A DNA stretch of 64,000 nt from NCBI GenBank assembly GCA_002067705.1, contig MVRL01000086.1:1-64000 (forward strand), written 5' to 3'. Positions 1 through 64,000 of the stretch are shown here, in pieces (position 1 is the stretch's first letter; every line of letters starts with the position of its first letter). The position numbers were made by a program, and so were the translations under genes. This DNA comes from Methanosaeta sp. PtaU1.Bin112 (lineage in GTDB: Archaea > Halobacteriota > Methanosarcinia > Methanotrichales > Methanotrichaceae). A model generated the notes under the pieces. It was given only the letters and a program-made list of their open reading frames with translations, had not been told where the DNA came from and ran no database searches.

Positions 1-288
1 GACAACATCGTGGAGAAGGGCTTTCCCAAATTCGTGGTCTACGAGGAAGGCCAGCCGGGCTACGTCTACATCAATAAGACGCAGTACTTCGAGGGCGTAC
101 CCAAAGAGGTCTGGGAGTTTCACGTGGGCGGCTACCAGGTCTGCGAGAAGTGGCTGAAGGACCGGCGGGGTAGGCAGCTATCCTTTGACGATCTCATGCA
201 CTACCAGAAGGTGATCGTTGCTCTGGCAGAGACGGGGCGGCTGATGGAGGAGATCGACAAAGCCATACCCAGATGGCCGATAGAGTGA
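1..288 (+). CDS. Type ISP restriction-modification enzyme, C-terminal fragment (runs off the left edge)
   Basis: The reading frame is open from base 1 and ends in TGA at 286-288, so only the last 95 codons are visible and the true start lies outside the window. The segment around YINKTQYFEGVP, followed by VWEFHVGGYQVCEKWLKDR and then a helix ending in a run of acidic residues, matches the conserved C-terminal block of type ISP restriction-modification proteins, single-chain enzymes combining nuclease, helicase, adenine methylase and target recognition. The helicase and methylase parts cannot be seen here, so whether the full enzyme is intact is unknown. The family call is recognition from memory of this C-terminal block and is fairly secure; the specificity cannot be judged. 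Confidence 0.7.
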   Translation, partial: DNIVEKGFPKFVVYEEGQPGYVYINKTQYFEGVPKEVWEFHVGGYQVCEKWLKDRRGRQLSFDDLMHYQKVIVALAETGRLMEEIDKAIPRWPIE

Positions 289-321
289 GATAGATTTCGT
301 TTTAAAGAATCTGCCTCACAC

Positions 322-660
322 TCAGAGCATCCTTGTTGCCTCTTTGGGCCGGGGCGTCTTTACCACCAGTATCCGCAGTGTCTCCTCGCCTTCATTGAGC
401 CAGCGGTGGGCGATCCTGGCAGGGCTCTCAATCAGCGTGTCTGCACCCACTTCCGCGCGCTCCTCACCTATCTCCACCACGCCCCGGCCTTGCAGAACGT
501 AGAAGACCACATCCACCGGAGTGATGTGCTTTTTCAGGGATTCGCCCGGCTGCAGGGTGATGTGCACCACCTGGGCATTCTCTGTGTCGCTGAGGTTCCG
601 GGCATCCACTCCGTGGGGATTGGGCTTGCTAGAGACATCTCTTAACTGGACGGTTTTCAT
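322..660 (-). CDS. Small single-domain cupin protein
   Basis: This 112-aa protein has the cupin 2 barrel pattern: a first motif with PGESLKKHITPVDVVFYVLQG (residues roughly 38-58) and a second motif around ESPARIAHRWLNEG. Single-domain cupins bind a metal through His/Glu residues and act as isomerases, dioxygenases or small-molecule sensors; the first motif here has one clear His and the second has another, so metal binding is plausible. The ATG at 660 is preferred because GGAG lies 10 nt upstream; a TTG three codons earlier would sit on top of that GGAG. It stands alone between the restriction gene and the helicase, so context does not suggest a substrate. Confidence 0.75.
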   Translation of the reverse strand: MKTVQLRDVSSKPNPHGVDARNLSDTENAQVVHITLQPGESLKKHITPVDVVFYVLQGRGVVEIGEERAEVGADTLIESPARIAHRWLNEGEETLRILVVKTPRPKEATRML

Positions 661-779
661 CTCAATCAAACTCCATTAGACTATGGGGATATTCTTACCA
701 TGATAGACGCAGGGATACAAATAGGCAGACGTTTCCGAGAATATACCATTTGCACAGAATAGCCAAATCTTTGGATAGG

Positions 780-2045
780 CTAGCGTCGTTTAGCAGGATA
801 CGACTTTCTGGGAGCCGATTTGGGATAGCTGTCCCGTCCTGAGCCTCTTGTCGCCGCCCTGGATCGATGGGATTTGGCAGGCTCGGCGGCTGCGCCCGTT
901 GCCATCTTCGCTTTTTCGGAATGATACTGGTGATCCATGACCACCACGCTCTTGCGTGTCAGCCGCTCAATTCGGCGCAGGAGATTGCGTTCATCTGCCG
1001 TGCAGAACGAATAGGCCTTGCCTTCCGCTCCGGCGCGCCCGGTTCGACCGATGCGATGGACATAGCACTCCGGCTCGCTCGGCAGATCATAGTTGATCAC
1101 ATGAGAAATGTCATCAACATCAATTCCCCTGGCGGCGATATCCGTTGCCACGAGCACCCGCAAGCGGCCCGACTTGAAATCATGCATGGCTTTAGTGCGC
1201 TGGCTTTGCGACTTGTTTCCATGAATGGAATCTGCATTGATCCCGCTCTGTCTCAGCTTCTGCGCAATCTGGTCCGCCCGGCGCTTGGTTCTGGAGAAGA
1301 TCAAGACGCGCAACATGTCTTCATCTCGGATGAGCTTCTTCAATAGCGGCTGCTTATCGTCCTGATCCACGAAAAAGACACACTGTTTGATGCAATCGAG
1401 AGTGCTTGCCTGGGGCGTGGCCTCGATATGAACGGGGTTTGTGAGGAGCTTCTCTGCAAATTCGCCGGTCTCGCGAGTGACTGTGGCTGAGAAGAAAAGC
1501 GACTGATGTTTTTGGGGAAGAGCGGCGACTATTCGGCGCATGTCTTTAATAAAACCCATGTCGAGCATTCGATCTATCTCGTCTAAGACGAAGAACTCCA
1601 CGCCCATCAGCTTAACGTAGCCCTGATTCATCAGGTCGAGAAGCCGGCCCGGTGTGGCAACCAGGATATCGACTCCACGAGAGAGCATTTTGACCTGAGG
1701 CCCTTGCCGCACCCCACCAAATATGGCGGTATGGCGGAAGCGCAGAAACTGGCCGTATGTGGCAAAGCTTTCGTCGATCTGTGCCGCAAGCTCCCTTGTG
1801 GGTGCAATTATGAGAGCACGCGGTACTCCTGGTGCTGAGGTCCTCCGCTGTTCAGATATCCTTTGCAGTATGGGTAGCACAAATGCAGCCGTCTTGCCGG
1901 TGCCCGTCTGAGCGATGCCCATCAGATCCTTTCCCTTTAGAAGATGAGGTATTGCCAGGGTTTGGATTGGTGTCGGTGCAGTGTATCCTTCCTTGGCCAG
2001 TGCCCGGCAAAGCGGATCTATGATGTTTAAATTTCCAAATGACAT
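780..2045 (-). CDS. DEAD-box ATP-dependent RNA helicase (RhlE-like)
   Basis: A 421-aa protein with the full set of DEAD-box motifs: Q motif (GYTAPTPIQ), motif I (AQTGTGKT), Ia (PTRELA), Ib (TPGR), III (SAT), V (ATDIAARGID) and VI (HRIGRTGR), then a basic Ser/Lys/Arg-rich tail of about 50 residues typical of RhlE-type proteins that bind structured RNA. It would unwind RNA in the cytoplasm, for example in ribosome assembly or at low temperature. Motif II reads DEID rather than DEAD; both catalytic acidic residues are kept. GAGG lies 5 nt before the ATG. The upstream region carries a TATA-like element and a long hairpin described separately. The close resemblance to bacterial RhlE suggests an old transfer from bacteria (inference). 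Confidence 0.93.
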   Translation of the reverse strand: MSFGNLNIIDPLCRALAKEGYTAPTPIQTLAIPHLLKGKDLMGIAQTGTGKTAAFVLPILQRISEQRRTSAPGVPRALIIAPTRELAAQIDESFATYGQFLRFRHTAIFGGVRQGPQVKMLSRGVDILVATPGRLLDLMNQGYVKLMGVEFFVLDEIDRMLDMGFIKDMRRIVAALPQKHQSLFFSATVTRETGEFAEKLLTNPVHIEATPQASTLDCIKQCVFFVDQDDKQPLLKKLIRDEDMLRVLIFSRTKRRADQIAQKLRQSGINADSIHGNKSQSQRTKAMHDFKSGRLRVLVATDIAARGIDVDDISHVINYDLPSEPECYVHRIGRTGRAGAEGKAYSFCTADERNLLRRIERLTRKSVVVMDHQYHSEKAKMATGAAAEPAKSHRSRAATRGSGRDSYPKSAPRKSYPAKRR

Positions 2046-2116
2046 TCTTGCCTCTAGATTTTAATGAGTGCTGATCTTCGATTTGGTCGAAGTCCTTTGA
2101 TGCAGATCCGAAAAGA

Positions 2117-2161
2117 AACTGGTTGAATGGTACCTGATGCAAAGATGTACTTCAACCGGTT
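2117..2161 (-). promoter_or_regulatory. Long hairpin in the 5' leader of the DEAD-box helicase
   Basis: On the minus strand AACCGGUUGAA (2161-2151) pairs with UUCAACCAGUU (2127-2117), 11 pairs with one G-U, and an inner GUAC/GUAC pair can extend the stem across a two-base bulge. It lies about 70 nt before the helicase start codon and close to the predicted 5' end of the mRNA. Leaders of archaeal DEAD-box helicase genes are known in some methanogens to affect cold expression; whether this one does is inference. Confidence 0.5.
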
Positions 2162-2185
2162 GCAGAGGCACTGAGGGAAGAATGC

Positions 2186-2195
2186 TATTATAATC
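2186..2195 (-). promoter_or_regulatory. TATA box for the helicase transcript
   Basis: Minus-strand GATTATAATA resembles an archaeal TATA box. A start site about 25 nt downstream would fall near 2165, directly at the foot of the hairpin, giving a leader of about 120 nt. Assigned by position and composition only. Confidence 0.4.
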
Positions 2196-2521
2196 AAGTC
2201 CTTTCAATATTGCCTTGATAGCTTAGCAGGCGTTTTGCCTGTGCTCTTGGCAAGCATTCCTGGGAATATGCAGGCTTAGATCCAATTATGCGGAAAGAAG
2301 ATCCTATCCAACATCCTGAGCATGAACGTGTCATGCATATAGTCTCTCCTGGATCAACAATGAAGCCGTCTCTGCCATTTCCAAATCTCATTTATTCCGT
2401 CTATCCTTCCATCGATTTAAAATAATCGACATGCGCTCGCAAAAACATTGAATCAATGCAAATGAAGCTTCCTTCTGAGAGGCAGAACAGAGTATAAACC
2501 TGTCGGTCAAGTCCAAACGAT
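2196..2521. other. Intergenic stretch without recognisable gene
   Basis: About 325 bp between the helicase promoter and the end of the membrane methyltransferase gene. A 65-codon minus-strand frame exists (2194-2391) but has no ribosome binding site or family resemblance, and I see no tRNA, guide RNA or repeat. Confidence 0.5.
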
Positions 2522-3217
2522 TTATCTATGCTCGCATTCCTTCCACCGCTTATTTCCACGCGGGATCATGCGAGCAACCTCGCCCTTATAATCCAAATAT
2601 GCCTGCCCGAACTGGAAGACCAGCCTGCTCTCCCAGTGAATAGACCCCAGGAAGAGGTAAACGGTGGTCAAGAGATAGACTGCCAGAAGATTTTCAGTCA
2701 TGAAGGGTGTGAGCCATATGAGCAGAAATCCGGAGAGAAGAAAAGGATCACGAATGCGGCAGTAAATCCCCCGAATGGCCAGTGCGAATGAATCCGGGCT
2801 CTGCTGTCCGGCCAGCTGAGCGCGGATCAGGAACCTGTGCGGCGCATCAAGAAAGGCCCGCAGAGAGCCGATGCCCACCAAGATCTGTGCGAAGACAAGG
2901 AGCCAAAACCAGGGTGCAGGAATCACGTAGATCACCTTTCCGGGAAAGATTGCCAGCAGTGCAACCAGAGGCAGCACAGTGATGACAGCGACCGCGCTGA
3001 AGAAGACCGGATACCAGGGGTCCACCCGGTCTCCGAAACGCTTTCTTGCCGCCTTTTTGGCAGTCAGGCTGGCCAGAAAGCTGTGCAGAGCGGCAAACCC
3101 GACAAGATAGAGAGCCGGATAAAGGACCGTGTATTGCAGAGACGATACCTCCGTTGGGGTAGTGTGCCGAATCTTCTGTAATTTTGCAGGCCTTGTATGC
3201 AGGCCTTGTATTCCCAT
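2522..3217 (-). CDS. Membrane methyltransferase of the NnrU/isoprenylcysteine-methyltransferase-like fold
   Basis: The 231-aa product has about five to six membrane segments. The front half (ALHSFLAS...KRFGDR...WYPVFF) resembles the NnrU/MddA-type N-terminal part, and the back half carries the fold signature of isoprenylcysteine carboxyl methyltransferase-like enzymes: GIYCRIRDPF, then a membrane helix pair, then E-x-R...FG-x-x-Y-x-x-Y...V-x-R-M-I-P. Such enzymes transfer a methyl group from SAM to a lipid, thiol or carboxylate at the membrane. The substrate cannot be read from the sequence. The first 25 residues are not hydrophobic and do not match the family, so the real start may be internal. 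No operon partner is visible. Confidence 0.65.
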   Translation of the reverse strand: MGIQGLHTRPAKLQKIRHTTPTEVSSLQYTVLYPALYLVGFAALHSFLASLTAKKAARKRFGDRVDPWYPVFFSAVAVITVLPLVALLAIFPGKVIYVIPAPWFWLLVFAQILVGIGSLRAFLDAPHRFLIRAQLAGQQSPDSFALAIRGIYCRIRDPFLLSGFLLIWLTPFMTENLLAVYLLTTVYLFLGSIHWESRLVFQFGQAYLDYKGEVARMIPRGNKRWKECEHR

Positions 3218-3343
3218 AAGTTAATCCTCATCCCGGATTAAATACTTTTTAGTTGTCATCCATTCTTCGTTGATATCGATCAGAGATGCGTCGATCTCTT
3301 ATCCTGCCAAGTACCATAACCTGCCTACAGACACCTATTATGT

Positions 3344-3390
3344 AGTAATGTCACATTAATAGCAAAATTTTTTGACTACGTGACACTACT
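3344..3390. repeat. Imperfect inverted repeat, AGTAATGTCACATTA / ACTACGTGACACTACT
   Basis: The two arms (3344-3358 and 3375-3390) match as an inverted pair around a core AGTrrTGTCAC. They flank a T-tract and lie between the methyltransferase promoter side and the small decayed ORF that follows. They could be an operator or the scar of a mobile element; nothing decides between these. Confidence 0.35.
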
Positions 3391-3408
3391 ATTCTGCGGT
3401 AAAATGCG

Positions 3409-3791
3409 ATGACTAACAGCACCCCGGCCCTAAAGGAAGCAAATTAACTGAAACAGAAATCTAGCGAACTCACCAGGAAGATCAAGGCCCAGGAAGGCAT
3501 AGAGGGCGCGGCCTACCCCGAGAGAAGAGAAGCAGTCCTAAGTGGCCAGGCTACAGGAGCAGGCCTGCGAGCTGGAGAAGCTGGCCAGGCGGGAAGACAT
3601 CACCGTGTGGGAGGACTGCATAGTCAAGCAGACCAAAAAGGGCGAGAAGAAATACGGGCGCTGGCTGGCGAAAAATGGGCAAAGCCCGCAAGGTCTACCT
3701 GAGAAGCAGCAGAAAGCTGAGCCGGGCCGAGGCCATGAAAAAGGACCGGCTGATGAAGGTGGAATCGTTAGGGATGGGATGCGACTCGAAT
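3409..3791 (+). pseudogene. Decayed small ORF (DUF6788-like) with one stop and two frameshifts
   Basis: A single protein sense can be followed through all three plus frames. Frame one starts at ATG 3409, meets a TAA after 12 codons, and continues as LKQKSSELTRKIKAQEG to about 3540. Frame two continues from 3542 with LQEQACELEKLARREDITVW and GEKKYGRWLA. Frame three continues from about 3675 with GKARKVYLRSSRKLSRAEAM. The order coiled-coil, then YGRW, then GKARKVYLRSSRKL recalls the small DUF6788-type proteins (G-K-x-R-x-x-Y signature), which are often linked with transposons; that family name is from memory and moderately sure. The gene is inactive as it stands. Confidence 0.65.
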
Positions 3792-3937
3792 AATGAATTC
3801 ATTCATGCTTCTCATGAAAAAGGCGATTCTGATATGCCAAAATCATATTCGCTCTGAGTCATCCTGCTTATAAGCAAATGACCGGAAAATAATTTTCTCG
3901 CTATAATAAAAATTATTATATTTGCTTGGCAAAAAGA

Positions 3938-4012
3938 TGCTCCCGTCGGGATTTGAACCCGAGTCGAAGGAGTGAGAGTCCTTCATGATTGGCCGAGCTA
4001 CACTACAGGAGC
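3938..4012 (-). tRNA. tRNA-Glu (CTC anticodon)
   Basis: The minus strand folds into a complete cloverleaf: acceptor GCTCCTG paired with CGGGAGC (with one G-T wobble), anticodon stem AAGGA/TCCTT around the loop CTCTCAC, and T arm with GGTTCAAATCC. The anticodon CTC reads GAG (Glu). The terminal CCA is not encoded. It lies 27 nt before the end of the endonuclease III gene. Confidence 0.95.
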
Positions 4013-4039
4013 GCGGAATGGGGGTGGTTTTACTATCAT

Positions 4040-4714
4040 TTAAGGCTTTTGGCCATGCAGGTAATAGTCGCAACAATCTCGCAGAGCGCACCCATCATGC
4101 TTGGGATTTCGCGCCCGGCAAATCCTCCTGCCATGCGTTATCAGATTCAGATGAAAAGAGAGATACTTCTCCACAGGAACCGCTCGCTCCAGGATGCTCT
4201 GCGCCTTCTCTGGAGCGACAGCCTCGCTCACGAGCCCCAGCCGATGGCAGACGCGATAGACGTGCGTGTCCACCGGCAGAAAAGGCATGGAAAAGGCAAA
4301 GAGGAGAACCACGGATGCCGTCTTGGGCCCCACTCCGGGAAGGGAGAGAAGATATGCCATGGCCTGCTCCTTATTCATATCCGCCAAGAATGAGAGGGAG
4401 ATTGCTCCTGCGTCCTTCTTGATCCTGAAGAGAGCTTCCTTGATCCGCCGGGCCTTGATCTCCGCCAGGCCTCCGGCACGAATGCTCTCTGCCACGGCCT
4501 CATCTGCTGCCGCCAGCACCTGCTCATAATCGCAAAAAGCGCTCTTCAGCCGGGCAAAGGCCCGCAAGCTGTTGGTATCGCTGGTGTTCTGGGAGAGGAT
4601 GGTCATCATTAGAAGGTCTACAGGGTCACGTTCCTCCACCTGCGGTATCCCGTACTGCTCCTCCAGAAGACGGATGCATCTCGCTGCTCTTTGCCGGACC
4701 ATATTGCGGTTCAT
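4040..4714 (-). CDS. nth: Endonuclease III (HhH-GPD DNA glycosylase/AP lyase)
   Basis: A 224-aa base-excision repair enzyme that removes oxidised pyrimidines and cleaves the abasic site. The helix-hairpin-helix LPGVGPKTASVV contains the catalytic Lys, and VDTHVYRVCHRLGL contains the catalytic Asp 19 residues later. The C-terminal iron-sulfur loop follows the C-x6-C-x2-C-x5-C spacing exactly, but the second ligand is His: C199, H206, C209, C215. A second, adjacent Cys (C214) is present. The cluster may therefore be altered or His-ligated. Length and order are normal for the family. The next gene on the plus strand is divergent, so it is likely transcribed alone. Confidence 0.92.
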   Translation of the reverse strand: MNRNMVRQRAARCIRLLEEQYGIPQVEERDPVDLLMMTILSQNTSDTNSLRAFARLKSAFCDYEQVLAAADEAVAESIRAGGLAEIKARRIKEALFRIKKDAGAISLSFLADMNKEQAMAYLLSLPGVGPKTASVVLLFAFSMPFLPVDTHVYRVCHRLGLVSEAVAPEKAQSILERAVPVEKYLSFHLNLITHGRRICRARNPKHDGCALRDCCDYYLHGQKP

Positions 4715-4824
4715 ATCGAGCGAGAATTATTGGCATCAGTTAAAAGCCTGGCCGATGTCCCGAGCCAGAGCCAGGGCGTCGATCTGGAAAAGGCTAATAA
4801 CCAGAGAATAACAAAAAATGCACA

Positions 4825-6081
4825 ATGGACTTTGCCGATATCTACCCATTTCTCATCGCTCTGCTCATCGGCGCCCTCATCGGCACTGAACGCCAGCGCC
4901 GACTGGTCGAGGACAAGGTCAGAGGCGTGGCAGGACTGCGCACCTTCGTCCTGATCGCCCTGCTGGGATCATTGTGCTCAGCTCTCGCCGTCCATTTCGG
5001 CTCAGGCTTTGCCATTGCATCCATGGCTACATTTACAATCCTGGTGGCGGTAGGATATGCCTCATCCACCAACACTCTGGGCAGAGTCGATTTCACAGCC
5101 GCAGTGGCTGCTGTTGTCACCTTTGCCCTGGGAATGCTCTCCGGCTTTCCTGATAGCATCCTCCTGGCGGTTGCCCTGGCAATCATCACCACCTGGGTCT
5201 TGGCCACGCGAACTATCACCCACCGCTATGTGGAAGCTCTGAGCGAGACCGATCTTCTCGATACTCTCAAGATGGGCATAATCGCCCTGGTCATCTATCC
5301 GCTCCTGCCAGAGGCACCCCTGGGCCCCTGGGGTGTGCTAAACCCCCGCCAGATCTGGCTCTTCGTGGTGATGGTCAGCCTCATAGGATATGCGGGCTAC
5401 ATCGCGATTCGCATCCTTGGCGCAGAGAGAGGCCTCGGCCTTACGGGCATCCTCGGTGGACTGGTCTCCAGCACTGCCGTAACCTCATCTATGGCCGCGG
5501 AGGTGAAAGAGAACCGCCAAATACTGCCCTCCGCCGTCTTCGCTACTGCCATCGCGAGCTGTACCATGTTCCCAAGAATTCTCTTAATAGTGCTGGTGGT
5601 AAACAGAGACCTATTCTTCGCCCTTCTGCCCAATCTGCTGATTATGACAATAGTCGGCGCTGCACTGGCCTATATGCTGGTAAGAAAGAACGAGCCTCTT
5701 GGAAAAGATGTGAAGGTCAAAGATCCATTCCGCATCATACCGGCCTTGAAGTTTGGCGCGTTCTTCGCATTTGTGCTCATCATCTCCAAGCTGGCCAATG
5801 TCTACTTCGGCGATGCAGGGATTTATGCGACAGGCATAGTCTCAGGCCTCGCTGATGTCGACGCCATTGCTCTCACCATGGCCTCCCTGGCCGGGCTGAC
5901 GGTCGATACCGCTGTTGCAGCTGCTACCATCTGCCTGGCCGCCATAACCAATACCCTCGTCAAGCTCTGCATAGCTTATGTGCTGGGGACAAGAGAGTTC
6001 GGCAACAAGATGGCATTGATATTCCTTCCAACGACAGCGGCTGGGCTTGTCTTACTGCTATTGCTCTGGGCTGCGATCTAG
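4825..6081 (+). CDS. MgtC/SapB-DUF4010 family integral membrane protein
   Basis: A 418-aa polytopic protein with roughly twelve hydrophobic segments. The N-terminal part (LIALLIGALIGTERQRR...GLRTFVLIALLG) is the MgtC-like signature, and the C-terminal two thirds, with GLVSSTAVTSSMA and GIVSGLADVDAIALTMA, is the DUF4010 repeat. Members are thought to affect Mg2+ homeostasis or transport, but the reaction is not established. It stands alone between endonuclease III and tRNA-Val. The start ATG at 4825 is preferred over the ATG at 4819, which is out of frame. Confidence 0.85.
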   Translation: MDFADIYPFLIALLIGALIGTERQRRLVEDKVRGVAGLRTFVLIALLGSLCSALAVHFGSGFAIASMATFTILVAVGYASSTNTLGRVDFTAAVAAVVTFALGMLSGFPDSILLAVALAIITTWVLATRTITHRYVEALSETDLLDTLKMGIIALVIYPLLPEAPLGPWGVLNPRQIWLFVVMVSLIGYAGYIAIRILGAERGLGLTGILGGLVSSTAVTSSMAAEVKENRQILPSAVFATAIASCTMFPRILLIVLVVNRDLFFALLPNLLIMTIVGAALAYMLVRKNEPLGKDVKVKDPFRIIPALKFGAFFAFVLIISKLANVYFGDAGIYATGIVSGLADVDAIALTMASLAGLTVDTAVAAATICLAAITNTLVKLCIAYVLGTREFGNKMALIFLPTTAAGLVLLLLLWAAI

Positions 6082-6175
6082 TAAAACAGGATTTCATGCG
6101 AAAGCGCGGATATAAAAGAGCAGAGCAATCCAGTTCGCTGCCAGAATACAGCTATCTAAAATCATTTCCAATTAA

Positions 6176-6249
6176 TGGGCCCGACGCGATTCGAACGCGT
6201 GATCCCCGCCGTGTAAGGGCGATGTCATAACCAGCTAGACCACGGGCCC
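6176..6249 (-). tRNA. tRNA-Val (TAC anticodon)
   Basis: The minus strand gives a full cloverleaf with acceptor GGGCCCG paired to CGGGCCC, anticodon stem TCGCC/GGCGG around loop CTTACAC, and a T arm GCGTTCGAATCGC. The anticodon TAC reads GTA (and likely GTG). Discriminator A is at 6176; CCA is not encoded. No intron. Confidence 0.95.
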
Positions 6250-6346
6250 TGCCCCTTCCACTATCTCCTCGTAATATTAGATCTTATCGCTCGTATCTCG
6301 TATCTCTCGGAAATCCCATCACCTATATAAACCCGTTTTCGTGAAC

Positions 6347-6793
6347 ATGCAACCGTTAGAAATGAGTTATCTCGGAGAAATTCGCAAGCGAGGCAGCGAT
6401 GCCAATCCATTCTTCCGCTTGATGGGCATAGAAATCGGCTCATACGGCAACGGCGAGGCAGAGCTCAATATGCTGGTGCGCCCAGACATGCATAATGGCG
6501 TGGGATGGCTTCAGGGCGGCCTTTACATCGCTCTCTGCGATGAGGCTATGGCTCTGGCCCTGTTTACCGTACTGGAAGATGAGGCGGCCATCGCCACCAT
6601 ATCAGAGAGCACCTTCTTTTTTCAGGGAGTGAGAAGCGGCAAAATCACCGCAAGGGCCAGAGTAGTGAAGAAAGGCAGACGTGTCTCCTTCGTGCAAGGA
6701 TCCGTCAGTTCGGAAGACAGCACGCTCCTCACCGAGACCCGGGCCTCATTTGCCATCATAACAAAAGCTGCTGTAGGCCATAGGCCTGGCTAA
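6347..6793 (+). CDS. PaaI-like hotdog-fold thioesterase
   Basis: A protein of about 148 residues with the hotdog signature: NPFFRLMGIEIGSYGNGEAEL, then HNGVGWLQGGLYIALCDEAMALAL with the long central helix, and a closing strand set KITARARVVKKGRRVSF. Such proteins hydrolyse acyl- or phenylacetyl-CoA thioesters. The usual HGG at the helix start reads LQGG, which is common. A TATA box (TATATA at 6324-6329) lies only about 20 bp before the start region, so the mRNA is probably leaderless or nearly so; GTG at 6341 is an alternative start two codons earlier. Confidence 0.82.
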   Translation: MQPLEMSYLGEIRKRGSDANPFFRLMGIEIGSYGNGEAELNMLVRPDMHNGVGWLQGGLYIALCDEAMALALFTVLEDEAAIATISESTFFFQGVRSGKITARARVVKKGRRVSFVQGSVSSEDSTLLTETRASFAIITKAAVGHRPG

Positions 6794-6827
6794 ATCATCA
6801 AGCAAAGACGAATGTAATTAAGCCCGG

Positions 6828-7043
6828 CTAACGCTGGAGCCCGGCAGGCCGAAACCCGGTCATGCCATGCCCCTCAAGCTGTAGCGTCCTCACCATCTCG
6901 CCAGCAGCATCGGCGTCTTCCGCCTGGGCCAAAACCTTTACCCTGCTGAGAAGAGATCTCTTTCCACAGGGGCAGGTCCTGGTCTTGGCGTCCTTCGGGG
7001 CATAAAGGTGACGACCACAACTGCACCGGAAGACGATGAACAT
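6828..7043 (-). CDS. Small zinc-ribbon protein (DUF1922-like)
   Basis: A 71-aa protein beginning FIVFRCSCGRHLYAPKDAKTRTCPCGK: two C-x-C knuckles about 15 residues apart, as in the DUF1922 zinc ribbon found mainly in archaea. The remaining 40 residues form a short helix-rich tail. It follows rpS8e by 16 nt on the same strand and is likely co-transcribed with it. Function unknown; a nucleic-acid-binding role is inferred from the fold and neighbour. Confidence 0.75.
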   Translation of the reverse strand: MFIVFRCSCGRHLYAPKDAKTRTCPCGKRSLLSRVKVLAQAEDADAAGEMVRTLQLEGHGMTGFRPAGLQR

Positions 7044-7059
7044 CTAAAAGAGGTGGAGT

Positions 7060-7443
7060 CTAAGCGGCAGGCAGCAGTATGGCATTAATAACGCCATCCT
7101 GGCCGGGCCGGTTGGTTATCCTGGCTTCTCCCATTTCCGTCTTGATGACGGCACCCTTGGTGAGGATGTTCCTTCTCATGTAGTGCAGATTGGCCCTGTT
7201 CTCCTTCACGGTCTCAATCTTTACCATCTTCGACTTGCCTGTCACGGGATCGGCAATTGTAGCCACATCTCCACGCAGCATGCGCATCTTTATGTCTCCG
7301 CCCTTGGTCTCGATCTTCTTAACCCGGACTGGAGCAATGGTGGTATCGCTCTGCTCTCTGCCTATCTCGCACTTTCTCTTACCCCTGGCGGGATTCAGCT
7401 TCCCGCCGGTGGACTTCCTTCCGTATTTGCCTTGCCAACGCAT
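7060..7443 (-). CDS. rps8e: Small ribosomal subunit protein eS8 (S8e)
   Basis: The 127-aa protein begins MRWQGKYGRKSTGGKLNPARGKRK in outline and contains the KGGDIKMRMLRGD and RNILTKGAVIKTEMG blocks of archaeal/eukaryotic ribosomal protein S8e, with normal archaeal length. It is a structural component of the 30S subunit. The zinc ribbon gene follows 16 nt downstream. No bacterial counterpart exists, which supports an archaeal origin of the window. Confidence 0.96.
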   Translation of the reverse strand: MRWQGKYGRKSTGGKLNPARGKRKCEIGREQSDTTIAPVRVKKIETKGGDIKMRMLRGDVATIADPVTGKSKMVKIETVKENRANLHYMRRNILTKGAVIKTEMGEARITNRPGQDGVINAILLPAA

Positions 7444-7613
7444 ATTACTATTCCTCAGATCGCAAACCCTCTTTGATGCACGGTATTAAAGGTTGTGGTG
7501 GATTAGAAGAGAAACGTTCTGCCCGACTGATGACCAAGAGCAGCAAGCAGAAGCTGTAAGACTGCCAATCTACGAAAGAGAGATATGCCATCAGAGGAAA
7601 CTGATTTGCGGCT

Positions 7614-9107
7614 ATGGCCCTATTTGACTATCTTCTTCTCGGTGTGGCGCTGCTTCTGTTCCTCAGCGTAATATCCAGCAAAGCGTCAACCCAGCTGGGT
7701 GTGCCCACCCTGGTTCTGTTCCTGGTAATAGGCATGCTGGCAGGATCAGACGGGCCGGGCGGGATATATTTCGACAACCCTTGGCTGGCACAGTCGCTGG
7801 GAAGCGTGGCCCTGATATTCATCCTTTTCTCCGGCGGCCTTGACACTAAGTGGAAGGAGATTAAGCCAATCCTGTGGAAAGGCGCAGTCCTCTCCACATT
7901 GGGCGTCATCCTTACAGCCCTCATAGTGGGATGTGCAGCCTACTATGCCCTCGACTTTTCCATTCACGAGGCGCTGCTCCTCGCTGCCATCATCTCCTCC
8001 ACAGATGCCGCAGCAGTCTTCTCTATTCTCAGATCGAGACAGATCAGCTTAAAGGGCAATCTCAGGCCTTTGCTGGAGCTGGAGTCAGGCAGCAACGATC
8101 CCATGGCCATCTTCCTTACAACCGGCCTGATCAGCCTCATCCTCAATCCAGAGACCTCCCCTGCGGCATTGGTGCCCATGTTTGCCCAGCAGATGGCCTT
8201 GGGTGCGGTATTTGGATTTTTGTCCGGCAGGGGCATGGCGCATTTAATCAACCGAATCCGTCTGGACTACCAGGGTCTTTATCCCATTCTGACCATCTCT
8301 CTGGTAATTATAACCTATACCGCCACATCGATTCTCGGAGGCAACGGCTTTCTGGCAGTCTATCTCGCCGGTCTGAGCCTGTCAAATCACTCGTTCATCC
8401 ACAAGCGCAGCCTGATGCATTACCACGACAGCCTGGCCTGGCTGATGCAGATCGCCATGTTCCTGACCTTGGGGCTGCTGGTATTTCCCAAGCAGTTGAT
8501 CCCAGTAGCTAGCATCGGCCTATTCATATGCTTTGTTCTTATGTTCATGGCCAGGCCGATCAGCGTTCTCATCTGCCTCCTGCCCTTCAGAGACATGTCC
8601 ATCGAGGAGAGGATCATGGTCTCCTGGGTGGGTCTGCGAGGCTCAGTTCCGATCATCCTGGCGACATTTCCCCTCATTTACGGTATCGATGAAGCCAATA
8701 TGATCTTCAATGTGGTATTTTTCGTCGTACTGACATCCGTTCTGGTGCAAGGGTCCACCATACCCATTGTGGCTCGACGCCTCGGCATGGAGGTTCCGGA
8801 TGAACCGCTCCAACAAACACTCTCAGAGAAGATGCCGGAAAAAGAGATATTGTCATCCCTTGTGAGGCTGGAGGTGCTCCCGGAGTGCAGCGCCGTGGGC
8901 AGCCAGATCGCCGATCTCAACCTTCCTGACGATACCTGGATTGCAGTTCTCACAAGAAACGGCAGGCCTTTGCGCCCCAGCGGGAGCACCATACTGCGGG
9001 CAGGAGACACCTTAGTAGCAGAGGCCAGCGGCCAGTCTTTAGAGAAGCTCAGGTCACTGCTGGGAAATAAGTTGAGTACAAACGCATCCGACCAATTGGA
9101 TCTATGA
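7614..9107 (+). CDS. NhaP2-type cation/proton antiporter with C-terminal RCK_C (TrkA_C) domain
   Basis: A 497-aa CPA1-family antiporter. About 12 membrane helices span residues 5-385; conserved transport motifs are SSTDAAAVFSIL and ELESGSNDPMAIF (the ND pair) and GLRGSVPIILATFP. Residues from about 405 onward (EKEILSSLVRLEVLPEC...GSTILRAGDTLVAEA) form a RCK_C domain that binds a regulatory ligand in the cytoplasm, as in K+/H+ antiporters of the NhaP2/CvrA group. It likely exports K+ or Na+ in exchange for protons. Its end overlaps the convergent elp3 gene by 6 nt. Confidence 0.92.
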   Translation: MALFDYLLLGVALLLFLSVISSKASTQLGVPTLVLFLVIGMLAGSDGPGGIYFDNPWLAQSLGSVALIFILFSGGLDTKWKEIKPILWKGAVLSTLGVILTALIVGCAAYYALDFSIHEALLLAAIISSTDAAAVFSILRSRQISLKGNLRPLLELESGSNDPMAIFLTTGLISLILNPETSPAALVPMFAQQMALGAVFGFLSGRGMAHLINRIRLDYQGLYPILTISLVIITYTATSILGGNGFLAVYLAGLSLSNHSFIHKRSLMHYHDSLAWLMQIAMFLTLGLLVFPKQLIPVASIGLFICFVLMFMARPISVLICLLPFRDMSIEERIMVSWVGLRGSVPIILATFPLIYGIDEANMIFNVVFFVVLTSVLVQGSTIPIVARRLGMEVPDEPLQQTLSEKMPEKEILSSLVRLEVLPECSAVGSQIADLNLPDDTWIAVLTRNGRPLRPSGSTILRAGDTLVAEASGQSLEKLRSLLGNKLSTNASDQLDL

Positions 9108-10712
9108 TATTTTTTCGATGTTGACTCTTTTCACCATATACGGCCCCTTCCGCTCATAGCCGAACCTTCGATAGTAGCCCCTGGCGCCGATCCCGCTGGT
9201 GATTTGCAGAAGGCCGTAACCTGCACCCGCCGCCAGCTCCTCGGCAGCGGCAATCAGCCTCTCCCCGTAGCCCCGATGCTGCCAGCCCACATCACGGCTG
9301 CCGATGGGAATCATCGGCCCGTAGACATGCAGCTCCCGCACCCTCGCCTGAGCGGACAGCCGCAGCCTCAAAAAGCCCACCAGGGTGCCGTCCTGACCCT
9401 CGAAGGAGAGAAAATGCTCAGCTGCACCGGCTGCCTGGTAGATCTCATGCTTCAGTGATACATCCAGGTCGGCAACATGAAGCAGCCCTGCCTCCCGGCA
9501 GCGAATGCATCGGCAGCGTCCCCCTCTCGCCGCCAGGCGCTGACTGGCAAGCTGCCTCAGATTGGATTTCTTGACCCCGGCCACGATGAGCGAAGCTGGA
9601 ATATCCCTCTGCACCCTCTGCAGCCGCACGTAGCCAGGCAGGATCTCCTTGATGCGGCTGACCAGCTCTGCTGCCGTTTCATCATCCAGAGGAGAGTATT
9701 CCTTTCGCTGATACTGCCGGTATAGCTCAGTTCCCTCCACCACCAGGGTGGGATAGATCTTGAGATAGTCCGGCCGAAAGCGTTCGTCTGAGAACAGCTC
9801 CTGAAAAACCTGCAGATCTATCTCCGGAGATGACCCGGGAAGTCCCGGCATCATGTGAAAGCCAACCTTCAGGCCGGCCTCTCGCAGAGCGCGATTGGCG
9901 GTGACCGTGTCCTCAACGGTATGGCCGCGGTTCATCCTTACCAGGAGATCGTCACGAGTGCTCTGCACTCCCAGCTCCACCTTGGTCGCTCCCAGAAGGA
10001 GCATGTCCTCTGTCTCTTCGGGGCCGCAATAGTCCGGCCTGGTCTCGAAGGTGGTGCCGATGTTTCTGACCGCTGCCCTCTCATTGGCAGCCGCCACATC
10101 GGCAAAAGACTGGTAGCGATACGGCCGTCGCCCGTCTGGAGAGCTCGATGCGGGATAGTCATTCATTGCTTGGAGACAGCGCTTGACAAACCAGCGCTGG
10201 TAAGCAAGGGGACGCGCCGTGATCGTTCCCCCCATGATGATCAGCTCAGACTTGTCCAGAGGGTGGCCGATCTCATCCAGCTGAGCCAACCGGGCGGCGA
10301 CCTGGCGGTAGGGATCGAATTCATGCTGTGCTGCCCTAAGAGCCGCCGGTTCGCGACCGGTGTAACTTTGCGCAGATGAACAAGGTACGCCACCCGGACA
10401 GGGGATACAGGTTCCGTGCGGGCAGCGGGCGGGAGAGGTCATAGCAGCGATGACCGCTACGCCGGAGAGGGTTCGAGTGGGCTTTCTCACCAGCATCTTG
10501 AGACGACCGCGCTCTGCGGCTGTGGCCTGGCCGAGTATATCGGCATTGCTCGGCAGAGAGGAGAGAGCCAGCCTGGAAGATGCCTCCTTTTTATAGGACT
10601 CAAGATCTGCCTGTGTCTTGATAGCGCCCCGCAGTATGGCATCGACTATGCCCCTCAGCTGTATTGCCAGGGCCTGCTCATCCCGGGATGCGATAAGCGC
10701 TTCTTTCGTCAC
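9102..10712 (-). CDS. elp3: Elp3, tRNA uridine(34) acetyltransferase (radical SAM + GNAT)
   Basis: A 536-aa protein with the archaeal Elp3 layout. The radical SAM cluster loop CPHGTCIPCPGG (C-x4-C-x2-C) lies at about residue 97, followed by the TIM barrel (GFHMMPGLPGSS is a clear Elp3 block). The last 130 residues form a GNAT acetyltransferase (QHRGYGERLIAAAEELA, YYRRFGYERKGPYM). It makes the cm5U-type wobble modification from acetyl-CoA. A GTG at 10712 overlaps the TGA of the upstream gene as GTGA, and is preferred to the TTG two codons earlier. It is therefore translationally coupled to the 102-aa gene before it. Confidence 0.95.
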   Translation of the reverse strand: MTKEALIASRDEQALAIQLRGIVDAILRGAIKTQADLESYKKEASSRLALSSLPSNADILGQATAAERGRLKMLVRKPTRTLSGVAVIAAMTSPARCPHGTCIPCPGGVPCSSAQSYTGREPAALRAAQHEFDPYRQVAARLAQLDEIGHPLDKSELIIMGGTITARPLAYQRWFVKRCLQAMNDYPASSSPDGRRPYRYQSFADVAAANERAAVRNIGTTFETRPDYCGPEETEDMLLLGATKVELGVQSTRDDLLVRMNRGHTVEDTVTANRALREAGLKVGFHMMPGLPGSSPEIDLQVFQELFSDERFRPDYLKIYPTLVVEGTELYRQYQRKEYSPLDDETAAELVSRIKEILPGYVRLQRVQRDIPASLIVAGVKKSNLRQLASQRLAARGGRCRCIRCREAGLLHVADLDVSLKHEIYQAAGAAEHFLSFEGQDGTLVGFLRLRLSAQARVRELHVYGPMIPIGSRDVGWQHRGYGERLIAAAEELAAGAGYGLLQITSGIGARGYYRRFGYERKGPYMVKRVNIEKIS

Positions 10713-11017
10713 GCACAATCACAATTGGAGTCGATATTTCCTTCCGCCTTAGCCTTTTGAAACTCCTGCTCGATCTGCTGGGCAAGGTTGCAGCGCAACA
10801 GCCCGGAGAGGAACATGCCTGCGATCAAGGACTGCTCCCTGGACATCTCCGCCAGCGCCTCCTTGAGCTTGGCAACTGCTTCCTGCTCGCCGCCTGTCTG
10901 GGGGTCGAAGAGAAGCATCTTAATCTTGTCGCCGATCTTCATCATCTCTTCCGACGGCATATCAAAGAAGCCGCGGACAATCTCCAGGGCCAGGGATTCC
11001 TCTCTTGGATCGAACAT
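10709..11017 (-). CDS. Unknown 102-aa protein upstream of elp3
   Basis: I do not recognise this protein. It is predicted helical and acidic, with a Met/Leu-rich middle (MIGDKIKMLLFDP...EAVAKLKEALAEM) and a C-terminus ending in CDCA, plus one Cys at RCNLAQQ. It overlaps elp3 by 4 nt, so the two are probably translated together; a role linked to Elp3 or tRNA modification is a guess from this coupling alone. Confidence 0.65.
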   Translation of the reverse strand: MFDPREESLALEIVRGFFDMPSEEMMKIGDKIKMLLFDPQTGGEQEAVAKLKEALAEMSREQSLIAGMFLSGLLRCNLAQQIEQEFQKAKAEGNIDSNCDCA

Positions 11018-11063
11018 GTTAAGGGCCTTGATTATACCTGATGAAATAGCTTTGGCATGATTT

Positions 11064-12005
11064 CTAGAGAAGCTCGCATAAGAACAGAGGCCTCTTTCTG
11101 CCCAGCTGCCTTATGGCCAGTCCCTTCTCATCCATGAACATATAGGTATCCGGCGTCTCAAGACGTGAGCCGTTCTCCTGATCGCGAGTAAAGCTTCCTG
11201 CGTTCAGGGCCAGCGGCCCGCCCCTTTTTTGGAAGACACCTGGGCGGTGCGTATCGCCATAAATGAAACAATCGATCCTGCCCAGGCCCCTCTCGCGAAT
11301 GAAATCCAATATAGCCTCATATTGGCCCTCTACGCTGGCTTTGCGCTGGTTGGAGAAGACTCCGGAATTGAGCCTCTGAAGCAGTCCGGAAGCCTTCCAG
11401 ATGGAGGTCTCGAAAGAGACCATCTCTCCAATGGAAGCGGAACGGTATAGCCCTTCATAGGCGTAGGTCATCATTATCTCCAGGTCTGAGGGAGCCAGCT
11501 CCTCTCCAGAGAGGCGGCGCAGCCTTTCCACCAGTTGCAGAGTATAATTTTGAATGCCATCCAGATGATGGCCGTGCGTAAAGAGGATGGAACGACGGCA
11601 ACAGCGCATCCTGTAGGTGGGATAGAGCATCTCAAGATCGATGCCGCAAAGGGTCCGATGCCAGCGCATGCAAGGAAGATAAACCGGAAACAGATCTCCA
11701 CGAGCGGCCCGCTCCATGAATTCCGCCTCCTGTTTTTGTACCACCAGGTGATGGTCGTGGTTTCCCACCACATATCGCATCTTCAGATCTTCCCGAGACA
11801 GCCGTTTTAAAAGAGGGATGGCATCCTTCACCGCATTCTCCGGCCGCACTCTCCAGAGGTCGAGGATATCGCCCAGGAGCACGACATCCTCGCAGCCGCC
11901 CTCAAATTCCCAGACCTCTCGCAACAGCTGGTCGACTTTGGCCTGGCTTTTAAGAGTCGAACAATCCTGGCCGAAATGAGTATCAGAGATAATCAGAGAT
12001 GCCAA
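11064..12005 (-). CDS. Calcineurin-like metallophosphoesterase
   Basis: A 313-aa enzyme with all metallophosphoesterase motifs in order: SDTHFG (D-x-H), LLGDILDLW (GD-x-x-D), VVGNHDHH (GNHD), THGHHLDG and YGDTHRP (GD-x-H). These residues hold two metal ions that hydrolyse a phosphoester. The substrate is unknown; relatives act on nucleotides, lipids or nucleic acids. No signal peptide is seen, so it is cytoplasmic. It precedes the 102-aa/elp3 pair on the same strand with a gap of 46 nt and may share their transcript. Confidence 0.88.
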   Translation of the reverse strand: MASLIISDTHFGQDCSTLKSQAKVDQLLREVWEFEGGCEDVVLLGDILDLWRVRPENAVKDAIPLLKRLSREDLKMRYVVGNHDHHLVVQKQEAEFMERAARGDLFPVYLPCMRWHRTLCGIDLEMLYPTYRMRCCRRSILFTHGHHLDGIQNYTLQLVERLRRLSGEELAPSDLEIMMTYAYEGLYRSASIGEMVSFETSIWKASGLLQRLNSGVFSNQRKASVEGQYEAILDFIRERGLGRIDCFIYGDTHRPGVFQKRGGPLALNAGSFTRDQENGSRLETPDTYMFMDEKGLAIRQLGRKRPLFLCELL

Positions 12006-12116
12006 TCGCCTTCACCCTTTCCGTGAAAGTTTATTACTGTAGTTATTTATAAATATTGTGAGCCGGAAGACCAAAGAAGGCAAAGGCCTGAGCAGACCCG
12101 AGCAAAAGACAAAAAT

Positions 12117-13016
12117 ATGTTCTCCAAAAAGCAGAACGTTAGAATGATAGATATCGCCATTCCCAAAGGCAGCCTGCAAAATCAGACACTGCAGCTCTTC
12201 GAGCAAGCCGGGCTGGAGGTTAAAAGAACAGAACGGGAGTACAACGCCCGCATCCAGGACCCTCGCATCGGCAAGGTGAAGATCCTCCGCCCCCAGGAGA
12301 TACCGGGATATGTGGCCAAAGGCTACTTCGACCTGGGCATCTCCGGAACGGACTGGATAATGGAGTCAGGATCCGTCGTGGCCCGGGTCGCGGAACTCAA
12401 CTACGGAAAACAGGGTCCGGGCATAGTAAAGCTTGTGGTTGCTGTGCCCGAAAGCCAGAATATACACTGCGCTCGCGATATAAGACCGGGCAGCCGGGTA
12501 TCGACCGAGTACCCGAATCTGACGCAATCCTTTTTCCTGAATCTGGGGATACCGGTAGACATCCAGTTCTCCTTCGGAGCCACCGAAGCCAAGGTTCCGG
12601 AGTTGACCGACGTGGTAGTTGACCTCACAGAGACCGGTTCCACCCTGAAGAAGAACGGCCTGAAGATAATCGATGTCATGCTGAAGTCCACCTCGGAGCT
12701 GATCGCCAACAAGAAGAGCTGGGCTGATCCAGAGAAGCACGAGGAGATAATTGCCGTGCAGACCCTCCTCTCTGCGGTCATAATGGCAAGGGGAAAGGTC
12801 CTGCTCAAGATGAATGTGCCCGAAGACTCGATGTCAAATCTGATAACTATGCTGCCCAGCATGAAGAATCCCACCATCTCCAAGCTCTACAACTCCGGAT
12901 ACTATGCAGTGGAGACCGTAGTGGACAGGTCATCAGTAAACCTGCTCATACCCCAGCTTAAAAAGGCGGGAGCTGAGGACATACTGGAGCTGGCCATCTC
13001 CAAGATTGTGCCCTGA
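12117..13016 (+). CDS. hisG: ATP phosphoribosyltransferase, long form (HisG)
   Basis: First enzyme of histidine synthesis: condenses ATP with PRPP. The 299-aa product starts its family match at MIDIAIPKGSLQ, contains GYFDLGISGTDWI and VVDLTETGSTLKKNGLKII (PRPP-binding loop), and ends with the extra ACT-like regulatory domain (about residues 222-299) that marks the long, HisZ-independent form inhibited by histidine. The frame opens at ATG 12117, but ATG 12144 coincides with the usual HisG N-terminus and is equally possible. A TATA-like TTATAAAT lies near 12047. No other his genes are adjacent. Confidence 0.95.
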   Translation: MFSKKQNVRMIDIAIPKGSLQNQTLQLFEQAGLEVKRTEREYNARIQDPRIGKVKILRPQEIPGYVAKGYFDLGISGTDWIMESGSVVARVAELNYGKQGPGIVKLVVAVPESQNIHCARDIRPGSRVSTEYPNLTQSFFLNLGIPVDIQFSFGATEAKVPELTDVVVDLTETGSTLKKNGLKIIDVMLKSTSELIANKKSWADPEKHEEIIAVQTLLSAVIMARGKVLLKMNVPEDSMSNLITMLPSMKNPTISKLYNSGYYAVETVVDRSSVNLLIPQLKKAGAEDILELAISKIVP

Positions 13017-13083
13017 AACCAGCGACCACTAATTTATTCAATGCCGGATGCCACAGGCGGCAAGAAGCCGAAAAAGAGGTAAG

Positions 13084-13158
13084 CGGGCGCGGAGGGATTC
13101 GAACCCCCGATCTACAGCTTAGGAGGCTGCCGCCTTATCCAGACTAGGCCACGCGCCC
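13084..13158 (-). tRNA. tRNA-Arg (CCT anticodon)
   Basis: Minus-strand cloverleaf with acceptor GGGCGCG paired to CGCGCCC, anticodon stem GCAGC/GCTGT around the loop CTCCTAA, and a T arm GGGGGTTCGAATCCCTC. Anticodon CCT reads AGG. It separates the hisG region from the radical SAM island; the island lies on its 5' side, so it is not placed like a typical tRNA 3'-end integration site. Confidence 0.94.
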
Positions 13159-13269
13159 TTTTCCGGCAATCACCTATAACAAACACGTATATCAACCTTT
13201 TCCTGATCAGTAAGCCACATCCTATAAGGCATAAAAATGTTCATATACCAAAGAGCAATATTATAACTA

Positions 13270-14715
13270 ATGGATTATACGGACGTTCTTTTCTTGCATC
13301 CATCAGCCCATCCAAGCAGACCCATGTACCTTGCCATGCCCATGGGCATGATAAGCGTGATGAACCGCATTAAAGACCTCTACTCGGTCAGAGCTATTAA
13401 TGTAGGTCTCGAGATGTCCCTGCAATCCGATTACCAAATCCAGGACGAATTGAAAAGGATCGACTTCAATATAGCTGCCATAGATCTCCACTGGCATGAG
13501 CACTCTTTTGGTTCTTTAGAGCTGGCAAGGTTGTGCAAGCAGATAAATCCGGAGTGCAAGGTGGTGCTGGGTGGAATTACTGCGTCCCTGTTCTCAGAAG
13601 AGATTGTGTCAAATCACAACTGCGTAGATTTCATAATCAAGGGAGACGGAGAGAAACCATTTTTCACCTTGTTAGAAGCCATAGGGCGCGAACACTCTGA
13701 AGAAAAAATCACTAAAGTATCTGGTATCACATATTTTGATCAGTGCGATATTACCGATAACCCTGTATCCTGGACTACCTCCAATGAAGACGACGAAGAT
13801 TACGTGGATATAACCAAATTAAAACATTGGGAGGAGTATCTTAAGTCCAATATCAATTTCTACTCGGCACACCAATGCTGGCGCAGCTACTGGCTTTGCA
13901 TCGGCAAGGGATGCATACATAACTGCAGCTTCTGTGGCGGAGGAGGCGCTGTTCATAAGAGGTCATTTGCCAGACCCACCACATTCTTTAGATCGACCGA
14001 AAAGGTCTTCAGAGATCTCAGGAGACTCTCTGAGATTGGAGTTCATGTTGCAAACTTCTCTCATGACCCTCAGATGGAAGGAGAAGAATATTGGCGTAGC
14101 CTATTCCACAAAGTCAAACAAGGAAACTTGGACATAGGGGGGTACATTGAGCTAGACGGCCTTCCTGAGGAGGACTTCATTAAAGAGTTTGCAAACTCAT
14201 TTACACCTGAACTGTCGACACTGGTGATAACTCCTCTTTGCGGAAATGACGAGGTGCGGGCAAAAAATGGAAAGAAATTTAAGAATGTCGATCTTATGAG
14301 GAAGATCAATCGGTTGGAAGATTACAGCATTCCCTATGTATTATATTTTGCTGTTGGCCTTCCTTTTGATAGCGAAGAAAGCTTCAACGAGACTATCTCA
14401 CTGGCAGAGAAGGCCCTATTCAATCCCCATCTCAAGATGATATTCAATACACCATTGACCCTTGACCCGGGTTCACCAATGTTTTGCGAGCCTGAGAATT
14501 ACGGTATCTTTCCCCATTTGAAAACCTTTTGCGACTATTACAAAAGGTGCAAAAATAGAGCTGAAGGAAAGGCTTATGATTCATTCGGGTATCATACAGA
14601 TCGTCTCTCAAATGAAAGTATGTTGCACCTAATGGATAAGTGGAACGCGTTCTTTGAGGAAAAGATACCACAGATTCTGGCAAACTCGACCAGTAGCAGA
14701 TTGAATTTTCTATAG
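13270..14715 (+). CDS. Cobalamin-binding radical SAM protein (class B-like)
   Basis: A 481-aa protein in three parts. Residues 1-150 resemble a Rossmann-type B12-binding domain (HPSRPMYLAMPMGMISVMNRI; CKVVLGGITASLFSEEI; DFIIKGDGEKPFFTLLEAI). The radical SAM motif CIHNCSFC supplies C215, C219 and C222, followed by the barrel. The C-terminal 100 residues contain LYFAVGLPFDSEESFNETI, usual for this class. Such enzymes often methylate unactivated carbon, or rearrange rings, in natural product and RiPP pathways. It is followed by a GNAT-like gene 11 nt later and faces the seven-gene SPASM operon tail to tail. A link to that pathway is inference. Confidence 0.85.
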   Translation: MDYTDVLFLHPSAHPSRPMYLAMPMGMISVMNRIKDLYSVRAINVGLEMSLQSDYQIQDELKRIDFNIAAIDLHWHEHSFGSLELARLCKQINPECKVVLGGITASLFSEEIVSNHNCVDFIIKGDGEKPFFTLLEAIGREHSEEKITKVSGITYFDQCDITDNPVSWTTSNEDDEDYVDITKLKHWEEYLKSNINFYSAHQCWRSYWLCIGKGCIHNCSFCGGGGAVHKRSFARPTTFFRSTEKVFRDLRRLSEIGVHVANFSHDPQMEGEEYWRSLFHKVKQGNLDIGGYIELDGLPEEDFIKEFANSFTPELSTLVITPLCGNDEVRAKNGKKFKNVDLMRKINRLEDYSIPYVLYFAVGLPFDSEESFNETISLAEKALFNPHLKMIFNTPLTLDPGSPMFCEPENYGIFPHLKTFCDYYKRCKNRAEGKAYDSFGYHTDRLSNESMLHLMDKWNAFFEEKIPQILANSTSSRLNFL

Positions 14716-14726
14716 AAGGACGCAAG

Positions 14727-15683
14727 ATGGATACACTCGAAGATGCCAAGGTGGAATTTCTCCTGCCACCCCTAAGACGTTTGACTCATGCCCCTAATAT
14801 AGCTCCATTTTTGGTGTCTAATTCCCAGAATTCTCCTCAGAGATTTCCCATAACCATTTTCAAACGTTCTCAAGAAGGAACTATTGAGTGGCTGGGATTT
14901 GTATTTTGTATATTATATACATCTAAAGAGGATAGAAGAACCTTACGAATCACATATCCGATCTCCTTTTCCGATAAAGGTAGATTCGCAATTTATCAAC
15001 GCTTGATCAACGAAGTAGAGAGGATTGCTTCCGCATCAAATGTGGATATTTTAGAGTATGAAGGTTATTCTATGGTAAAGGGCGAATTGCTCTTTCCTTA
15101 CTCAGAGGACTTCTTCGGCAATGAATACAATCCAGACTTTCTAGCTGAATTAAAGTCTCAGGGATTCGAAACCATTGGGAAAAAGGCTTCCTATCAGTTG
15201 GACGGAAACACGCAAATTGACCAAATGTCGCTGCGTTCGAGCACAAAATGCATTGATATCCACACAGAACCGGACCTTTTCGCCCGCAGGATAAAATACC
15301 TGCAAATATGTCTTAAATCACCGGATTATCCGGAGCTGATGGATATTTCTGAAAAAGCTCTAAAGCAACCGCCGGATATAGTTGAGAGGGCATATTTCCA
15401 GGAAGACCACGTCTTTTTTTTAAAGAAGAATGATCTTGAAGGCTGTGTTAGATGGGCCCCTACGGCAGACAATAAAGCCAAGATATTCAGAATCCTATTC
15501 AACCAAAGAGTCGACGATAGCATATTGCTTGCAGGTATATTAAAATCAAGCGAAAAAATCCTTACAAGAGGTGTTTCGTCACTGCAAATCTCTGGTATCT
15601 CATCCAGAGGAATTATTGATATTTTTGAAGAGATTGGATTAGAACCCATCCAGATAGAGCTAAAATTGCATAAGCAAATCTAA
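14727..15683 (+). CDS. GNAT-like protein, probable acyltransferase fold
   Basis: A 318-aa protein of uncertain family. Residues about 88-160 (RLINEVERIASASNVDILEYEGYSM, then LLFPYSEDFFGNEYNPDFL, then LKSQGFETIGKKASYQL) follow the pattern of a GNAT acetyltransferase, where an FG-x-x-YNP element precedes the last strands; the C-terminal 100 residues may hold a second GNAT-like half. AAGGA lies 6 nt before the ATG. It is 11 nt downstream of the B12 radical SAM gene, so the two form an operon. Its stop codon overlaps the convergent last SPASM gene by 4 nt. The acceptor substrate cannot be read. Confidence 0.55.
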   Translation: MDTLEDAKVEFLLPPLRRLTHAPNIAPFLVSNSQNSPQRFPITIFKRSQEGTIEWLGFVFCILYTSKEDRRTLRITYPISFSDKGRFAIYQRLINEVERIASASNVDILEYEGYSMVKGELLFPYSEDFFGNEYNPDFLAELKSQGFETIGKKASYQLDGNTQIDQMSLRSSTKCIDIHTEPDLFARRIKYLQICLKSPDYPELMDISEKALKQPPDIVERAYFQEDHVFFLKKNDLEGCVRWAPTADNKAKIFRILFNQRVDDSILLAGILKSSEKILTRGVSSLQISGISSRGIIDIFEEIGLEPIQIELKLHKQI

Positions 15684-16999
15684 ATGACCCTGTCCATTCT
15701 CTGTTCCAAGTATACTTTTATCTTTTCATGCACAAGATCTTTGGATGAGACGCAATGGGGGCTGTGATAAGTTCCGCTACAGGTGAGGGCTTTATGAGCA
15801 CATCCCCCATTGCAGAGAGGCAGGTAAGAACAGTCGCAACATTGCGGAAAGTGAAGCGCATCACGAGTCCTGAAATCTATCATCCGATAAGCAATAGCAG
15901 CAAGTTCTCCATCATCTCCAGCAAGGGCAGCTCTTTTATCGACCATGGGCACCGTCATTAAGCAATTATATACATTCCCTACGGGATCAATGATTGCAGA
16001 GCAGTCGCTGACAAATGGACATGATAGGATGATATGATTGCCGGTCGGCTTGGCCAGAACATTGAATCCATAATCTACGGCCATTCTCCAAACCTCCGAG
16101 AGAAGGTCAAGGTATTCTTCCCAGGGGGTACATGAGAGCGGGTAGAAACTGCATATATTGCTCCCAGGGACAGCAGGACAGATCGAAAGTCCGATGTTAT
16201 CACCGTTCAATCCTCTCCGTATTAAATCATCGAATAATAGCTCAATATCCCTGTAGCTCTCAGGAGATATGTGCAATCTCAAGCAGATCGGAATTTCTTT
16301 GCGCTGAAGCAGCAAAGAAGACCCAACTACCTCCTCGTACGTACCGTTTCCGTTTTTATGTCTTCTTACCTTATCGTGATGCTCTTTAGAGCCCTCCAGG
16401 GTTAGTTGTACCACACTCAATGTTTTGCAGAGCCTTTCTACGATATGTTGCGAGAGGAGAGTACCATTGGTTATGAGTGCACTGTTAAAGATCATACCAT
16501 GAGAACGCGACCATGAGCTAATCTCTTCTAATAGCCGCAGGACGATATTAGGATACCGCAGGGGCTCTCCGCCAAACAGCCTGAGGTTGATATATTCTCT
16601 CTTGCCCTCCAATGACTGTTTTTTTACAAAGCCAATGGTCCTTTCAAGTGCCTGATTGTCCATGCAAATAAGGGAGCGATTCTGACAGCCACAGTAACTG
16701 CAATTGAGGTTGCAGTCACTGTTCGTGAAGATGCTGAACTCATACTCGACTGGATTGAAAATCTTGTTTTTCACCTCATATTCATAAAGTCTCGTTTCAT
16801 CTACTTCGTTCTCTACCAGGAAGCCTCGATCCTTCATAGGCATTAGAAGGCTCTCGCCCAATAGGTCCAAGTTTCCCATATTTAGCGCGGCTATTGCTTC
16901 CTCATCGAGCAAAGAAATAGCACCGGTGTAGGCGTTGAAGACCGCTATCCGATCATTGCCTTCCATGGGAACACATATATTGAATTTGGATTTCTTCAT
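15680..16999 (-). CDS. Radical SAM/SPASM peptide maturase-like enzyme, seventh in the tandem array
   Basis: Last gene of the operon, 439 aa from ATG 16999, which overlaps the preceding TGA as ATGA; the longer frame to 17089 would run 30 codons into the upstream gene and lacks the shared MK-x-S-x-(F/Y)N start. The radical SAM cysteines are C96, C100 and C103 in CNLNCSYCG; it is the only member without the following Tyr-Glu/Gln seen in the other six. The barrel carries RLFGGEPL (the GGEP SAM-binding motif) and ALITNGTLL. The SPASM end reads CCDCSYLPLCNGGC. Such enzymes reductively cleave SAM and install thioether or C-C links in peptides. It is probably the most divergent paralogue by eye. Confidence 0.9.
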   Translation of the reverse strand: MKKSKFNICVPMEGNDRIAVFNAYTGAISLLDEEAIAALNMGNLDLLGESLLMPMKDRGFLVENEVDETRLYEYEVKNKIFNPVEYEFSIFTNSDCNLNCSYCGCQNRSLICMDNQALERTIGFVKKQSLEGKREYINLRLFGGEPLRYPNIVLRLLEEISSWSRSHGMIFNSALITNGTLLSQHIVERLCKTLSVVQLTLEGSKEHHDKVRRHKNGNGTYEEVVGSSLLLQRKEIPICLRLHISPESYRDIELLFDDLIRRGLNGDNIGLSICPAVPGSNICSFYPLSCTPWEEYLDLLSEVWRMAVDYGFNVLAKPTGNHIILSCPFVSDCSAIIDPVGNVYNCLMTVPMVDKRAALAGDDGELAAIAYRMIDFRTRDALHFPQCCDCSYLPLCNGGCAHKALTCSGTYHSPHCVSSKDLVHEKIKVYLEQRMDRVI

Positions 17000-18348
17000 G
17001 AGCCATACCATCCTTCCGTTTCCATGAAATAGTTCTTTATTGAGGCTTTGATGCCCTCGATGGAGGACCATGCATCGGCACAGCCACATGAATTGAAGGT
17101 TCCATTTCTCATTTTAGCGGAAATTGGACATCCACCCGCGCATAATGGCAGCAGAGGGCAGCTTTTGCATCCCGAGATTGCAGCAGGGTTCCTGTCCATA
17201 AGATCGTAGTATACCTTTGTCCAACAGACTTCCCCATCCGCCTCTATGGTTCCCAGCGAATATTCCTTTTGCCCTGTGAAGACGGGACAGTGGTAAACGT
17301 CCCCTCGCGGGTCTATCATATGCATCCCCTCTTTTAGATAATCGCATGATAGCCCTACCGTTTCACCTAACGACTTCTCTGCATCCAGGCAATGTCTCAG
17401 TCCAGCATCAGTAGCTATGGCTCTAGCCAATGGCATTAGCTTATGCGCATTCTTCAAGCTCTCTAGGAATAGCTCCTCACGATGAAAGTTGATACACGCA
17501 TTGGAGGGAGCGGTTAATGAGAAATAAAAGTGGAAGTTCGAATTCATATCAAATCCCCTGCGCTTGATATCCTCAAAAAGCTCTCTGAGATTTAGAAGGT
17601 CTTCGGTGATATGGATCCTCAGAGCCACCTGCTTCCCGGTCTGCAGAAACCGAGAGGTTGCAGCCATCACGATCTCGTAAGTTCCTCTGCCATCCTTGAA
17701 AAACCTCTTTGCATCGTGAGATTCGTTATATCCGTCAATTGTGAATTGAACTGAAGATATATAGCGCCCCAGTCTCTCTAAAGTATCTTCTGCGAGGAGA
17801 GTTCCATTCGATGTTAGGGTTCCATAGTACTTAATTCCGCGCTCTTCACACCACGCATAGATTTCCTTCGCAATCCGGAAGCACAGCTCTTGCTCCAGCA
17901 ACGGCTCCCCGCCGAAGAAACCAAGCGTTATCCGACTGCTCTTATTTAAAATAGTGGCTTTTTTTATAAAACTCAAGACGGACTGGATTTTCTCTTCATT
18001 CATTGACCCCTTAGTGTTTTCAAGTTCCTTCTCATAGCAATAGGGACATGAAAGGTTGCAGGCAAAGGTAGGGTATATTATGAAGCTAGATATATCAGTA
18101 TTTTCTTTCCATCTTCTGTGCATGTCCTCGTAAAAATTTAGTTCATCCATCTCCTCCTCTTTCACAGCTCCTAAGTCTTTCAGACCGCATAGGAGTCTCT
18201 CCTCCACCATCCCACGCTCTATCTCACCCCTCTCCAGCATCTCCTTAAGATCATTATCTATGACGGCAACAGATCTGAATAAGGTATTAAAGAGCAGGTG
18301 CCTTTCACAGTCGAAAGGAACAAATACATTGAACATGGAGTTTTTCAT
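16996..18348 (-). CDS. Radical SAM/SPASM peptide maturase-like enzyme, sixth in the tandem array
   Basis: A 450-aa member. An N-terminal region of about 85 residues (MKNSMFNVFVPFD...) precedes the radical SAM cysteines C97, C101, C104 in CNLSCPYCYE. The barrel shows GFFGGEPLLE and TLTSNGTLL. An auxiliary-cluster region around CDYLKEGMHMIDPRGDVYHCP comes next, then the SPASM block CKSCPLLPLCAGGC, followed by a CGC pair near the end. Its ATG overlaps the upstream TGA by 4 nt and its stop overlaps the next start likewise, which implies coupled translation. Confidence 0.92.
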   Translation of the reverse strand: MKNSMFNVFVPFDCERHLLFNTLFRSVAVIDNDLKEMLERGEIERGMVEERLLCGLKDLGAVKEEEMDELNFYEDMHRRWKENTDISSFIIYPTFACNLSCPYCYEKELENTKGSMNEEKIQSVLSFIKKATILNKSSRITLGFFGGEPLLEQELCFRIAKEIYAWCEERGIKYYGTLTSNGTLLAEDTLERLGRYISSVQFTIDGYNESHDAKRFFKDGRGTYEIVMAATSRFLQTGKQVALRIHITEDLLNLRELFEDIKRRGFDMNSNFHFYFSLTAPSNACINFHREELFLESLKNAHKLMPLARAIATDAGLRHCLDAEKSLGETVGLSCDYLKEGMHMIDPRGDVYHCPVFTGQKEYSLGTIEADGEVCWTKVYYDLMDRNPAAISGCKSCPLLPLCAGGCPISAKMRNGTFNSCGCADAWSSIEGIKASIKNYFMETEGWYGS

Positions 18349-19688
18349 TCTATCACTTTGAGCCGATCCGAGTACTTGGATCTGATATAAAACAGGATCT
18401 TTTTATATTCCAGTGTTCGGTGGAGAGCGCAGTCTTTCCCAAAGTAAGTCCGATTTGAGAGAAGAGACCTGTAGGCACAGCCTCCACTGCATGTGGGCAA
18501 ATAGACACAATTGAAACAACTCTCCAGCTTGAGAGGATCTCGGGCCATGAACTCGCATAGCTCAAATGACACATCTATAAAGCGCCCCATGCTATCGATG
18601 CGAGCTACTTTATGATCCTGCTGGCCCACAAGAGAGACACACTTGTAGACATCTCCGAATGCATCTATCAAGTAGGAGCTATCGCTGGCAAAGCTGCAAT
18701 AAGGCTGAATGAAAGATGGTGTTGGCTTAAAGGCCATGACAAAACCCTTCTTGAGCCCCTCCGCCCAGATGGTGGGGAGGATATCTTCATATGAGTCCTC
18801 ATCGATGCAAAGAGATGAATAGGAACAGCAAGCCGGGTTTAATTCCATTAGGGGAAATGCATAAAGCCTGATGCCCTTATCCTCGCTGAAGCCCTTTTTT
18901 TTCAAATCATCAAATAGCTCCGCCAAAAGCACGATATTTTCCATAGAAACCTGTACTCTCAGAATAACGGAAATCCCCGCCTCCCGAAGGAGTGGTATCG
19001 ACTCTAAAATCCGATCGTATGTTCCTCGTCCATTGCAAAAAACCCTTAATCGGTCATGATACCACCTAGGTCCGTCCAAGGTCAACTGGACGGCATCGAC
19101 ATGGCCCGATATCGTATTAACAGTCGCCCTGGTGAGCAGAGTCCCATTAGAGATTAAAGCGCTCTTAAAGTTGACGTTCTCAGAATTGCACCAGGAGCTT
19201 AGGGATCTCAGGATTTTCATCCCTCCATTGAGGCAGAGCAGGGGTTCTCCCCCATACAGTGCAAGGGATAGATTTCTAGATCCTGTTTCTTTGACCTTGC
19301 CAATTATCGCCTTAATAACTCTCTCAACCATCTCATCGTCCATACTCTTTTCAGGTTTTGTTGTTCTACCTTCATAGCAATAGGGACATGATAGGTTGCA
19401 CTTATAGGTGAGAAGGATGCTGAAATGCGCATCACGATTGGAGTATCTATTCTGAAGATAATTATACTTGAATAGTCTCCGTTCATCAACGCCGTTTTCC
19501 ACAATCAACCCCATTTTTTCGAGGCGATTAACCATCTCGCTATCTAGCTCATCGATCCGCACGTCCTTTGATCCAAGTATGCCCTTCAGATCCTCGTCTG
19601 CAAAAACAAGGGCTCCGGTCATTGTGTTGAAGATTGCGTATTTTCCATCGCATAATGCAATAAAAACGTTGAATAGAGAGCCCTTCAT
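18345..19688 (-). CDS. Radical SAM/SPASM peptide maturase-like enzyme, fifth in the tandem array
   Basis: A 447-aa member with radical SAM cysteines C97, C101 and C104 (CNLSCPYCYE), SAM-binding ALYGGEPLL and ALISNGTLL, mid-protein PYCSFASDSSYLIDAFGDVYKC that probably ligates the first auxiliary cluster, and SPASM block CFNCVYLPTCSGGC. The start codon abuts the stop of the previous gene with no gap. The variable inter-motif region (about residues 250-330) differs clearly from its neighbours, as expected if each paralogue handles a different peptide site. Confidence 0.92.
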   Translation of the reverse strand: MKGSLFNVFIALCDGKYAIFNTMTGALVFADEDLKGILGSKDVRIDELDSEMVNRLEKMGLIVENGVDERRLFKYNYLQNRYSNRDAHFSILLTYKCNLSCPYCYEGRTTKPEKSMDDEMVERVIKAIIGKVKETGSRNLSLALYGGEPLLCLNGGMKILRSLSSWCNSENVNFKSALISNGTLLTRATVNTISGHVDAVQLTLDGPRWYHDRLRVFCNGRGTYDRILESIPLLREAGISVILRVQVSMENIVLLAELFDDLKKKGFSEDKGIRLYAFPLMELNPACCSYSSLCIDEDSYEDILPTIWAEGLKKGFVMAFKPTPSFIQPYCSFASDSSYLIDAFGDVYKCVSLVGQQDHKVARIDSMGRFIDVSFELCEFMARDPLKLESCFNCVYLPTCSGGCAYRSLLSNRTYFGKDCALHRTLEYKKILFYIRSKYSDRLKVIE

Positions 19689-21038
19689 TCAAGTCCCCCA
19701 GATGAGAGTTGGATATTTATGTGCCAGGTGAGTTAAGATCTTCTTATTATAAAACTCTTTGAGGTGACAACCGTCGGGTTCCTGCGCAGAAGAAGGCCTG
19801 ACCGGACATCCACCGTTGCACAATGGAAGGTGGCTGCAATCCTTGCACGCTGTGGCATCCGTTGGGCTTGCGGTGATGGCATCGTAATATGAAGGCAACC
19901 AGATTGCGGTGCCATCTTGGCTAATGCTTCCAACAGAGTATCTCTCAATACCAGCAACCGACGGACAACTGTAAAGGCGAGCGGACGGATCAATGACATA
20001 GCAGCCATTTTTCAGAAAACCGCAAGGAAGCCGACTAAATGGAAGAAGGCTATGTTCCTGACCAGCATCCACATGCAATGATTCTCCCCAACCAAGTTCT
20101 CTGGCCATGTTCCAGATACAAGGCAATAGCTCAATATTCTTTAGTTTTCTCCGCAAGCTTTTTTTGCTTGAAGTGTTGAAACATTCGTCTTTAGGTTCGA
20201 TTGGCATAAAATAAAGGTAGGTTCTTGGCCTGCCCCTAAGCCCTATAGCCTCAAGATCTCCCAGGACTTTTGCAAAGTCGCCCTGGCCCGTACGGTCTCC
20301 AATGTGAATCCTAACGGTAAGGTGTATATTACTTTCTCCAGCCAATGATATTGCTTTCATCAGATCAGAATAAGTCCCTCTACCACCCTTGTAGAACCTC
20401 ATTTTATTATGTTCTTCTTCAGGGCCGTCAAGAGTAAAGTGAACAGATGAGATGAATGGTCTGAGCTTATCGAAGGTCTCTTGAGATAGCATTGTCCCAT
20501 TGGTGGTCAAAGCTGAGAAGTAATTCAGTCCTCTACTCATAGTCCACTTAGAGATGCTCTCGGCGATTTGTATGCACAGATCACTTTCTAGAAGAGGCTC
20601 CCCCCCATAAAGACCTAAAACTACCGATCTACTATGATTTTCCATAACCTGATTTTTAATGAAGTTAGTTACGTTCTCCGCAATGTTCCTATCCATCGAT
20701 CTGCTTCGAGATATATTTAAGCTATCCTCATAACAATAAGGGCATGAAAGGTTGCAGGATAATGTGGGAAGTACCAAGAAGCTTGAGATGTCTGTAGAAT
20801 ACTTATTCTGGTTATGCTCGAACGCATAAACATTTCTTTCATCTAGGTCGTCTTCCACCAGGAATCCCGAATCTACGAGGGTGAAAAGATCCTCTGGACA
20901 AATCATCTCCAGTGAATTGCTCTCTATGGCAGTCTTCATCTCGCTATCCACCAGGATCGAAGTGCCCTTAAGAGCATTGAATATGATGGAATTGCAGCCA
21001 TCTGTTTGTATACAGATATTGTAAATCGAGGATTTCAT
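19689..21038 (-). CDS. Radical SAM/SPASM peptide maturase-like enzyme, fourth in the tandem array
   Basis: A 449-aa member: C95, C99, C102 in CNLSCPYCYE; GLYGGEPLLE and ALTTNGTML in the barrel; CGFLKNGCYVIDPSARLYSCP as the likely auxiliary-cluster region; SPASM CKDCSHLPLCNGGC. After the SPASM block the tail has only one Cys in place of the FCG/YCG motif of other members. The start overlaps the previous stop by 4 nt. Confidence 0.92.
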   Translation of the reverse strand: MKSSIYNICIQTDGCNSIIFNALKGTSILVDSEMKTAIESNSLEMICPEDLFTLVDSGFLVEDDLDERNVYAFEHNQNKYSTDISSFLVLPTLSCNLSCPYCYEDSLNISRSRSMDRNIAENVTNFIKNQVMENHSRSVVLGLYGGEPLLESDLCIQIAESISKWTMSRGLNYFSALTTNGTMLSQETFDKLRPFISSVHFTLDGPEEEHNKMRFYKGGRGTYSDLMKAISLAGESNIHLTVRIHIGDRTGQGDFAKVLGDLEAIGLRGRPRTYLYFMPIEPKDECFNTSSKKSLRRKLKNIELLPCIWNMARELGWGESLHVDAGQEHSLLPFSRLPCGFLKNGCYVIDPSARLYSCPSVAGIERYSVGSISQDGTAIWLPSYYDAITASPTDATACKDCSHLPLCNGGCPVRPSSAQEPDGCHLKEFYNKKILTHLAHKYPTLIWGT

Positions 21039-22381
21039 ATCACTAACCTGCTGAACTTCTCAGGATAAATCTCCTTGAGATAAAGAAGGATCCTTTTGCT
21101 CATGATTCTCTTTATAGGGCCGCAGTAGGATGCGTTAAACGACTCTTTATTGAGAAAGGCTCTTGATGCACACCCGCCTCCGCAATTTGGCAGATAGACG
21201 CAATCTGCACATCCCTCCATATCGAGAGGATTGCGGGTTAATATATCGTAGTATGCACTGTTCCATTCAACTCCACCATCTTTGATCACCCCGACCCGAT
21301 GAGCTTTGTCGCCTGCAGTGAAAACGCACTTGTATATGTCCCCCAAGGGGTCAACAACGTAGCGCCCACGCTTCTCGTTATTGCATGAAACCAGTTTCTG
21401 CTTGCGCATATTGTACATGTGGTATTTGCTCTGCCAACCCTTTTCATAGATCACTCGGAGTAATGAAGGCCTGATCTCGAGCACAGTATTGATGTCCTTG
21501 AGGCAGAGCTCGTCATTGGTAAAGAACTCGCACAAATCATAATAGGAGATGTGTGCTGTATAAAATGAAAGGTTAGGCCAGCTCTTCAGACCATTCTTAT
21601 CCAAGTTATCTAAGAGCAAGCCCAGACCATCAGAGTTCTCCACATTCAGCCTTAAGAGAATGCTGGTCTTTGACCCCGCCAAAAGTGATATATTTCTTAA
21701 TATATCTTCGTAGGATCCATCACCATTTTTATAGCATCGACTTTTATTGTGACTTTCAGGAGGACCATCCAATGTAACTTCCACTGCCGCGAGATAGGGG
21801 GTTAATAGTCTGACCGCATTCTCATTCAGCAATGTACCATTGGTCTGAAGTACGATGTTGACTTTTATATTGTTCTCATCTCCCCACTTCGACAGTTCTT
21901 TGGAGATCGCATAACACGAATCAAGACAAAGGAGGGGCTCTCCACCATAGAGCTTGATTGCTATTTCGCGAGTGCCGTCTTCATGAGTGGTCTTCTTTAT
22001 GAAATCTATAACCTTGAGGAGCGTCTGTTCATCCATCGATGAATTCAATATCTCTCCAGAGCCTTCATAGCAATAAGGGCAAGAGAGATTGCATGCGAAT
22101 GTCGTCAGTACTATGAACAGAGAATAGCTCGGTGCATATTTCTCAATATTGTATCTATACAAATATAATTTACGTTCATTGATATCATCATGAACTATCA
22201 CTCCGCAATTGAGGAGCGTCTCTTTTACACTCTGATTGCTAATAGAACTATTTAATTCGCCTTTTTCTATACAGAGTTTCATATCTTCATCTACAATCAG
22301 GGCAGAGTCGTTTAGAAAATTGTAGAGTACATACTCACTTTCGTCGATTGGAACAAACAGATTGTACATTGAACTCTTCAT
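21035..22381 (-). CDS. Radical SAM/SPASM peptide maturase-like enzyme, third in the tandem array
   Basis: A 448-aa member: C97, C101, C104 in CNLSCPYCYE; KLYGGEPLLC and LQTNGTLL; CNNEKRGRYVVDPLGDIYKC; SPASM CADCVYLPNCGGGC; terminal FNASYCG. It is separated from the preceding stop by 15 nt, the only real gap within the seven-gene run. Base composition here is strikingly AT-rich: one 60-base line (22141-22200) has only 14 G or C. Confidence 0.92.
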   Translation of the reverse strand: MKSSMYNLFVPIDESEYVLYNFLNDSALIVDEDMKLCIEKGELNSSISNQSVKETLLNCGVIVHDDINERKLYLYRYNIEKYAPSYSLFIVLTTFACNLSCPYCYEGSGEILNSSMDEQTLLKVIDFIKKTTHEDGTREIAIKLYGGEPLLCLDSCYAISKELSKWGDENNIKVNIVLQTNGTLLNENAVRLLTPYLAAVEVTLDGPPESHNKSRCYKNGDGSYEDILRNISLLAGSKTSILLRLNVENSDGLGLLLDNLDKNGLKSWPNLSFYTAHISYYDLCEFFTNDELCLKDINTVLEIRPSLLRVIYEKGWQSKYHMYNMRKQKLVSCNNEKRGRYVVDPLGDIYKCVFTAGDKAHRVGVIKDGGVEWNSAYYDILTRNPLDMEGCADCVYLPNCGGGCASRAFLNKESFNASYCGPIKRIMSKRILLYLKEIYPEKFSRLVI

Positions 22382-22396
22382 ATCTATGACCGCCGC

Positions 22397-23686
22397 TCAG
22401 CATTGAACTCCATTATGATACTTGTTCTCAAGGTCAAATAGCACTTTCATATCTACCAATGCCTTTGTTGAACCACAATAAGGAGCATGGTATGTCCCAG
22501 AGATTCGATTGGCCATATGCGGACAGCCCCCTCCGCAAATTGGAAGGTATACACAATCCCTGCATTCAGATATCTCCAGAGGGTCTCTTGTCATGAAATC
22601 GTAATAGCCGTAATCCAGGAGTATTTCACCATCCTTGGCGGTGCCGACCGCATGCTCCTTCTTGCCCACAGCAGATATGCATTTGTACACGTCTCCTAAG
22701 GGATCGATTATGTAAAGGCCTGAATAGACATGGCAAGGTACGATTTGCGCCCTAAGCGTCTGGTTTGGATCATACTTCCACACCTGGATCATGGCAGCTA
22801 CGTCATCATTCTCTATAAAAGAGCCAAAATTGCCACACAGATCCGTCAGCCTCTTGAGAGGATAAATGCTGAGCCTAAGTCCTGGATCTCTCAACAAGCC
22901 TTCCTCCCCGAGATCCTTTAAAAGGTCCGCCAGATTTGAGACATTATCCAAAGCTACCTGAACTCTCAAGGAAACGCAAATGCCGGCATTTCGAAAGGAG
23001 CGTAGAGCACTAAGTACTTCATCATAGGTTCCCTGGCCATCTTTATGGACCCTCTTCTTGTCATGGAAGGGCTTAGAGCCGTCGAGTGTCAGCTGGACGG
23101 CATGCAAGTAGGGGACGAATTTTTCTATTACAGAGGGGGTTACTAGAGTGCCATTGGTGACCATGGCCCCATCTAATCCAATATTATGTTCCTTCGACCA
23201 TGAGGATAGCTCCTTGAAGATCTTTAGCCCTATGTCTTGGTTGAGAAGCGGCTCACCTCCAAAGAGCATAACTTTAAGGCTCTTGGCTCCATCAGAAATC
23301 ACTTTATCTTCGATTGCCTGGATAATTTGCCATGCCATCTTTTCGTCCATAGAGTCATAAATAGCCTCACCCATTCCTTCGTAACAGTAGGGACATGCTA
23401 AGTTGCATTTATAGGTAGTAATAACCACAAATCGCAATTCTCTATTTGAGTAAACTATGCGATTGTACAAATTAGCAAAGATTAATCGCTCATCTATATC
23501 ATCTTCAACTAAAATCCCCAGTGACGCAAGGGAAGCCACCTCATTATCGCTCAAAGTTTGAAAGCACCGTCCCTCAATACATTCCTTCATATCTTTATCT
23601 ACTATTAGGACGGAGTTAGATAAAGTATTGAAGAGAGCATATTCGCCTTTGAATGGCAAAAATAAATTGTACCGAGAGCTCTTCAT
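22397..23686 (-). CDS. Radical SAM/SPASM peptide maturase-like enzyme, second in the tandem array
   Basis: A 429-aa member, slightly the shortest. Cysteines C94, C98, C101 lie in CNLACPYCYE; the barrel shows MLFGGEPLLN and AMVTNGTLV. The auxiliary region reads CHVYSGLYIIDPLGDVYKC, and the SPASM block CRDCVYLPICGGGC is followed by YHAPYCG. Start and previous stop overlap by 4 nt (ATGA). Confidence 0.92.
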   Translation of the reverse strand: MKSSRYNLFLPFKGEYALFNTLSNSVLIVDKDMKECIEGRCFQTLSDNEVASLASLGILVEDDIDERLIFANLYNRIVYSNRELRFVVITTYKCNLACPYCYEGMGEAIYDSMDEKMAWQIIQAIEDKVISDGAKSLKVMLFGGEPLLNQDIGLKIFKELSSWSKEHNIGLDGAMVTNGTLVTPSVIEKFVPYLHAVQLTLDGSKPFHDKKRVHKDGQGTYDEVLSALRSFRNAGICVSLRVQVALDNVSNLADLLKDLGEEGLLRDPGLRLSIYPLKRLTDLCGNFGSFIENDDVAAMIQVWKYDPNQTLRAQIVPCHVYSGLYIIDPLGDVYKCISAVGKKEHAVGTAKDGEILLDYGYYDFMTRDPLEISECRDCVYLPICGGGCPHMANRISGTYHAPYCGSTKALVDMKVLFDLENKYHNGVQC

Positions 23687-25029
23687 ACAACATCCCCAAT
23701 AGTTTCAGTATATTTTAACCCGTATTTTTGTTTCAAGATGTACCGTGTAACCTCTTTTGTGGCACCGCAGAAGGGGACGTTGAAGTCCCCATTATCAATG
23801 TGAGCTTGAACTGGGCATCCTCCACCACACAGAGGCAGATAAGCGCAAGAACAACAATTCTTGAACTTCAAAGGGTTCCTTGCATGGAGATCATAATATC
23901 GACCTGCCCATTTTGCTCCGTTATCGCCTATCTCCCCCAATTTATAGTCTTCATTGATTGTAGCAGAGGGACATAAGTATAGATTGCAGGAAGGATCAAT
24001 TACATAAGTGGTAGTCTTCAAATGCTCGCATATGGGCCGCTGTCCATCGCCCAGCTCACTATTGATGGTGAGGTGAGCTTTTTTCTCCCATTCAGCTTCT
24101 GCCAGGATTCGAGTGACTTCAGGCAATAACTCCAGATACTCAGCCTTGCTCTTTAGGTATGATTCCGAGCTATCGAGAACGCCACAGCAGGGATCAATTA
24201 ATCCAAAGTCCAAGATGAGATTCTCATAGCCGCAGATGCCCAGATGACTCAAATCGTCCAGCAACTCATGAAGAGATGAAAGCTTATCTTTGTAGAGATT
24301 GATCCTTATCGTTAAATATTTCCCACTTTTCTTAACAAAATCTATAGCCCTCAATACATCGTCATAGGTTCCTCTTCCGTCTTGATAATGCCTTTTTTCA
24401 TCGTGCAGGGACCTTGACCCGTCCATAGTGATATGAACTGCAGAGAGGTACGGGAGAATATCTGCAGATAGTTTTCCTGAAAGCAATGTGCCGTTAGTAG
24501 TAAGCGTTCCCACAAATTCAATGCCACAATCTTCAGACCATTTGGCAAGCCCATCAAGAAGGCTCACGCATGCGTCTCCCATTAAAAGCGGCTCTCCGCC
24601 AAACAGCTTGATTATCAGGTTCCTGCTATTATTCTTTAAAGACTGGTCCCGGATAAATCTTGAGACACGAACAAAGGCCTCTTCATCCATGGATTTGCGG
24701 GAAACATCAGCAACTCTTTGGTAACAATAGGAACATGATAGATTGCAGCTATATGTGGGGATTACCACAAACGTAGAGTTAAGTGAGCCATATTTCAGGC
24801 CATTATATCTGTATTCAAACTTCTTTCGCTCATCGGAGTCCGCTTCGACGATCACGCCGCAAGATCTGAGCACTTCCCTCTCATCCAAAGATAATAGCTC
24901 GATAGCTCCAGATTGGAGAGCTTTTTCCATTGGAGGGTCTATTCTCAGGATAGCCCCTGTAAAAGTATTATATAATAGATACTGAGAGCTGTCTATGGGA
25001 AAATAAAGATTAAAGGAGGATAACTTCAT
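23683..25029 (-). CDS. Radical SAM/SPASM peptide maturase-like enzyme, first in the tandem array
   Basis: First enzyme after the Cys-rich peptide gene (56 nt gap). 448 aa; radical SAM cysteines C95, C99, C102 in CNLSCSYCYQ; KLFGGEPLL and TLTTNGTLL; CEHLKTTTYVIDPSCNLYLCP; SPASM CCSCAYLPLCGGGC and terminal FNVPFCG. The N-terminal 85 residues (MKLSSFNLYFPIDSSQYLLYNT, then a stretch ending VEADSDER) are shared in pattern by all seven enzymes and may be a PqqD-like peptide-recognition module; that is inference from position and length, not a recognised motif. A purine-rich GAGG lies 10 nt before the ATG. Confidence 0.92.
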   Translation of the reverse strand: MKLSSFNLYFPIDSSQYLLYNTFTGAILRIDPPMEKALQSGAIELLSLDEREVLRSCGVIVEADSDERKKFEYRYNGLKYGSLNSTFVVIPTYSCNLSCSYCYQRVADVSRKSMDEEAFVRVSRFIRDQSLKNNSRNLIIKLFGGEPLLMGDACVSLLDGLAKWSEDCGIEFVGTLTTNGTLLSGKLSADILPYLSAVHITMDGSRSLHDEKRHYQDGRGTYDDVLRAIDFVKKSGKYLTIRINLYKDKLSSLHELLDDLSHLGICGYENLILDFGLIDPCCGVLDSSESYLKSKAEYLELLPEVTRILAEAEWEKKAHLTINSELGDGQRPICEHLKTTTYVIDPSCNLYLCPSATINEDYKLGEIGDNGAKWAGRYYDLHARNPLKFKNCCSCAYLPLCGGGCPVQAHIDNGDFNVPFCGATKEVTRYILKQKYGLKYTETIGDVV

Positions 25030-25085
25030 CCAAACCTGCCCTCAAGGATACCCCATTCATCTTCTACTAGTACCTTGCAGTCTCC

Positions 25086-25238
25086 TCAACAGCAGGCGCC
25101 ATGCCCCGCTTCCCAACACCAGAAATGAATTATGCAACACCCTAATAGCGATCCGCGCTCATCACAGGAACTACAACTGCTAGAACTCTTTATTTTGCCG
25201 CTCTTTTTAGTTCCTTCATCCAAGACATCCATCTTCAC
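25086..25238 (-). CDS. Seven-cysteine RiPP precursor-like peptide
   Basis: A short gene read directly from the minus strand. GTG at 25238-25236 has GGAG 9 nt upstream and gives 50 aa; ATG at 25232 is an alternative (48 aa) with poor spacing. The first 17 residues are charged (several Asp/Glu/Lys) and leader-like. The rest is Ser-, Gly- and Cys-rich: SSSSCSSC (C22, C25), GCC (C34, C35), WCW (C41) and a terminal ACC (C49, C50), with aromatic residues around C41. There is no signal peptide. It lies 36 nt after the 86-aa gene and 56 nt before seven radical SAM/SPASM enzymes, the normal place for a precursor of a sactipeptide- or ranthipeptide-like product. Modification is inferred; the peptide family is not known to me. 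Confidence 0.75.
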   Translation of the reverse strand: MKMDVLDEGTKKSGKIKSSSSCSSCDERGSLLGCCIIHFWCWEAGHGACC

Positions 25239-25274
25239 GGTTCCCAACTCCTGAACATTGATATATCCAAAAAT

Positions 25275-25535
25275 CTATTTGCATTTTCCTGATTTTAGCA
25301 TCTTCTCAGAAGGTTTAGTTTCTTGCTCAATGAGGTTGACAATCGATACCAAAAGCCGGGGATGATCCCTCACACTTGCGAGAACAACCGATGAGAACTC
25401 AGAATCCTCATCAAGAAGTTTCTGATACATCTCTATTTCCTTGGCATGCTTCTCCATAAAGTCAGGATTTACCGCCAGCCATTTCATGCCATCATCTATG
25501 ATCCGATCAAACTCCACCATAACGCTCACGACCAT
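25275..25535 (-). CDS. Unknown 86-aa protein, first gene of the SPASM operon
   Basis: I do not recognise this protein. It is mostly helical and acidic (MKWLAVNPDFMEKHAKEIEM in part) and ends in a short basic tail LKSGKCK with its only Cys. An internal ATG at 25520 (MVEFDRI) is an alternative start. It lies just after a TATA box and directly before the Cys-rich peptide gene in the same frame, separated by one TAG and 15 codons. Possible roles are a peptide-binding chaperone, an immunity protein, or a second precursor; none can be chosen from sequence. Confidence 0.6.
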   Translation of the reverse strand: MVVSVMVEFDRIIDDGMKWLAVNPDFMEKHAKEIEMYQKLLDEDSEFSSVVLASVRDHPRLLVSIVNLIEQETKPSEKMLKSGKCK

Positions 25536-25665
25536 ACAAATTTATTACTCAACAATTTGCTGCACATATCACCAATACGCCCTGTAGAGTTCAGCTTTGA
25601 ACGTCTGTTTATCCTCCCATTCTTGTTAATGCTGAAAAAAACCTCTCTTTAACTGTGCACCGATC

Positions 25666-25674
25666 ATATATAAA
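25666..25674 (-). promoter_or_regulatory. TATA box for the peptide/SPASM operon
   Basis: Minus-strand TTTATATAT is a good archaeal TATA match. A start site about 25 nt downstream (near 25645) gives a leader of about 110 nt before the 86-aa gene. No other strong promoter is seen before the seven enzymes, which supports a single operon of about 10 kb. Confidence 0.55.
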
Positions 25675-26026
25675 CTTATCTGTACAGTTGGTACGTTGTG
25701 AAAGTCATTAATTTTTCTCAGTATCCCATGAAAATTGCATTGACATATTTCTGCAAATCGGATCAGGGAGCAAGATTAGAGAGGAGATTGAAGGAGATGC
25801 GCGCCAAGGGCACAAAGCATTTGAAAATCAAAAATTGAGGTTTATAACATTGCCCTTCAAATCAACCACCCAATGAGAGCTTGTTCTCAATAAGCGACCT
25901 TTTGAGAGATGAACGTACAAAAGTATAATTCTATTTTTTTCGAAATATTAAGAACGCAACGCCACGGATTTATTCAAATTGTTGAAATATTGTCATTTCG
26001 ACTTTTCTTTAGCTCGCTCATTCCGA
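25675..26026. other. Intergenic stretch with one mini-ORF of doubtful status
   Basis: About 350 bp, AT-rich. A plus-strand 36-codon frame (25728-25838, starting MKIALTYFCKSDQG and ending in Lys-rich codons) is present but lacks a ribosome binding site. No tRNA, guide RNA or repeat is recognised. Confidence 0.35.
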
Positions 26027-27520
26027 TCAGCGAATCAGCACCGCGCTCAGCACAACCACGAAGAGTCCCAAGAAGAACCAGCCGAGGATCCCCTCCGCCA
26101 TGGCCAGATGCCTGTAGACGCCCACCGGATAGGTATTGACGGGAGCCTGAGATGTGGTGAACATGGCAATGCTGAAGTAGAGGGCATCGGTGAAAGAGAC
26201 GCGCGTGCTGGGACGCAGCCGCGTGTCTCCGGGAAGCTCCACGCCTTCGATCTCGAATTTGCTCATGCCCTTTCCCGCCCAGAATATGATCCCAAAGACG
26301 AGAATGGTAAAGAGACACCAAAAGGCGGTGTAGCTCACCCGAACACCATACCCGCAAGAGAGCCAGGAGATTATATCTGAAAGTTTGCCCCAGCCCCAGG
26401 GAGCCTGATCCTGACCGATTCGGCGGTATTGATAGTAACATTCGTCGGCCTCATCAAACCACTCCAGGCTCTTGTAGTTCTTCACCAGGGCCAGGTAGGC
26501 GGCTCCGTTGTAGACCATGCGGCTCTGCAGCGTGCTCCAGTGGACCACGAACTTAGAAAAGTCAGTGCTGTTAAGGTTGATCTTCGAACTCTCACTGAAT
26601 GTGGCATTGTCCAGCTGCATGCTGTAGAGCCGGGCACCTTCCAGGATCAGATCACCATTAAACCGGGCATTGGCGAAATAGGCCAGGTCGGTGAATTTAA
26701 CCCCCCCAAAGAATGCTGTATTGTTAAAGTCAACATTGCCATAGTCCGCCAACCCCCCGAAGCTGGACAGGCCGAAGGTGCTCCCCATCCAGAAGCGGGC
26801 CGCCCTAAAGAGCACGTCGCTCTCGAAACGGGTGGCGGCAAATGTGGCATTGCCTTTGAACTGGGCGGAGCGAAATGTGACCTGCCCGGCAAACTGAGTC
26901 TCAAAGAAGCTTACATCATCGAAGTCTGCATTTAAAAAAGATCCAGATCTAAGGAACTTGGCATAATTGAAGTCGACATCACTGGCAAAATTGCAGTCCA
27001 TGAAGATCGCATCCCCATCGAACTCGGCGTTGCCGAAACTGCTGTCGCCCTGAAAAGTTGTGCTGATGAAGGAAGCTGCTGCCTGGAAATCGGTCTCGGC
27101 AAAGTCGGCCTGCTTGCCGAATTTTGCACCGGCAAACTTGGAGTCTCCCAGAAATCTTGATTTTATGAAGCTGACATTCTCCTGAAAGGTGCATCTCCTC
27201 AGGTCCAGAAATTCATTGAAGGTCACACCCTCAATTCGAACCGGCCCCTGAAAACGAGAGTTTGTGATCTTAATTGACTGACTGACTGGCTCCATAGCTG
27301 GACCCAGATCCAGTTCGCCGAGGATGGTGATATTGTTATAGTCCAGAGGCTCGCCTGATCTTATCTGAGCCAGTATATCCTGGGCGGCTATGGCCTGCGA
27401 GGCTGATGATGCCCCACCAAGTCCGTCCTCTTCTGACAGGGACTCTCCGAACAGAAGGAGCAGCAAGATGACCATAGAGAGAATGTTCCGTCTGGAGACG
27501 GGACTAGATATTGCGATCAA
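26027..27520 (-). CDS. Secreted/membrane pentapeptide-repeat protein with channel-like C-terminus
   Basis: A 497-aa protein. An N-terminal hydrophobic segment (about residues 13-26) is a signal or anchor. Residues about 85-320 are pentapeptide repeats of the A-x-F type (for example SRFLGDSKFAGAKFGKQADF), forming a right-handed beta helix. The C-terminus has two membrane helices flanking a pore-like segment, DALYFSIAMFTTSQAPVNTYPVG, placed as in two-helix K+ channels but lacking the T-V-G-Y-G filter. It is a paralogue of the next gene upstream, 62 nt away. A role as an envelope sensor or channel is inference. Confidence 0.8.
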   Translation of the reverse strand: MIAISSPVSRRNILSMVILLLLLFGESLSEEDGLGGASSASQAIAAQDILAQIRSGEPLDYNNITILGELDLGPAMEPVSQSIKITNSRFQGPVRIEGVTFNEFLDLRRCTFQENVSFIKSRFLGDSKFAGAKFGKQADFAETDFQAAASFISTTFQGDSSFGNAEFDGDAIFMDCNFASDVDFNYAKFLRSGSFLNADFDDVSFFETQFAGQVTFRSAQFKGNATFAATRFESDVLFRAARFWMGSTFGLSSFGGLADYGNVDFNNTAFFGGVKFTDLAYFANARFNGDLILEGARLYSMQLDNATFSESSKINLNSTDFSKFVVHWSTLQSRMVYNGAAYLALVKNYKSLEWFDEADECYYQYRRIGQDQAPWGWGKLSDIISWLSCGYGVRVSYTAFWCLFTILVFGIIFWAGKGMSKFEIEGVELPGDTRLRPSTRVSFTDALYFSIAMFTTSQAPVNTYPVGVYRHLAMAEGILGWFFLGLFVVVLSAVLIR

Positions 27521-27582
27521 TGATCCAATAAAAAGGCGGCCCAGGATTTATCACTTTTGCATTTGCTTTGCTGGATAATGCA

Positions 27583-29073
27583 TTACCGGATCATCACCCG
27601 GCCCAATGTCACCAGAAAGAGCGCCAGCAATAGCCAGCCCAAAATTCCTTCCAGGATGACATAATATCTGTATCTTCCTACGGGCAGAAAATCGATGGGT
27701 CCCTGGGAGAGAAAGACCATTGTGCTGAAGAAGAGAGCATTTCGGATCGTGGCATGTTCGGGCAGGCTGCCCTCCTCAGCTGGCTCATGCAGAGGCTTAG
27801 CGGAGCGACGAATGCCATCTCCCCTCCAGAATAAGAGACCAAAAGACAGGATAGTGAGAAGCGACCAGAATACCGCATAGCTGGGCCTTACTCCGTAGCC
27901 GCAGGACAGCCATGCTAAGATATCGATGACCCTGGACCACCCCCAATCCTTTCCTGCTTGATTGAGGCGACGGTACTGGTAGTAGCAGTCATCCTCATCT
28001 GCAGACCAGCCCAGACCGTGGTAATTGTTGATGAGCGCCAGATAGGCTCCCGGGTCCCAGACCACATGCTCTTCAATATCATTCCAATGGGCTTTAAAGC
28101 GAGAAAAGTCGGTGTCGTTCAGGATAATACGGGAGCCTTTTGCCAATTCTGCCTTATCCAGGAGGATGGTGGATATAGAGCTTGCCTTGAAGTTGAGATC
28201 ATCGTCGAATCGAGCACTCTGCAGGCTGGCAATATCCTCAAACTTTGCGAGCCCGAAGAGGGCGAGCCCATTAAAGACAGCATCCGAGAAATAGGCCGCC
28301 TGAGAGAAGCGAGCCAGATTGAAATTCGCCTCATTGGCAAAGACTGCCTCGCCAAAGGAGGTGAGGCCGGAGAAGCTGGCCAGGCCGAAGTGGGCTGGGC
28401 CGGAGAAAAGCGAATCGGAGAAGACTGCACTGCCGAAGCGGGAAGAGAAGAAGTTGGCCCTCCCGGCGATGTTTGCAGCAGAAAAGTCCAATGCCCCCGA
28501 GAAATCAACATCCGAGAAGATGGCGTCGCCCAGAAACTGCGCTGCTGGGAAATAGGAATAGGATTCGAAATTGGAGTAATTAAAATTGGCATTGTCCATG
28601 AAGAGAGCTCCGCTGAAGAAGGCATCTTTTGCGAACTGGGCATCCTCAAAGCTTATATTGTTCCTGAAGACGGCACCAGAAAAAAAAGCCGGCTGGGCGA
28701 AGGAGGCAAAAGAGAAGCTACCGTTGGCAAAGCTGGCGTTCGCGAAGTCTGCCTGGCCGAGAAAGCTGGCCTTCTCAAAGCTGGCGTTGCTAAAGGTGCT
28801 GCCCCAAAAGATGGCATCCTGCACGAAGGTGACGCCGGAAAAAGAGGCGTTGGCGAAAGTGGAATTAGTGATCACCAAAGAGCTTGCCACTCGCCCACCT
28901 GGCAAAGATCTGAGATTAAGATCCCCCTGAATCCGGATATTATCATAATAGACCGGCTCGTTGCTCTCCAGTTGAGCAATTATCTCATGAGCGGCAATAA
29001 CCTGTTGAGCCTGAGAGGATGATGCGGCTGCCATCACGACAAGCGCCACTAATACATATAATCGCCAGGCCAT
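27583..29073 (-). CDS. Secreted/membrane pentapeptide-repeat protein with channel-like C-terminus (paralogue)
   Basis: A 496-aa paralogue of the downstream gene. The N-terminal 22 residues form a clean signal peptide ending SSQA. Repeats of the type AxFSGA, SFEKASFLGQADFANASF run from about residue 70 to 310. The conserved block CYYQYRR and the pair of C-terminal membrane helices with DFLPVGRYRY are shared with its neighbour, but the pore-like element here is IRNALFFSTMVFLSQGPIDF, again without a K+ filter. The strong codon and residue repetition creates a 354-codon antisense frame that I regard as spurious. Confidence 0.8.
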   Translation of the reverse strand: MAWRLYVLVALVVMAAASSSQAQQVIAAHEIIAQLESNEPVYYDNIRIQGDLNLRSLPGGRVASSLVITNSTFANASFSGVTFVQDAIFWGSTFSNASFEKASFLGQADFANASFANGSFSFASFAQPAFFSGAVFRNNISFEDAQFAKDAFFSGALFMDNANFNYSNFESYSYFPAAQFLGDAIFSDVDFSGALDFSAANIAGRANFFSSRFGSAVFSDSLFSGPAHFGLASFSGLTSFGEAVFANEANFNLARFSQAAYFSDAVFNGLALFGLAKFEDIASLQSARFDDDLNFKASSISTILLDKAELAKGSRIILNDTDFSRFKAHWNDIEEHVVWDPGAYLALINNYHGLGWSADEDDCYYQYRRLNQAGKDWGWSRVIDILAWLSCGYGVRPSYAVFWSLLTILSFGLLFWRGDGIRRSAKPLHEPAEEGSLPEHATIRNALFFSTMVFLSQGPIDFLPVGRYRYYVILEGILGWLLLALFLVTLGRVMIR

Positions 29074-29179
29074 CTGATGACGGGTTAGGGATGGCAGAGT
29101 TCATATCCTTTGCCATTGTTCAGATGGAGGAAAATCATTACGTAGATATATATCTGCGAACATTCTCTTTTCGCAAGAA

Positions 29180-30097
29180 ATGCAATCGGAGAACGAAGCT
29201 ACAAAGACCCTCGCCCGCCAGGGATACCACCTTGTCGGCAGCGGAGCAGTCAAGCCCTGCCTCTGGCTGAGCCGAGCCATGCGGGGCGGGGACCAGTGCT
29301 ACAAGCACCACTTCTATGGCATCTCCAGCCATCGCTGCGTGCAGATGACCCCCACCCTGGAGTGCAACCATCATTGTCTGCACTGCTGGAGGCCGATCGA
29401 CGATCCGGTTCCAACGGCCGCACCATTGGAACCGGCGGAACTGCTGGAAGGCATCCTGCGCGGCCAGAATAAGTTTCTCTCCGGTTATGGCGGAGCCAAG
29501 ACCACGGACCCGGCCAGACTTGCGGAGGCACAGAAGCCCAGGCATGTGGCAGTCTCCCTCATGGGCGAGCCAACCCTCTATCCCTACATAAAAGAGCTTC
29601 TCGATCTGATTCACAGGAGAGGCATGACATCCTTTGTGGTGAGCAACGCCACAAATCCTGAGGTCATAGCAGAGCTGCAACCGACTCAGCTCTATCTCAG
29701 CCTCAATGCACCCGACGAAGAGCTGTACCGGCGAGTCTGCCGGCCTGCAGCTGCCTTCTGGCAAAGAATCCAGGAGAGCCTGCAGATCATCAAAGAGCAC
29801 CGCACCCGCAGTGTTATCCGCCTGACCCTCGCCCGGGGCCTGAACATGGAAAGACCGGAGGACTATGCTCGCCTCATCGCGAGAGCTGAGCCTGACTTTG
29901 TGGAGGTCAAGTCTTACATGCACCTGGGCCGCTCCCGAGACCGCCTGACCAGAGAGGCCATGCCGCAGCACCAGGAGATCCTGCAATTCGCCTCTTCCTT
30001 GGGCGAGTCCCTGGCGTACGATCTGCAGGCAGATGTGCCCCTGAGCCGGGTCGCCCTTCTCAGCAGCGGACGCGCAAACAGACAGCTGATGGATTAA
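29180..30097 (+). CDS. taw1: tRNA 4-demethylwyosine synthase (Taw1/TYW1)
   Basis: A radical SAM enzyme of 305 aa that condenses pyruvate with N1-methylguanosine-37 of tRNA-Phe to build the wyosine ring. The radical SAM motif CNHHCLHC lies at about residues 62-69, preceded by two Cys (CLWLSRAM...DQCYKHHFYG) that ligate the second iron-sulfur cluster. HRCVQMTPTLECNHHCLHCW and VEVKSYMHLGRSR are characteristic. It is an archaeal/eukaryotic-type enzyme and stands alone on this strand. Confidence 0.95.
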   Translation: MQSENEATKTLARQGYHLVGSGAVKPCLWLSRAMRGGDQCYKHHFYGISSHRCVQMTPTLECNHHCLHCWRPIDDPVPTAAPLEPAELLEGILRGQNKFLSGYGGAKTTDPARLAEAQKPRHVAVSLMGEPTLYPYIKELLDLIHRRGMTSFVVSNATNPEVIAELQPTQLYLSLNAPDEELYRRVCRPAAAFWQRIQESLQIIKEHRTRSVIRLTLARGLNMERPEDYARLIARAEPDFVEVKSYMHLGRSRDRLTREAMPQHQEILQFASSLGESLAYDLQADVPLSRVALLSSGRANRQLMD

Positions 30098-30414
30098 ACA
30101 AAGGCTGAATGATTTAATCACACTAGAAATAAAGATGTTGAAGTTTGAGGATCATGCCGGAATAAAGGGACACCCCTTATCGAAGATCAGTACTACTACA
30201 TGAGTTGAATATTCAAAAATAGATCACATATAAAAATTTCGAACGACGATGATTTCATGCAGAGGATCAGGCATCAGGACTAACCGGAAAGTGAGATCTT
30301 CGAGGCGGACCTATAAAACTCAGTGGGAAAACTATTTTTGTGGGTAGGTGCAACCACTCTTTGGCCTTAAAGACGTCAAAGGGAAAAATAGGGCAAAGGA
30401 CTCCAGGTGAGCCG
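30098..30414 (+). promoter_or_regulatory. Intergenic region with TATA box for the response regulator
   Basis: About 317 bp. TATAAA at 30312-30317 would place a start near 30340, giving a 75-nt leader for the response regulator; a second TATA-like CATATAAAA lies near 30229. No gene or structured RNA is recognised. Confidence 0.4.
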
Positions 30415-30807
30415 ATGGACTTAGACATAAGGATACTGCTGGTAGAGGACAATCAGGAGGACGCAGCGGTAACAAAGCGTGTTTTATTGCATAATAAGCT
30501 GGATAATAATCTGATCATTGCCACCAGCGGTAAAGACGCCCTTGCAGCTTTGCAGAATCGGAGCAAAGAGGGCCTACCTCAACTGATATTGCTGGACATC
30601 AATCTGCCAGACATCAGCGGCATAGATCTTTTAAGGCTCATAAAGAAAGATGAAAATCTTCAGGAGATACCGGTGGTCATTCTCACCGGGTCCAATGAGG
30701 ATCAGGATATCCAGAAGAGCTATGATCTGGGTGCAGGCAGCTACCTGGTCAAACCCATCTCCAATAAAGCTTTGATGCTGGTCATTGAGAAGCTATTTTA
30801 TCCCTAA
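30415..30807 (+). CDS. Single-domain response regulator (CheY/Rcp1-like)
   Basis: A 130-aa receiver domain with no output domain. Acidic pocket VEDN near residues 10-13, phospho-acceptor Asp in LILLDINLPDISG (about residue 59), conserved Thr in VILTGSN and Lys in YLVKPIS. The spacing before the Asp (long loop SKEGLPQ) resembles Rcp1-type regulators paired with multi-domain histidine kinases. ATG 30415 is chosen because GGTGA precedes it by 5 nt; the open frame from 30340 has no family match before it. Its kinase is not in the window. Confidence 0.9.
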   Translation: MDLDIRILLVEDNQEDAAVTKRVLLHNKLDNNLIIATSGKDALAALQNRSKEGLPQLILLDINLPDISGIDLLRLIKKDENLQEIPVVILTGSNEDQDIQKSYDLGAGSYLVKPISNKALMLVIEKLFYP

Positions 30808-30862
30808 TGGTGGCTTCCTACCCGCCCCTAAGAAGGGCAGGGCTTCCTGCTTCATCGAGCCA

Positions 30863-31720
30863 CTAATCCTTTACCCTAACGCTACAATTCCTCGCCACCT
30901 TCAGATTTCCTCTATCATCCCGGCGAGAATCCACCGGAGTCTCAAGGATCATTGGCAAACCAGCAAGAACGGGATGGCAGAGAACGGCTCTAAAGCCCGC
31001 CTCGCCTATCTGTCCAAGGCAGATATGCTCATGCCGATCCAGATGAGACCCTATGGCACCTTTGCAATCATTGAGGTGAATGAGCTTAAGCCGTTTCAGT
31101 CCAATGCAATCATCAAATTGATCCAGCGTCGCCTCTAGAGAAGACGAAGTGCGTATATCATATCCTGCCGCATGAAGGTGGCAAGTGTCCAGGCACACAC
31201 CCAAACGATGATGATCGGTGGGCTGGGACGCCAGGATGGCAGCGATATCTGAAAAAGTGCTACCCATGCTGTTCTTGCTGCCGGCGCTGTTCTCTAGTAG
31301 CAGTATGGTATCGCTATTGGTCTCGGAAAAGACGGCCTGCAATGCGCCTGAGATCCTGGCAATCCCGCTCTCCCGACCCTCGCCAACGTGACTTCCCAGA
31401 TGGGTTACAAGATACGGTATACCTAAAACCTGACATCGCTCCAGCTCCTTCGCGAGAGATTGCACTGATTTGGCATAAATCCCATCGTTTGCCGAGGCAA
31501 GGTTGGGCAGATAGGGCATATGGTCCACCGCGAGAGCGATGCCCAGCTGCCTTTGCTCGTCAATAAATCGCTTTGCTGATTCGCTTGGAATGGGATTTGT
31601 ATACCATTTGCGCGGATTGGAAGAGAATATCTGAAATGCATCACAGCCTTTTTCACGAGCACGAGATACGGCCCGATCTACGCCACCTGCAACAGAGACG
31701 TGCAAGCCCAATCGCACCAT
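30863..31720 (-). CDS. nfo: Endonuclease IV (AP endonuclease, Nfo)
   Basis: A 285-aa TIM-barrel apurinic/apyrimidinic endonuclease. Zn-binding blocks are all visible: VTHLGSHVGEG, LLLENSAGSKNSMG, CLDTCHLHAAGYD, KLIHLNDCKGAIGSHLDRHEHICLG in outline, and MILETPVD. It incises DNA 5' of abasic sites and pairs functionally with the endonuclease III encoded elsewhere in the window. Length and motif order are typical. Confidence 0.95.
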   Translation of the reverse strand: MVRLGLHVSVAGGVDRAVSRAREKGCDAFQIFSSNPRKWYTNPIPSESAKRFIDEQRQLGIALAVDHMPYLPNLASANDGIYAKSVQSLAKELERCQVLGIPYLVTHLGSHVGEGRESGIARISGALQAVFSETNSDTILLLENSAGSKNSMGSTFSDIAAILASQPTDHHRLGVCLDTCHLHAAGYDIRTSSSLEATLDQFDDCIGLKRLKLIHLNDCKGAIGSHLDRHEHICLGQIGEAGFRAVLCHPVLAGLPMILETPVDSRRDDRGNLKVARNCSVRVKD

Positions 31721-31830
31721 ATTAATACGCTGAGGAGTGCATATCGGATCAAGCTTATCCCAAAATAAGGGGACAGGGATAAATCGAAAAAGCCGGTACC
31801 GTTTTAAGGAGGTAGCATAGCCAGAACAGC

Positions 31831-31892
31831 GGCGTCGATGATGATACGGTATGCTCTGATGCGATGATGAGCCCTATGAGTTCTGAGGCGCG
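31831..31892 (+). ncRNA. Box C/D guide sRNA
   Basis: All elements of an archaeal C/D sRNA are in place: C box ATGATGA (31838-31844), 11-nt guide, D' box CTGA (31856-31859), 4-nt spacer, C' box ATGATGA (31864-31870), 12-nt guide, D box CTGA (31883-31886), and a terminal stem GCGTC/GGCGC. By the N+5 rule the D' guide would direct 2'-O-methylation of U in AGCAUACCGUA and the D guide of the second C in AACUCAUAGGGC. The latter contains CUCAUA, like an anticodon loop with CAU, so elongator tRNA-Met C34 is a candidate target (inference). Confidence 0.85.
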
Positions 31893-31940
31893 CAAAAAAT
31901 TCTAAAGAAAAGGACGCACCCCAGTCCATCATTCAGAGCG

Positions 31941-32249
31941 TCAGGCGGTCATGCGGGCTCTTGCCCATCGACTTATATTATCGATCAGATTTAATTCCAC
32001 AATCTTTCGAGGGTCATAAAGCATATCAGACAAATCGTGCAGTGAAATGCTCTTCGTTCCGCCCCTCTTATCGACAACACTAAGGGCCTCATCGGGCATG
32101 GTTTTGCTCATCTTTCGCATCAGCTCCGCCAGAGCGGAACAGGCGTTTTTTAAATATCTAATTGAGAAGTCGGACGTAGACTTCCTGTCTGTGAGGTTCT
32201 TATTAACCTCTTTTATCGACCAGCATATGGTGAGGATATCCCTATACAT
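31941..32249 (-). CDS. Unknown 102-aa helical protein
   Basis: I do not recognise this protein. It starts at ATG 32249, chosen because GAGGTG lies about 5 nt upstream; the longer frame to 32318 is unlikely. The product is helical, with AELMRKMSKTMPDEALSV and a basic end, and has no signal peptide or membrane segment. It lies downstream of the tRNA-Lys/tRNA-Trp pair on the same strand. Confidence 0.55.
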   Translation of the reverse strand: MYRDILTICWSIKEVNKNLTDRKSTSDFSIRYLKNACSALAELMRKMSKTMPDEALSVVDKRGGTKSISLHDLSDMLYDPRKIVELNLIDNISRWARARMTA

Positions 32250-32328
32250 CTCGGCACCTCTACATTGATCGCGCCAAGAATATTTAAGTGCTGTGGAGAA
32301 AGGAGGCAAAAAAAACATGATAAAGAGG

Positions 32329-32536
32329 TGGGGCTGGTGAGATTCGAACTCACGATCGACGGGTATCTCCGATACTGAAGTGTATGCAGCCGAAAATCGG
32401 CGGCTGATTACAGCTCATTTCAGTGCTCCAACGGATCATCAACGATCTCCCCGTCGAGAGATCTCAGTAGACCCGTTGCTCATCATCAAATAATACCGCT
32501 GGAGCCCATCGCCCTACCTGGCTAGGCCACAGCCCC
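32329..32536 (-). tRNA. tRNA-Trp (CCA anticodon) with a 134-nt intron
   Basis: Exon 1 is 32499-32536 (38 nt, ending CTCCAG), exon 2 is 32329-32364 (36 nt, starting ACCCGT). Joined, they give a normal cloverleaf with anticodon stem ATGGG/CCCGT and loop CTCCAGA (anticodon CCA). The splice sites form a textbook bulge-helix-bulge: helix, bulge AUA, four pairs CUCC/GGAG, bulge AGC, then the intron stem GGUAU/GUAUC, with cuts at AG^C and AU^A between positions 37 and 38. Confidence 0.96.
32365..32498 (-). ncRNA. tRNA-Trp intron acting as a box C/D guide RNA
   Basis: The intron contains C box ATGATGA (32486-32480), 12-nt guide, D' CTGA (32467-32464), a hairpin, C' TTGATGA (32442-32436), 12-nt guide and D CTGA (32423-32420). 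The D' guide (ACGGGUCU core) pairs with AGACCCGU of the spliced tRNA and aims at C39. The D guide (CCGUUGGAGC) pairs with the exon-intron junction GCUCCAGCGG, with one wobble, and aims at C34. Self-targeting tRNA-Trp introns are known in euryarchaea such as Haloferax, which supports the reading. Confidence 0.92.
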
Positions 32537-32549
32537 GGTTGATCTAAAG

Positions 32550-32623
32550 CGGGCCGAGAGGGATTTGAACCCCCGACCTAAAGGTTAAGAGCCTTTCGCT
32601 CTGCCTGACTAAGCTACCGGCCC
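32550..32623 (-). tRNA. tRNA-Lys (CTT anticodon)
   Basis: Minus-strand cloverleaf: acceptor GGGCCGG with TCGGCCC, anticodon stem AAAGG/CCTTT around the loop CTCTTAA, T arm GGGGGTTCAAATCCCTC. Anticodon CTT reads AAG. It lies 13 nt upstream of tRNA-Trp, so both are probably in one precursor. Confidence 0.95.
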
Positions 32624-32644
32624 GGACACTCCCAATGCTAATGC

Positions 32645-32653
32645 CATATAAAT
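32645..32653 (-). promoter_or_regulatory. TATA box for the tRNA-Lys/tRNA-Trp transcript
   Basis: Minus-strand TTTATATGG lies about 25 nt before the 5' end of tRNA-Lys, the expected spacing for an archaeal promoter. Confidence 0.6.
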
Positions 32654-32747
32654 ACATTTCGAGTGGATATCTTCCGGAAAGCCCCGGCGCATGCATCTAA
32701 TAATAAATGCAAAGGACAAAATAGATGATAGGAGCAGGAAGTGCTCC

Positions 32748-34073
32748 CTAAAACAAGTTGATATATCGCTCAATCTCCCAGGGGTGGACGTAGGTGTTGT
32801 AAGCCTCCCACTCCAGCAGGCCCAGGCGCATGACATTCTCAAAAACATGCTCGCCCAAAGCTGCACGTATGACGCTGTCCGCTTCAAGATAGTCCAGAGC
32901 CTCTTTGAGATTGGCCGGCAGGGTCTTGATACCCTTTGATTTGCGCTCGGCAGGGGTAAGGTGATAGACATTCAGATCAACCGGATCGCCCGGATCGATG
33001 CCCCTCTTGATTCCGTCCATACCTGCTGCCAGAATTACGGCAAATGTCAGATAGGGATTGCAGGCGGGATCGGGCGAGCGAAACTCCAGGCGCGTGGATA
33101 GGCCGCGACCGGCTGGAATGCGAATGAGGGAAGAGCGATTCGGCCCAGACCAAGTGATATAGACGGGCGCCTCAAACCCCGAGACAAGCCGCTTATAGGA
33201 GTTTATGAGTGGATTAGCAATCGCGGTTATCGCACAGGCGTGCTCGATCAAGCCTCCTACAAAGAACCTGGCCAGATCGCTTATGCCGCTCTTCGTCTCA
33301 GGATCGAAGAACGCATTCTCACCACCTCTGAACAGCGAGATATTGGCATGCATTCCCGTGCCTGCTGCACCATAAATGGGCTTGGGCATGAAAGTGGCAC
33401 GCAGGCCTTCTCTCATGGCGATGGTCTTGGTGACATACTTGAAGGTCACCACCTTGTCTGCGTTCTTCAGAGCATCATCGTAAACAAAATCAATCTCATG
33501 CTGACCCCTGGCGACCTCATGATGAGAGGCTTCGATGGTAAAGCCCATCTGCGTCAGAGCCCGGATGATCTCGCGACGCACATCCTCTGCCAGATCCACG
33601 GGACCGAGGTCGAAGTAGCCGCCAAAGTCATGGGGATTGGTAGCTGAGCCGCCATTCTGCTTTTCAAACAGGAAGAACTCCAGCTCAGGACCGACATTCA
33701 TGCTGAAGCCCATCTCTGCCGCTTTTTCCAGCTGCCTGCGCAGGACACGACGGGGATCGCCATCGAAAGGCTGCCCGCTCGGCAAGAACACATCGCATAT
33801 AAGCCGCGCCTCATTAGATCCGTCCTTGGTGCGCCAGGGCAGGATGCTGAAGGTGGAAAGGTCAGGTTGAAGGACCATATCGGACTCTTGAATTCTAGCA
33901 AAACCCTCGATGGAAGAGCCATCAAAAGAGATGCCGCTCTTCAAGGCTTTGCCCATCTGAGTAGCGGGAATGGCCACGTTCTTCACTACCCCCGATATAT
34001 CTGTGAACTGCAACCGGAGAAATTCCACGTTCTTCTCCTGAACTATCTTAAGCACCTGCTCCTTTGAGTACAC
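32748..34073 (-). CDS. glnA: Glutamine synthetase type I
   Basis: A 441-aa enzyme that makes glutamine from glutamate, ammonia and ATP. Recognised blocks: FDGSSIEGF, GPELEFFLF (metal-binding Glu), GMHANISLF, NPLINSYKRL and PNRSSLIRIP. The length and the lack of an adenylylation loop fit the alpha form found in archaea and Firmicutes, controlled by feedback rather than AMPylation. The start is a GTG with GGAG upstream. A truncated P-II gene elsewhere in the window is a possible trace of nitrogen-control genes, but not adjacent. Confidence 0.96.
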   Translation of the reverse strand: MYSKEQVLKIVQEKNVEFLRLQFTDISGVVKNVAIPATQMGKALKSGISFDGSSIEGFARIQESDMVLQPDLSTFSILPWRTKDGSNEARLICDVFLPSGQPFDGDPRRVLRRQLEKAAEMGFSMNVGPELEFFLFEKQNGGSATNPHDFGGYFDLGPVDLAEDVRREIIRALTQMGFTIEASHHEVARGQHEIDFVYDDALKNADKVVTFKYVTKTIAMREGLRATFMPKPIYGAAGTGMHANISLFRGGENAFFDPETKSGISDLARFFVGGLIEHACAITAIANPLINSYKRLVSGFEAPVYITWSGPNRSSLIRIPAGRGLSTRLEFRSPDPACNPYLTFAVILAAGMDGIKRGIDPGDPVDLNVYHLTPAERKSKGIKTLPANLKEALDYLEADSVIRAALGEHVFENVMRLGLLEWEAYNTYVHPWEIERYINLF

Positions 34074-34216
34074 TATAACATCATCTCCTGCACATTTTTT
34101 TGCAGACCATTATTGACAGAAATTCACGCGCTTAAAGTATATTGCTCATAGAGATCATATTTTCGGGTCAGGCTCAACTTTGCGTTTTATATAGCTATCC
34201 ATTCATAAGGGATTTG

Positions 34217-35635
34217 ATGTCCGGCAAGAGAGTTTTCGTAGTGGACGCGGGCGGCAGGGGAAATGCCATAGCCCATGCCTTTGCCCGAAGCGGCGATGTG
34301 GAGATGGTTTACGTAGCACCCGGCAATGCAGGGAGCGAAATGATCGAAAAGTGCCGCCTGGCAATCCTGCAAGGCAAGCCTCCCAAGACCATCTCAGAAA
34401 TGCTGGCTTTTGCAAGACAGGAAAAGATCGATTTGACGTTTGTAGGGCCAGAAGGTTATCTATCCGACGGTATTGTCAATACATTTCAGGAAGATGGCCA
34501 GAGGATCCTGGGGCCCGGCAAAGATGCGGCCATCCTGGAGAACAGCAAGTGCAGGACCAAGGATCTTCTCAAGAGCCTGAAGGTCCCGGTTCCGCCCTGC
34601 GAGAACTTCGATGACCCGTCCGCTGCCGGAGAGTATGTCCATCAGTTCTGCTCGGAAAATCCCGGCCAGGGACTGGTGATCAAAGCAGATGGTCTCGCCG
34701 CAGGAAAGGGCTCCGTGGTTTGCCGCACAGAAGAGGAAGCGTTGTCCACAATAGAGCGCATCATGACCAATCCCAAGCTATTTGGCCAGGCGGGAGAGAG
34801 AATCGAGATTGAAAAACGGCTGGAAGGGCGCGAGCTGATGTTCTTTGCCCTCAGCGACGGCCGGACGGCCCTGCCGCTGCAATCAGCTCTCGACTACAAG
34901 CAGGCTTTTTCCGCAGATGAAGCGGTAGCGGTTCGACTATTCAATAAGCTCTCCAACAACCCCAATTTGGACAACAACCCCAATACAGGCGGAATGGGTG
35001 GATTCTCACCCCACCCGTGGCTTGACGAGGAACTGGCTCAGAAGATAATGAATAAAATTGCTCTGCCCACTGTGCGCGGATTTCATGAGGCCACAGGGCA
35101 CGAATATGTGGGTGTGATCTACTTCGGGCTGATGATCTCGGATGAACGCGAGCCGAGCGTTCTGGAGATCAATGTGCGTCTCGGCGATCCGGAGACTCAA
35201 GTCATACTGCCCCGCCTGGAGACGGATTTCTTCCGGCTCTCCGAGGCAGTCTTGGACAGAAAGCTGGACACGGTACAGCTGCAATGGTCGCCCGACTATT
35301 GCCTGGGAATCTGCGCCATATCCGGTCGAGCCATAAAACCGTTGGCTTCAGGTGGAGGAGAGCGGCCCGGCTACCCGGGCGAGCACTATACCAATATGCC
35401 CATCACCGGCCTGGAGAAGGTCGACCCTGGGATACTGATCTATCATAATGGAACAGCTCTTGGCCAGGATGCTGCCGGCAAGAGAAAGCTGTTTACCACA
35501 GGAGGAAGGGTCTTGACCCTCGTCGCCAGAGGCCGCAGCCTGGCCGAGGCCAGGGTCAGCGCCTATGAGAACATCAAGAGGATTCGCTTCAATGGAATGC
35601 GCTACCGAAAGGACATAGGACTGGGCTATCTATGA
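34217..35635 (+). CDS. purD: Phosphoribosylamine-glycine ligase (PurD)
   Basis: A 472-aa ATP-grasp enzyme of purine synthesis, joining glycine to phosphoribosylamine. VVDAGGRGNAIAHAF starts the N-domain; VIKADGLAAGKGSVV is the ATP-grasp loop; NPNTGGMGGFSPH and LEINVRLGDPETQVILPRL follow. ATG 34217 is chosen because the family match begins there and a TATA box (TTTATATA near 34184) would start transcription almost at this codon. It overlaps kae1 by 4 nt (ATGA), so the two are one operon. Confidence 0.95.
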   Translation: MSGKRVFVVDAGGRGNAIAHAFARSGDVEMVYVAPGNAGSEMIEKCRLAILQGKPPKTISEMLAFARQEKIDLTFVGPEGYLSDGIVNTFQEDGQRILGPGKDAAILENSKCRTKDLLKSLKVPVPPCENFDDPSAAGEYVHQFCSENPGQGLVIKADGLAAGKGSVVCRTEEEALSTIERIMTNPKLFGQAGERIEIEKRLEGRELMFFALSDGRTALPLQSALDYKQAFSADEAVAVRLFNKLSNNPNLDNNPNTGGMGGFSPHPWLDEELAQKIMNKIALPTVRGFHEATGHEYVGVIYFGLMISDEREPSVLEINVRLGDPETQVILPRLETDFFRLSEAVLDRKLDTVQLQWSPDYCLGICAISGRAIKPLASGGGERPGYPGEHYTNMPITGLEKVDPGILIYHNGTALGQDAAGKRKLFTTGGRVLTLVARGRSLAEARVSAYENIKRIRFNGMRYRKDIGLGYL

Positions 35636-36606
35636 TGATATTCGGCCTGGAAGGTACCGCCTGGAACCTCAGCGCCGCCCTGGTAGACGAGCAGGGCGTG
35701 ATCCAAGAAAAGAGCGCCACCTATAGCCCGGCAAAAGGCGGCATCCACCCGCGCGAGGCGGCCCAGCATCATGCCCAGCACATGGCCGAGGTAGTGGGCG
35801 AGGTTCTGGCTTATTCTCGCCAACAGGGTCTGAAGATAGATGCCATCGCCTTCTCCCAGGGTCCAGGATTAGGGCCTTGCCTGCGCACCGTTGCCACGGC
35901 AGCGCGCACCCTCTCCCTTCGATTGCAGCTGCCGCTCGCGGGCGTAAACCACTGCGTCTCCCACATCGAGGTGGGAAAATGGCAATCCGGCGCCCGTGAT
36001 CCTGCGGTGATTTACGTGAGCGGGGCCAACTCTCAGGTGCTGGCCCTGCGCCAGGGCCGCTACCGCATCTTCGGGGAGACACTGGACATCAGCGTGGGAA
36101 ATGCCATAGACAAGTTCGCCCGCTCTGTGGGGCTATCGCATCCCGGTGGTCCCAAGGTGGAGGAGCTGGCCCTCCAGGCAAAGCAGTACATCCCCCTGCC
36201 CTACACCGTAAAGGGAATGGACCTATCCTTCTCAGGGCTATCCACCGCCGCCACCCAGGCAGCAAAGAAATACGATCTGGCCGATGTCTGCTACAGCCTG
36301 CAGGAGACGGCCTTTGCCATGCTGGTGGAGGTAACGGAAAGGGCCATGGCCCATGCCGAGAAGAAGGAGGCCATGCTCGTCGGCGGGGTCGGCGCCAACA
36401 AGCGGCTTGGCGAGATGCTCACCATCATGTGCGAGGAGAGAGGGGCGAAATTCTTCCTTCCGCCGCGAAAATTCATGGGAGACAACGGCAGCATGATTGC
36501 CTATACCGGCCTTCTCATGCTCAAGAGCGGAATGGCGACTTCGCTAACTGAGTCCAAGGTGCGACCAGGGTACAGGACGGACGATGTGCCGGTGACGTGG
36601 GCCTAG
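35632..36606 (+). CDS. kae1: Kae1, tRNA N6-threonylcarbamoyladenosine synthesis protein
   Basis: The catalytic subunit of the KEOPS complex, which transfers threonylcarbamoyl to A37 of tRNAs reading ANN codons. 324 aa with GLEGTAWNLSAALV, the metal-binding NHCVSHIEVG, DISVGNAIDKFARSVGL, SFSGLSTA and MLVGGVGANKRL. In several Methanosarcinales relatives Kae1 is fused to the Bud32 kinase; here the frame ends after the Kae1 domain, so Bud32 must be separate or elsewhere. Confidence 0.94.
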   Translation: MMIFGLEGTAWNLSAALVDEQGVIQEKSATYSPAKGGIHPREAAQHHAQHMAEVVGEVLAYSRQQGLKIDAIAFSQGPGLGPCLRTVATAARTLSLRLQLPLAGVNHCVSHIEVGKWQSGARDPAVIYVSGANSQVLALRQGRYRIFGETLDISVGNAIDKFARSVGLSHPGGPKVEELALQAKQYIPLPYTVKGMDLSFSGLSTAATQAAKKYDLADVCYSLQETAFAMLVEVTERAMAHAEKKEAMLVGGVGANKRLGEMLTIMCEERGAKFFLPPRKFMGDNGSMIAYTGLLMLKSGMATSLTESKVRPGYRTDDVPVTWA

Positions 36607-36642
36607 CGAGATGAGCCTCAATAGGGCTGCACCCATTCACAT

Positions 36643-36852
36643 TCAGCACATCTCCTTTTGCCAGATATTTTCCTTCACGACTGCGGCCACGCAATCCGAC
36701 TCTACCACCAGCATGAGAACCGTCTTGAGCATGTCGTAATTCTCGCCGCCCACCACAACGCCCTTCTGATTGCCCCGCCCATAAACATCAGAGCGGGTCA
36801 TGGCAGAAAACCCCCCGGCACCGAGGGATTTTGCGACTTTATCAACTATTAG
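36643..36852 (-). pseudogene. Remnant of a P-II signalling protein gene (GlnB/NifI-like)
   Basis: A minus-strand frame without a usable start reads KVAKSLGAGGFSAMTRSDVYG, then RGNQKGVVVGGENYDMLKTV, then LMLVVESDCVAAVVKENI and stops after six unrelated codons. This is the middle of a P-II protein: the GFxAxT element, the GRGxQKG T-loop base and the VVxDxxVxxVV strand. The first 15 or so residues and the last 45 (with the TGxxGDGKIF loop) are missing. It overlaps the end of the next gene by a few bases, so a deletion has joined the two. Confidence 0.75.
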
Positions 36853-37294
36853 CGTAGCTGAAAGAAACCGCAGGATCGGTCAGCCCAAATCCCTGCACGT
36901 CCAGCACTATTGAGCCATTGTGGGCACTGGAGAGAAGCTCCAGCCCTTCGGTGCAGTTGATCTTCTGGAAGGCGAAACCTCCAGAGACGAAGAAGACGGC
37001 ATGGTATTCGTCGTAATAGCCGCGGGAGGGAAAAGAGAGAAGCCAGCCGTCGTCTTCCTTTTTGACCAGAGAATCGCATACCGCGTAAAGCTGGCCATTG
37101 TCCTCGTAAATTTTGTCAGGAGTATCTAGAAAAGGCAGGCCGGAAATGTCGTCAACATTGCCCACAACCAGCGCTTTTCCGGGAGTGCCATCAACATAGA
37201 CATTCAAGAAGAGCTGCCCGCCCTGGCCGAGTGCCGATGGAGAGATGAGAAAAGAAAGTGCAATGGCAAGGCTCGCGGCCTTCAGAAAGGCCAT
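36842..37294 (-). CDS. Secreted protein matching the sensor domain of the nearby membrane regulator
   Basis: A 150-aa protein with a signal peptide (about 23 residues, ending SALGQ). The rest, LFLNVYVDGTPGKALVVGNV...ISGLPFLD...QLYAVCDSL...WLLSFPSRGYYDEYHAVFFV...LDVQGFGLTDPAVSFSY, parallels residues 40-160 of the protein at 38291-39616 block for block. It is therefore a stand-alone extracellular copy of that sensor domain. It may compete for, or deliver, the same ligand; this is inference. Confidence 0.7.
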   Translation of the reverse strand: MAFLKAASLAIALSFLISPSALGQGGQLFLNVYVDGTPGKALVVGNVDDISGLPFLDTPDKIYEDNGQLYAVCDSLVKKEDDGWLLSFPSRGYYDEYHAVFFVSGGFAFQKINCTEGLELLSSAHNGSIVLDVQGFGLTDPAVSFSYANS

Positions 37295-37329
37295 CGTAGC
37301 ACAACCGTAGCAGTAGAGATGATAGGAAG

Positions 37330-38130
37330 CTATCCGCTCATCTCCCTCATCATCTTTCCCTCACCATCGTGATCATCCTGGCCATGCCTGGGCGGTTCCA
37401 TGTCGATCAAGAGAGAATACCTGGCTGAAGGCGTGCCCTGATCGATGTATAGCTCTCCCTTTCCGATCATGCCCCCGTCGGAGGGAGCTATGGTCAAGGA
37501 GATGCCGCCCAGTATCGCCGTATCATTGGACTGGGGACCAGAATCGGCCAGATCGGCCATCAACGAGGTCGAATTGTTGCCCAGAGTGGATACGACGATA
37601 TTGACGAGGGGATAGATTTTGCGATCGAGCATCATGCTGCCGCGATTGGTTTTCTCGCCCTCTTTTTCCAGGATGTCGTCCCTGATCTCCTCCAGGCTCT
37701 TGTTGGAGGCAAGTAGACCCTTGATCTGATCGGGCTCTAGCGGCATAATCGACTCGACCTTCAGCCGGAGGATATGAGACTCGCTGCCCAATAAAGCAAA
37801 GCCATGACCGCTAAACAGAACCTCCAGTGGGACCCCCATGGGAAATCCCGCATTCTGTGGCGCTATCATCTTGTCACCCGGAGGGGCCATCATCCCAAAT
37901 GGCCTATCCATTTTCTGGCCCTCAATGGGCAAAGAGCCATCACTAGGATCGCCCATGGGAAAACCTGCACCTTGGGGAGGCATCATTGAGTTCTGAAGGC
38001 CCGCCCCCTCCGATGGCGAATTTCCTCCAAAGTCTCCATTTGACTCGGCTGAGGACAAGCCGAAGAGACAGATTAAGAGCAAACTCGCCAATCCCATGCA
38101 TATGATTATTCTGCCAGTATTCATCATCAA
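37330..38130 (-). CDS. Secreted Met/Pro-rich protein of unknown function
   Basis: A 266-aa protein with a signal peptide or anchor (residues 6-28, ending SSAES). Residues 45-105 are rich in Met, Pro and Gly, with the phrase AGFPMG occurring twice about 40 residues apart. The central part (GFALLGSESHILRLKVESIMPLEPDQIK in outline) and the C-terminus, ending in a His/Asp/Glu-rich tail, have no recognised family. It sits between the sensor-like protein and the membrane regulator in the same direction and probably belongs to that cassette. Metal binding by the Met- and His-rich parts is possible. Confidence 0.65.
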   Translation of the reverse strand: MMMNTGRIIICMGLASLLLICLFGLSSAESNGDFGGNSPSEGAGLQNSMMPPQGAGFPMGDPSDGSLPIEGQKMDRPFGMMAPPGDKMIAPQNAGFPMGVPLEVLFSGHGFALLGSESHILRLKVESIMPLEPDQIKGLLASNKSLEEIRDDILEKEGEKTNRGSMMLDRKIYPLVNIVVSTLGNNSTSLMADLADSGPQSNDTAILGGISLTIAPSDGGMIGKGELYIDQGTPSARYSLLIDMEPPRHGQDDHDGEGKMMREMSG

Positions 38131-38290
38131 GATTCGCCTGCCAATCGGCCCAACCGCTTTCCTGGTATCTGCAATTCATTGGTTATAAGATTATTTCAAG
38201 ACAATATGCACAGGAACGATAGAAAAGGTAAGTGCCGAACGAACGATCCCAGTTGACGACGACTCAATGGCTCTCTTCTTAAATGAAGGT

Positions 38291-39616
38291 TCATGATTGT
38301 TCCTTCATTGATAAAAACCAATCTGATAGTTCGATTATATTAGTCCGACCCCATTCCTTCTTGCTTACAAGTTTTCTGCGCTCTAGAGAGATCAGAATTC
38401 CGGTTAAGGATGATTTGGGCGTTCCCGTCTCGTATCTGATCTCCGCCTGGGTCATTCTGCCACCATGTTCGATTAATGTGCTCATCACCGCGCGCTCCCG
38501 GGCGGTGAGAGTCTGCATGACGGCATCCATCTCGGAGCTGACCACGATCACCTTACTAGTCGATTCACTTACAGGCTGAGCGCCTGCATCCGCGAACTTA
38601 CGGTCTTTTTCAGACGCCGATGGACGCGAGACTTCATTGTGAGAGAGTTGCTCAGAAATATCCTCAGGGACATTCGTCTGGATATTGGCCCCATCCAAAG
38701 CAGAAGATGATGAGTTCTCAACCTTGTCGGCCCCATTCTCAACGGCCTCTTGCTGTGCCTCGGAAAGAAGAACACCGTCGTCTTCCGGGGAAGAGAGAGC
38801 ACCGGCATTCGACGCTTCTGAAGATGCCTCTTTTGCGGCAACCGCGGGCAAATCAGCCGGAACAGTCAGGTCGGGCTTTCCGGGAGAGCTATAGTCAGCT
38901 GCCACTCTAGCCAGAGGTGCGGCAATTGTCTTTTCCATAGGTTTCTCAATTGAAACCGCGCTTGGAGCAGCCATGAGACCTCGCCTTTTCCTCTGCAGGA
39001 AGACAGCAAAGCCAAAACCTGCCATCAGAAGAGCTGCGGCTATGATCAGCATGACCAATGCCGCACCCTCGCCCGGATAAGCGGGAGGAAGAGGCGGAAG
39101 GCTGCTGCCATTGGATGAAAGCTGCTGGCGATACTCTATGGAGATAACCGGGTCGGAGACCTCATATCCCTGCACATCCGCCACCAGAGACTCGTTGGAA
39201 GCGGAGAGCAGGTATCCCAGACCCTGGGAGGTGTTAATCTCCCCCAGTTTGATCTCGCTGGGAAGATAGAAGGTTACGCGATAATCACGGAAGCTGCCAG
39301 CAGCATCAAAGCTCAAAGTCCAGAGGTCGCCCGCCTTTACCGTTAATCTGTCCGTCAGGGCATAGAGCTGATGAGAGTCATTCTCGAAACGAAATTGCGA
39401 ATCATTAAGAAAAGCAAGACCGCTGACGTCTTCGGCATACCCGGTGATCAGAGCTTTGCCGGCATTGTCGAGATAAACATTGAGAACCATACTCTGCCCA
39501 ACGGCAGATTCGGATTGCTGAGCATGAGCCGATATAATGAGAAAGGCGATCATAATAACCACTCTGCCAGCTTTATTCCAGTGCACAATTCCGCTCCATC
39601 TGTCGCAGCCTTTCAT
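38291..39616 (-). CDS. Membrane-anchored winged-helix regulator with an extracellular sensor domain
   Basis: A 441-aa one-component system. A signal peptide (about 18-33) is followed by a 130-residue extracellular domain (VLNVYLDNAGKALITGYAEDV...), a Pro-rich linker, one membrane helix (about 186-210, ALVMLIIAAALLMAGFGFAVF) with RKRR on the inside, a long acidic Ala/Ser-rich linker, and a C-terminal winged helix (LTARERAVMSTLIEHGGRMTQAEIRYETGTPKSS in parts, then LISLERRKLVSKKEWG). The DNA-binding domain would act while tethered to the membrane. Its sensor is duplicated as a separate secreted protein two genes downstream. Confidence 0.82.
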   Translation of the reverse strand: MKGCDRWSGIVHWNKAGRVVIMIAFLIISAHAQQSESAVGQSMVLNVYLDNAGKALITGYAEDVSGLAFLNDSQFRFENDSHQLYALTDRLTVKAGDLWTLSFDAAGSFRDYRVTFYLPSEIKLGEINTSQGLGYLLSASNESLVADVQGYEVSDPVISIEYRQQLSSNGSSLPPLPPAYPGEGAALVMLIIAAALLMAGFGFAVFLQRKRRGLMAAPSAVSIEKPMEKTIAAPLARVAADYSSPGKPDLTVPADLPAVAAKEASSEASNAGALSSPEDDGVLLSEAQQEAVENGADKVENSSSSALDGANIQTNVPEDISEQLSHNEVSRPSASEKDRKFADAGAQPVSESTSKVIVVSSEMDAVMQTLTARERAVMSTLIEHGGRMTQAEIRYETGTPKSSLTGILISLERRKLVSKKEWGRTNIIELSDWFLSMKEQS

Positions 39617-39730
39617 ATCAAGACCGTATTTTAGACTGAATCTATTTAACTTGTAGGATGCAGATTAAACCTGCAGATCATCCTCGCCTTACAGAGCAAC
39701 ATTTTTCCCCTGCAAGCAATGGCTTACTGG

Positions 39731-41374
39731 CTACCAGGCCCGGCATGCCACCGGCATCCTCCAGCCGCTGCCAAAGGCCCGGTCCGTCACCTTCAGACCG
39801 GGCGCAGCCTGCCGCCTCTTGAATTCGGCATTCTTAACCAGACGAAGGACCTTTTCCACCATGGCTTCATCATACCCCTGAGAGAGTATCTCTTCTTTTG
39901 ACTGATGTTGCTGCAGATACCTCTCCAGAATATCGTCCAGCACCTCGTAAGCAGGCAGGCTGTCCTGGTCGGTCTGGTTGAATCGAAGCTCAGCTGTGGG
40001 AGCTTTGTGCAGAACGGACGCCGGGATGATCTCCCGTCCCTGAAGATTGAGCCATCTGGCCATCCGGTAGACCATGCTCTTGGGAACATCGGAGATGACG
40101 GCGAGACCCCCAGACATGTCTCCGTAGATGGTGCAGTAGCCCACTGCCAGCTCGGACTTATTTCCGGTAGTGAGAAGCACCAGGCCGAATTTATTGGAAA
40201 GAGCCATGAGGAGGTTGCCCCGGATGCGCGCCTGAATGTTCTCCTCAGTCACGTCCTTCGGCAAATTCCGGAATGGACCGGCAAGCTCCCGGTCGTAGGA
40301 CTTCATGATATCGGCAATGCCCAGAACCATCGTCTTGATCCCCAGGTTACGAGCCAGCTCGCTTGCATCCTGCACGCTCGCACTGCTGGTATAAGGCGAT
40401 GGCATAAGCACCCCAAGGACATTTTGCGGGCCCAGAGCCTGGGCGGCTATGGCCGCCACAATGCTTGAGTCAATGCCTCCGGAAAGGCCCAGCAGGACAG
40501 CCGAAAAGCCGCATTTGTGAACGTAGTCGCGCGTTCCCAGGACCAGAGCCCGCCAGATCTCAGACTCCGGCGCAAAATCGTCCCTGGCGATCGCAGCGAG
40601 CCCTCCAGCCGGACAGGCAGAATCGGCTATTATTATATCCTCGACAAAGCCCTGTGCACGGGCCACAAGCCTGCCCCCTCTGTCGAAAGCGCAGCTTCTG
40701 CCATCGAAGACCAGATCATCGTTGCCGCCCACCTGATTGACATAAAAGAATGGAATTTTATGCTTTCTGGCAAGCTCCGCCAGCATGGCCTCGCGATGCT
40801 TTTGCTTGCCAACGGTAAACGGAGATGCCGAAAGATTGACTACCGCCTGGGCTCCCGCTGCCACCAGCTCCTCAACGGGATCGGTGTGATAGCGACGGCG
40901 CCTGCAGAAATCGCGATCGTTCCATATGTCCTCGCAGATGGAGATTCCCAGGATAGCATCCGCAAGCTCCAGGATCTGCGGCTCAGACGCCGGCTCAAAG
41001 TAGCGGTCCTCGTCAAAGACATCGTAGGTGGGAAGGAGCGTCTTTTTAAAGGTCCTCTCCACTCTGCCCCGGCGGAGCAGCGCTGCGGAGTTAAAGAGAG
41101 GACGGCCAACCTCAGATCGATTGGGCTCGGCCAGGCCCACCAGTATGGGCGGCAGATCTGCCAGCTCCTGGGCCAGGCTTCGCAGAGCATCCCAGCTGCG
41201 CTCCACAAAATCGGCATTTAGGAGCAGGTCGCGAGGCGGATAGCCGAGCAGCGCCAGCTCGGAGGTAACTGCCAGGTCGAATTCGGGAGCGCGGCGGACT
41301 GCCCCGGCGATAAGAAGGCTGTTTCCGGCGAGATCTCCAACCGTGGGATCCAGCTGCAATAGGGCTATTTTCAT
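39731..41374 (-). CDS. nadE: Glutamine-dependent NAD+ synthetase
   Basis: A 547-aa two-domain enzyme: an N-terminal nitrilase-like glutaminase (residues 1-270; TSELALLGYPP with the Glu, FKKTLLPTYDVFDE with the Lys, LGISICEDIW with the Cys) feeds ammonia to the C-terminal synthetase (LGLSGGIDSS P-loop, about residue 290; TTGNKSELAVGYCTIYGDMSGG). ATG 41374 (MKIALLQLDP) is the family start; the longer frame begins in an AT-rich hydrophobic leader without similarity. It makes NAD+ from deamido-NAD+ and glutamine. Confidence 0.95.
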   Translation of the reverse strand: MKIALLQLDPTVGDLAGNSLLIAGAVRRAPEFDLAVTSELALLGYPPRDLLLNADFVERSWDALRSLAQELADLPPILVGLAEPNRSEVGRPLFNSAALLRRGRVERTFKKTLLPTYDVFDEDRYFEPASEPQILELADAILGISICEDIWNDRDFCRRRRYHTDPVEELVAAGAQAVVNLSASPFTVGKQKHREAMLAELARKHKIPFFYVNQVGGNDDLVFDGRSCAFDRGGRLVARAQGFVEDIIIADSACPAGGLAAIARDDFAPESEIWRALVLGTRDYVHKCGFSAVLLGLSGGIDSSIVAAIAAQALGPQNVLGVLMPSPYTSSASVQDASELARNLGIKTMVLGIADIMKSYDRELAGPFRNLPKDVTEENIQARIRGNLLMALSNKFGLVLLTTGNKSELAVGYCTIYGDMSGGLAVISDVPKSMVYRMARWLNLQGREIIPASVLHKAPTAELRFNQTDQDSLPAYEVLDDILERYLQQHQSKEEILSQGYDEAMVEKVLRLVKNAEFKRRQAAPGLKVTDRAFGSGWRMPVACRAW

Positions 41375-41513
41375 GGCAAGTATATCTATGAATGTTCGGG
41401 CGGCATTAATCTCTTTCGTCTCCTTTTGCAGGCTAAAAGGATGATTAAAAGGATATTTAAAATATAGAATAAAAATTAGAATTAAAAAAAAGAAAACAGA
41501 CAATACGCAACTA

Positions 41514-41909
41514 TTATCTTCGGGAGAGTAGCCCAAATGTTGCGGCTACGATGCCCAACATGGCCAGAGCGGCCTCAAATCCCGGCTGAGTCTGGGGAGC
41601 GCTGGCTGTAGATTCATTCGTGGCGTTTTCCGCCTTTGCTGCCAGTCCCTGTCCGGTGCCCTGGGCGGCTTCTTTCAGCTCAGGATTGGCAAGGCCGGTT
41701 CCAGGTTCATGGATGCCCTGCTGGGCAGCCCCATTGCCATTCTGGCCGCCAGCCATCATTCCCTGACCGGACCCCTGCCCGGCCTCTTTTGTCTCAGGAT
41801 TTGCAAGACCGGTTCCCGGTTCATGGATGCCCTGCGGGCCAGCGGCAAGAGCTATGCTGCCCACTGCAAATATAGCCACAAGCAATAGCACAAGTTCTCT
41901 TATCGTCAA
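41514..41909 (-). CDS. Small secreted repeat protein with PGF-CTERM-like tail
   Basis: A 131-aa protein from TTG 41909, chosen because GGAGG lies 5 nt upstream. A signal peptide (to about residue 23) is followed by two copies of a 25-residue unit beginning QGIHEPGTGLANPE, a Thr/Ser/Ala-rich linker, and a C-terminus PGFEAALAMLGIVAATFGLL followed by RR. That tail has the layout of the PGF-CTERM sorting signal cut by archaeosortase and exchanged for a lipid anchor. It is thus probably a surface protein; its function is unknown. Confidence 0.75.
   Translation of the reverse strand: MTIRELVLLLVAIFAVGSIALAAGPQGIHEPGTGLANPETKEAGQGSGQGMMAGGQNGNGAAQQGIHEPGTGLANPELKEAAQGTGQGLAAKAENATNESTASAPQTQPGFEAALAMLGIVAATFGLLSRR
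41639..41843. repeat. Two-copy DNA repeat within the PGF-CTERM protein
   Basis: Segments 41639-41723 and 41759-41843 are near-duplicates (for example GGTTCATGGATGCCCTGC occurs in both), encoding the repeated GIHEPGTGLANPE unit. The copies differ mostly at third positions, so the duplication is not recent. Confidence 0.7.
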
Positions 41910-42213
41910 AATCCCTCCATAATTATGCATTACAGATGCGGGCGCTCGGGATATAATGTTGATGGCGAAGGAACGGATGAGGTATTTGGAAAGGCGGCCC
42001 AAATAGAAAGCGCCCAATTTTAAACCATTTTATGACTGATTGTCGAGAATAGAACCTTTAAAAACGATTGCTTTGCATTTAGAACCATTATGAACTTCGA
42101 CGATTACCGAAAAGAATAAATATCGTTCAGATAAGAGAATTGTTTGCGAGAACGGCTCCGTGGGAGCGATCTCGACTCAGAAAAGGACAAAAAAACAGGT
42201 GGAGGTTAGAAAG
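41910..42213 (+). promoter_or_regulatory. Divergent promoter region with leader hairpin for the Cys-rich protein
   Basis: About 304 bp between two divergent secreted-protein genes. AATAAATA (42115-42122) is a likely TATA box for the plus-strand gene, giving a leader of about 70 nt. That leader holds a small hairpin GCTCC-GTG-GGAGC (about 42153-42165) and GGAGG 8 nt before the ATG. Nothing else is recognised. Confidence 0.4.
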
Positions 42214-42525
42214 ATGAGATACATGAAATTGTTAGTTTCGCTGGCAGCATTATGCCTGCTGTCCGGCTTTGCTCTGGCAGCACAGAATGGAAATGGCCCG
42301 TCTGCAGGCACAGGATGCGGCAATGAAAACTGCATCAATGGCTGCGGAAATCAAGGATCCTGCAATCAAGAGAACTGCCAGGCAGGAGCATGCCAGGGAC
42401 AGAACTGCAAGCTGAACGGGGCCCAGGATGGAAGCGGCAGAAAGAACGGTAACGGCCAGAATGGCAGCGCCCAGGGCTCACAGGACGGCTCCGGCCCGCG
42501 GAGAGACGGAAGCTGCAAGAACTAA
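42214..42525 (+). CDS. Small secreted Cys/Gly/Asn-rich protein
   Basis: A 103-aa protein starting at ATG 42214 with GGAGG 8 nt upstream. The signal peptide (MRYMKLLVSLAALCLLSG in outline) ends about FALAA. The mature part is rich in Gly, Asn, Gln and Cys: NENC, NGCG, GSCNQ, ENCQ, GACQ, QNCK and a final SCKN, eight cysteines in all, spaced mostly 4-6 residues apart, followed by a Gly/Asn/Gln repeat tail. I do not recognise the family. Disulfide bonding or metal binding outside the cell is plausible. Confidence 0.7.
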   Translation: MRYMKLLVSLAALCLLSGFALAAQNGNGPSAGTGCGNENCINGCGNQGSCNQENCQAGACQGQNCKLNGAQDGSGRKNGNGQNGSAQGSQDGSGPRRDGSCKN

Positions 42526-42671
42526 ATCCATTAGGAGCATTGCCAAGAGCATTATCGGGGATTCATTCCCCAATTAATTTTATAATTTGCTTGCCTTTTT
42601 AGGCCGCACCTAATCGAGATTGAAGAAGCATGAGCAGCTACATTTTTACCTTATACCGACCACATGGTCTA

Positions 42672-42730
42672 GGCGCAATGATGATCCGGCCTGTCTGATT
42701 TTGTGATGAGGATATTGAGTTCTGAGCGCC
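42672..42730 (+). ncRNA. Box C/D guide sRNA (second)
   Basis: Complete C/D layout: terminal stem GGCGC/GCGCC, C box ATGATGA (42678-42684), 10-nt guide, D' CTGA (42695-42698), TTTT spacer, C' GTGATGA (42703-42709), 12-nt guide, D CTGA (42722-42725). Predicted methylation targets by N+5 are the second G of the GG in ACAGGCCGGA (D') and the second C in AACUCAAUAUCC (D). Its 3' part (GAGTTCTGAG-CGC) resembles that of the sRNA at 31.8 kb, so the two may be related. Confidence 0.87.
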
Positions 42731-42743
42731 CTTAAGCCCAAAG

Positions 42744-43715
42744 CTAAAGATCAACGCCCGGCGCAAGGTCGCAACCCGTGCAGCGGTAGCAGCCGGTGAG
42801 AGCCTCGCCTCCGTCCAGACCATTCTTCTCCAGCGCCTTCTTCAGGTAACGCGCCAGCTCCAGGAGCCTCTGGGCCGAAGGCCGGTCCATCTGCACCTCC
42901 CCCTGCCGCAGAGGATGAGCAAAGACCGCCCGCAAGACCGGAATGACACCCATCCCGGTCAGCTCATCGATGCTGCGGCGCAGAAGGTCGTCCGACTCGC
43001 CAAGGCCGATGATGATATTGGTAAAGACCCGGTTCCTGCCGAAAATGCCCACCGCTTCCTCCAGGGCATCCATGATCTCCTGATAAGAGATGCCAGGACA
43101 GACGCGCGAAAAGATCTCCGGGTCTACGCACTCCAGGTTGTACTTGACCTCATCCGCGCCGGCGTCTTTTAGAAGCTGGTTTACGCCGGGAAAGGGACTG
43201 ATGGAAACGCCCACTGGGACATCAAAACGCTTGAGATCCCTGACGATTCCAGCCACCTTCCTAGCTTCCGCCTGAGGGGACACTTCCACCCCGCTGGTCA
43301 GAGAGATGGCCCGCAACTGGCCAGTCTGGGCTGCTTCCTCCACCATCCGCAGGACCGTCTCTCCGGTTTTTATCCCCCCCATCAATTTGGGCACGGCGCA
43401 GAACTTGCAGTCAAAGATGCACCGCTCCGAAACGGTGATGTAAGCCTGATCCGGGCAGTGGAGGAGCGGCTTTACCAGCCGGCCGCGGGCGACCTCCAGA
43501 GCGTCCTTGATCAGAGCCACGCCCTGCCCTAGGCTTATAAGATGGAGTGGCGAGCTTTCCACTACCGATAGACGGACCAGGCGGGAGCCGGACTGGAAAA
43601 AGATGGACTGGCCCCCGGCACTTGGACCGGCGGTGGAGGGGCGGCCCTCCTCTTGGGGACCGGCCAGCTGCACACTGCCCACAGAGAGCAGAAGGGCTTT
43701 GGTCTCAAGATCCAT
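42744..43715 (-). CDS. Radical SAM protein, biotin-synthase-related (COG2516-like)
   Basis: A 323-aa protein. CIFDCKFCAVPK gives the C-x3-C-x2-C cluster (about residues 99-106). The barrel has SLTSGVEVSP, VGVSISPFPG, EVKYNLECVDPEIF and NIIIGLGESDD, similar to biotin and lipoate synthase relatives. The C-terminus ends CYRCTGCDLAPG, which may ligate an auxiliary cluster. COG2516-type proteins are widespread in methanogens and their substrate is unsettled. It is unrelated to the SPASM array. Confidence 0.75.
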   Translation of the reverse strand: MDLETKALLLSVGSVQLAGPQEEGRPSTAGPSAGGQSIFFQSGSRLVRLSVVESSPLHLISLGQGVALIKDALEVARGRLVKPLLHCPDQAYITVSERCIFDCKFCAVPKLMGGIKTGETVLRMVEEAAQTGQLRAISLTSGVEVSPQAEARKVAGIVRDLKRFDVPVGVSISPFPGVNQLLKDAGADEVKYNLECVDPEIFSRVCPGISYQEIMDALEEAVGIFGRNRVFTNIIIGLGESDDLLRRSIDELTGMGVIPVLRAVFAHPLRQGEVQMDRPSAQRLLELARYLKKALEKNGLDGGEALTGCYRCTGCDLAPGVDL

Positions 43716-43800
43716 GCTACCTCCATTCGCGCTCTTGCCTTAAAGCGGTAATCCTTGCGGATAATCCTGCTGCAAAAAAGACAGGAGCAAAACCTCCTGG

Positions 43801-45690
43801 CTAGGCCACGGTCACCACATTGCTCTGGGCGAGAAGCGGCCGATTAACATCATCCTGAAAGAGGCGGAAGTCGTACTGGCCGGGTGTGGTGGGAAGCCGC
43901 CTGACCATGGTTCCGCAGCTTCTCCCTCCGGTTGATACCTTCCCCAGATCAAACCTGTCCGGCCTGGTCATACCATACATGCCGATCACACTGGCCGGGC
44001 CTGCTCCCCAGAAGGTAATGGTAACCGTTCCGCCCGGAGCCACTCGAGAGGGTTCAGCAATCACCTTCTTGCCGGCAGTGGCTTTCACCTCAACGGTATC
44101 GGTTGAAGCCAGAGGGAGATCTGATTGGCCGGAAAACATCTTGAAGAGATAGCTTCCGGCGTCACTTGCTGAGAAGGTGACATTGCCCTGGTCACGGCTT
44201 CCCAACATCTGCCTCTCAGAGACCGCTGAGGAGCCGTCCCGGTACATGCCGATCCAGTCATCACTCCGGCCGAAAGCCCCCTGGAAGGAGACGGTGATCT
44301 TCTCGCAGGTATAAACCGATGCAGGAGTTGCAAAGATGCTGGGCATCGCCACGCTATAGGGCACAGACAGAACCTTACTGCCGTTTTTATCGAGCATGTC
44401 CAGCTGATAAGACCCGATCTCTGCAGGAGCAGTAAGCCAGGCATCCCCTGAGTAATTCTGTCCCAGATAAAGATCTTCCTGGGAATTATTCCCACCCGAG
44501 GCTGCAAGCGGGGTCTGCCTCACCCAAACCTCCTGGCCGACCGGCGCTGTGAAGTTCAGATCCATCCGGCTGCCAGGAAGGTAGCTCTTGGCAGAGAGCT
44601 GCAAGACCGCTCCACCCGAGCCCGTGATCCGACCGGCAACCGCAACTGGAGACGCCTGCGGGTATCGGTCTACGCTGGGCCCGCCTGGAATGGACAGCTC
44701 CTGGTCGCAGATCTTTTTGCCCTTGCATCCTTCCGCAGGATCATTAAAATCGCTATAGTTGTTGCCCAACTTGCCGTTATCCCAGTTATTGAGGCTGTCA
44801 TCGCGGGCATTCTTCTCGTTATAGAGATTGTTCAAATAGATGGAATTATTGGTGGAAACGGCCTCCGAAGACGGCATGCTGTTATAGGAGATAACTACAC
44901 TTTTGCCCTTTTTCGACGATGTTTCGCTGCCAGTACCAAGATAAGTCAAATAGATTCCTTTATTATTTCCAATAAAATCGTTCTTTCGAACGATGTTGTC
45001 ACGGCCGCTATCAATCGTCAGGGCGCCATCGCTTCCTGTGGCACTATTCCCCTCGATGAGATTTGCATGGCTATCCTGCAGACATATGGCATCATTTCTG
45101 TTCTCCAAGAAAGAATTCTCGATAATCTGGTTGTCCCGGCTGCTAACCAGCTTGCAGCCGTAGCGGTTTTTGCTTATCTTATTCCGTTGCAGAAGATTAT
45201 GGCTGCAATTCTCCAGCAATAGTCCCACGTTGCCGTTCCCCTGAACAACGCAACCAGAGACGGTATTATTGCGGCACTCATCGAGGAGAATGCCCACATT
45301 GCCGCTGCCGCTGGCCATACAGTTGCGAATGATATTATCATCGGAGAGCACCATTATTCCCGCATCACCACTCCAGCCGCTTGAACTCTTAGCCCAGAGG
45401 CCTTCCACAATCACACCCTTTGCCTTGAGGGTTATTGCAGGCCCGCTATCCGATTGCACGCATGGCAGATCTGCCCCGGAGCTGATGCCTTTGAGGATGA
45501 GCGACCGGTCGATAATCAGGCTCTCATCATAGGTGCCGCTTGAGATCTCAATGGTCTCCCCGGATTTTGCAGCATCTACAGCCGACTGGATTCGCTCACC
45601 CGGGTTGACGGAGATGGCGGCATTCGCGCAATTGGCCAACAATATGAACACCAACAATGTGAGAAGGATATTTGGCAGCTGCCCTTGCAT
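43801..45690 (-). CDS. Secreted NosD-like parallel beta-helix protein with C-terminal Ig-like domains
   Basis: A 629-aa surface protein. A signal peptide (about residues 1-26) leads into SVNPGERIQSAVDAAKSGETIEISSGTY in outline, the usual opening of NosD-type right-handed helices; repeats of the form NNTVSGC, HNLLQRNKISKN, DNQIIENSFLENR run to about residue 300. The last 260 residues are beta-sandwich-like domains (VWVRQTPLAAS, ITVSFQGAFGRSDDWIGMYRDG). A TATA-like TTTTATAG about 25 nt before ATG 45690 suggests a leaderless mRNA; the frame to 45726 starts upstream of that. A role in carbohydrate or surface structure is inferred. Confidence 0.82.
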   Translation of the reverse strand: MQGQLPNILLTLLVFILLANCANAAISVNPGERIQSAVDAAKSGETIEISSGTYDESLIIDRSLILKGISSGADLPCVQSDSGPAITLKAKGVIVEGLWAKSSSGWSGDAGIMVLSDDNIIRNCMASGSGNVGILLDECRNNTVSGCVVQGNGNVGLLLENCSHNLLQRNKISKNRYGCKLVSSRDNQIIENSFLENRNDAICLQDSHANLIEGNSATGSDGALTIDSGRDNIVRKNDFIGNNKGIYLTYLGTGSETSSKKGKSVVISYNSMPSSEAVSTNNSIYLNNLYNEKNARDDSLNNWDNGKLGNNYSDFNDPAEGCKGKKICDQELSIPGGPSVDRYPQASPVAVAGRITGSGGAVLQLSAKSYLPGSRMDLNFTAPVGQEVWVRQTPLAASGGNNSQEDLYLGQNYSGDAWLTAPAEIGSYQLDMLDKNGSKVLSVPYSVAMPSIFATPASVYTCEKITVSFQGAFGRSDDWIGMYRDGSSAVSERQMLGSRDQGNVTFSASDAGSYLFKMFSGQSDLPLASTDTVEVKATAGKKVIAEPSRVAPGGTVTITFWGAGPASVIGMYGMTRPDRFDLGKVSTGGRSCGTMVRRLPTTPGQYDFRLFQDDVNRPLLAQSNVVTVA

Positions 45691-45800
45691 ACTCTTCGTA
45701 CAAACCTCGAAACTATAAAATGGCATTCCTTCATAATCCTGATAAGCTATGGCTCTAAAGATATAACTTCGACATAACTCAGACCAACGGATGAAAGAGC

Positions 45801-46448
45801 ATGGAGACTGGCGAATTATTGATCCACTTTGTATATGCCTTCACCACCATATTCGTCATAGTCAACCCGATCGAGGCCACCCTGGTCTATGTCACGCTCA
45901 CCAGCAGCCTGAACTCAAATGAGAGGACGCGCATCTACCGGCGCACAACCCTGGTCGCCTTTGCCATTGCCATTCTCTTCTCCTTGGCCGGAGACGCAGT
46001 ATTGCGCATATTCGGCATCACCGTGGACAGCCTGCGAGTGGCCGGCGGCATTCTGCTCTTTCTGGTGGCCATAGACATGCTTCGCGGAGTCCGCAGGCAG
46101 AGCAAGGTCACTGAGGCAGAGCTGATGGATGCCAATTCGCGAGAGGATGTCTCCATATTTCCCCTGGCCATACCTCTGCTCACCGGTCCTGGGGCGATAA
46201 CCACCGTTGTGGTTTTGATGGGCGCAGCAGACAGCCTGACAAAGAAAGGCCTGGTGCTGCTCGCGATCAGTCTGACGTTCCTGGCCACCTTCTTCATCCT
46301 CAAATTCTCCCAGTACATCGATCGGGCCCTGGGAATCACAGGAATAATGGTCATGACAAGAATCATGGGGCTGATCCTGGGTGCCGTAGCAGTGAGCTTT
46401 GTGGCCACTGGGGCATGGAACTTATACCAGGCGATGGCAGGAGCCTGA
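45801..46448 (+). CDS. MarC family membrane protein
   Basis: A 215-aa protein with six membrane helices and MarC signatures: FVIVNPIEATLVYVTLT near the N-terminus, GGILLFLVAIDML, and IPLLTGPGAITTVVVL. The family (UPF0056) has no settled substrate. Five bases separate it from the next gene, so they are probably one operon. Confidence 0.9.
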   Translation: METGELLIHFVYAFTTIFVIVNPIEATLVYVTLTSSLNSNERTRIYRRTTLVAFAIAILFSLAGDAVLRIFGITVDSLRVAGGILLFLVAIDMLRGVRRQSKVTEAELMDANSREDVSIFPLAIPLLTGPGAITTVVVLMGAADSLTKKGLVLLAISLTFLATFFILKFSQYIDRALGITGIMVMTRIMGLILGAVAVSFVATGAWNLYQAMAGA

Positions 46449-46452
46449 TTGG

Positions 46453-47142
46453 ATGGATAAAGAATCATTTATGCAGTGGCTATCCAGCGAGATTCCAGAG
46501 ACTCTCTTCCCCCAGATCGCCGCCCAGATCATCTTCCGCTGCGAGAATTGCGGAGAATGCTGCCGGGGGGAAGGCTACGCGCTGGTCGATAGCGCGGATA
46601 TAAAGGAGATTGCCAGAGCACTTCAAATCAGCCCATCCCTGGCCAGGGCCAGGTTTACAGAGCCGGACCCGGGAAAGAATCCGGGATACAGGATCCTGAA
46701 GAGCATCGGGCTGGACAGAAACTGCTGCCTTCTTGACGAGCAGGCAAGAAGGTGCAAAGTCTACAGCCACAGGCCCCGTGTCTGCCGAACCTTTCCCATG
46801 ATCAATGACCCTGCCAAGTCAGAGGAGATTATCAGCTTCTACTCAGATTGCCGGGGAACTGCGAAATTTGTGCAGATTCTTCAAGAAAAGAAAAATGATC
46901 CCCTGGTGAAAGAGAAGATCGAAAGCCTTACCACGGATGCAGAGAGGCTGCAAGACCTGCGGATAATGCTCTTTATATGGCTGCGCAGCATGATGGGTGA
47001 AATAGAGGAAGTAGAGCAGATTTGCAGCATCACAGGAGTCAGTCTGCCCCAGGATGAAAGCCGCTTTCAGATGGATTGCCTGGCCTACTTCCTGATTACC
47101 ATGACAACCGATGGATTGGATGAGTATGAATATGAGGGCTAG
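46453..47142 (+). CDS. YkgJ-like zinc/iron-chelating cysteine cluster protein
   Basis: A 229-aa protein. CENCGECCRGEGYALVD is the signature of the YkgJ/UPF0153 Cys-cluster family, completed by CCLLDEQARRCKVYSHRPRVCRTFP. Eight cysteines in this region likely hold a metal or iron-sulfur site. The C-terminal 90 residues are helical and unassigned. ATG 46453 begins after the MarC stop; the longer frame overlaps marC in another phase and lacks similarity. Confidence 0.85.
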   Translation: MDKESFMQWLSSEIPETLFPQIAAQIIFRCENCGECCRGEGYALVDSADIKEIARALQISPSLARARFTEPDPGKNPGYRILKSIGLDRNCCLLDEQARRCKVYSHRPRVCRTFPMINDPAKSEEIISFYSDCRGTAKFVQILQEKKNDPLVKEKIESLTTDAERLQDLRIMLFIWLRSMMGEIEEVEQICSITGVSLPQDESRFQMDCLAYFLITMTTDGLDEYEYEG

Positions 47143-47216
47143 CAAAAAAGCAGGACAAAATAGCCAGGACTACACACCAGGATTAAAAACAAAAAAAATG
47201 AACCAGAATTGATCTA

Positions 47217-48050
47217 TTAAAGTGGCACGAAACCGTACTCTTCCGCTACCTTCTGGCCATCAGCCCCAATCATGAAATCGATAAATGCCTGGGCGCCCGG
47301 CGAGGCATCGCCAAAGGTGTAGAAGTATAATTTTCGAGCGAGCTCGTAGCTACCGTCCTTGATGGTCTCTGCCGTTGGCTTGACGCCGTCCAGAGTTATG
47401 GCGCCGATGGCTCCGTCCTCGGCATAGGAGAATCCAAGATACCCTATGGCCTTATTGCTGCCCGTAATGGCGGTTCTGACCTCGGCGTTGCTGCCGGCGA
47501 CTGTGCTTACCCCGGGCGTCTCGGCCTTCTTATCATCCATTACATCTTCATTGAAGGTATCCCTGGTGCCGGAGCCCTGCTCACGGGCAACAACCAGTAT
47601 CTCCGAATCCGGGCCGCCCAGCTCCTTCCAGTTGGTGACCTCTCCGGAGTAGATCTTCTTGACCTGATCCTTGGTAAGAGATGTCACACCCGCATCATAG
47701 ATCTGTTTGCTCACACCGATTACTATGCCGTCGTAGCCTACCAGATTCTCCTGAAACTTATCCCCAAAATTGCTGATCTCTTCAGAAGTAACCTCGCGGG
47801 AGGCCAATGCTATATCGGAATTGCCCTCAGCAATATTCTTCATGCCCACACCTGTGCCGCCGCCGGTTATCAGCGCCTGGAAATCGGACTGATCACCGTT
47901 GAAGACCTCGGCTCCGCCTTCGGCCAGAGGCAAAACGGTTGTCGATCCAGAGACGCGAACGGTCTCCTTGGCCATGACCATAGAGGTGCCGATTGCACCC
48001 ATGATCAAAGCGATTATTAGAATACTCAGTAGCTTCCTCAACAAATTCAC
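47217..48050 (-). CDS. pstS: Phosphate ABC transporter substrate-binding protein PstS
   Basis: A 277-aa secreted binding protein: signal peptide to about residue 27, then VRVSGSTTVLPLAEGGAEVF, GGGTGVGMKNIAEGNSDIALASR and ILVVAREQGSGTRDTFNEDV, all phosphate-contact blocks of the PstS family. It captures phosphate outside the membrane for PstCA. It lies about 1 kb from pstA, with a plus-strand gene between, so it has its own promoter; minus-strand TTATATAG near 48137 is a candidate TATA box. Confidence 0.94.
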   Translation of the reverse strand: MNLLRKLLSILIIALIMGAIGTSMVMAKETVRVSGSTTVLPLAEGGAEVFNGDQSDFQALITGGGTGVGMKNIAEGNSDIALASREVTSEEISNFGDKFQENLVGYDGIVIGVSKQIYDAGVTSLTKDQVKKIYSGEVTNWKELGGPDSEILVVAREQGSGTRDTFNEDVMDDKKAETPGVSTVAGSNAEVRTAITGSNKAIGYLGFSYAEDGAIGAITLDGVKPTAETIKDGSYELARKLYFYTFGDASPGAQAFIDFMIGADGQKVAEEYGFVPL

Positions 48051-48471
48051 CGGCGAATGGAAAGCAAGAATTATATGTAAAGTTAAGCCAAATAAAATAT
48101 AGATCCGTTTGGCGGTATATTACAATAAAGTAAACTATATAACCTATTTTCATTATTTCCTGAATTAGATCGACCAGTTGAGATATTGATCCACAAAATT
48201 ATGACGGGTTGCGATTGATTGGCGAAATTATCCGTCTTGATTTGGATTACATGCTATATAGAATATATTCACAAAATAGAGATATTTGTTTTAATTAGAG
48301 AAAGAATATATTGAACGAATAACTTGAAAGGATTTAATGTCAAGCGCCTCATCTCCCGGAATAGGCAGAGAATTCAAGCCCTAGACCCCTTATTAAAAGG
48401 TGGGGCCTGAGAGATCGCCCCAAGGATGGGATGAGCCGTTTGCCTTATCCATGATAAACAGGAGAAAGAGG
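48051..48471. promoter_or_regulatory. Divergent intergenic region between pstS and an unknown gene
   Basis: About 420 bp, very AT-rich in the pstS-proximal half. It contains the pstS TATA candidate and, nearer the plus-strand gene, a hairpin CCCCTT-ATTAA-AAGGTGGGG (about 48386-48407). A 15-codon frame starts at 48338 with an upstream AGGA; I do not claim it as a gene. Confidence 0.35.
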
Positions 48472-48957
48472 ATGCTTGAAGAATTCAGATGTGAGGGAAA
48501 GGAAAAGAGCGTGAACGTGCTCGGCCTTCTGGGATACTATGATGCAATTTTAGAGAGGGAAGGGCTGGCCGCCAGAATGGGCGAGATCAGATCCCTGAAG
48601 CTGGGTCTGACACTGGATCTGCTGAGGATGGTCAATATCGCAGAAGACCTGAGATCCAGCTTGATCAATTCAGTCCTCAGCGGCTGGGAGATGAAAGGAA
48701 AGGGAATGCCCGAAGGTGATGATGAGATGAAGAGAATGCATAGCTGCATCGAAGCCATTCGGGAAAAAGCCCTGATGATGATGAATAGCTGCAGTTCAAG
48801 CAACTCAGTGCAGCTGGATGTTGCCATGATGCTCGCCCTGCCGTTAATGCCTCATGACCTTAAGAAAGATGAAGTCTCCAGAATCCATGATATGCTCAAC
48901 AAAGCGATGAAAGACTTTGCCGCAAGGAGAGAACAGGGAGTTGCGCCCTGCCTTTGA
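48472..48957 (+). CDS. Unknown 161-aa protein beside the phosphate genes
   Basis: I do not recognise this protein. ATG 48472 is chosen because GGAG precedes it by 7 nt. It is strongly helical, with LGLTLDLLRMVNIAEDLRSSL and many Met residues (MKRMHSC, KALMMMNSCSSSNS), and no signal peptide. Its placement between pstS and pstCA, where phoU often lies, raises the thought of a regulator, but there is no PhoU motif and the strand is opposite. Confidence 0.55.
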   Translation: MLEEFRCEGKEKSVNVLGLLGYYDAILEREGLAARMGEIRSLKLGLTLDLLRMVNIAEDLRSSLINSVLSGWEMKGKGMPEGDDEMKRMHSCIEAIREKALMMMNSCSSSNSVQLDVAMMLALPLMPHDLKKDEVSRIHDMLNKAMKDFAARREQGVAPCL

Positions 48958-48993
48958 AGCCCCTTAGGCAAAAAAGCAATATCAAAGCCCATT

Positions 48994-49020
48994 TCCGGCA
49001 AATTCTGCCATTGCCGGGAA
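48994..49020. terminator. Hairpin between convergent genes
   Basis: CCGGCAA and TTGCCGG form a perfect 7-bp stem with a 9-nt loop, midway between the ends of the unknown plus-strand gene (48957) and pstA (49094). A role in ending both transcripts is inference; archaeal termination usually needs T-tracts, which are weak here. Confidence 0.35.
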
Positions 49021-49093
49021 GATAACACTGCTTCACGATATTAATCGCTACCTCAACGGCATCTCCCATTTCGATCCCGATCGGATAACCATC

Positions 49094-50341
49094 CTACCAG
49101 GATATCTTCTTTCTATAGTGGTTTCGCACTACTATGGCCAGCATATTGGTGCCGAGCACCAGGGCAATGAGCACCAGAGCCGTACCCCAGGCCCTGGCCT
49201 CCACGTCCCATGCCCCCAGAAAATAGATCAAATTAAGAAGATGGTAATCCAGGTTATTGACTGGTTGGAATACATTAGGAATAATGCCATAGATCATCTG
49301 CACAGGCGTTGCCGTAAAGGTCACGGCCGTCCACATGATCGGTGCCGTCTCTCCTGAGGCCTTGGCCACTCCGATAATCACGCCGGTCAGTATGCCGGGC
49401 GCAGCCGAGGGCAAGACCACCTTTCTTATGGTCTGCCACTTGGTAGCCCCCAGGGCCATGCTTCCCTCCCGCAAGGAGTTGGGGACGCTCTTCAGGGACT
49501 CCTGGCAGGTCAGAATTATGGTAGGGATATTTATCAGCCCCAGGATTATGGAGCCGGAGAGAAGAGAAACGCCGAAGTACGTCACCAGAAAAGCCAGCCC
49601 GAAGAGCCCGAAGACCACAGAAGGAACACCGTTTAGACAGCTCACGGCGATGGTGATGATGCGGTTGAGCCTCTGGCTCTTGGAGTACTCATTGAGATAG
49701 ATGGCCGCACCGATGCCAAGGGGCGAAGATATGATCATAGCACCCAAAACCATCCATAAAGAACCCAAGATAGCTGTGCTGATGCCGCCCATCTGGCCCA
49801 GGCGCCTGTGGGGCGTGGCCAGAAAATCCCAGCTGATGACACCGATGCCTTTGTAGATTATGATGAAGAGTATTCCGCCCAGGAGGAGAAGCGACAGCAC
49901 TGCCGAAAGCCTGACTGCCAGGAATACCAGAACCTCTCGGCCCCTAGCGCTGAAATTGTAGAGAATATTAATAGCATCTTTTAGGCACAGCAAACTGGCA
50001 AAAAAGATCAGAAGAGGAAGGATAAAAGCATAATCGAAGGACGCACCCACCCCGAGAGGCCGACGGATGATAAAACCCACCTGAAGCGTCCCGGAATAGG
50101 ACAGATAGAGGATGGCAGAACTGATGAGCGTGTCCAGCACAAGGACGGGAGCAGTCTTGAGGGAGACTGCCCCTGAGAAAAGATAAGATGCGACAATCAG
50201 CAGCAGGATTGCAAAAAGGCAGGCCTGCCAGAGGGGGGCGAGCCGCTCAAGGTCGGGTTGAAGAATGAGGCATGCGAGCGAAGTGACGAAAAGGAACACC
50301 GATATGGCAAGAGATGCCCACAGAGCATGCCTTGTATTCAC
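49094..50341 (-). CDS. pstA: Phosphate ABC transporter permease PstA (long form)
   Basis: A 415-aa permease starting at GTG 50341, one base after the pstC stop, with GGAGG 8 nt upstream inside pstC. The last 280 residues are a normal PstA: GGISTAILGSLWMVLGAM, SSPLGIGAAIYLNEY and the ABC-contact loop EGSMALGATKWQTIRKVVLPSAAPGI in parts. The first 130 residues add about four extra membrane helices absent from standard PstA. No pstB ATPase gene follows; the transporter must borrow one from elsewhere. Confidence 0.9.
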   Translation of the reverse strand: MNTRHALWASLAISVFLFVTSLACLILQPDLERLAPLWQACLFAILLLIVASYLFSGAVSLKTAPVLVLDTLISSAILYLSYSGTLQVGFIIRRPLGVGASFDYAFILPLLIFFASLLCLKDAINILYNFSARGREVLVFLAVRLSAVLSLLLLGGILFIIIYKGIGVISWDFLATPHRRLGQMGGISTAILGSLWMVLGAMIISSPLGIGAAIYLNEYSKSQRLNRIITIAVSCLNGVPSVVFGLFGLAFLVTYFGVSLLSGSIILGLINIPTIILTCQESLKSVPNSLREGSMALGATKWQTIRKVVLPSAAPGILTGVIIGVAKASGETAPIMWTAVTFTATPVQMIYGIIPNVFQPVNNLDYHLLNLIYFLGAWDVEARAWGTALVLIALVLGTNMLAIVVRNHYRKKISW

Positions 50342-50342
50342 T

Positions 50343-51251
50343 TCAGTATCCTCCGAATTTTCGTTTGATGCGAATGCGAGCATAATCTGCGATCAGACTG
50401 AATATGGTGACCACAATGAGAAGAACAAAGCCTACCGCAAAGAGGACATGATAGTGCATAGATCCTCTGGCAACCTCGCCCATCTCCCCGGCGATGATCG
50501 AGGTGAAGGACGCGCCCTGATCAAATATATCATACAGAGGGGAGGAGAGCCTGGCAACGTTTCCCACCACGAGGAGCACGGCCATGGTCTCCCCGATTAT
50601 GCTGCCGATGTTAAGCAGAACGGCGGCTGTGATTCCAGAAGACGCTGCTGGTATGGTCACATTTCTCATAGTCTGCCAGCGATTGGCCCCCAATGCGAGA
50701 GAGCCCTCTTTGAATTCGCTGGGAACTGCTCGAAGAGAATCCTCACAGATGGTGGTAAGGCGGGGAATGAACATGACACCAAGAAGCATCGATCCAGCCA
50801 GAATAGATCTGCCGGTGAGCAGATCGAAGCTGTCCTGAAGATAGGTTACGAGAATTATCACCCCTAAGAAACCGTAGACAATGGATGGGACGCCCGCCAG
50901 AAGCTCAATAGACGGTTTTAATACGGCCTGGCTTCTGGGACCAGCCAGTTCCGCCAGGTAGATGGCCAGAGGAAAGCCTATGAGGATATTGATGAAGAGG
51001 GCCAGAATGGTGACGATAATCGATGTGGCGACGATAGGCATCAATCCATAGATGTCGCCGGAAGGATGCCATTTTGAGCCCATTAACAGCGAAAAGACAC
51101 CAAGCTGCGAAAACGCAGGAAGGCTTTCGTGAATGAGGAAGTAGAATATGAGAAGCATAATGAGGATCGAAGCGATGGCTGACACAAATAGCAGGGCCTC
51201 CACGGAGTGCTCGCTGTATTTTCGAGACATCTTTATTCTCGGCCGATCCAT
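50343..51251 (-). CDS. pstC: Phosphate ABC transporter permease PstC
   Basis: A 302-aa permease with six membrane helices. FPLAIYLAELAG, GVPSIVYGFLGVIILV and the ATPase-contact loop EGSLALGANRWQTMRNVTIPAA are typical of PstC. It is the first gene of a two-gene operon with pstA. The promoter probably lies in the AT-rich 51290-51350 stretch, which contains AATATAAATATA. Confidence 0.92.
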   Translation of the reverse strand: MDRPRIKMSRKYSEHSVEALLFVSAIASILIMLLIFYFLIHESLPAFSQLGVFSLLMGSKWHPSGDIYGLMPIVATSIIVTILALFINILIGFPLAIYLAELAGPRSQAVLKPSIELLAGVPSIVYGFLGVIILVTYLQDSFDLLTGRSILAGSMLLGVMFIPRLTTICEDSLRAVPSEFKEGSLALGANRWQTMRNVTIPAASSGITAAVLLNIGSIIGETMAVLLVVGNVARLSSPLYDIFDQGASFTSIIAGEMGEVARGSMHYHVLFAVGFVLLIVVTIFSLIADYARIRIKRKFGGY

Positions 51252-51380
51252 ATGTCATGCAGAACACTTTAACCCGTTAAAGCCCTTGCGTATAGAATCT
51301 ATATAGAGTACCGATTAAGTAATAATATAAATATAGATAGCTTATGCAATATTGATAAAAGGAAGCTAGATGCAATGATA

Positions 51381-52505
51381 TCATGAGCTAAGCCTGCTCA
51401 TGATCTCCTCAGGATCATAGCGCACGCTGATGACGCGACTTCGCCCCCGCTCCCCGGATCCGGTAAAATCGGCATTTATGAGCCGGATGGAGTCGAGCTT
51501 ATTGAGGATTTCATGAAAACGAGTATATCCCGCATCCGTCTCTTCATGAAAGCGAACAAATAGATCCCCTGCGCGCCAGCTCTTTTGCTCAGCAGCAAGT
51601 CGCAGCACAAGCAACTCATCGTCCTTGAGGGACTTCAGGGCATAGGTGAGATGAATCAGGCGGGAACGATCGCAAGAGCCTGCCACATCATCCAGAGAGA
51701 TCCTCTTAGAGGCACGCTTTTCCGCGGACAGGCCGGACCTCTTGAGAAGATCAATTCCCACCCGCAGGTCTCCAGACCTCTCAGTGCAGTCCACAACCTC
51801 CTCCAGGACAGCATCATCCATAACACCGGGATAGAATCCCATCTGCCCCCTGCGGCTCAGTATGTCCCGAATCTCCGATCGGGTGTAGAGAGGAAATATG
51901 ATCTCCTCCGGCTGGAAGACCGAAACCACGCGCGGATCGAGAACGTAGTTAAGCGCCAGCTCGCTCATCACTCCGATCACGCCCATCCTGGCGCCGGGGC
52001 AGGTCTCATGGGCCCGCAAGAGGGAGTACAGGACATGGTCCACCTCTTTTTCGTGAAACAGGTAATTGATGTCGTCCAGGGCCACCACCAGCACCTTATC
52101 CTGCTCGACTGCGGCTGCAGCTACCTTCTCGAAGATGCGTTTGAAGGATATGCCGCTGGAAGGTGGAAAATGATCGAAGACCTTTCTGTAGATCTGGTAG
52201 AATACGGAATATCGGGTAGAGTCCATCTGGCAATTGACATGGACGGGAATCACCTTTGAAGAATGCGCTTCGATCTCCTCGAAGAGCTTGAGCAGAGCCG
52301 TGGTCTTGCCTGTGCCTGGCGGGCCGAGGCAAAGGGCATTGACGGGACGGCCTCCCTGCAAGGCCGGGCGGATACAGAATTTGAGGCTGTTCATCTGATC
52401 CTCCCGGTGCAAAAAGTGTTCGGGCAGGTGATCTAACTCAAACAGATCCCTGTCCTTGAAGAGAGTCTCCTCCCAGAGGAGCATATCTGGCTTTTCGGGG
52501 CTCAC
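51381..52505 (-). CDS. Orc1/Cdc6 family replication initiator
   Basis: A 374-aa AAA+ protein. REDQMNSLKFCI is the usual N-terminal box, CLGPPGTGKTTALL the Walker A, VLVVALDDINYLF the Walker B, and GVIGVMSEL the sensor 1 region. ERSGDLRVGIDLLKRSG is the sensor 2 helix. The last 90 residues form the winged helix that binds origin DNA. It overlaps gatE by 4 nt and is the third gene of the histone-gatE operon. Divergence at several positions suggests it may be a secondary Orc1/Cdc6 paralogue rather than the main initiator (inference). Confidence 0.92.
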   Translation of the reverse strand: MSPEKPDMLLWEETLFKDRDLFELDHLPEHFLHREDQMNSLKFCIRPALQGGRPVNALCLGPPGTGKTTALLKLFEEIEAHSSKVIPVHVNCQMDSTRYSVFYQIYRKVFDHFPPSSGISFKRIFEKVAAAAVEQDKVLVVALDDINYLFHEKEVDHVLYSLLRAHETCPGARMGVIGVMSELALNYVLDPRVVSVFQPEEIIFPLYTRSEIRDILSRRGQMGFYPGVMDDAVLEEVVDCTERSGDLRVGIDLLKRSGLSAEKRASKRISLDDVAGSCDRSRLIHLTYALKSLKDDELLVLRLAAEQKSWRAGDLFVRFHEETDAGYTRFHEILNKLDSIRLINADFTGSGERGRSRVISVRYDPEEIMSRLSS

Positions 52506-54385
52506 TGCTGGAGGATATTTTGTATTTCCTTCTTCAATATGGCGCTCACAATGCTGCCGTCAGCTTTGCCCCTCAGCTCCTTCATGACCAGCCCCATGAG
52601 TGGCGCAACAGCCCTCTCGCCTTTGCTTCGCACAAGATCAACCTTGCTTCTCACTATCGCCTGAACGGCTTTGATCACCTCTGCCTCATCGACTCCTGCG
52701 AGGCCAGCAGATGCTGCGGCTTCAGAAGCAGTCATTTGCGGATGTGCGGCCAGAGTGCGCAGCAGATCGGTCAGTCCCTCCTTGGCCACGCTGCCTTTGC
52801 CGACCATTGCCAGGCAATCCCGATAATGCTGCTCAGTCAGATTGGAGACCAGGGCGCCCTCTCTGGCCAGCTCAATGGGAATGGTCTCCAGAGCCCGGAC
52901 GACGATGGAGGCGGGAAGACCGGTCTTCATGATCTCTTCAAAGAGGGGATAGTTGGGTGACGATGCCATTACACGAGACAGCTCTGCTGAGAGGTTGTAC
53001 TGCTGCTGGAAGCGCTTAGACCTGTCCGCGAACAGCTCGGGCATCTTCAGTCCGGCCAGCATCTGGGCAGTGATCGCCACCGCAGGCACATCGGTCTCCG
53101 GATACATGCGAGCTGAGCCAGGCAGGGGCCGCATGTACTCTGAGCAGCCGCTCGGCAGAGCGCGGCGCGTCTCCTCGGGCACGAAGGACAGAGCCTCACT
53201 GGCTCGAACCTGCACCGCTTGAAGGGCTTTTTCTGCCCTTTCCCGCGGGCCTGTGACCATTATCACTGCGTCGCCCTCGGCGGCAGCCAGAAGACTGCGA
53301 ACGGCCTGGACCTCCTCTGCGGTTACTCCATAAGCGGGCAGCTCATCGGTATGAAAGATCCCGCCCACGCCTGCCCTCTTGGCCCGGTCTGACATCTCTG
53401 AACCGAGCCGCCGATCGGGCTGAATCTCCCGGCCAACCAGGCCGGCAAAACCCGCCAGCCGACAAGCCAGGACAACGCCGCCGCTCTTGAGGGAACGGAC
53501 CAGAACCTTGGAGCCGGTTTTCGCAAACAGATCAGATACATCCCTGATGGAACCTTCAACCGAAGCCCCGCGACGGACCAGCTCATCTCTGATCTCCAGC
53601 AGATGCACCTGACGAAGAGCCTCATACTCCACCACCTTATCTACCAGGTTGAGGGCCTGTACGCCTTTGATCTCCACCCGCGCTCCACCTTTGATAGAGA
53701 CGTTGACATCCTGGCGGATGGTGCCAAGGCCTCTCTTCACCCGACCGGTAGAACGCAGGATCATTCCCAGATAAGATGCGACTTCCCTGGCATGGGCAGG
53801 AGAGACTATATCCGGAGCAGTCCCGATCTCCACCAGAGGTATTCCCAGCCGGTCCAAGGAATAGACCACACTGTCTCCCCGATCCTCAATGATGCGCGCC
53901 GCTTCCTCCTCCAGGCTGAGGATGCTTATGCCCACCGCGCCTTCTGCCGTCTCGATGTAGCCGTCTGAGCCTACATAACCGGTGCGCTGAAAGCCAGAGG
54001 TATTCGACCCGTCAATCACCATCTTGCGCATAGTGTGCAGCTCATCCACGATCTTCATATTCAGCAGCCTGGCGATGACCAGAGATACCTCCAGTGCCTC
54101 AGAATTTATCTCCCGGGGCGGCTCCTCATCAGCCTCTACCAGACAGGTAGTGTCATAGGACTTGTAGTGAAAACGCCTCGTAACAAGAACCTCCTCCAGA
54201 GCGGCTCGATCTATCTCGCCCAGCTCGCTTCGCGAGGGTCGCAGATACCGGAAGAACTCGAAATTGGACTCCTCTACCTCCCTATGCCTGGTGGGGCAAC
54301 CACAGAAGAGCTTGCAGGCGGTATCCAGCTGCTGGTGAATCTCAATTCCGCATATCAGTCCCAAAGCACGGTAATCTAATGCCAT
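52502..54385 (-). CDS. gatE: Glutamyl-tRNA(Gln) amidotransferase subunit E
   Basis: A 627-aa archaeal GatE, which with GatD converts Glu-tRNA(Gln) to Gln-tRNA(Gln). GLICGIEIHQQLDTACKLFCGCPT opens the cradle domain in outline; RRFHYKSYDTTCLVEADEEPP, VGSDGYIETAEGAVGI and RLGIPLVEIGTAPDI follow, and the AspRS-like insertion and the YqeY-like tail (AIVRSKVDLV...ILKKEIQNILQQ) complete it. ATG 54385 is chosen because the match begins there and AGGT lies 8 nt upstream. It is 4 nt from the histone stop and overlaps the orc1/cdc6 start. GatD is not in the window. Confidence 0.96.
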   Translation of the reverse strand: MALDYRALGLICGIEIHQQLDTACKLFCGCPTRHREVEESNFEFFRYLRPSRSELGEIDRAALEEVLVTRRFHYKSYDTTCLVEADEEPPREINSEALEVSLVIARLLNMKIVDELHTMRKMVIDGSNTSGFQRTGYVGSDGYIETAEGAVGISILSLEEEAARIIEDRGDSVVYSLDRLGIPLVEIGTAPDIVSPAHAREVASYLGMILRSTGRVKRGLGTIRQDVNVSIKGGARVEIKGVQALNLVDKVVEYEALRQVHLLEIRDELVRRGASVEGSIRDVSDLFAKTGSKVLVRSLKSGGVVLACRLAGFAGLVGREIQPDRRLGSEMSDRAKRAGVGGIFHTDELPAYGVTAEEVQAVRSLLAAAEGDAVIMVTGPRERAEKALQAVQVRASEALSFVPEETRRALPSGCSEYMRPLPGSARMYPETDVPAVAITAQMLAGLKMPELFADRSKRFQQQYNLSAELSRVMASSPNYPLFEEIMKTGLPASIVVRALETIPIELAREGALVSNLTEQHYRDCLAMVGKGSVAKEGLTDLLRTLAAHPQMTASEAAASAGLAGVDEAEVIKAVQAIVRSKVDLVRSKGERAVAPLMGLVMKELRGKADGSIVSAILKKEIQNILQQ

Positions 54386-54389
54386 TGAT

Positions 54390-54620
54390 CTACCTTTCAG
54401 AGACCAGGGGTGGTTTAACTCTTTTGACTGCCTCTCTGATGTCCTCAGACTTGACAGTCTTTCTCTTGGCATGGTTGGCCCAACCGACTGCTTCACGGGC
54501 TACCTCCAAGCCATAGCTCTCCAGAACCTCTGCCAGCGCATCCCTCGCGCCTTCGCTCACTCTATTGGCCCCAGCCTCGCGGATGAGTCTGCTCACCGGG
54601 GCAACGGGAAGTATCGGCAT
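54390..54620 (-). CDS. Archaeal histone
   Basis: A 76-aa histone-fold protein: LPVAPVSRLIREAGANRVSE, LAEVLESYGLEVAREAVGWA, HAKRKTVKSEDIREAVKRV are the three helices of the HMf-like fold with the RKTV loop that contacts DNA. It forms dimers or longer stacks that wrap DNA. First gene of the histone-gatE-orc1/cdc6 operon; GAGGTG is 7 nt before the ATG. Confidence 0.96.
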   Translation of the reverse strand: MPILPVAPVSRLIREAGANRVSEGARDALAEVLESYGLEVAREAVGWANHAKRKTVKSEDIREAVKRVKPPLVSER

Positions 54621-55006
54621 TCTTCATACACCTCATAAATCCAGATTTTGCAGCCAGAAGAGAAAAAGCTTATTCCTCCGAGTGCTACAAGCCAGAATAA
54701 TCATCCTATCATCCTGCAATTCCATATATAATTTTTGTTAGGCAAAGCTATCCATTAATAAATCCTATTAAAAAATCGCACTAACATTATAGGTTTATTT
54801 GAAAAATAAAGCCTGGAAATAGGAAAAATCTAAAAAGCGGATGGGAAATGTCATAGCGTTGGAGCAAAGGGGTTGTCAAGACCCGCCCCCTTCAACGGTT
54901 GGGATGAATCGTACCCCCTTTGATTGCTTTCACGCGGCTCAGATCAACTATATCTACAATGACCGCAATCTTGGTTCAACCGTTAACCTTCAGAGAGGAG
55001 CTGATG
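54621..55006. other. AT-rich intergenic region with inverted repeats, candidate regulatory or origin region
   Basis: Between the divergent histone operon and an unknown gene. Bases 54715-54838 are very AT-rich (few G/C runs). The following 100 bases hold related short motifs: AAAGGGG (54866-54872), CCCCCTTCAACGG (54886-54898), CCCCCTTTGATTG (54914-54926), and CAACGGTT facing AACCGTT near 54980. Archaeal origins often lie beside orc1/cdc6 genes and contain such repeats, but I see no clear ORB consensus. Confidence 0.3.
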
Positions 55007-55342
55007 ATGAGCGAGCTGGTATGCAAGGCAATTATATACAAAGATCTGGAAGATGTTTATGGCCCCTGCGGATGCGGCATGAACCTGGCCACGCTGCCCG
55101 TGCTTCTTCCCCGAGACTGGGTCGTCGTGGAGCGCCCCGCTCAGGCGGAACAGGACGAGTTCTGCAAGGGCTTTGATTTCAGGAGGACGTCGGGATTCTC
55201 TTGCAACAACGTCTTTGAGCATGAGATGGATGGCATTGAGTACATGGCCAACTTCTCCTGCTGCTCGGAGTGTGCCGAAAAAGCCGTAGAGAAAGGATAT
55301 GCTACCTACGCAGGGAAATCCTATCCGCGAGCACTGCGCTGA
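55007..55342 (+). CDS. Unknown 111-aa cysteine-rich protein
   Basis: I do not recognise this protein. ATG 55007 has GGAG 6 nt upstream. It contains eight cysteines, among them PCGCG (residues about 20-24), EFCKG, FSCNN and SCCSECAEK near the C-terminus, suggesting a metal site. It is cytoplasmic by sequence. A glutaredoxin-like gene follows 18 nt later, so the pair probably forms an operon with a redox theme. Confidence 0.65.
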   Translation: MSELVCKAIIYKDLEDVYGPCGCGMNLATLPVLLPRDWVVVERPAQAEQDEFCKGFDFRRTSGFSCNNVFEHEMDGIEYMANFSCCSECAEKAVEKGYATYAGKSYPRALR

Positions 55343-55360
55343 ATATCAGGAGGTATAGAA

Positions 55361-55609
55361 TTGAAGTTAATAGTATATTCAACGCAGACCTGCCCGAAAT
55401 GCCAGCAGCTCAAAGCAGCGCTGGCAAAGGCAGGCATCTCATTTGAGAACCAGGATATGAGCACACCCGAGGCCCTTACGGAGCTGCGCATAAACGGTGT
55501 ATTCACGCTCACAGCGCCGGTTCTTCAGGCAGATGACAGGTTCTACACCGTAGATGAGCTATTCTCCGGCGAGAAGCTTGTAGATCTCACCGAGATCATC
55601 AAGAGCTAA
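55361..55609 (+). CDS. Glutaredoxin-like protein
   Basis: An 82-aa thioredoxin-fold protein with the redox motif CPKC at residues 11-14 and the TAPVLQADD cis-Pro loop; the Gly-Gly motif that binds glutathione is absent, as in NrdH-like proteins. Translation starts at TTG 55361, with GGAGG 7 nt upstream. It reduces disulfides in target proteins. Its end overlaps the convergent ACT-domain gene by 4 nt. Confidence 0.88.
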   Translation: MKLIVYSTQTCPKCQQLKAALAKAGISFENQDMSTPEALTELRINGVFTLTAPVLQADDRFYTVDELFSGEKLVDLTEIIKS

Positions 55610-56271
55610 AACACCCTGCCCTGCACCCGACAGATATTGAATACCGCTGTGCTGGCGATATGCATCACTGCGAAGGTACCGGCTTGAATGGGGTCGGTTA
55701 CAACCAGATCCGCCTGTTCCGGAACGGAGCCTGCCATCCTCAGTGCAATAACCGGTATGCCTTCAGCCTGTAGCTTTTTCATCTCCTCGGTGATACGTCC
55801 GCCCATGAGAGCCCCGGCCAATACCAGGATGCCGGCGCGCGGCAGCCGGCGCACCGCACTCACTGCATCGGCAATAGCATCCTCTCCCACCAGGGGAATG
55901 GTGTCCACGCTTATTCGCTCACCCCTGAGATTATGCCGGTCAGCTTCGCTTACCGCACCCACCGCGACCTGAGCCACCTGGGCGCCACCGCCAATGATTA
56001 TCACTCGAGAGCCATATATCTTCTCGAACGGCTTGTGAATGGAGACCTCAAGGATGGATTTCAAATCATGCAGCTCCTCCACAATTCCCGAAACATCCTC
56101 TGACGGACAGTCGATCTCCATATAAACCGAAGCCTTGCCCTGGTTCATGCCTCTCTCCACAACAAACTGTTGAGTGTAGACTATGTTGCCTCCCCTCTTG
56201 GCCACAGTTCCTGCGATGTCGCGCAGCATTCCCGGACGATCCAGACAGATTACATTAATCGCTGTGCTCAT
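55606..56271 (-). CDS. ACT domain protein with DUF5612-like C-terminus
   Basis: A 221-aa protein. Residues 1-75 form an ACT domain (INVICLDRPGMLRDIAGTVAKRGGNIVYTQ in parts), a small-molecule sensor usually for amino acids. Residues 85-221 (YGSRVIIIGGGAQVAQVAVGAV, IVLAGALMGGRI-like AGILVLAGALMGGRI, GTFAVMHIASTAVFN) match the DUF5612 companion of archaeal ACT proteins. Start at ATG 56271 is favoured by GAGG 6 nt upstream. A regulatory function is likely, its target unknown. Confidence 0.85.
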   Translation of the reverse strand: MSTAINVICLDRPGMLRDIAGTVAKRGGNIVYTQQFVVERGMNQGKASVYMEIDCPSEDVSGIVEELHDLKSILEVSIHKPFEKIYGSRVIIIGGGAQVAQVAVGAVSEADRHNLRGERISVDTIPLVGEDAIADAVSAVRRLPRAGILVLAGALMGGRITEEMKKLQAEGIPVIALRMAGSVPEQADLVVTDPIQAGTFAVMHIASTAVFNICRVQGRVF

Positions 56272-56331
56272 TTCGTGCCTCAATTTCCCTAAGCATGCCG
56301 GGAAACATTAATATGACGAGTGGTCTACCTT

Positions 56332-56646
56332 ATGCCAATGGAATTCTGTCCCCAATGCAAGAGCATGATGATGCCCAAGGACGGCATGATGGTCTGCAGA
56401 AAGTGCGGCCACAAGATCCCAAAGACCTCGGGCGAGTCTATGCTCAGCAAGACCAAGCAACTGGATCGCGTCGTTCCCGTATTGGAACAAGAGTCATCGG
56501 GCCTGCCCACCACCAATTGTAAATGTCCGGAATGCGGCAATAACGTCGCATACTGGTGGCTTCGGCAACTCCGTTCTGCTGATGAGAGCGAAGTCCGGTT
56601 CTTCCGCTGCACCAAATGCAACAGAACATGGCGAGAATATGACTAG
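56332..56646 (+). CDS. tfs: Transcription factor S (TFS)
   Basis: A 104-aa two-zinc-ribbon protein. MEFCPQCKSMMMPKDG with CRKCGHK is the N-terminal ribbon; CPECGNNVAYWWLRQLRSADESEVRF in parts and CTKCNRTWREYD the C-terminal one. The acidic pair DE at the hairpin tip stimulates RNA cleavage by backtracked RNA polymerase. ATG 56332 is preferred; the frame can extend to GTG 56320. It sits just upstream of the PCNA-PriL pair. Confidence 0.95.
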   Translation: MPMEFCPQCKSMMMPKDGMMVCRKCGHKIPKTSGESMLSKTKQLDRVVPVLEQESSGLPTTNCKCPECGNNVAYWWLRQLRSADESEVRFFRCTKCNRTWREYD

Positions 56647-56696
56647 GCATCAACTATATTAAATATAAAACGGTTCTGATGGATGAGGCTCAAGGA

Positions 56697-57431
56697 ATGT
56701 TCAAGGCAGTAATCAATGCAGAGACTCTTCGCGATGCAATCGATTCAGTCTCTTCTCTGGTGGATGAGGTCAAGTTCTCAATATCGGAAAACGGCCTGGA
56801 GCTGAAGGCTGTAGATCCGGCAAACGTAGCTATGGTATCGCTTCAAATCGGTAGCCAGGCATTCGAATACTTCAAAGCCGAAGCTTGCGAGATAGGCATC
56901 GACTTGGTCCGCCTCAGCGATGTGCTGAGCATGGCAGATAAAGGCGAGAACGTCCAACTGGAACTGGAAGAAGAGAGCCACAAGCTGAAGATAGCAGTGG
57001 GATCTCTCTCTTACACCTTAAGCCTGATCGACCCCACTGCCATCCGCAAAGAGCCGCGCATACCAGAACTGGATCTGCCGGCTCACGTGACGCTGCCAGG
57101 AGTGGAGCTGCGCCGGGCGGTAAAAGCTGCCGAAAAGGTAAGCGATCATGTAATACTTGGGGTCTCGGACGAAGGCTTCTACATGGAAGCCAAAGGAGAC
57201 ATCGATTCGCTCAGGCTGAAGATCCCCAGCACGGAGCTGCTCGGAATGAAGCCCGGCGAGGCCAGAAGCCTCTTCTCTCTGGACTATCTGGAAGACATGT
57301 CCAAGTCCATAAGCAAAGCAAGCGAGGTAACACTGGAGATGGGAATAGACTATCCGCTACGCATCCATCTCAAGCTCGGCCAGCATGTGGAGATCAATTA
57401 CCTCTTGGCTCCACGAATCGAACAAGAATGA
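56697..57431 (+). CDS. pcn: DNA polymerase sliding clamp (PCNA)
   Basis: A 244-aa PCNA monomer: KAVINAETLRDAIDSVSSLVDEVKF opening in outline, ELKAVDPANVAMVSLQI, the GIDLVRLSDVLSMA interdomain part, and YLLAPRIE at the C-terminus. Trimers encircle DNA and hold polymerase and ligase. A TATA box (AAATATAAAA near 56660) implies transcription from about 56688, which rules out the ATG at 56679 and supports ATG 56697 with GAGG 8 nt upstream. It overlaps priL by 4 nt. Confidence 0.95.
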   Translation: MFKAVINAETLRDAIDSVSSLVDEVKFSISENGLELKAVDPANVAMVSLQIGSQAFEYFKAEACEIGIDLVRLSDVLSMADKGENVQLELEEESHKLKIAVGSLSYTLSLIDPTAIRKEPRIPELDLPAHVTLPGVELRRAVKAAEKVSDHVILGVSDEGFYMEAKGDIDSLRLKIPSTELLGMKPGEARSLFSLDYLEDMSKSISKASEVTLEMGIDYPLRIHLKLGQHVEINYLLAPRIEQE

Positions 57432-58438
57432 GGATCTCAGACTATCCTTTTACCGAAGCGGCCGCTAAAGAGGTGCGAGAAGCCGGCTACTCTCTGGAAA
57501 GCCTTCTCGGCAAAACCATTTTTAGGGGGGTGCGCAGCCGCGCTGCGCAGAGAGTCTCTGATGCCATGAGCGGTACTATCACAGAGACCGCAACCAACAC
57601 CCAGGCTGAGCAATTGGCTGAACTCCTCTCATATCCTCTGGCAAGAATCATGGTCTCATGCCTTGATGATTCCATTCTGCTGCGCCGTTACGCTCTGGCT
57701 GAGGCAAAGCTGGCCTTTAGAATGATGCAGAAAGAAAAGGAAGGGCTTGATGCCATAGCCAACGACCTGGGGCTGCATCCCCAGGGACCGGGACCCTACA
57801 AGATTCACTTTTCCGAGTACATCCGAGCGGCTCACCGCATGCACAGCCCAAAATGGAAGCTGACCAATCGCGACCTGATGCAGGGATACCTCACAATCAC
57901 CAGAGAGGAGCTGATGCGAATCATGGAGGAAGCAGCCCGGGAAAAGATCATGAAAGGCCTGCCCATTCCTGCGGACGAAGAGACCTGCGCCTCACTCCAG
58001 GAATACCTGCAGCCGCTCAAAGAGCAGCTTGAGAGAATCAGAGCACGGGATAGAGTTGACCTAGGTGCAGTTAACGAAGGTGCCTTTCCGCCCTGCATCA
58101 AGAGTATGTTAAAAAGCGTTGCCAAAGGCAACAACCTGGCCCACAGCGCTCGCTTTGCTCTGGTCAGCTTTCTCCTGCAGATCAATATGACTGCTGAGGA
58201 GGTCATATCCCTCTTTAGCACCAGCCCGGATTATGATGAGGAGAGAACGCGCTACCAGGTAGAGCACATCGCAGGAGCTTCGGGCACGAGCTACAAGCCT
58301 CCTGCCTGTGCCACTATGGCCACCTACGGCAACTGTCCGGGGGAAGACGAACTCTGCCGCAAGATAAGACATCCCCTCAGCTATTACGAGAGAAGAATGA
58401 GGATCTTCAAGCCTCTCTCGCCTGAGAGACAGCCGTAA
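57428..58438 (+). CDS. priL: DNA primase large subunit PriL
   Basis: The 336-aa regulatory subunit of archaeal/eukaryotic-type primase. The C-terminal domain carries the iron-sulfur ligands: CIKSMLKS (about residue 223), then CATMATYGNCPGEDELC, then the basic RHPLSYYERR. SARFALVSFLLQINM is another family block. It is translationally coupled to pcn and its 3' end overlaps the convergent moeA by 32 nt. Confidence 0.94.
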   Translation: MRISDYPFTEAAAKEVREAGYSLESLLGKTIFRGVRSRAAQRVSDAMSGTITETATNTQAEQLAELLSYPLARIMVSCLDDSILLRRYALAEAKLAFRMMQKEKEGLDAIANDLGLHPQGPGPYKIHFSEYIRAAHRMHSPKWKLTNRDLMQGYLTITREELMRIMEEAAREKIMKGLPIPADEETCASLQEYLQPLKEQLERIRARDRVDLGAVNEGAFPPCIKSMLKSVAKGNNLAHSARFALVSFLLQINMTAEEVISLFSTSPDYDEERTRYQVEHIAGASGTSYKPPACATMATYGNCPGEDELCRKIRHPLSYYERRMRIFKPLSPERQP

Positions 58439-60173
58439 CAAAGGACCTAAGAGGAACGCTATCGACACCCTCCGGCCTGGCCAGCAGGCGGACATCATCC
58501 TGCCAAAGCAGCTTAAAGCTAAGGCCAGCTTCCTCTGCAGCCCGTCTTTCTGCAAATCCCACGTCCCCCCGCCCAGAGGCAACGGCAGCCGCAACAGCAG
58601 AATGCGTCCTGGCGGCACGCACGTAGCGAGGATGAGCAAGACCCATCGACTGAAGGTGCCGCTCAAATTGGGCATGCAGGGCAGAGTCCCGATGCCAGCC
58701 CACAATGCGCCGGCTGGCAAGGTCAGATAGGACATCAGCATCCCGGAATGCCAGGCCCATTTCTCTCTTAAATGATCCGACGAGGGTCATGCCCTCTACC
58801 TCCACTTCCGACCCGCAGACCGCAGCCAGGTCTGCCACTCCGTCCTCCAGAAAGAGCCGGGCTCGCATCGACCCGTTATTCAGGAGCAGAATGCGCAGGG
58901 GCATGCTCTCGGTCATCTTTTCCAAGAGAAGGGAATTCTCCCCCGCCACCACGAGATCGGCAGGCTTCATCTCGCCAAATAGCTCCACCTCTACCCTTTC
59001 GCCCTTCTCCAGATATTCGACGCCCAGAGGGACATCGATAATGCCATCCGCTCCGGCCAGTGTGGTGATGGAGCCGCTTCCTTTATCCACCGGATAGACC
59101 AGCCCCTTCGATATGCCCACGGCAAACATCTGGCGCCGGCCATCGAATCGCAGCGGCCCGGAGAGAGTGCCGGCCACCTTCTTTTGGATATGCCCCTGGC
59201 CCAAAGCGGCACGAATGACGGGAGCGGCCAGGCAGGAGAATATGGTAAGAGCGCTGGTGGGATAGCCGGGCAGACCCAGGCAGGGCTTGCCATTGATCAC
59301 GCCGAAGACAGCGGGCTTTCCGGGCTTGAAGTTCACACCGTGAAATATCAGCTGGCCAACCTCCTCAAATACCCTGAAGATCATATCCCCGGCGCCTGCA
59401 GATGTGCTGCCGCTCACCAAAACCATACTGCACTCCTCTGCCATCTTATGCAGCATCGACGCCATTGACTCCTCCTCATCAGGGAGGATGCCGTAGGGAA
59501 CGGCCTGAGCACCGCAGTCGGCCACAGCTGCAGATATTGTGTAAGTATTGATGTCGTGTATCTGGCCCGCAGCCAGAGCCTCGCCGGGCGTCACCAGCTC
59601 ATTGCCGGTCGAGGCCACCGCCACCTTAAGGCCGCGCACTTTTGCTTCCGACCGGCCAAGGGCTGCCAGGACCCCAATCTCCCGCGCGGCGAGCTTTGTG
59701 CCGGGAAAGAGAACAGCTTCGCCAAAAGAGATATCGCTTCCCGCCGCCTGTACGTTCTCACTGCTAAAAACCGGCCTTCGGATCAGGACGCGATGCCCTT
59801 GCAGCTCACTGTACTCAACCATGACCACTGAGTCTGCGCCAGGCGGCATCATGGAACCGGTGGAGACCTCAGCCGCCTCGCCCTGGGCCACGCGCAGGCT
59901 GGGGAGCGCCCCCATGGGCACGGTGCCAACCAGACGCAGACTGACAGGCCGGTCTTCCCTTGCCTGCAGGGTATCCTCAGACTGCACGGCAAATCCGTCC
60001 TTGGAGCTGCGAGAAAATCCCGGAACATCCAGAGAGGATACGATCTTCTCGGCCAGGATGCGGCCTTGAGCCATCTGCAGTGGCACAGATTCGACTGCTG
60101 TAAAGGGAAGGCGGCTTTGAACTATCGATAGGGCTTCTTCCAAAGCAATGAGGTTTCTAAACTCCTTGGCCAT
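58407..60173 (-). CDS. moeA: MoeA (molybdopterin molybdenumtransferase) fused to a periplasmic-binding-like domain
   Basis: A 588-aa protein. Residues 1-400 are MoeA: SRSSKDGFAVQSEDT, TGSMMPPGADSVVMVEYSE, STGNELVTPGEALAAGQIHD, and VNFKPGKPAVFGVINGKPCLGLPGYPTSAL. It inserts molybdate or tungstate into molybdopterin. Residues about 405-588 (VAGENSLLLEKM...GVADLAAVCG...THSAVAAAVASGRGDVGFAERRAA) form a periplasmic-binding-protein-like domain, a fusion known in archaeal MoeA, which may sense a ligand. Supplies cofactor for enzymes such as formylmethanofuran dehydrogenase (inference). Confidence 0.93.
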   Translation of the reverse strand: MAKEFRNLIALEEALSIVQSRLPFTAVESVPLQMAQGRILAEKIVSSLDVPGFSRSSKDGFAVQSEDTLQAREDRPVSLRLVGTVPMGALPSLRVAQGEAAEVSTGSMMPPGADSVVMVEYSELQGHRVLIRRPVFSSENVQAAGSDISFGEAVLFPGTKLAAREIGVLAALGRSEAKVRGLKVAVASTGNELVTPGEALAAGQIHDINTYTISAAVADCGAQAVPYGILPDEEESMASMLHKMAEECSMVLVSGSTSAGAGDMIFRVFEEVGQLIFHGVNFKPGKPAVFGVINGKPCLGLPGYPTSALTIFSCLAAPVIRAALGQGHIQKKVAGTLSGPLRFDGRRQMFAVGISKGLVYPVDKGSGSITTLAGADGIIDVPLGVEYLEKGERVEVELFGEMKPADLVVAGENSLLLEKMTESMPLRILLLNNGSMRARLFLEDGVADLAAVCGSEVEVEGMTLVGSFKREMGLAFRDADVLSDLASRRIVGWHRDSALHAQFERHLQSMGLAHPRYVRAARTHSAVAAAVASGRGDVGFAERRAAEEAGLSFKLLWQDDVRLLARPEGVDSVPLRSFVTAVSQAREA

Positions 60174-60250
60174 GCGCCAGACTATATCAGTGGCTCTATA
60201 AAAGCCCTGAGCAATTGGCAGGACGAAAAGGATATCTCAAAAAGGAAAAG

Positions 60251-61033
60251 ATGCTCCTTATGAGATCCGGGCCAAGTCAAGAGGACTCGACAACCTCAAA
60301 TGATCACCGGAAAGGGCTGAAGAGCCCCCCGCCATCCGGCACTCTCCGGGAGGGCTTCAAAGCCGCCTGGCCTATATGCGTGGGCTATCTTCCCCTCGGA
60401 TTTGCCTTCGGAGTCCTGGCCCAGAAGGCAGGATTGGGGCCGCTGGATATTGCCCTCATGTCCGTGCTGGTCTATGCCGGATCCTCTCAGTTTATCGCCG
60501 TGGCCATGCTGAGCAGTGCCGCTGCGCCCCTATCCATCATTCTCACGACATTCATCGTCAATTTTAGGCATTTTCTGATGAGCTCGTCCCTGGCGGTTTA
60601 TCTGCACGGTGAGAGCAGAGGATTCCTCTCCCTCTTTGCCTATGGCGTCACTGATGAGAGCTTCGCGATCAATCTGGTCAAGTTCAGGGAAGGACGATGG
60701 CATCGCTATCAAGCTCTGGCGGTCAACCAGATATCCAATCTCGCCTGGATCGGCAGCACAACTTTCGGTGGCTATGCCGGGCAGTTCGTTCTTGCCGGAA
60801 GCTTAGGGATCGACTACGCACTGATTGCCATGTTCCTCTGCCTGCTGACCTTTCAGCTCAGAGGGAGGATTTACCTTCTGACGGCCATCGTATCCGGAGC
60901 CGCGGCCATCGCCATATCATTTGTCGTTGCCGGAAACAGCTTTGTCATTATGGCTTCGCTCTTCGGCGCCACAGCGGGATTTGCCCTCAAGAGATATGCG
61001 AGAAAAAGGAGGAGCCACTATGGCGGAGACTGA
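60251..61033 (+). CDS. azlC: Branched-chain amino acid exporter large subunit (AzlC)
   Basis: A 260-aa membrane protein with AzlC signatures: WPICVGYLPLGFAFGVLAQKAG, VYAGSSQFIAVAM, NFRHFLMSSSLA and YGVTDESFA. A TATA box TATAAAA at about 60197 implies transcription from about 60222, so ATG 60251 with AGGA nearby is favoured over 60215. It acts with AzlD, which overlaps its end by 14 nt. Confidence 0.92.
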   Translation: MLLMRSGPSQEDSTTSNDHRKGLKSPPPSGTLREGFKAAWPICVGYLPLGFAFGVLAQKAGLGPLDIALMSVLVYAGSSQFIAVAMLSSAAAPLSIILTTFIVNFRHFLMSSSLAVYLHGESRGFLSLFAYGVTDESFAINLVKFREGRWHRYQALAVNQISNLAWIGSTTFGGYAGQFVLAGSLGIDYALIAMFLCLLTFQLRGRIYLLTAIVSGAAAIAISFVVAGNSFVIMASLFGATAGFALKRYARKRRSHYGGD

Positions 61034-61343
61034 ATACCTGCTGCTGATTGCTGGCATGGGGCTTGTCACCTACATTCCCCGCTACCTTCCGCTATTCTTT
61101 CTGGCCCAAAGAGAGCTGCCGTGCTGGCTCATCGAGTGGCTGGACATGATCCCGGTGGCGATCTTGAGCGCTCTGGTATTCTCGGAGCTATTTCTCTCCG
61201 GCACCCCGCGCCATCTGGAACTGGTGCAAGCCAAATCGCTGGTGGCTATTCCCACCATTCTCGTCGCCCTCAGGACGAGATCACTCGGCTGGACGGTAAT
61301 TTCCGGGATGATTCTATTCTGGCTGGCAGAGAAGATCATTTGA
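61020..61343 (+). CDS. azlD: Branched-chain amino acid exporter small subunit (AzlD)
   Basis: A 107-aa membrane protein with four helices and the AzlD pattern GLVTYIPRYLPLFFL...LDMIPVAILSALVF...LVAIPTILVALRTRSLGWTV. ATG 61020 has GGAGGA 6 nt upstream within azlC. It forms the exporter with AzlC. Confidence 0.9.
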   Translation: MAETEYLLLIAGMGLVTYIPRYLPLFFLAQRELPCWLIEWLDMIPVAILSALVFSELFLSGTPRHLELVQAKSLVAIPTILVALRTRSLGWTVISGMILFWLAEKII

Positions 61344-61469
61344 CCACTGCCGCCATCCCTGCACCTGCAGCTATGAAAAGCTAAATATCTGATAATTGAG
61401 TTAGTAGTGAAGAGAAGCCTTCACCACGTTTTGATATGGAGAAGACCGGATAGCAGGAGAGTTGACAGC

Positions 61470-62291
61470 ATGGCAAGAGCAATCGTGACCATCACGGGCG
61501 TTATAGGAGGATTATTTGGCATCCTAATTGGCGGCCTCGGGCTTCTGTGGTTTATTATCTCTGCGGTCTCTTCGCATATTCCCAGGAGCTGGATCGAAGG
61601 CCGCCTCATCTCACCAGAGACGGGAGCCATCCTCTTTATCCTGCTGGGGATGGCGGGAGCCGTATCCTCTATGCTCTATCCCATGAAGAAGGCGAATTTA
61701 GGCTGGGTGATAGTTCTATGCGGACTGGCCGGATTTCCGGTTGGCTATGCCTCAAGTTCTTACGCAAGCATAGGCTGGACAGGCTGGATCATCCCCGGAG
61801 TCCTGCTGACGGCTGCCGGGATAGTGTCGCTGGCCGGGCCGGATAGGATCGCTTCATCCTTACCACTTTTCAATAGTGATAATAGCCGGAGCCGCTTTCT
61901 GGGACGAGTTCTCTATGGCGTCCTCTTTGCCGGGGCGCTGGCTCTGATCATGATCGGCCTGCTCTTTGTCGGCTCGGTTCCCGATAAAACCCCGGATGGA
62001 TTGGCCACGCAGGACCAGCGCGACCTGGAGAGCGCAGGAGTCACCCAGAGCATGGGGCTGTACAACGAGTCCCTGCCCATTTATGACAGGGTGATCGCTC
62101 GCAATCAATCTAACTTCATGGCCTGGTACTACAAGGGCACAACTCTCTCGAAGATGGGCAGATATGACGAGGCGGTAGCCTGCTTTGACAGGGCCCTGCA
62201 GATCAAGCAGAACCTCACGGCCGCGCAGGATGCCAGAAAGGAAGCGCTCCAGAAGCTGAACAGGACAGATCTCTATGATATCAAGGTCTGA
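61470..62291 (+). CDS. Membrane protein with C-terminal TPR repeat
   Basis: A 273-aa protein with about five membrane segments (ITGVIGGLFGILIGGLGLLW..., ..., VLYGVLFAGALALIMIGLLFVG) and a cytoplasmic or external C-terminal region with one and a half TPR units (YNESLPIYDRVIARNQSNFMAWYYKGT in parts, then MGRYDEAVACFDRALQIKQNL). TPRs hold protein partners; the target is unknown. ATG 61470 is chosen for GGAGAG 8 nt upstream. It overlaps the next gene by 17 nt. Confidence 0.75.
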   Translation: MARAIVTITGVIGGLFGILIGGLGLLWFIISAVSSHIPRSWIEGRLISPETGAILFILLGMAGAVSSMLYPMKKANLGWVIVLCGLAGFPVGYASSSYASIGWTGWIIPGVLLTAAGIVSLAGPDRIASSLPLFNSDNSRSRFLGRVLYGVLFAGALALIMIGLLFVGSVPDKTPDGLATQDQRDLESAGVTQSMGLYNESLPIYDRVIARNQSNFMAWYYKGTTLSKMGRYDEAVACFDRALQIKQNLTAAQDARKEALQKLNRTDLYDIKV

Positions 62292-62709
62292 CAGGATCTC
62301 CCGGCAAGAGGAGGTTAACGAGCTGTTCGAGCAGCTCGGCCAGGTTCTGGAACATGGAGTCGAGGCCCTGCTCATCGGTGGAGCCGTTTTGCTGGAATTT
62401 GGGCTCAAGGATGCCACCAAGGATATCGATGTCGTCTGCCGGAGCGAAGAGGACAAGGAGAGGCTGCTTGCTGCCGCCAAGTCCCTGGGCTTTGAGATCG
62501 TCGGCCCGGAGAAGAGGCATGAGAGGCTGGGCGTTAGCTGGCTGGCTGTGAAGGGCGGGCGCAATCTGGACATCTTCGCCCAGCGGATCTCCTATGACTT
62601 TGATCTCTCCGAGGCTGCTCCATCCAGGTCATGGCAGGCCTGCTTCTTTCCTTCCTGGGCTATGATGCATTCTTCCTGGCGATTGCGGGAATGGTTGCCA
62701 TTGGCGTAG
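62275..62709 (+). CDS. Nucleotidyltransferase-like protein, C-terminally truncated
   Basis: A 144-aa frame. Residues 28-115 (VEALLIGGAVLLEFGLKDATKDIDVVCRS in parts, then LGFEIVGPEKRHERLG, then GRNLDIFAQRI) fit the minimal nucleotidyltransferase fold of antitoxin/AbiEii-like or DUF6036-type proteins; the GG and D-I-D metal motif is intact. After YDFDLS the sequence loses similarity and runs in the wrong frame through the start of the next gene. The normal C-terminal half is missing, so this looks like a deletion remnant, though it may still fold. Confidence 0.6.
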   Translation: MISRSDRISRQEEVNELFEQLGQVLEHGVEALLIGGAVLLEFGLKDATKDIDVVCRSEEDKERLLAAAKSLGFEIVGPEKRHERLGVSWLAVKGGRNLDIFAQRISYDFDLSEAAPSRSWQACFFPSWAMMHSSWRLREWLPLA

Positions 62710-62957
62710 TTCTGGTCCGCCGCTGGAGAGCGGGCGATCAGCCGGAAAAGGACGAGAGGACGAATAAGCTGGGCGCATTCAGCCAGGCATATTCCTATCT
62801 TGTGAGCCGTATCCTGGCACTGGCACTGTTCATCGCCGTATACCTGAAAATGATTGATAGCTATACAATAGCCGCCCTGCTGATTATCATTTATACTATG
62901 GCGGCAAGCGCCATAGCCTTCCTGCTGATCTTCAGAAGCCGGGCAGACATCGAGTGA
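62631..62957 (+). CDS. Small membrane protein (DUF2178-like)
   Basis: A 108-aa protein with about four membrane helices and the motif [20 protein letters not shown] between helices two and three; the DERT segment is typical of DUF2178 proteins found beside small XRE regulators. It starts inside the tail of the truncated nucleotidyltransferase and its stop overlaps the next start (GTGA). Its role is unknown. Confidence 0.7.
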
Positions 62958-63148
62958 ACATGAAAACGCGCATCAAAGAGCTGCTAGCAAGACATAAACT
63001 CACTCAAGAAGAGCTGGCCCGCCTGGTAGGGGTGCGAAGGGAGACCATTCTCTTTCTGGAGACGGGAAAGTACAACCCTTCCCTCAAGCTGGCTTACAAG
63101 ATCGCTCTGGCTTTGGAGGCCGACTATCAACGAGATATTCCTGTTTGA
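62954..63148 (+). CDS. XRE-family helix-turn-helix regulator with frameshifted C-terminus
   Basis: A 64-aa protein: [29 protein letters not shown] in parts and [17 protein letters not shown] form the complete XRE helix-turn-helix of the YozG-like type. The frame then reads YQRDIPV and stops. Shifting by one base at 63125 restores [11 protein letters not shown], the conserved end of this family, continuing to TAA at 63171-63173. A single extra T thus truncates the protein, or is a sequencing error. It pairs with the membrane protein upstream as a probable regulator/anti-regulator unit. Confidence 0.8.
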
Positions 63149-63307
63149 GGAAGAAGATCTGCAAAATTCATAAGTATCATGGGGGCTTGCCCGAAGATCT
63201 TTCTTTTTTCGCAATATCGCAGACTTATGTCATTCTCGCCCTGCAGTCTCCCGAATCGCCCAAAAAAATCCGCAATCCTTATATCGTCTCCTCTCACCAA
63301 TCGCCCT

Positions 63308-64000
63308 GTGAAGATCGGCATTGGACGGCCTAGAAAAAAGAATCCCGCCGGTATCGGCATCCTACTGCTCCTGATCATTGTTGCAGCCGGAGGAGCGTAT
63401 GCCTGGCATGAGTACGATGAATTCTTCTCCGTCCCGACCAGCCGCCTGGATGCCGGCGATTTCTACCAGGAGATGCCTCCGGATGAACACCATCACTATC
63501 TGCAAATCCCTCTGGATCATGGCAATCCGTCTCAGGGAAACTTCACCGCCTTTTACCTCCTCTCGCCGGGATTTTCCTCTGGAAGGGATGTGATCTTCTG
63601 GCTCTTCGACAACCAGCAGGAAAGGGTGGGGATGATCAACAGCTCCGCGGACTTCGAGTACTTCGAAGAGATCCTGAGAGGGCAGTCTTATGTCCTCATG
63701 GGAAACCGCGGCGTGAGTCCCACCCTCTTTCCCGAGGTCTTCAACAAAGATGGCTCCACGAATTATTCGCGGGCATTGAGGCTCTATGGCTCCCGGCAAC
63801 AGGTGGAGGACATCGAGGCAGTTCGACAGGATATGCAAAGAAAGGGGCTTCTGCCTGAAGACGGCAGAATCATGCTCTACGGAGGGTCAGGCGGCGGCTT
63901 TCTGGTTCAGCAGTACCTGGACAGATACGGCGAGCATGTATCCAGAGCTATGATTGAGTGCAGCGGCGCCCCCGATCTGGCGGCACTGCACAACACAACA
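63308..64000 (+). CDS. Membrane-anchored alpha/beta hydrolase, 5' part (runs off the right edge)
   Basis: Open from GTG 63308 to the window end (231 codons). After MKIGIGRPRKKNPAG comes one membrane helix (GILLLLIIVAAGGAYAW), then an extracellular domain: HHHYLQIPLDHGNP, FWLFDNQQERVG, SYVLMGNRGVSPTLF, and the nucleophile elbow LYGGSGGGFLVQQYLDRYG with Ser in GGSGG. The rest of the catalytic triad lies beyond the edge. It resembles secreted peptidase- or esterase-like hydrolases. No clear ribosome binding site precedes the GTG. Confidence 0.7.
   Translation, partial: MKIGIGRPRKKNPAGIGILLLLIIVAAGGAYAWHEYDEFFSVPTSRLDAGDFYQEMPPDEHHHYLQIPLDHGNPSQGNFTAFYLLSPGFSSGRDVIFWLFDNQQERVGMINSSADFEYFEEILRGQSYVLMGNRGVSPTLFPEVFNKDGSTNYSRALRLYGSRQQVEDIEAVRQDMQRKGLLPEDGRIMLYGGSGGGFLVQQYLDRYGEHVSRAMIECSGAPDLAALHNTT

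Follow-up and report, generated by a model that had tools for sequence, protein, structure and literature searches.

The window (the whole stretch of 64,000 nucleotides that was analysed) carries a cassette dominated by a tandem minus-strand array of seven intact radical SAM/SPASM genes, E1 to E7, which lies downstream of the genes for a putative precursor peptide and for an 86-residue protein, P86 (Table 1). All seven enzymes match Radical_SAM (PF04055) with E-values from 3e-10 to 1e-17. The intergenic gaps from E1 to E7 measure -4, +15, -4, 0, -4 and -4 nucleotides, so that five of the six junctions overlap or abut. The start of E7 is the conserved MKKSKFN at 16999, as the listed open reading frame of 469 residues begins too early. 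Directly after its CX3CX2C motif this enzyme is two residues shorter, and the same is true of its counterpart in a second genome, G349, described below.

The sequence-only reading had described seven complete radical SAM/SPASM genes in one direction with overlaps or abutments at five of six junctions, preceded by a 50-codon peptide with seven cysteines, an 86-residue protein and a TATA box. The first two points are borne out by the open reading frames, PF04055 matches, full motif set and measured gaps, and all three upstream features were located in the sequence. However, its single operon did not hold, as eleven genes are arranged in two convergent transcription units; its gene list had omitted the convergent B12-type radical SAM gene and the gene for a 318-residue protein, GN, both of which belong to the conserved cassette.

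Table 1. Positions in the window of the cassette, its genes and neighbouring features; percentages are identities to the G349 counterpart.
Feature	Position	Strand	Basis or remark
tRNA-Arg (CCT), host gene, left edge of insertion	13083..13158	-	ARAGORN
Inserted cassette, ~12.8 kb	13201..26023	.	between tRNA-Arg(CCT) and pentapeptide-repeat gene
B12-binding-domain radical SAM protein, 481 aa	13270..14715	+	11 bp before GN; 55%
GN, 318-aa protein	14727..15683	+	convergent with E7, stop codons overlap; 34%
E7, predicted radical SAM/SPASM peptide maturase	15680..16999	-	ORF, family match, motifs; 36% (E7)
E6, predicted radical SAM/SPASM peptide maturase	16996..18348	-	ORF, family match, motifs; 42% (E6)
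E5, predicted radical SAM/SPASM peptide maturase	18345..19688	-	ORF, family match, motifs; 48% (E5)
E4, predicted radical SAM/SPASM peptide maturase	19689..21038	-	ORF, family match, motifs; 44% (E4)
E3, predicted radical SAM/SPASM peptide maturase	21035..22381	-	ORF, family match, motifs; 47% (E3)
E2, predicted radical SAM/SPASM peptide maturase	22397..23686	-	ORF, family match, motifs; 46% (E2); structure model
E1, predicted radical SAM/SPASM peptide maturase	23683..25029	-	ORF, family match, motifs; 42% (E1)
Putative precursor peptide, 50 aa, 7 Cys	25086..25238	-	GTG start behind AGGAG; G349 homologue
P86, 86 aa, first operon gene	25275..25535	-	39% (84-aa gene, L026:6464-6718)
Predicted TATA-like promoter element TTTATATAT	25666..25674	-	consensus match, upstream of minus-strand operon

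The B12-type enzyme combines a B12-binding domain (PF02310, 1.1e-8) with a Radical_SAM domain (PF04055, 1.4e-10). Its nearest NCBIfam family is that of the B12-binding/radical SAM protein TIGR04190 (Ta0216), from which it differs by its score, 230 bits where the cut-off is 500, and by its length, 481 residues versus ~580-620 in the remaining relatives from the phylum. P86, whose translation may begin a few codons downstream of the listed start, ends in a conserved ...GxxCK tail; it had no match above cut-off in Pfam or NCBIfam, and a profile search of the PDB returned nothing significant. GN likewise had no match in Pfam, NCBIfam or the PDB. The order of its strands hints at a GNAT-like fold, and its FGNxxNPxF resembles a GNAT motif; the underlying single-sequence model has a pLDDT of 39, and no such assignment is claimed.

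The genomic island and its second copy

The cassette has a GC content of 44%, compared with 53-54% in its flanks (GC3 was examined too). Alignment with a congener (G036, L146) breaks off at 13200 and picks up at 26024, and the insertion site is empty in 10 of 11 congeners. No terminal repeats mark the insertion: the sole repeat pair near both ends (D14, 16 nt, 88%) lies off the junctions and is not above chance.

All eleven genes recur, with order and orientation kept, in one other genome, G349, an independent single-contig genome from a different family of the same phylum, where an AT-rich box, AAAATATATATAC, lies upstream of the 84-aa gene. Because the whole array recurs in this second genome, it is not a product of chance. 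By BLAST and in a maximum-likelihood tree alike, every enzyme groups with the one at the same position of the other array; support for these ortholog pairs in the tree is 100/100 or 100/99, except for E6 (92/82). This one-to-one pairing means that the seven enzymes diverged before the two clusters separated. As the seven are paralogues of one family, one might suspect a recent tandem duplication, reflecting gene dosage or an assembly artefact and lacking functional specialisation. However, the paralogues are only ~31-41% identical to each other, older than the split of the two clusters, and the same gene order is found in an independent genome; this explanation is extremely improbable, and we consider it ruled out.

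When 238 genomes of the class and 232 of G349's order were searched, an orthologue of E5 was found in just two genomes, which rules out a general methanogen trait. In the sets searched, E5, the B12-type enzyme and GN are confined to the two cluster genomes, the window genome being alone in carrying GN among 247 genomes of the phylum, and P86 is absent from 60 relatives. Neither the peptide core pattern nor the B12-type enzyme was found in viral contigs, and the best relatives on plasmids are 30% identical. Two scans of genome contigs likewise revealed no additional copy: the first returned nothing and the second, with narrow patterns, just ~30%-identical relatives, and more copies may exist in other phyla. 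Judged from these sequence comparisons, the cassette is a rare, horizontally acquired island that appears to be mobile among methanogens.

The putative precursor peptide and the maturase family

The precursor has the leader MKMDVLDEGTKKSGKIKSS and a core of ...CSSCDERGSLLGCCIIHFWCWEAGHGACC. The stretch SLLGCCIIHFWCWE is identical in the cores of the two peptides, each of which contains seven cysteines, with spacings of 3,9,1,6,8,1 and 8,7,1,6,7,1. The core pattern TGYTGYNTNNTNCAYTWYTGGTGYTGG occurs in 2 of 393 genomes of the phylum, both times at this cluster. When the co-conservation of peptide and enzymes was checked, as the sequence-only reading had proposed, the only other array found was seen to carry the peptide in the same position and with its core unchanged. 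The enzymes, by comparison, are ~36-48% identical between the two copies, and the invariance of SLLGCCIIHFWCWE would have a probability of ~7e-6 if core residues were retained at the enzyme rate. The locus thus has what marks a RiPP cluster, a short precursor with conserved leader and core beside RRE-type enzymes, the RRE part being model-based.

The CX3CX2C motif, GGEP, the AuxI cysteine pair, the SPASM motif CX2CX5CX3C and a trailing cysteine are present in all 14 enzymes of the window and G349, every one of which has the characters of a radical SAM/SPASM peptide maturase in the broad sense. The families that they match best (CefB, TIGR04463, geopeptide, Clo7bot and PapB) consist of peptide maturases, and membership in the CefB, PapB, Clo7bot and geopeptide families was rejected, all scores being under the cut-offs. 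CefB (NF038107), the Cys-every-fifth maturase, is the top match for all seven, aligning over nearly the full length, N-terminal domain included, with 224-327 bits. However, these scores fall far short of the curated cut-off, 600 bits, the cysteines of the precursor are not placed at every fifth residue as in CefA, and the cassette has seven enzymes.

In a model of E2 built from seven sequences (mean pLDDT 77), an N-terminal beta-beta-beta-alpha-alpha-alpha domain precedes the barrel and the SPASM domain, a topology that suggests an RRE-like N-terminal domain. The solved structures closest to the model are those of the SCIFF maturase CteB (5why, E 1e-20; 5wgg) and TigE (8vpo, 5e-16), which share with it the arrangement of RRE, radical SAM barrel and SPASM domain. 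In contrast to the cassette, these systems employ a single maturase; identity is ~20%, and the peptide is different. PapB-type ranthipeptide maturases (NF047865) are homologous to the seven in their radical SAM/SPASM cores, with scores of 104-152 bits that do not reach the cut-off of 340, and also act on a Cys-rich substrate, but the CX3D/E repeats of that substrate (PMC9413430) are absent from the cassette peptide.

Proposed pathway and its alternatives

We propose, with a probability of about 0.8, that the cassette makes one RiPP through seven non-redundant, leader-guided maturases and the B12 enzyme. The 50-residue peptide would be the precursor, and its leader, MK[MF][DE]V[LI][DE]...TKK..G[KR][LI]KSS, would be bound by the RRE-like N-terminal domains of each of the seven enzymes. 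Each enzyme would then install its own cross-link, a thioether and/or an aromatic C-C bond, at a set position within the core CCIIHFWCWExGxGxCC, which is aromatic and rich in CysCys pairs; the product could be of the sactipeptide (S-C alpha), ranthipeptide (S-C beta or gamma) or cyclophane (aromatic C-C) type. The B12-type radical SAM protein would probably add a C-methylation or similar step, with P86 and GN as pathway-specific helpers. The product would keep one structure instead of diversifying, and the cassette would travel between methanogens as an island. All eight radical enzymes very probably act on the one Cys-rich peptide. The heavily modified peptide and seven-fold division of labour that the sequence-only reading had envisaged gain support, at the level of sequence, from the one-to-one conservation of seven divergent, motif-complete enzymes. 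Seven cysteines and seven enzymes in both copies suggest, as a working hypothesis, about one link per enzyme; as just two copies are known, the match in number is possibly a coincidence.

Whether all seven would be catalysts is a fair question. In the thuricin CD pathway, which like the cassette uses more than one radical SAM enzyme (TrnC and TrnD), radical chemistry is strictly needed from only one of the two partners (PMC12093266); the intact motifs of the seven are therefore no proof that each of them is active. That system differs in being bacterial, with two enzymes and two precursors, whereas the cassette is archaeal, with seven enzymes plus the B12 enzyme and one precursor. PapB alone makes six thioethers (PMC9413430), and the number of links need not match that of enzymes. 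Following these precedents, one or two of the seven might perform the chemistry on the RiPP while the others serve as structural partners or act on P86, with its conserved C-terminal Cys-Lys tail, or on unlinked peptides. However, all 14 enzymes retain every radical SAM and SPASM cysteine, whereas loss of such cysteines would be expected in partners without a catalytic role; the seven have been kept one to one across deep divergence, and the cassette contains no second Cys-rich peptide. We regard this reading as rather unlikely.

A second question concerns the destination of the product of the seven proposed maturases. The near-invariant core with its paired cysteines, histidine and glutamate, and the absence from both copies of the cassette of a conserved transporter, protease or immunity gene, would suit an intracellular role of the mature peptide, as a cofactor, redox carrier or metal ligand of the methanogen itself, better than export as an antibiotic. 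On the other hand, a trait that is dispensable or serves competition would fit a cassette that is very patchily distributed and was acquired as an island; the invariance of the core is judged from two sequences, and export may rely on host proteins. An intracellular role has, in our estimate, slightly less than an even chance. The chances appear balanced that the cassette represents a hitherto undescribed RiPP class, with seven non-redundant maturases and the B12 enzyme each adding a different modification to a single invariant, seven-Cys core rich in His, Phe and Trp. The outcome would be a peptide with exceptionally dense cross-links whose function in methanogens is fixed, e.g., as a cofactor or metal carrier.

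No tandem cluster of radical SAM maturases this large on one peptide was found in the literature searched, with subscription journals mostly outside it, and the sequence-only claim that no cluster with seven in tandem is known to have been described stands within the same bounds. This kind of system is already known; the enzyme count, the gene set and the predicted product appear to be new, and the chemistry is predicted. Provided that every enzyme is specific for a site of its own, the seven would form a set of closely comparable homologues that differ in regiochemistry while sharing a single substrate of 50 residues. Such a set would serve as a natural experiment in site selection by radical SAM/SPASM enzymes and as a ready toolkit. 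To our knowledge, few RiPPs have been characterised from methanogenic archaea, and the cassette suggests that these organisms harbour a complex, mobile one.

Architecture of the array

The sequence-only reading had described a tandem array, E1 to E7, of complete radical SAM/SPASM genes behind a seven-Cys peptide, an 86-aa ORF (P86) and a TATA-like element, and this was borne out, with ORFs and motifs intact. CX3CX2C, GGEP, the AuxI Cys pair and CX2CX5CX3C are present in all seven window enzymes, as is the trailing Cys, at +16 or nearby; pairwise identity among the seven is about 31-41%. The spacings between the enzyme genes from E1 to E7 are, in order, -4, +15, -4, 0, -4 and -4 nt. The start of E7 was corrected to 16999 instead of 17089, because the gene then shares 4 nt with E6 and its product starts, like the other six, with MKKSKFN. 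The picture of a one-direction gene set held for the minus-strand part, but it had overlooked two convergent plus-strand genes, those of the B12 enzyme and a 318-aa protein; the stop codons of the latter gene and E7 overlap.

Features of the array and its right flank in the window
Feature	Position	Strand	Basis or remark
TATA-like element, then P86 ORF, 50-codon peptide (seven Cys), E1-E7	25674 to 15680	-	sequence
B12 enzyme, 481 aa, B12-binding and radical SAM domains	13270-14715	+	domain matches
318-aa protein, without known family	14727-15683	+	11 bp past B12 enzyme
Right insertion end, about 330 bp, without recognisable gene	25698-26023		
46-aa ORF, the only one in the right insertion end	25698-25838	+	
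Pair of pentapeptide-repeat proteins, each with membrane segments at the C-terminus that resemble ion channels	26027-29073	-	

A second copy and its peptide

The sequence-only reading had proposed searching other methanogen genomes for the peptide and the enzymes; with a profile built from the seven enzymes, a second array was detected in G349, a genome of the same phylum but a different family, with a peptide gene in the corresponding position. Gene order and orientation there (region L026) are those of the window: a P86 homologue (84 aa, 39% identity), a peptide of 58 aa, an array of seven radical SAM/SPASM genes and two convergent genes, homologues of the 318-aa protein (34%) and the B12 enzyme (55%). 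The best G349 match of every window enzyme is its positional counterpart, at 36-48% identity.

The aligned peptides read VKMDVLDEG--TKKS-GKIKSSSS..CSSCDERG...SLLGCCIIHFWCWEAGHGACC in the window (GTG start codon read as Met) and MKFEVIEASNELTKKDLGRLKSSGSGHCDHTDPEGCSSSLLGCCIIHFWCWESGSGCC in G349. They share 14 consecutive identical residues, against a mean identity of 43% for the enzymes, a run with a chance of about 7e-6 at the enzymes' rate. Each peptide has seven Cys; the CC...C...CC block is constant and the spacing of the two N-terminal Cys differs. As a degenerate DNA pattern, the core occurs in two of 393 phylum genomes, exactly the window genome and G349, and the reversed control pattern gave no match in the 393.

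An E5 orthologue was found among 238 genomes of the class only in the window genome, plus one divergent relative in G006 (same family), and among 232 genomes of G349's order only in G349; these rarity counts apply within the phylum, since scans beyond it were less sensitive and absence there is therefore not established. The 318-aa protein was found in the window genome alone (247 genomes searched), P86 was not found in 60 relatives, and the remaining B12-enzyme relatives within the phylum are longer and distant. In G006, two divergent enzyme relatives have next to them several short ORFs that repeat one another (MFAELIKGSDDGTDPVRGWCLPMGDCPDCKCIDGKAP and similar ones; L027:9490-10360, minus strand); these appear to encode precursor peptides in tandem for a separate RiPP system with two enzymes. 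Elsewhere, a protein of 120 aa that resembles a precursor, having QIK repeats and a CVGCDGVGGCGFCEC core (L029:7262-7624), is encoded directly upstream of a single distant enzyme relative.

Insertion and origin

Among 11 extracted congener hisG regions, hisG directly adjoins the pentapeptide-repeat gene in ten, with tRNA-Arg between; the eleventh (L151) had no recovered neighbour. Alignment to the congener G036 breaks off at 13200 and restarts at 26024. The intervening 12.8 kb has 44% GC against 53-54% in the flanks, and a GC3 of about 0.40-0.51 against 0.62-0.71; the distance from the end of the tRNA-Arg(CCT) gene to the left junction is 42 bp. Taken together, the empty congener sites, the alignment break, the low GC and GC3 and the adjoining tRNA-Arg show that the cassette arrived by horizontal transfer, at a site next to a tRNA gene. 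The insertion showed neither an integrase nor a clear terminal repeat. The right insertion end is possibly a remnant of the cassette's mobilising element. The pentapeptide-repeat pair is kept beside hisG genus-wide and belongs to the host genes, outside the cassette.

Enzyme evolution and proposed action

A maximum-likelihood tree of the 14 enzymes of both arrays and nine outside relatives recovered all seven window/G349 pairs (support 100/100 or 100/99; 92/82 for E6), which places the divergence of the seven before the separation of the two clusters and shows that every one was kept. Such one-to-one retention argues against redundancy. The tree has two sub-clades, E2/E5/E7 and E1/E3/E4/E6. 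An invariant Cys soon after GGEPLL (position 153, E2 numbering) occurs in E1, E3, E4 and E6 of both genomes, never in E2, E5 or E7, and may mark a functional split. A radical SAM/SPASM two-gene tandem on a Theionarchaea contig (JACVGW010000087.1; L034:5483-8087) clusters with the G006 tandem, a grouping that suggests an older two-enzyme form of the family.

The closest curated families of the seven enzymes are all RiPP maturases, CefB ranking first, with every match under the cut-off. An AlphaFold2 model of E2 with the window's seven sequences as input (pLDDT 77) shows an N-terminus of three strands and three helices, then barrel and SPASM; CteB and TigE are the best-matching solved structures. 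Three strands and three helices are the topology of the RiPP recognition element. This topology has also been described in the literature (PMC10352776). From the family matches and the modelled topology we infer that each enzyme would bind the leader of one peptide through its own N-terminal domain, all seven modifying that peptide. The B12 enzyme would probably methylate carbon. With seven Cys and as many enzymes in each copy, a single link for every enzyme is a tempting idea, but the match in number proves nothing by itself, because PapB alone forms six thioethers (PMC9413430) and radical catalysis is dispensable in one of the two thuricin CD enzymes (PMC12093266).

Radical SAM RiPP clusters as such are already known; new, as far as our searches and the searched literature show, are the enzyme multiplicity, the conserved eleven-gene set, the core sequence and two families that lack relatives, those of P86 and of the 318-aa protein. 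No transporter, protease or immunity gene is conserved in the two cassettes, and because of this and the invariant core, the evidence leans slightly, and weakly, towards an internal or fixed-target product rather than a diversifying antibiotic.
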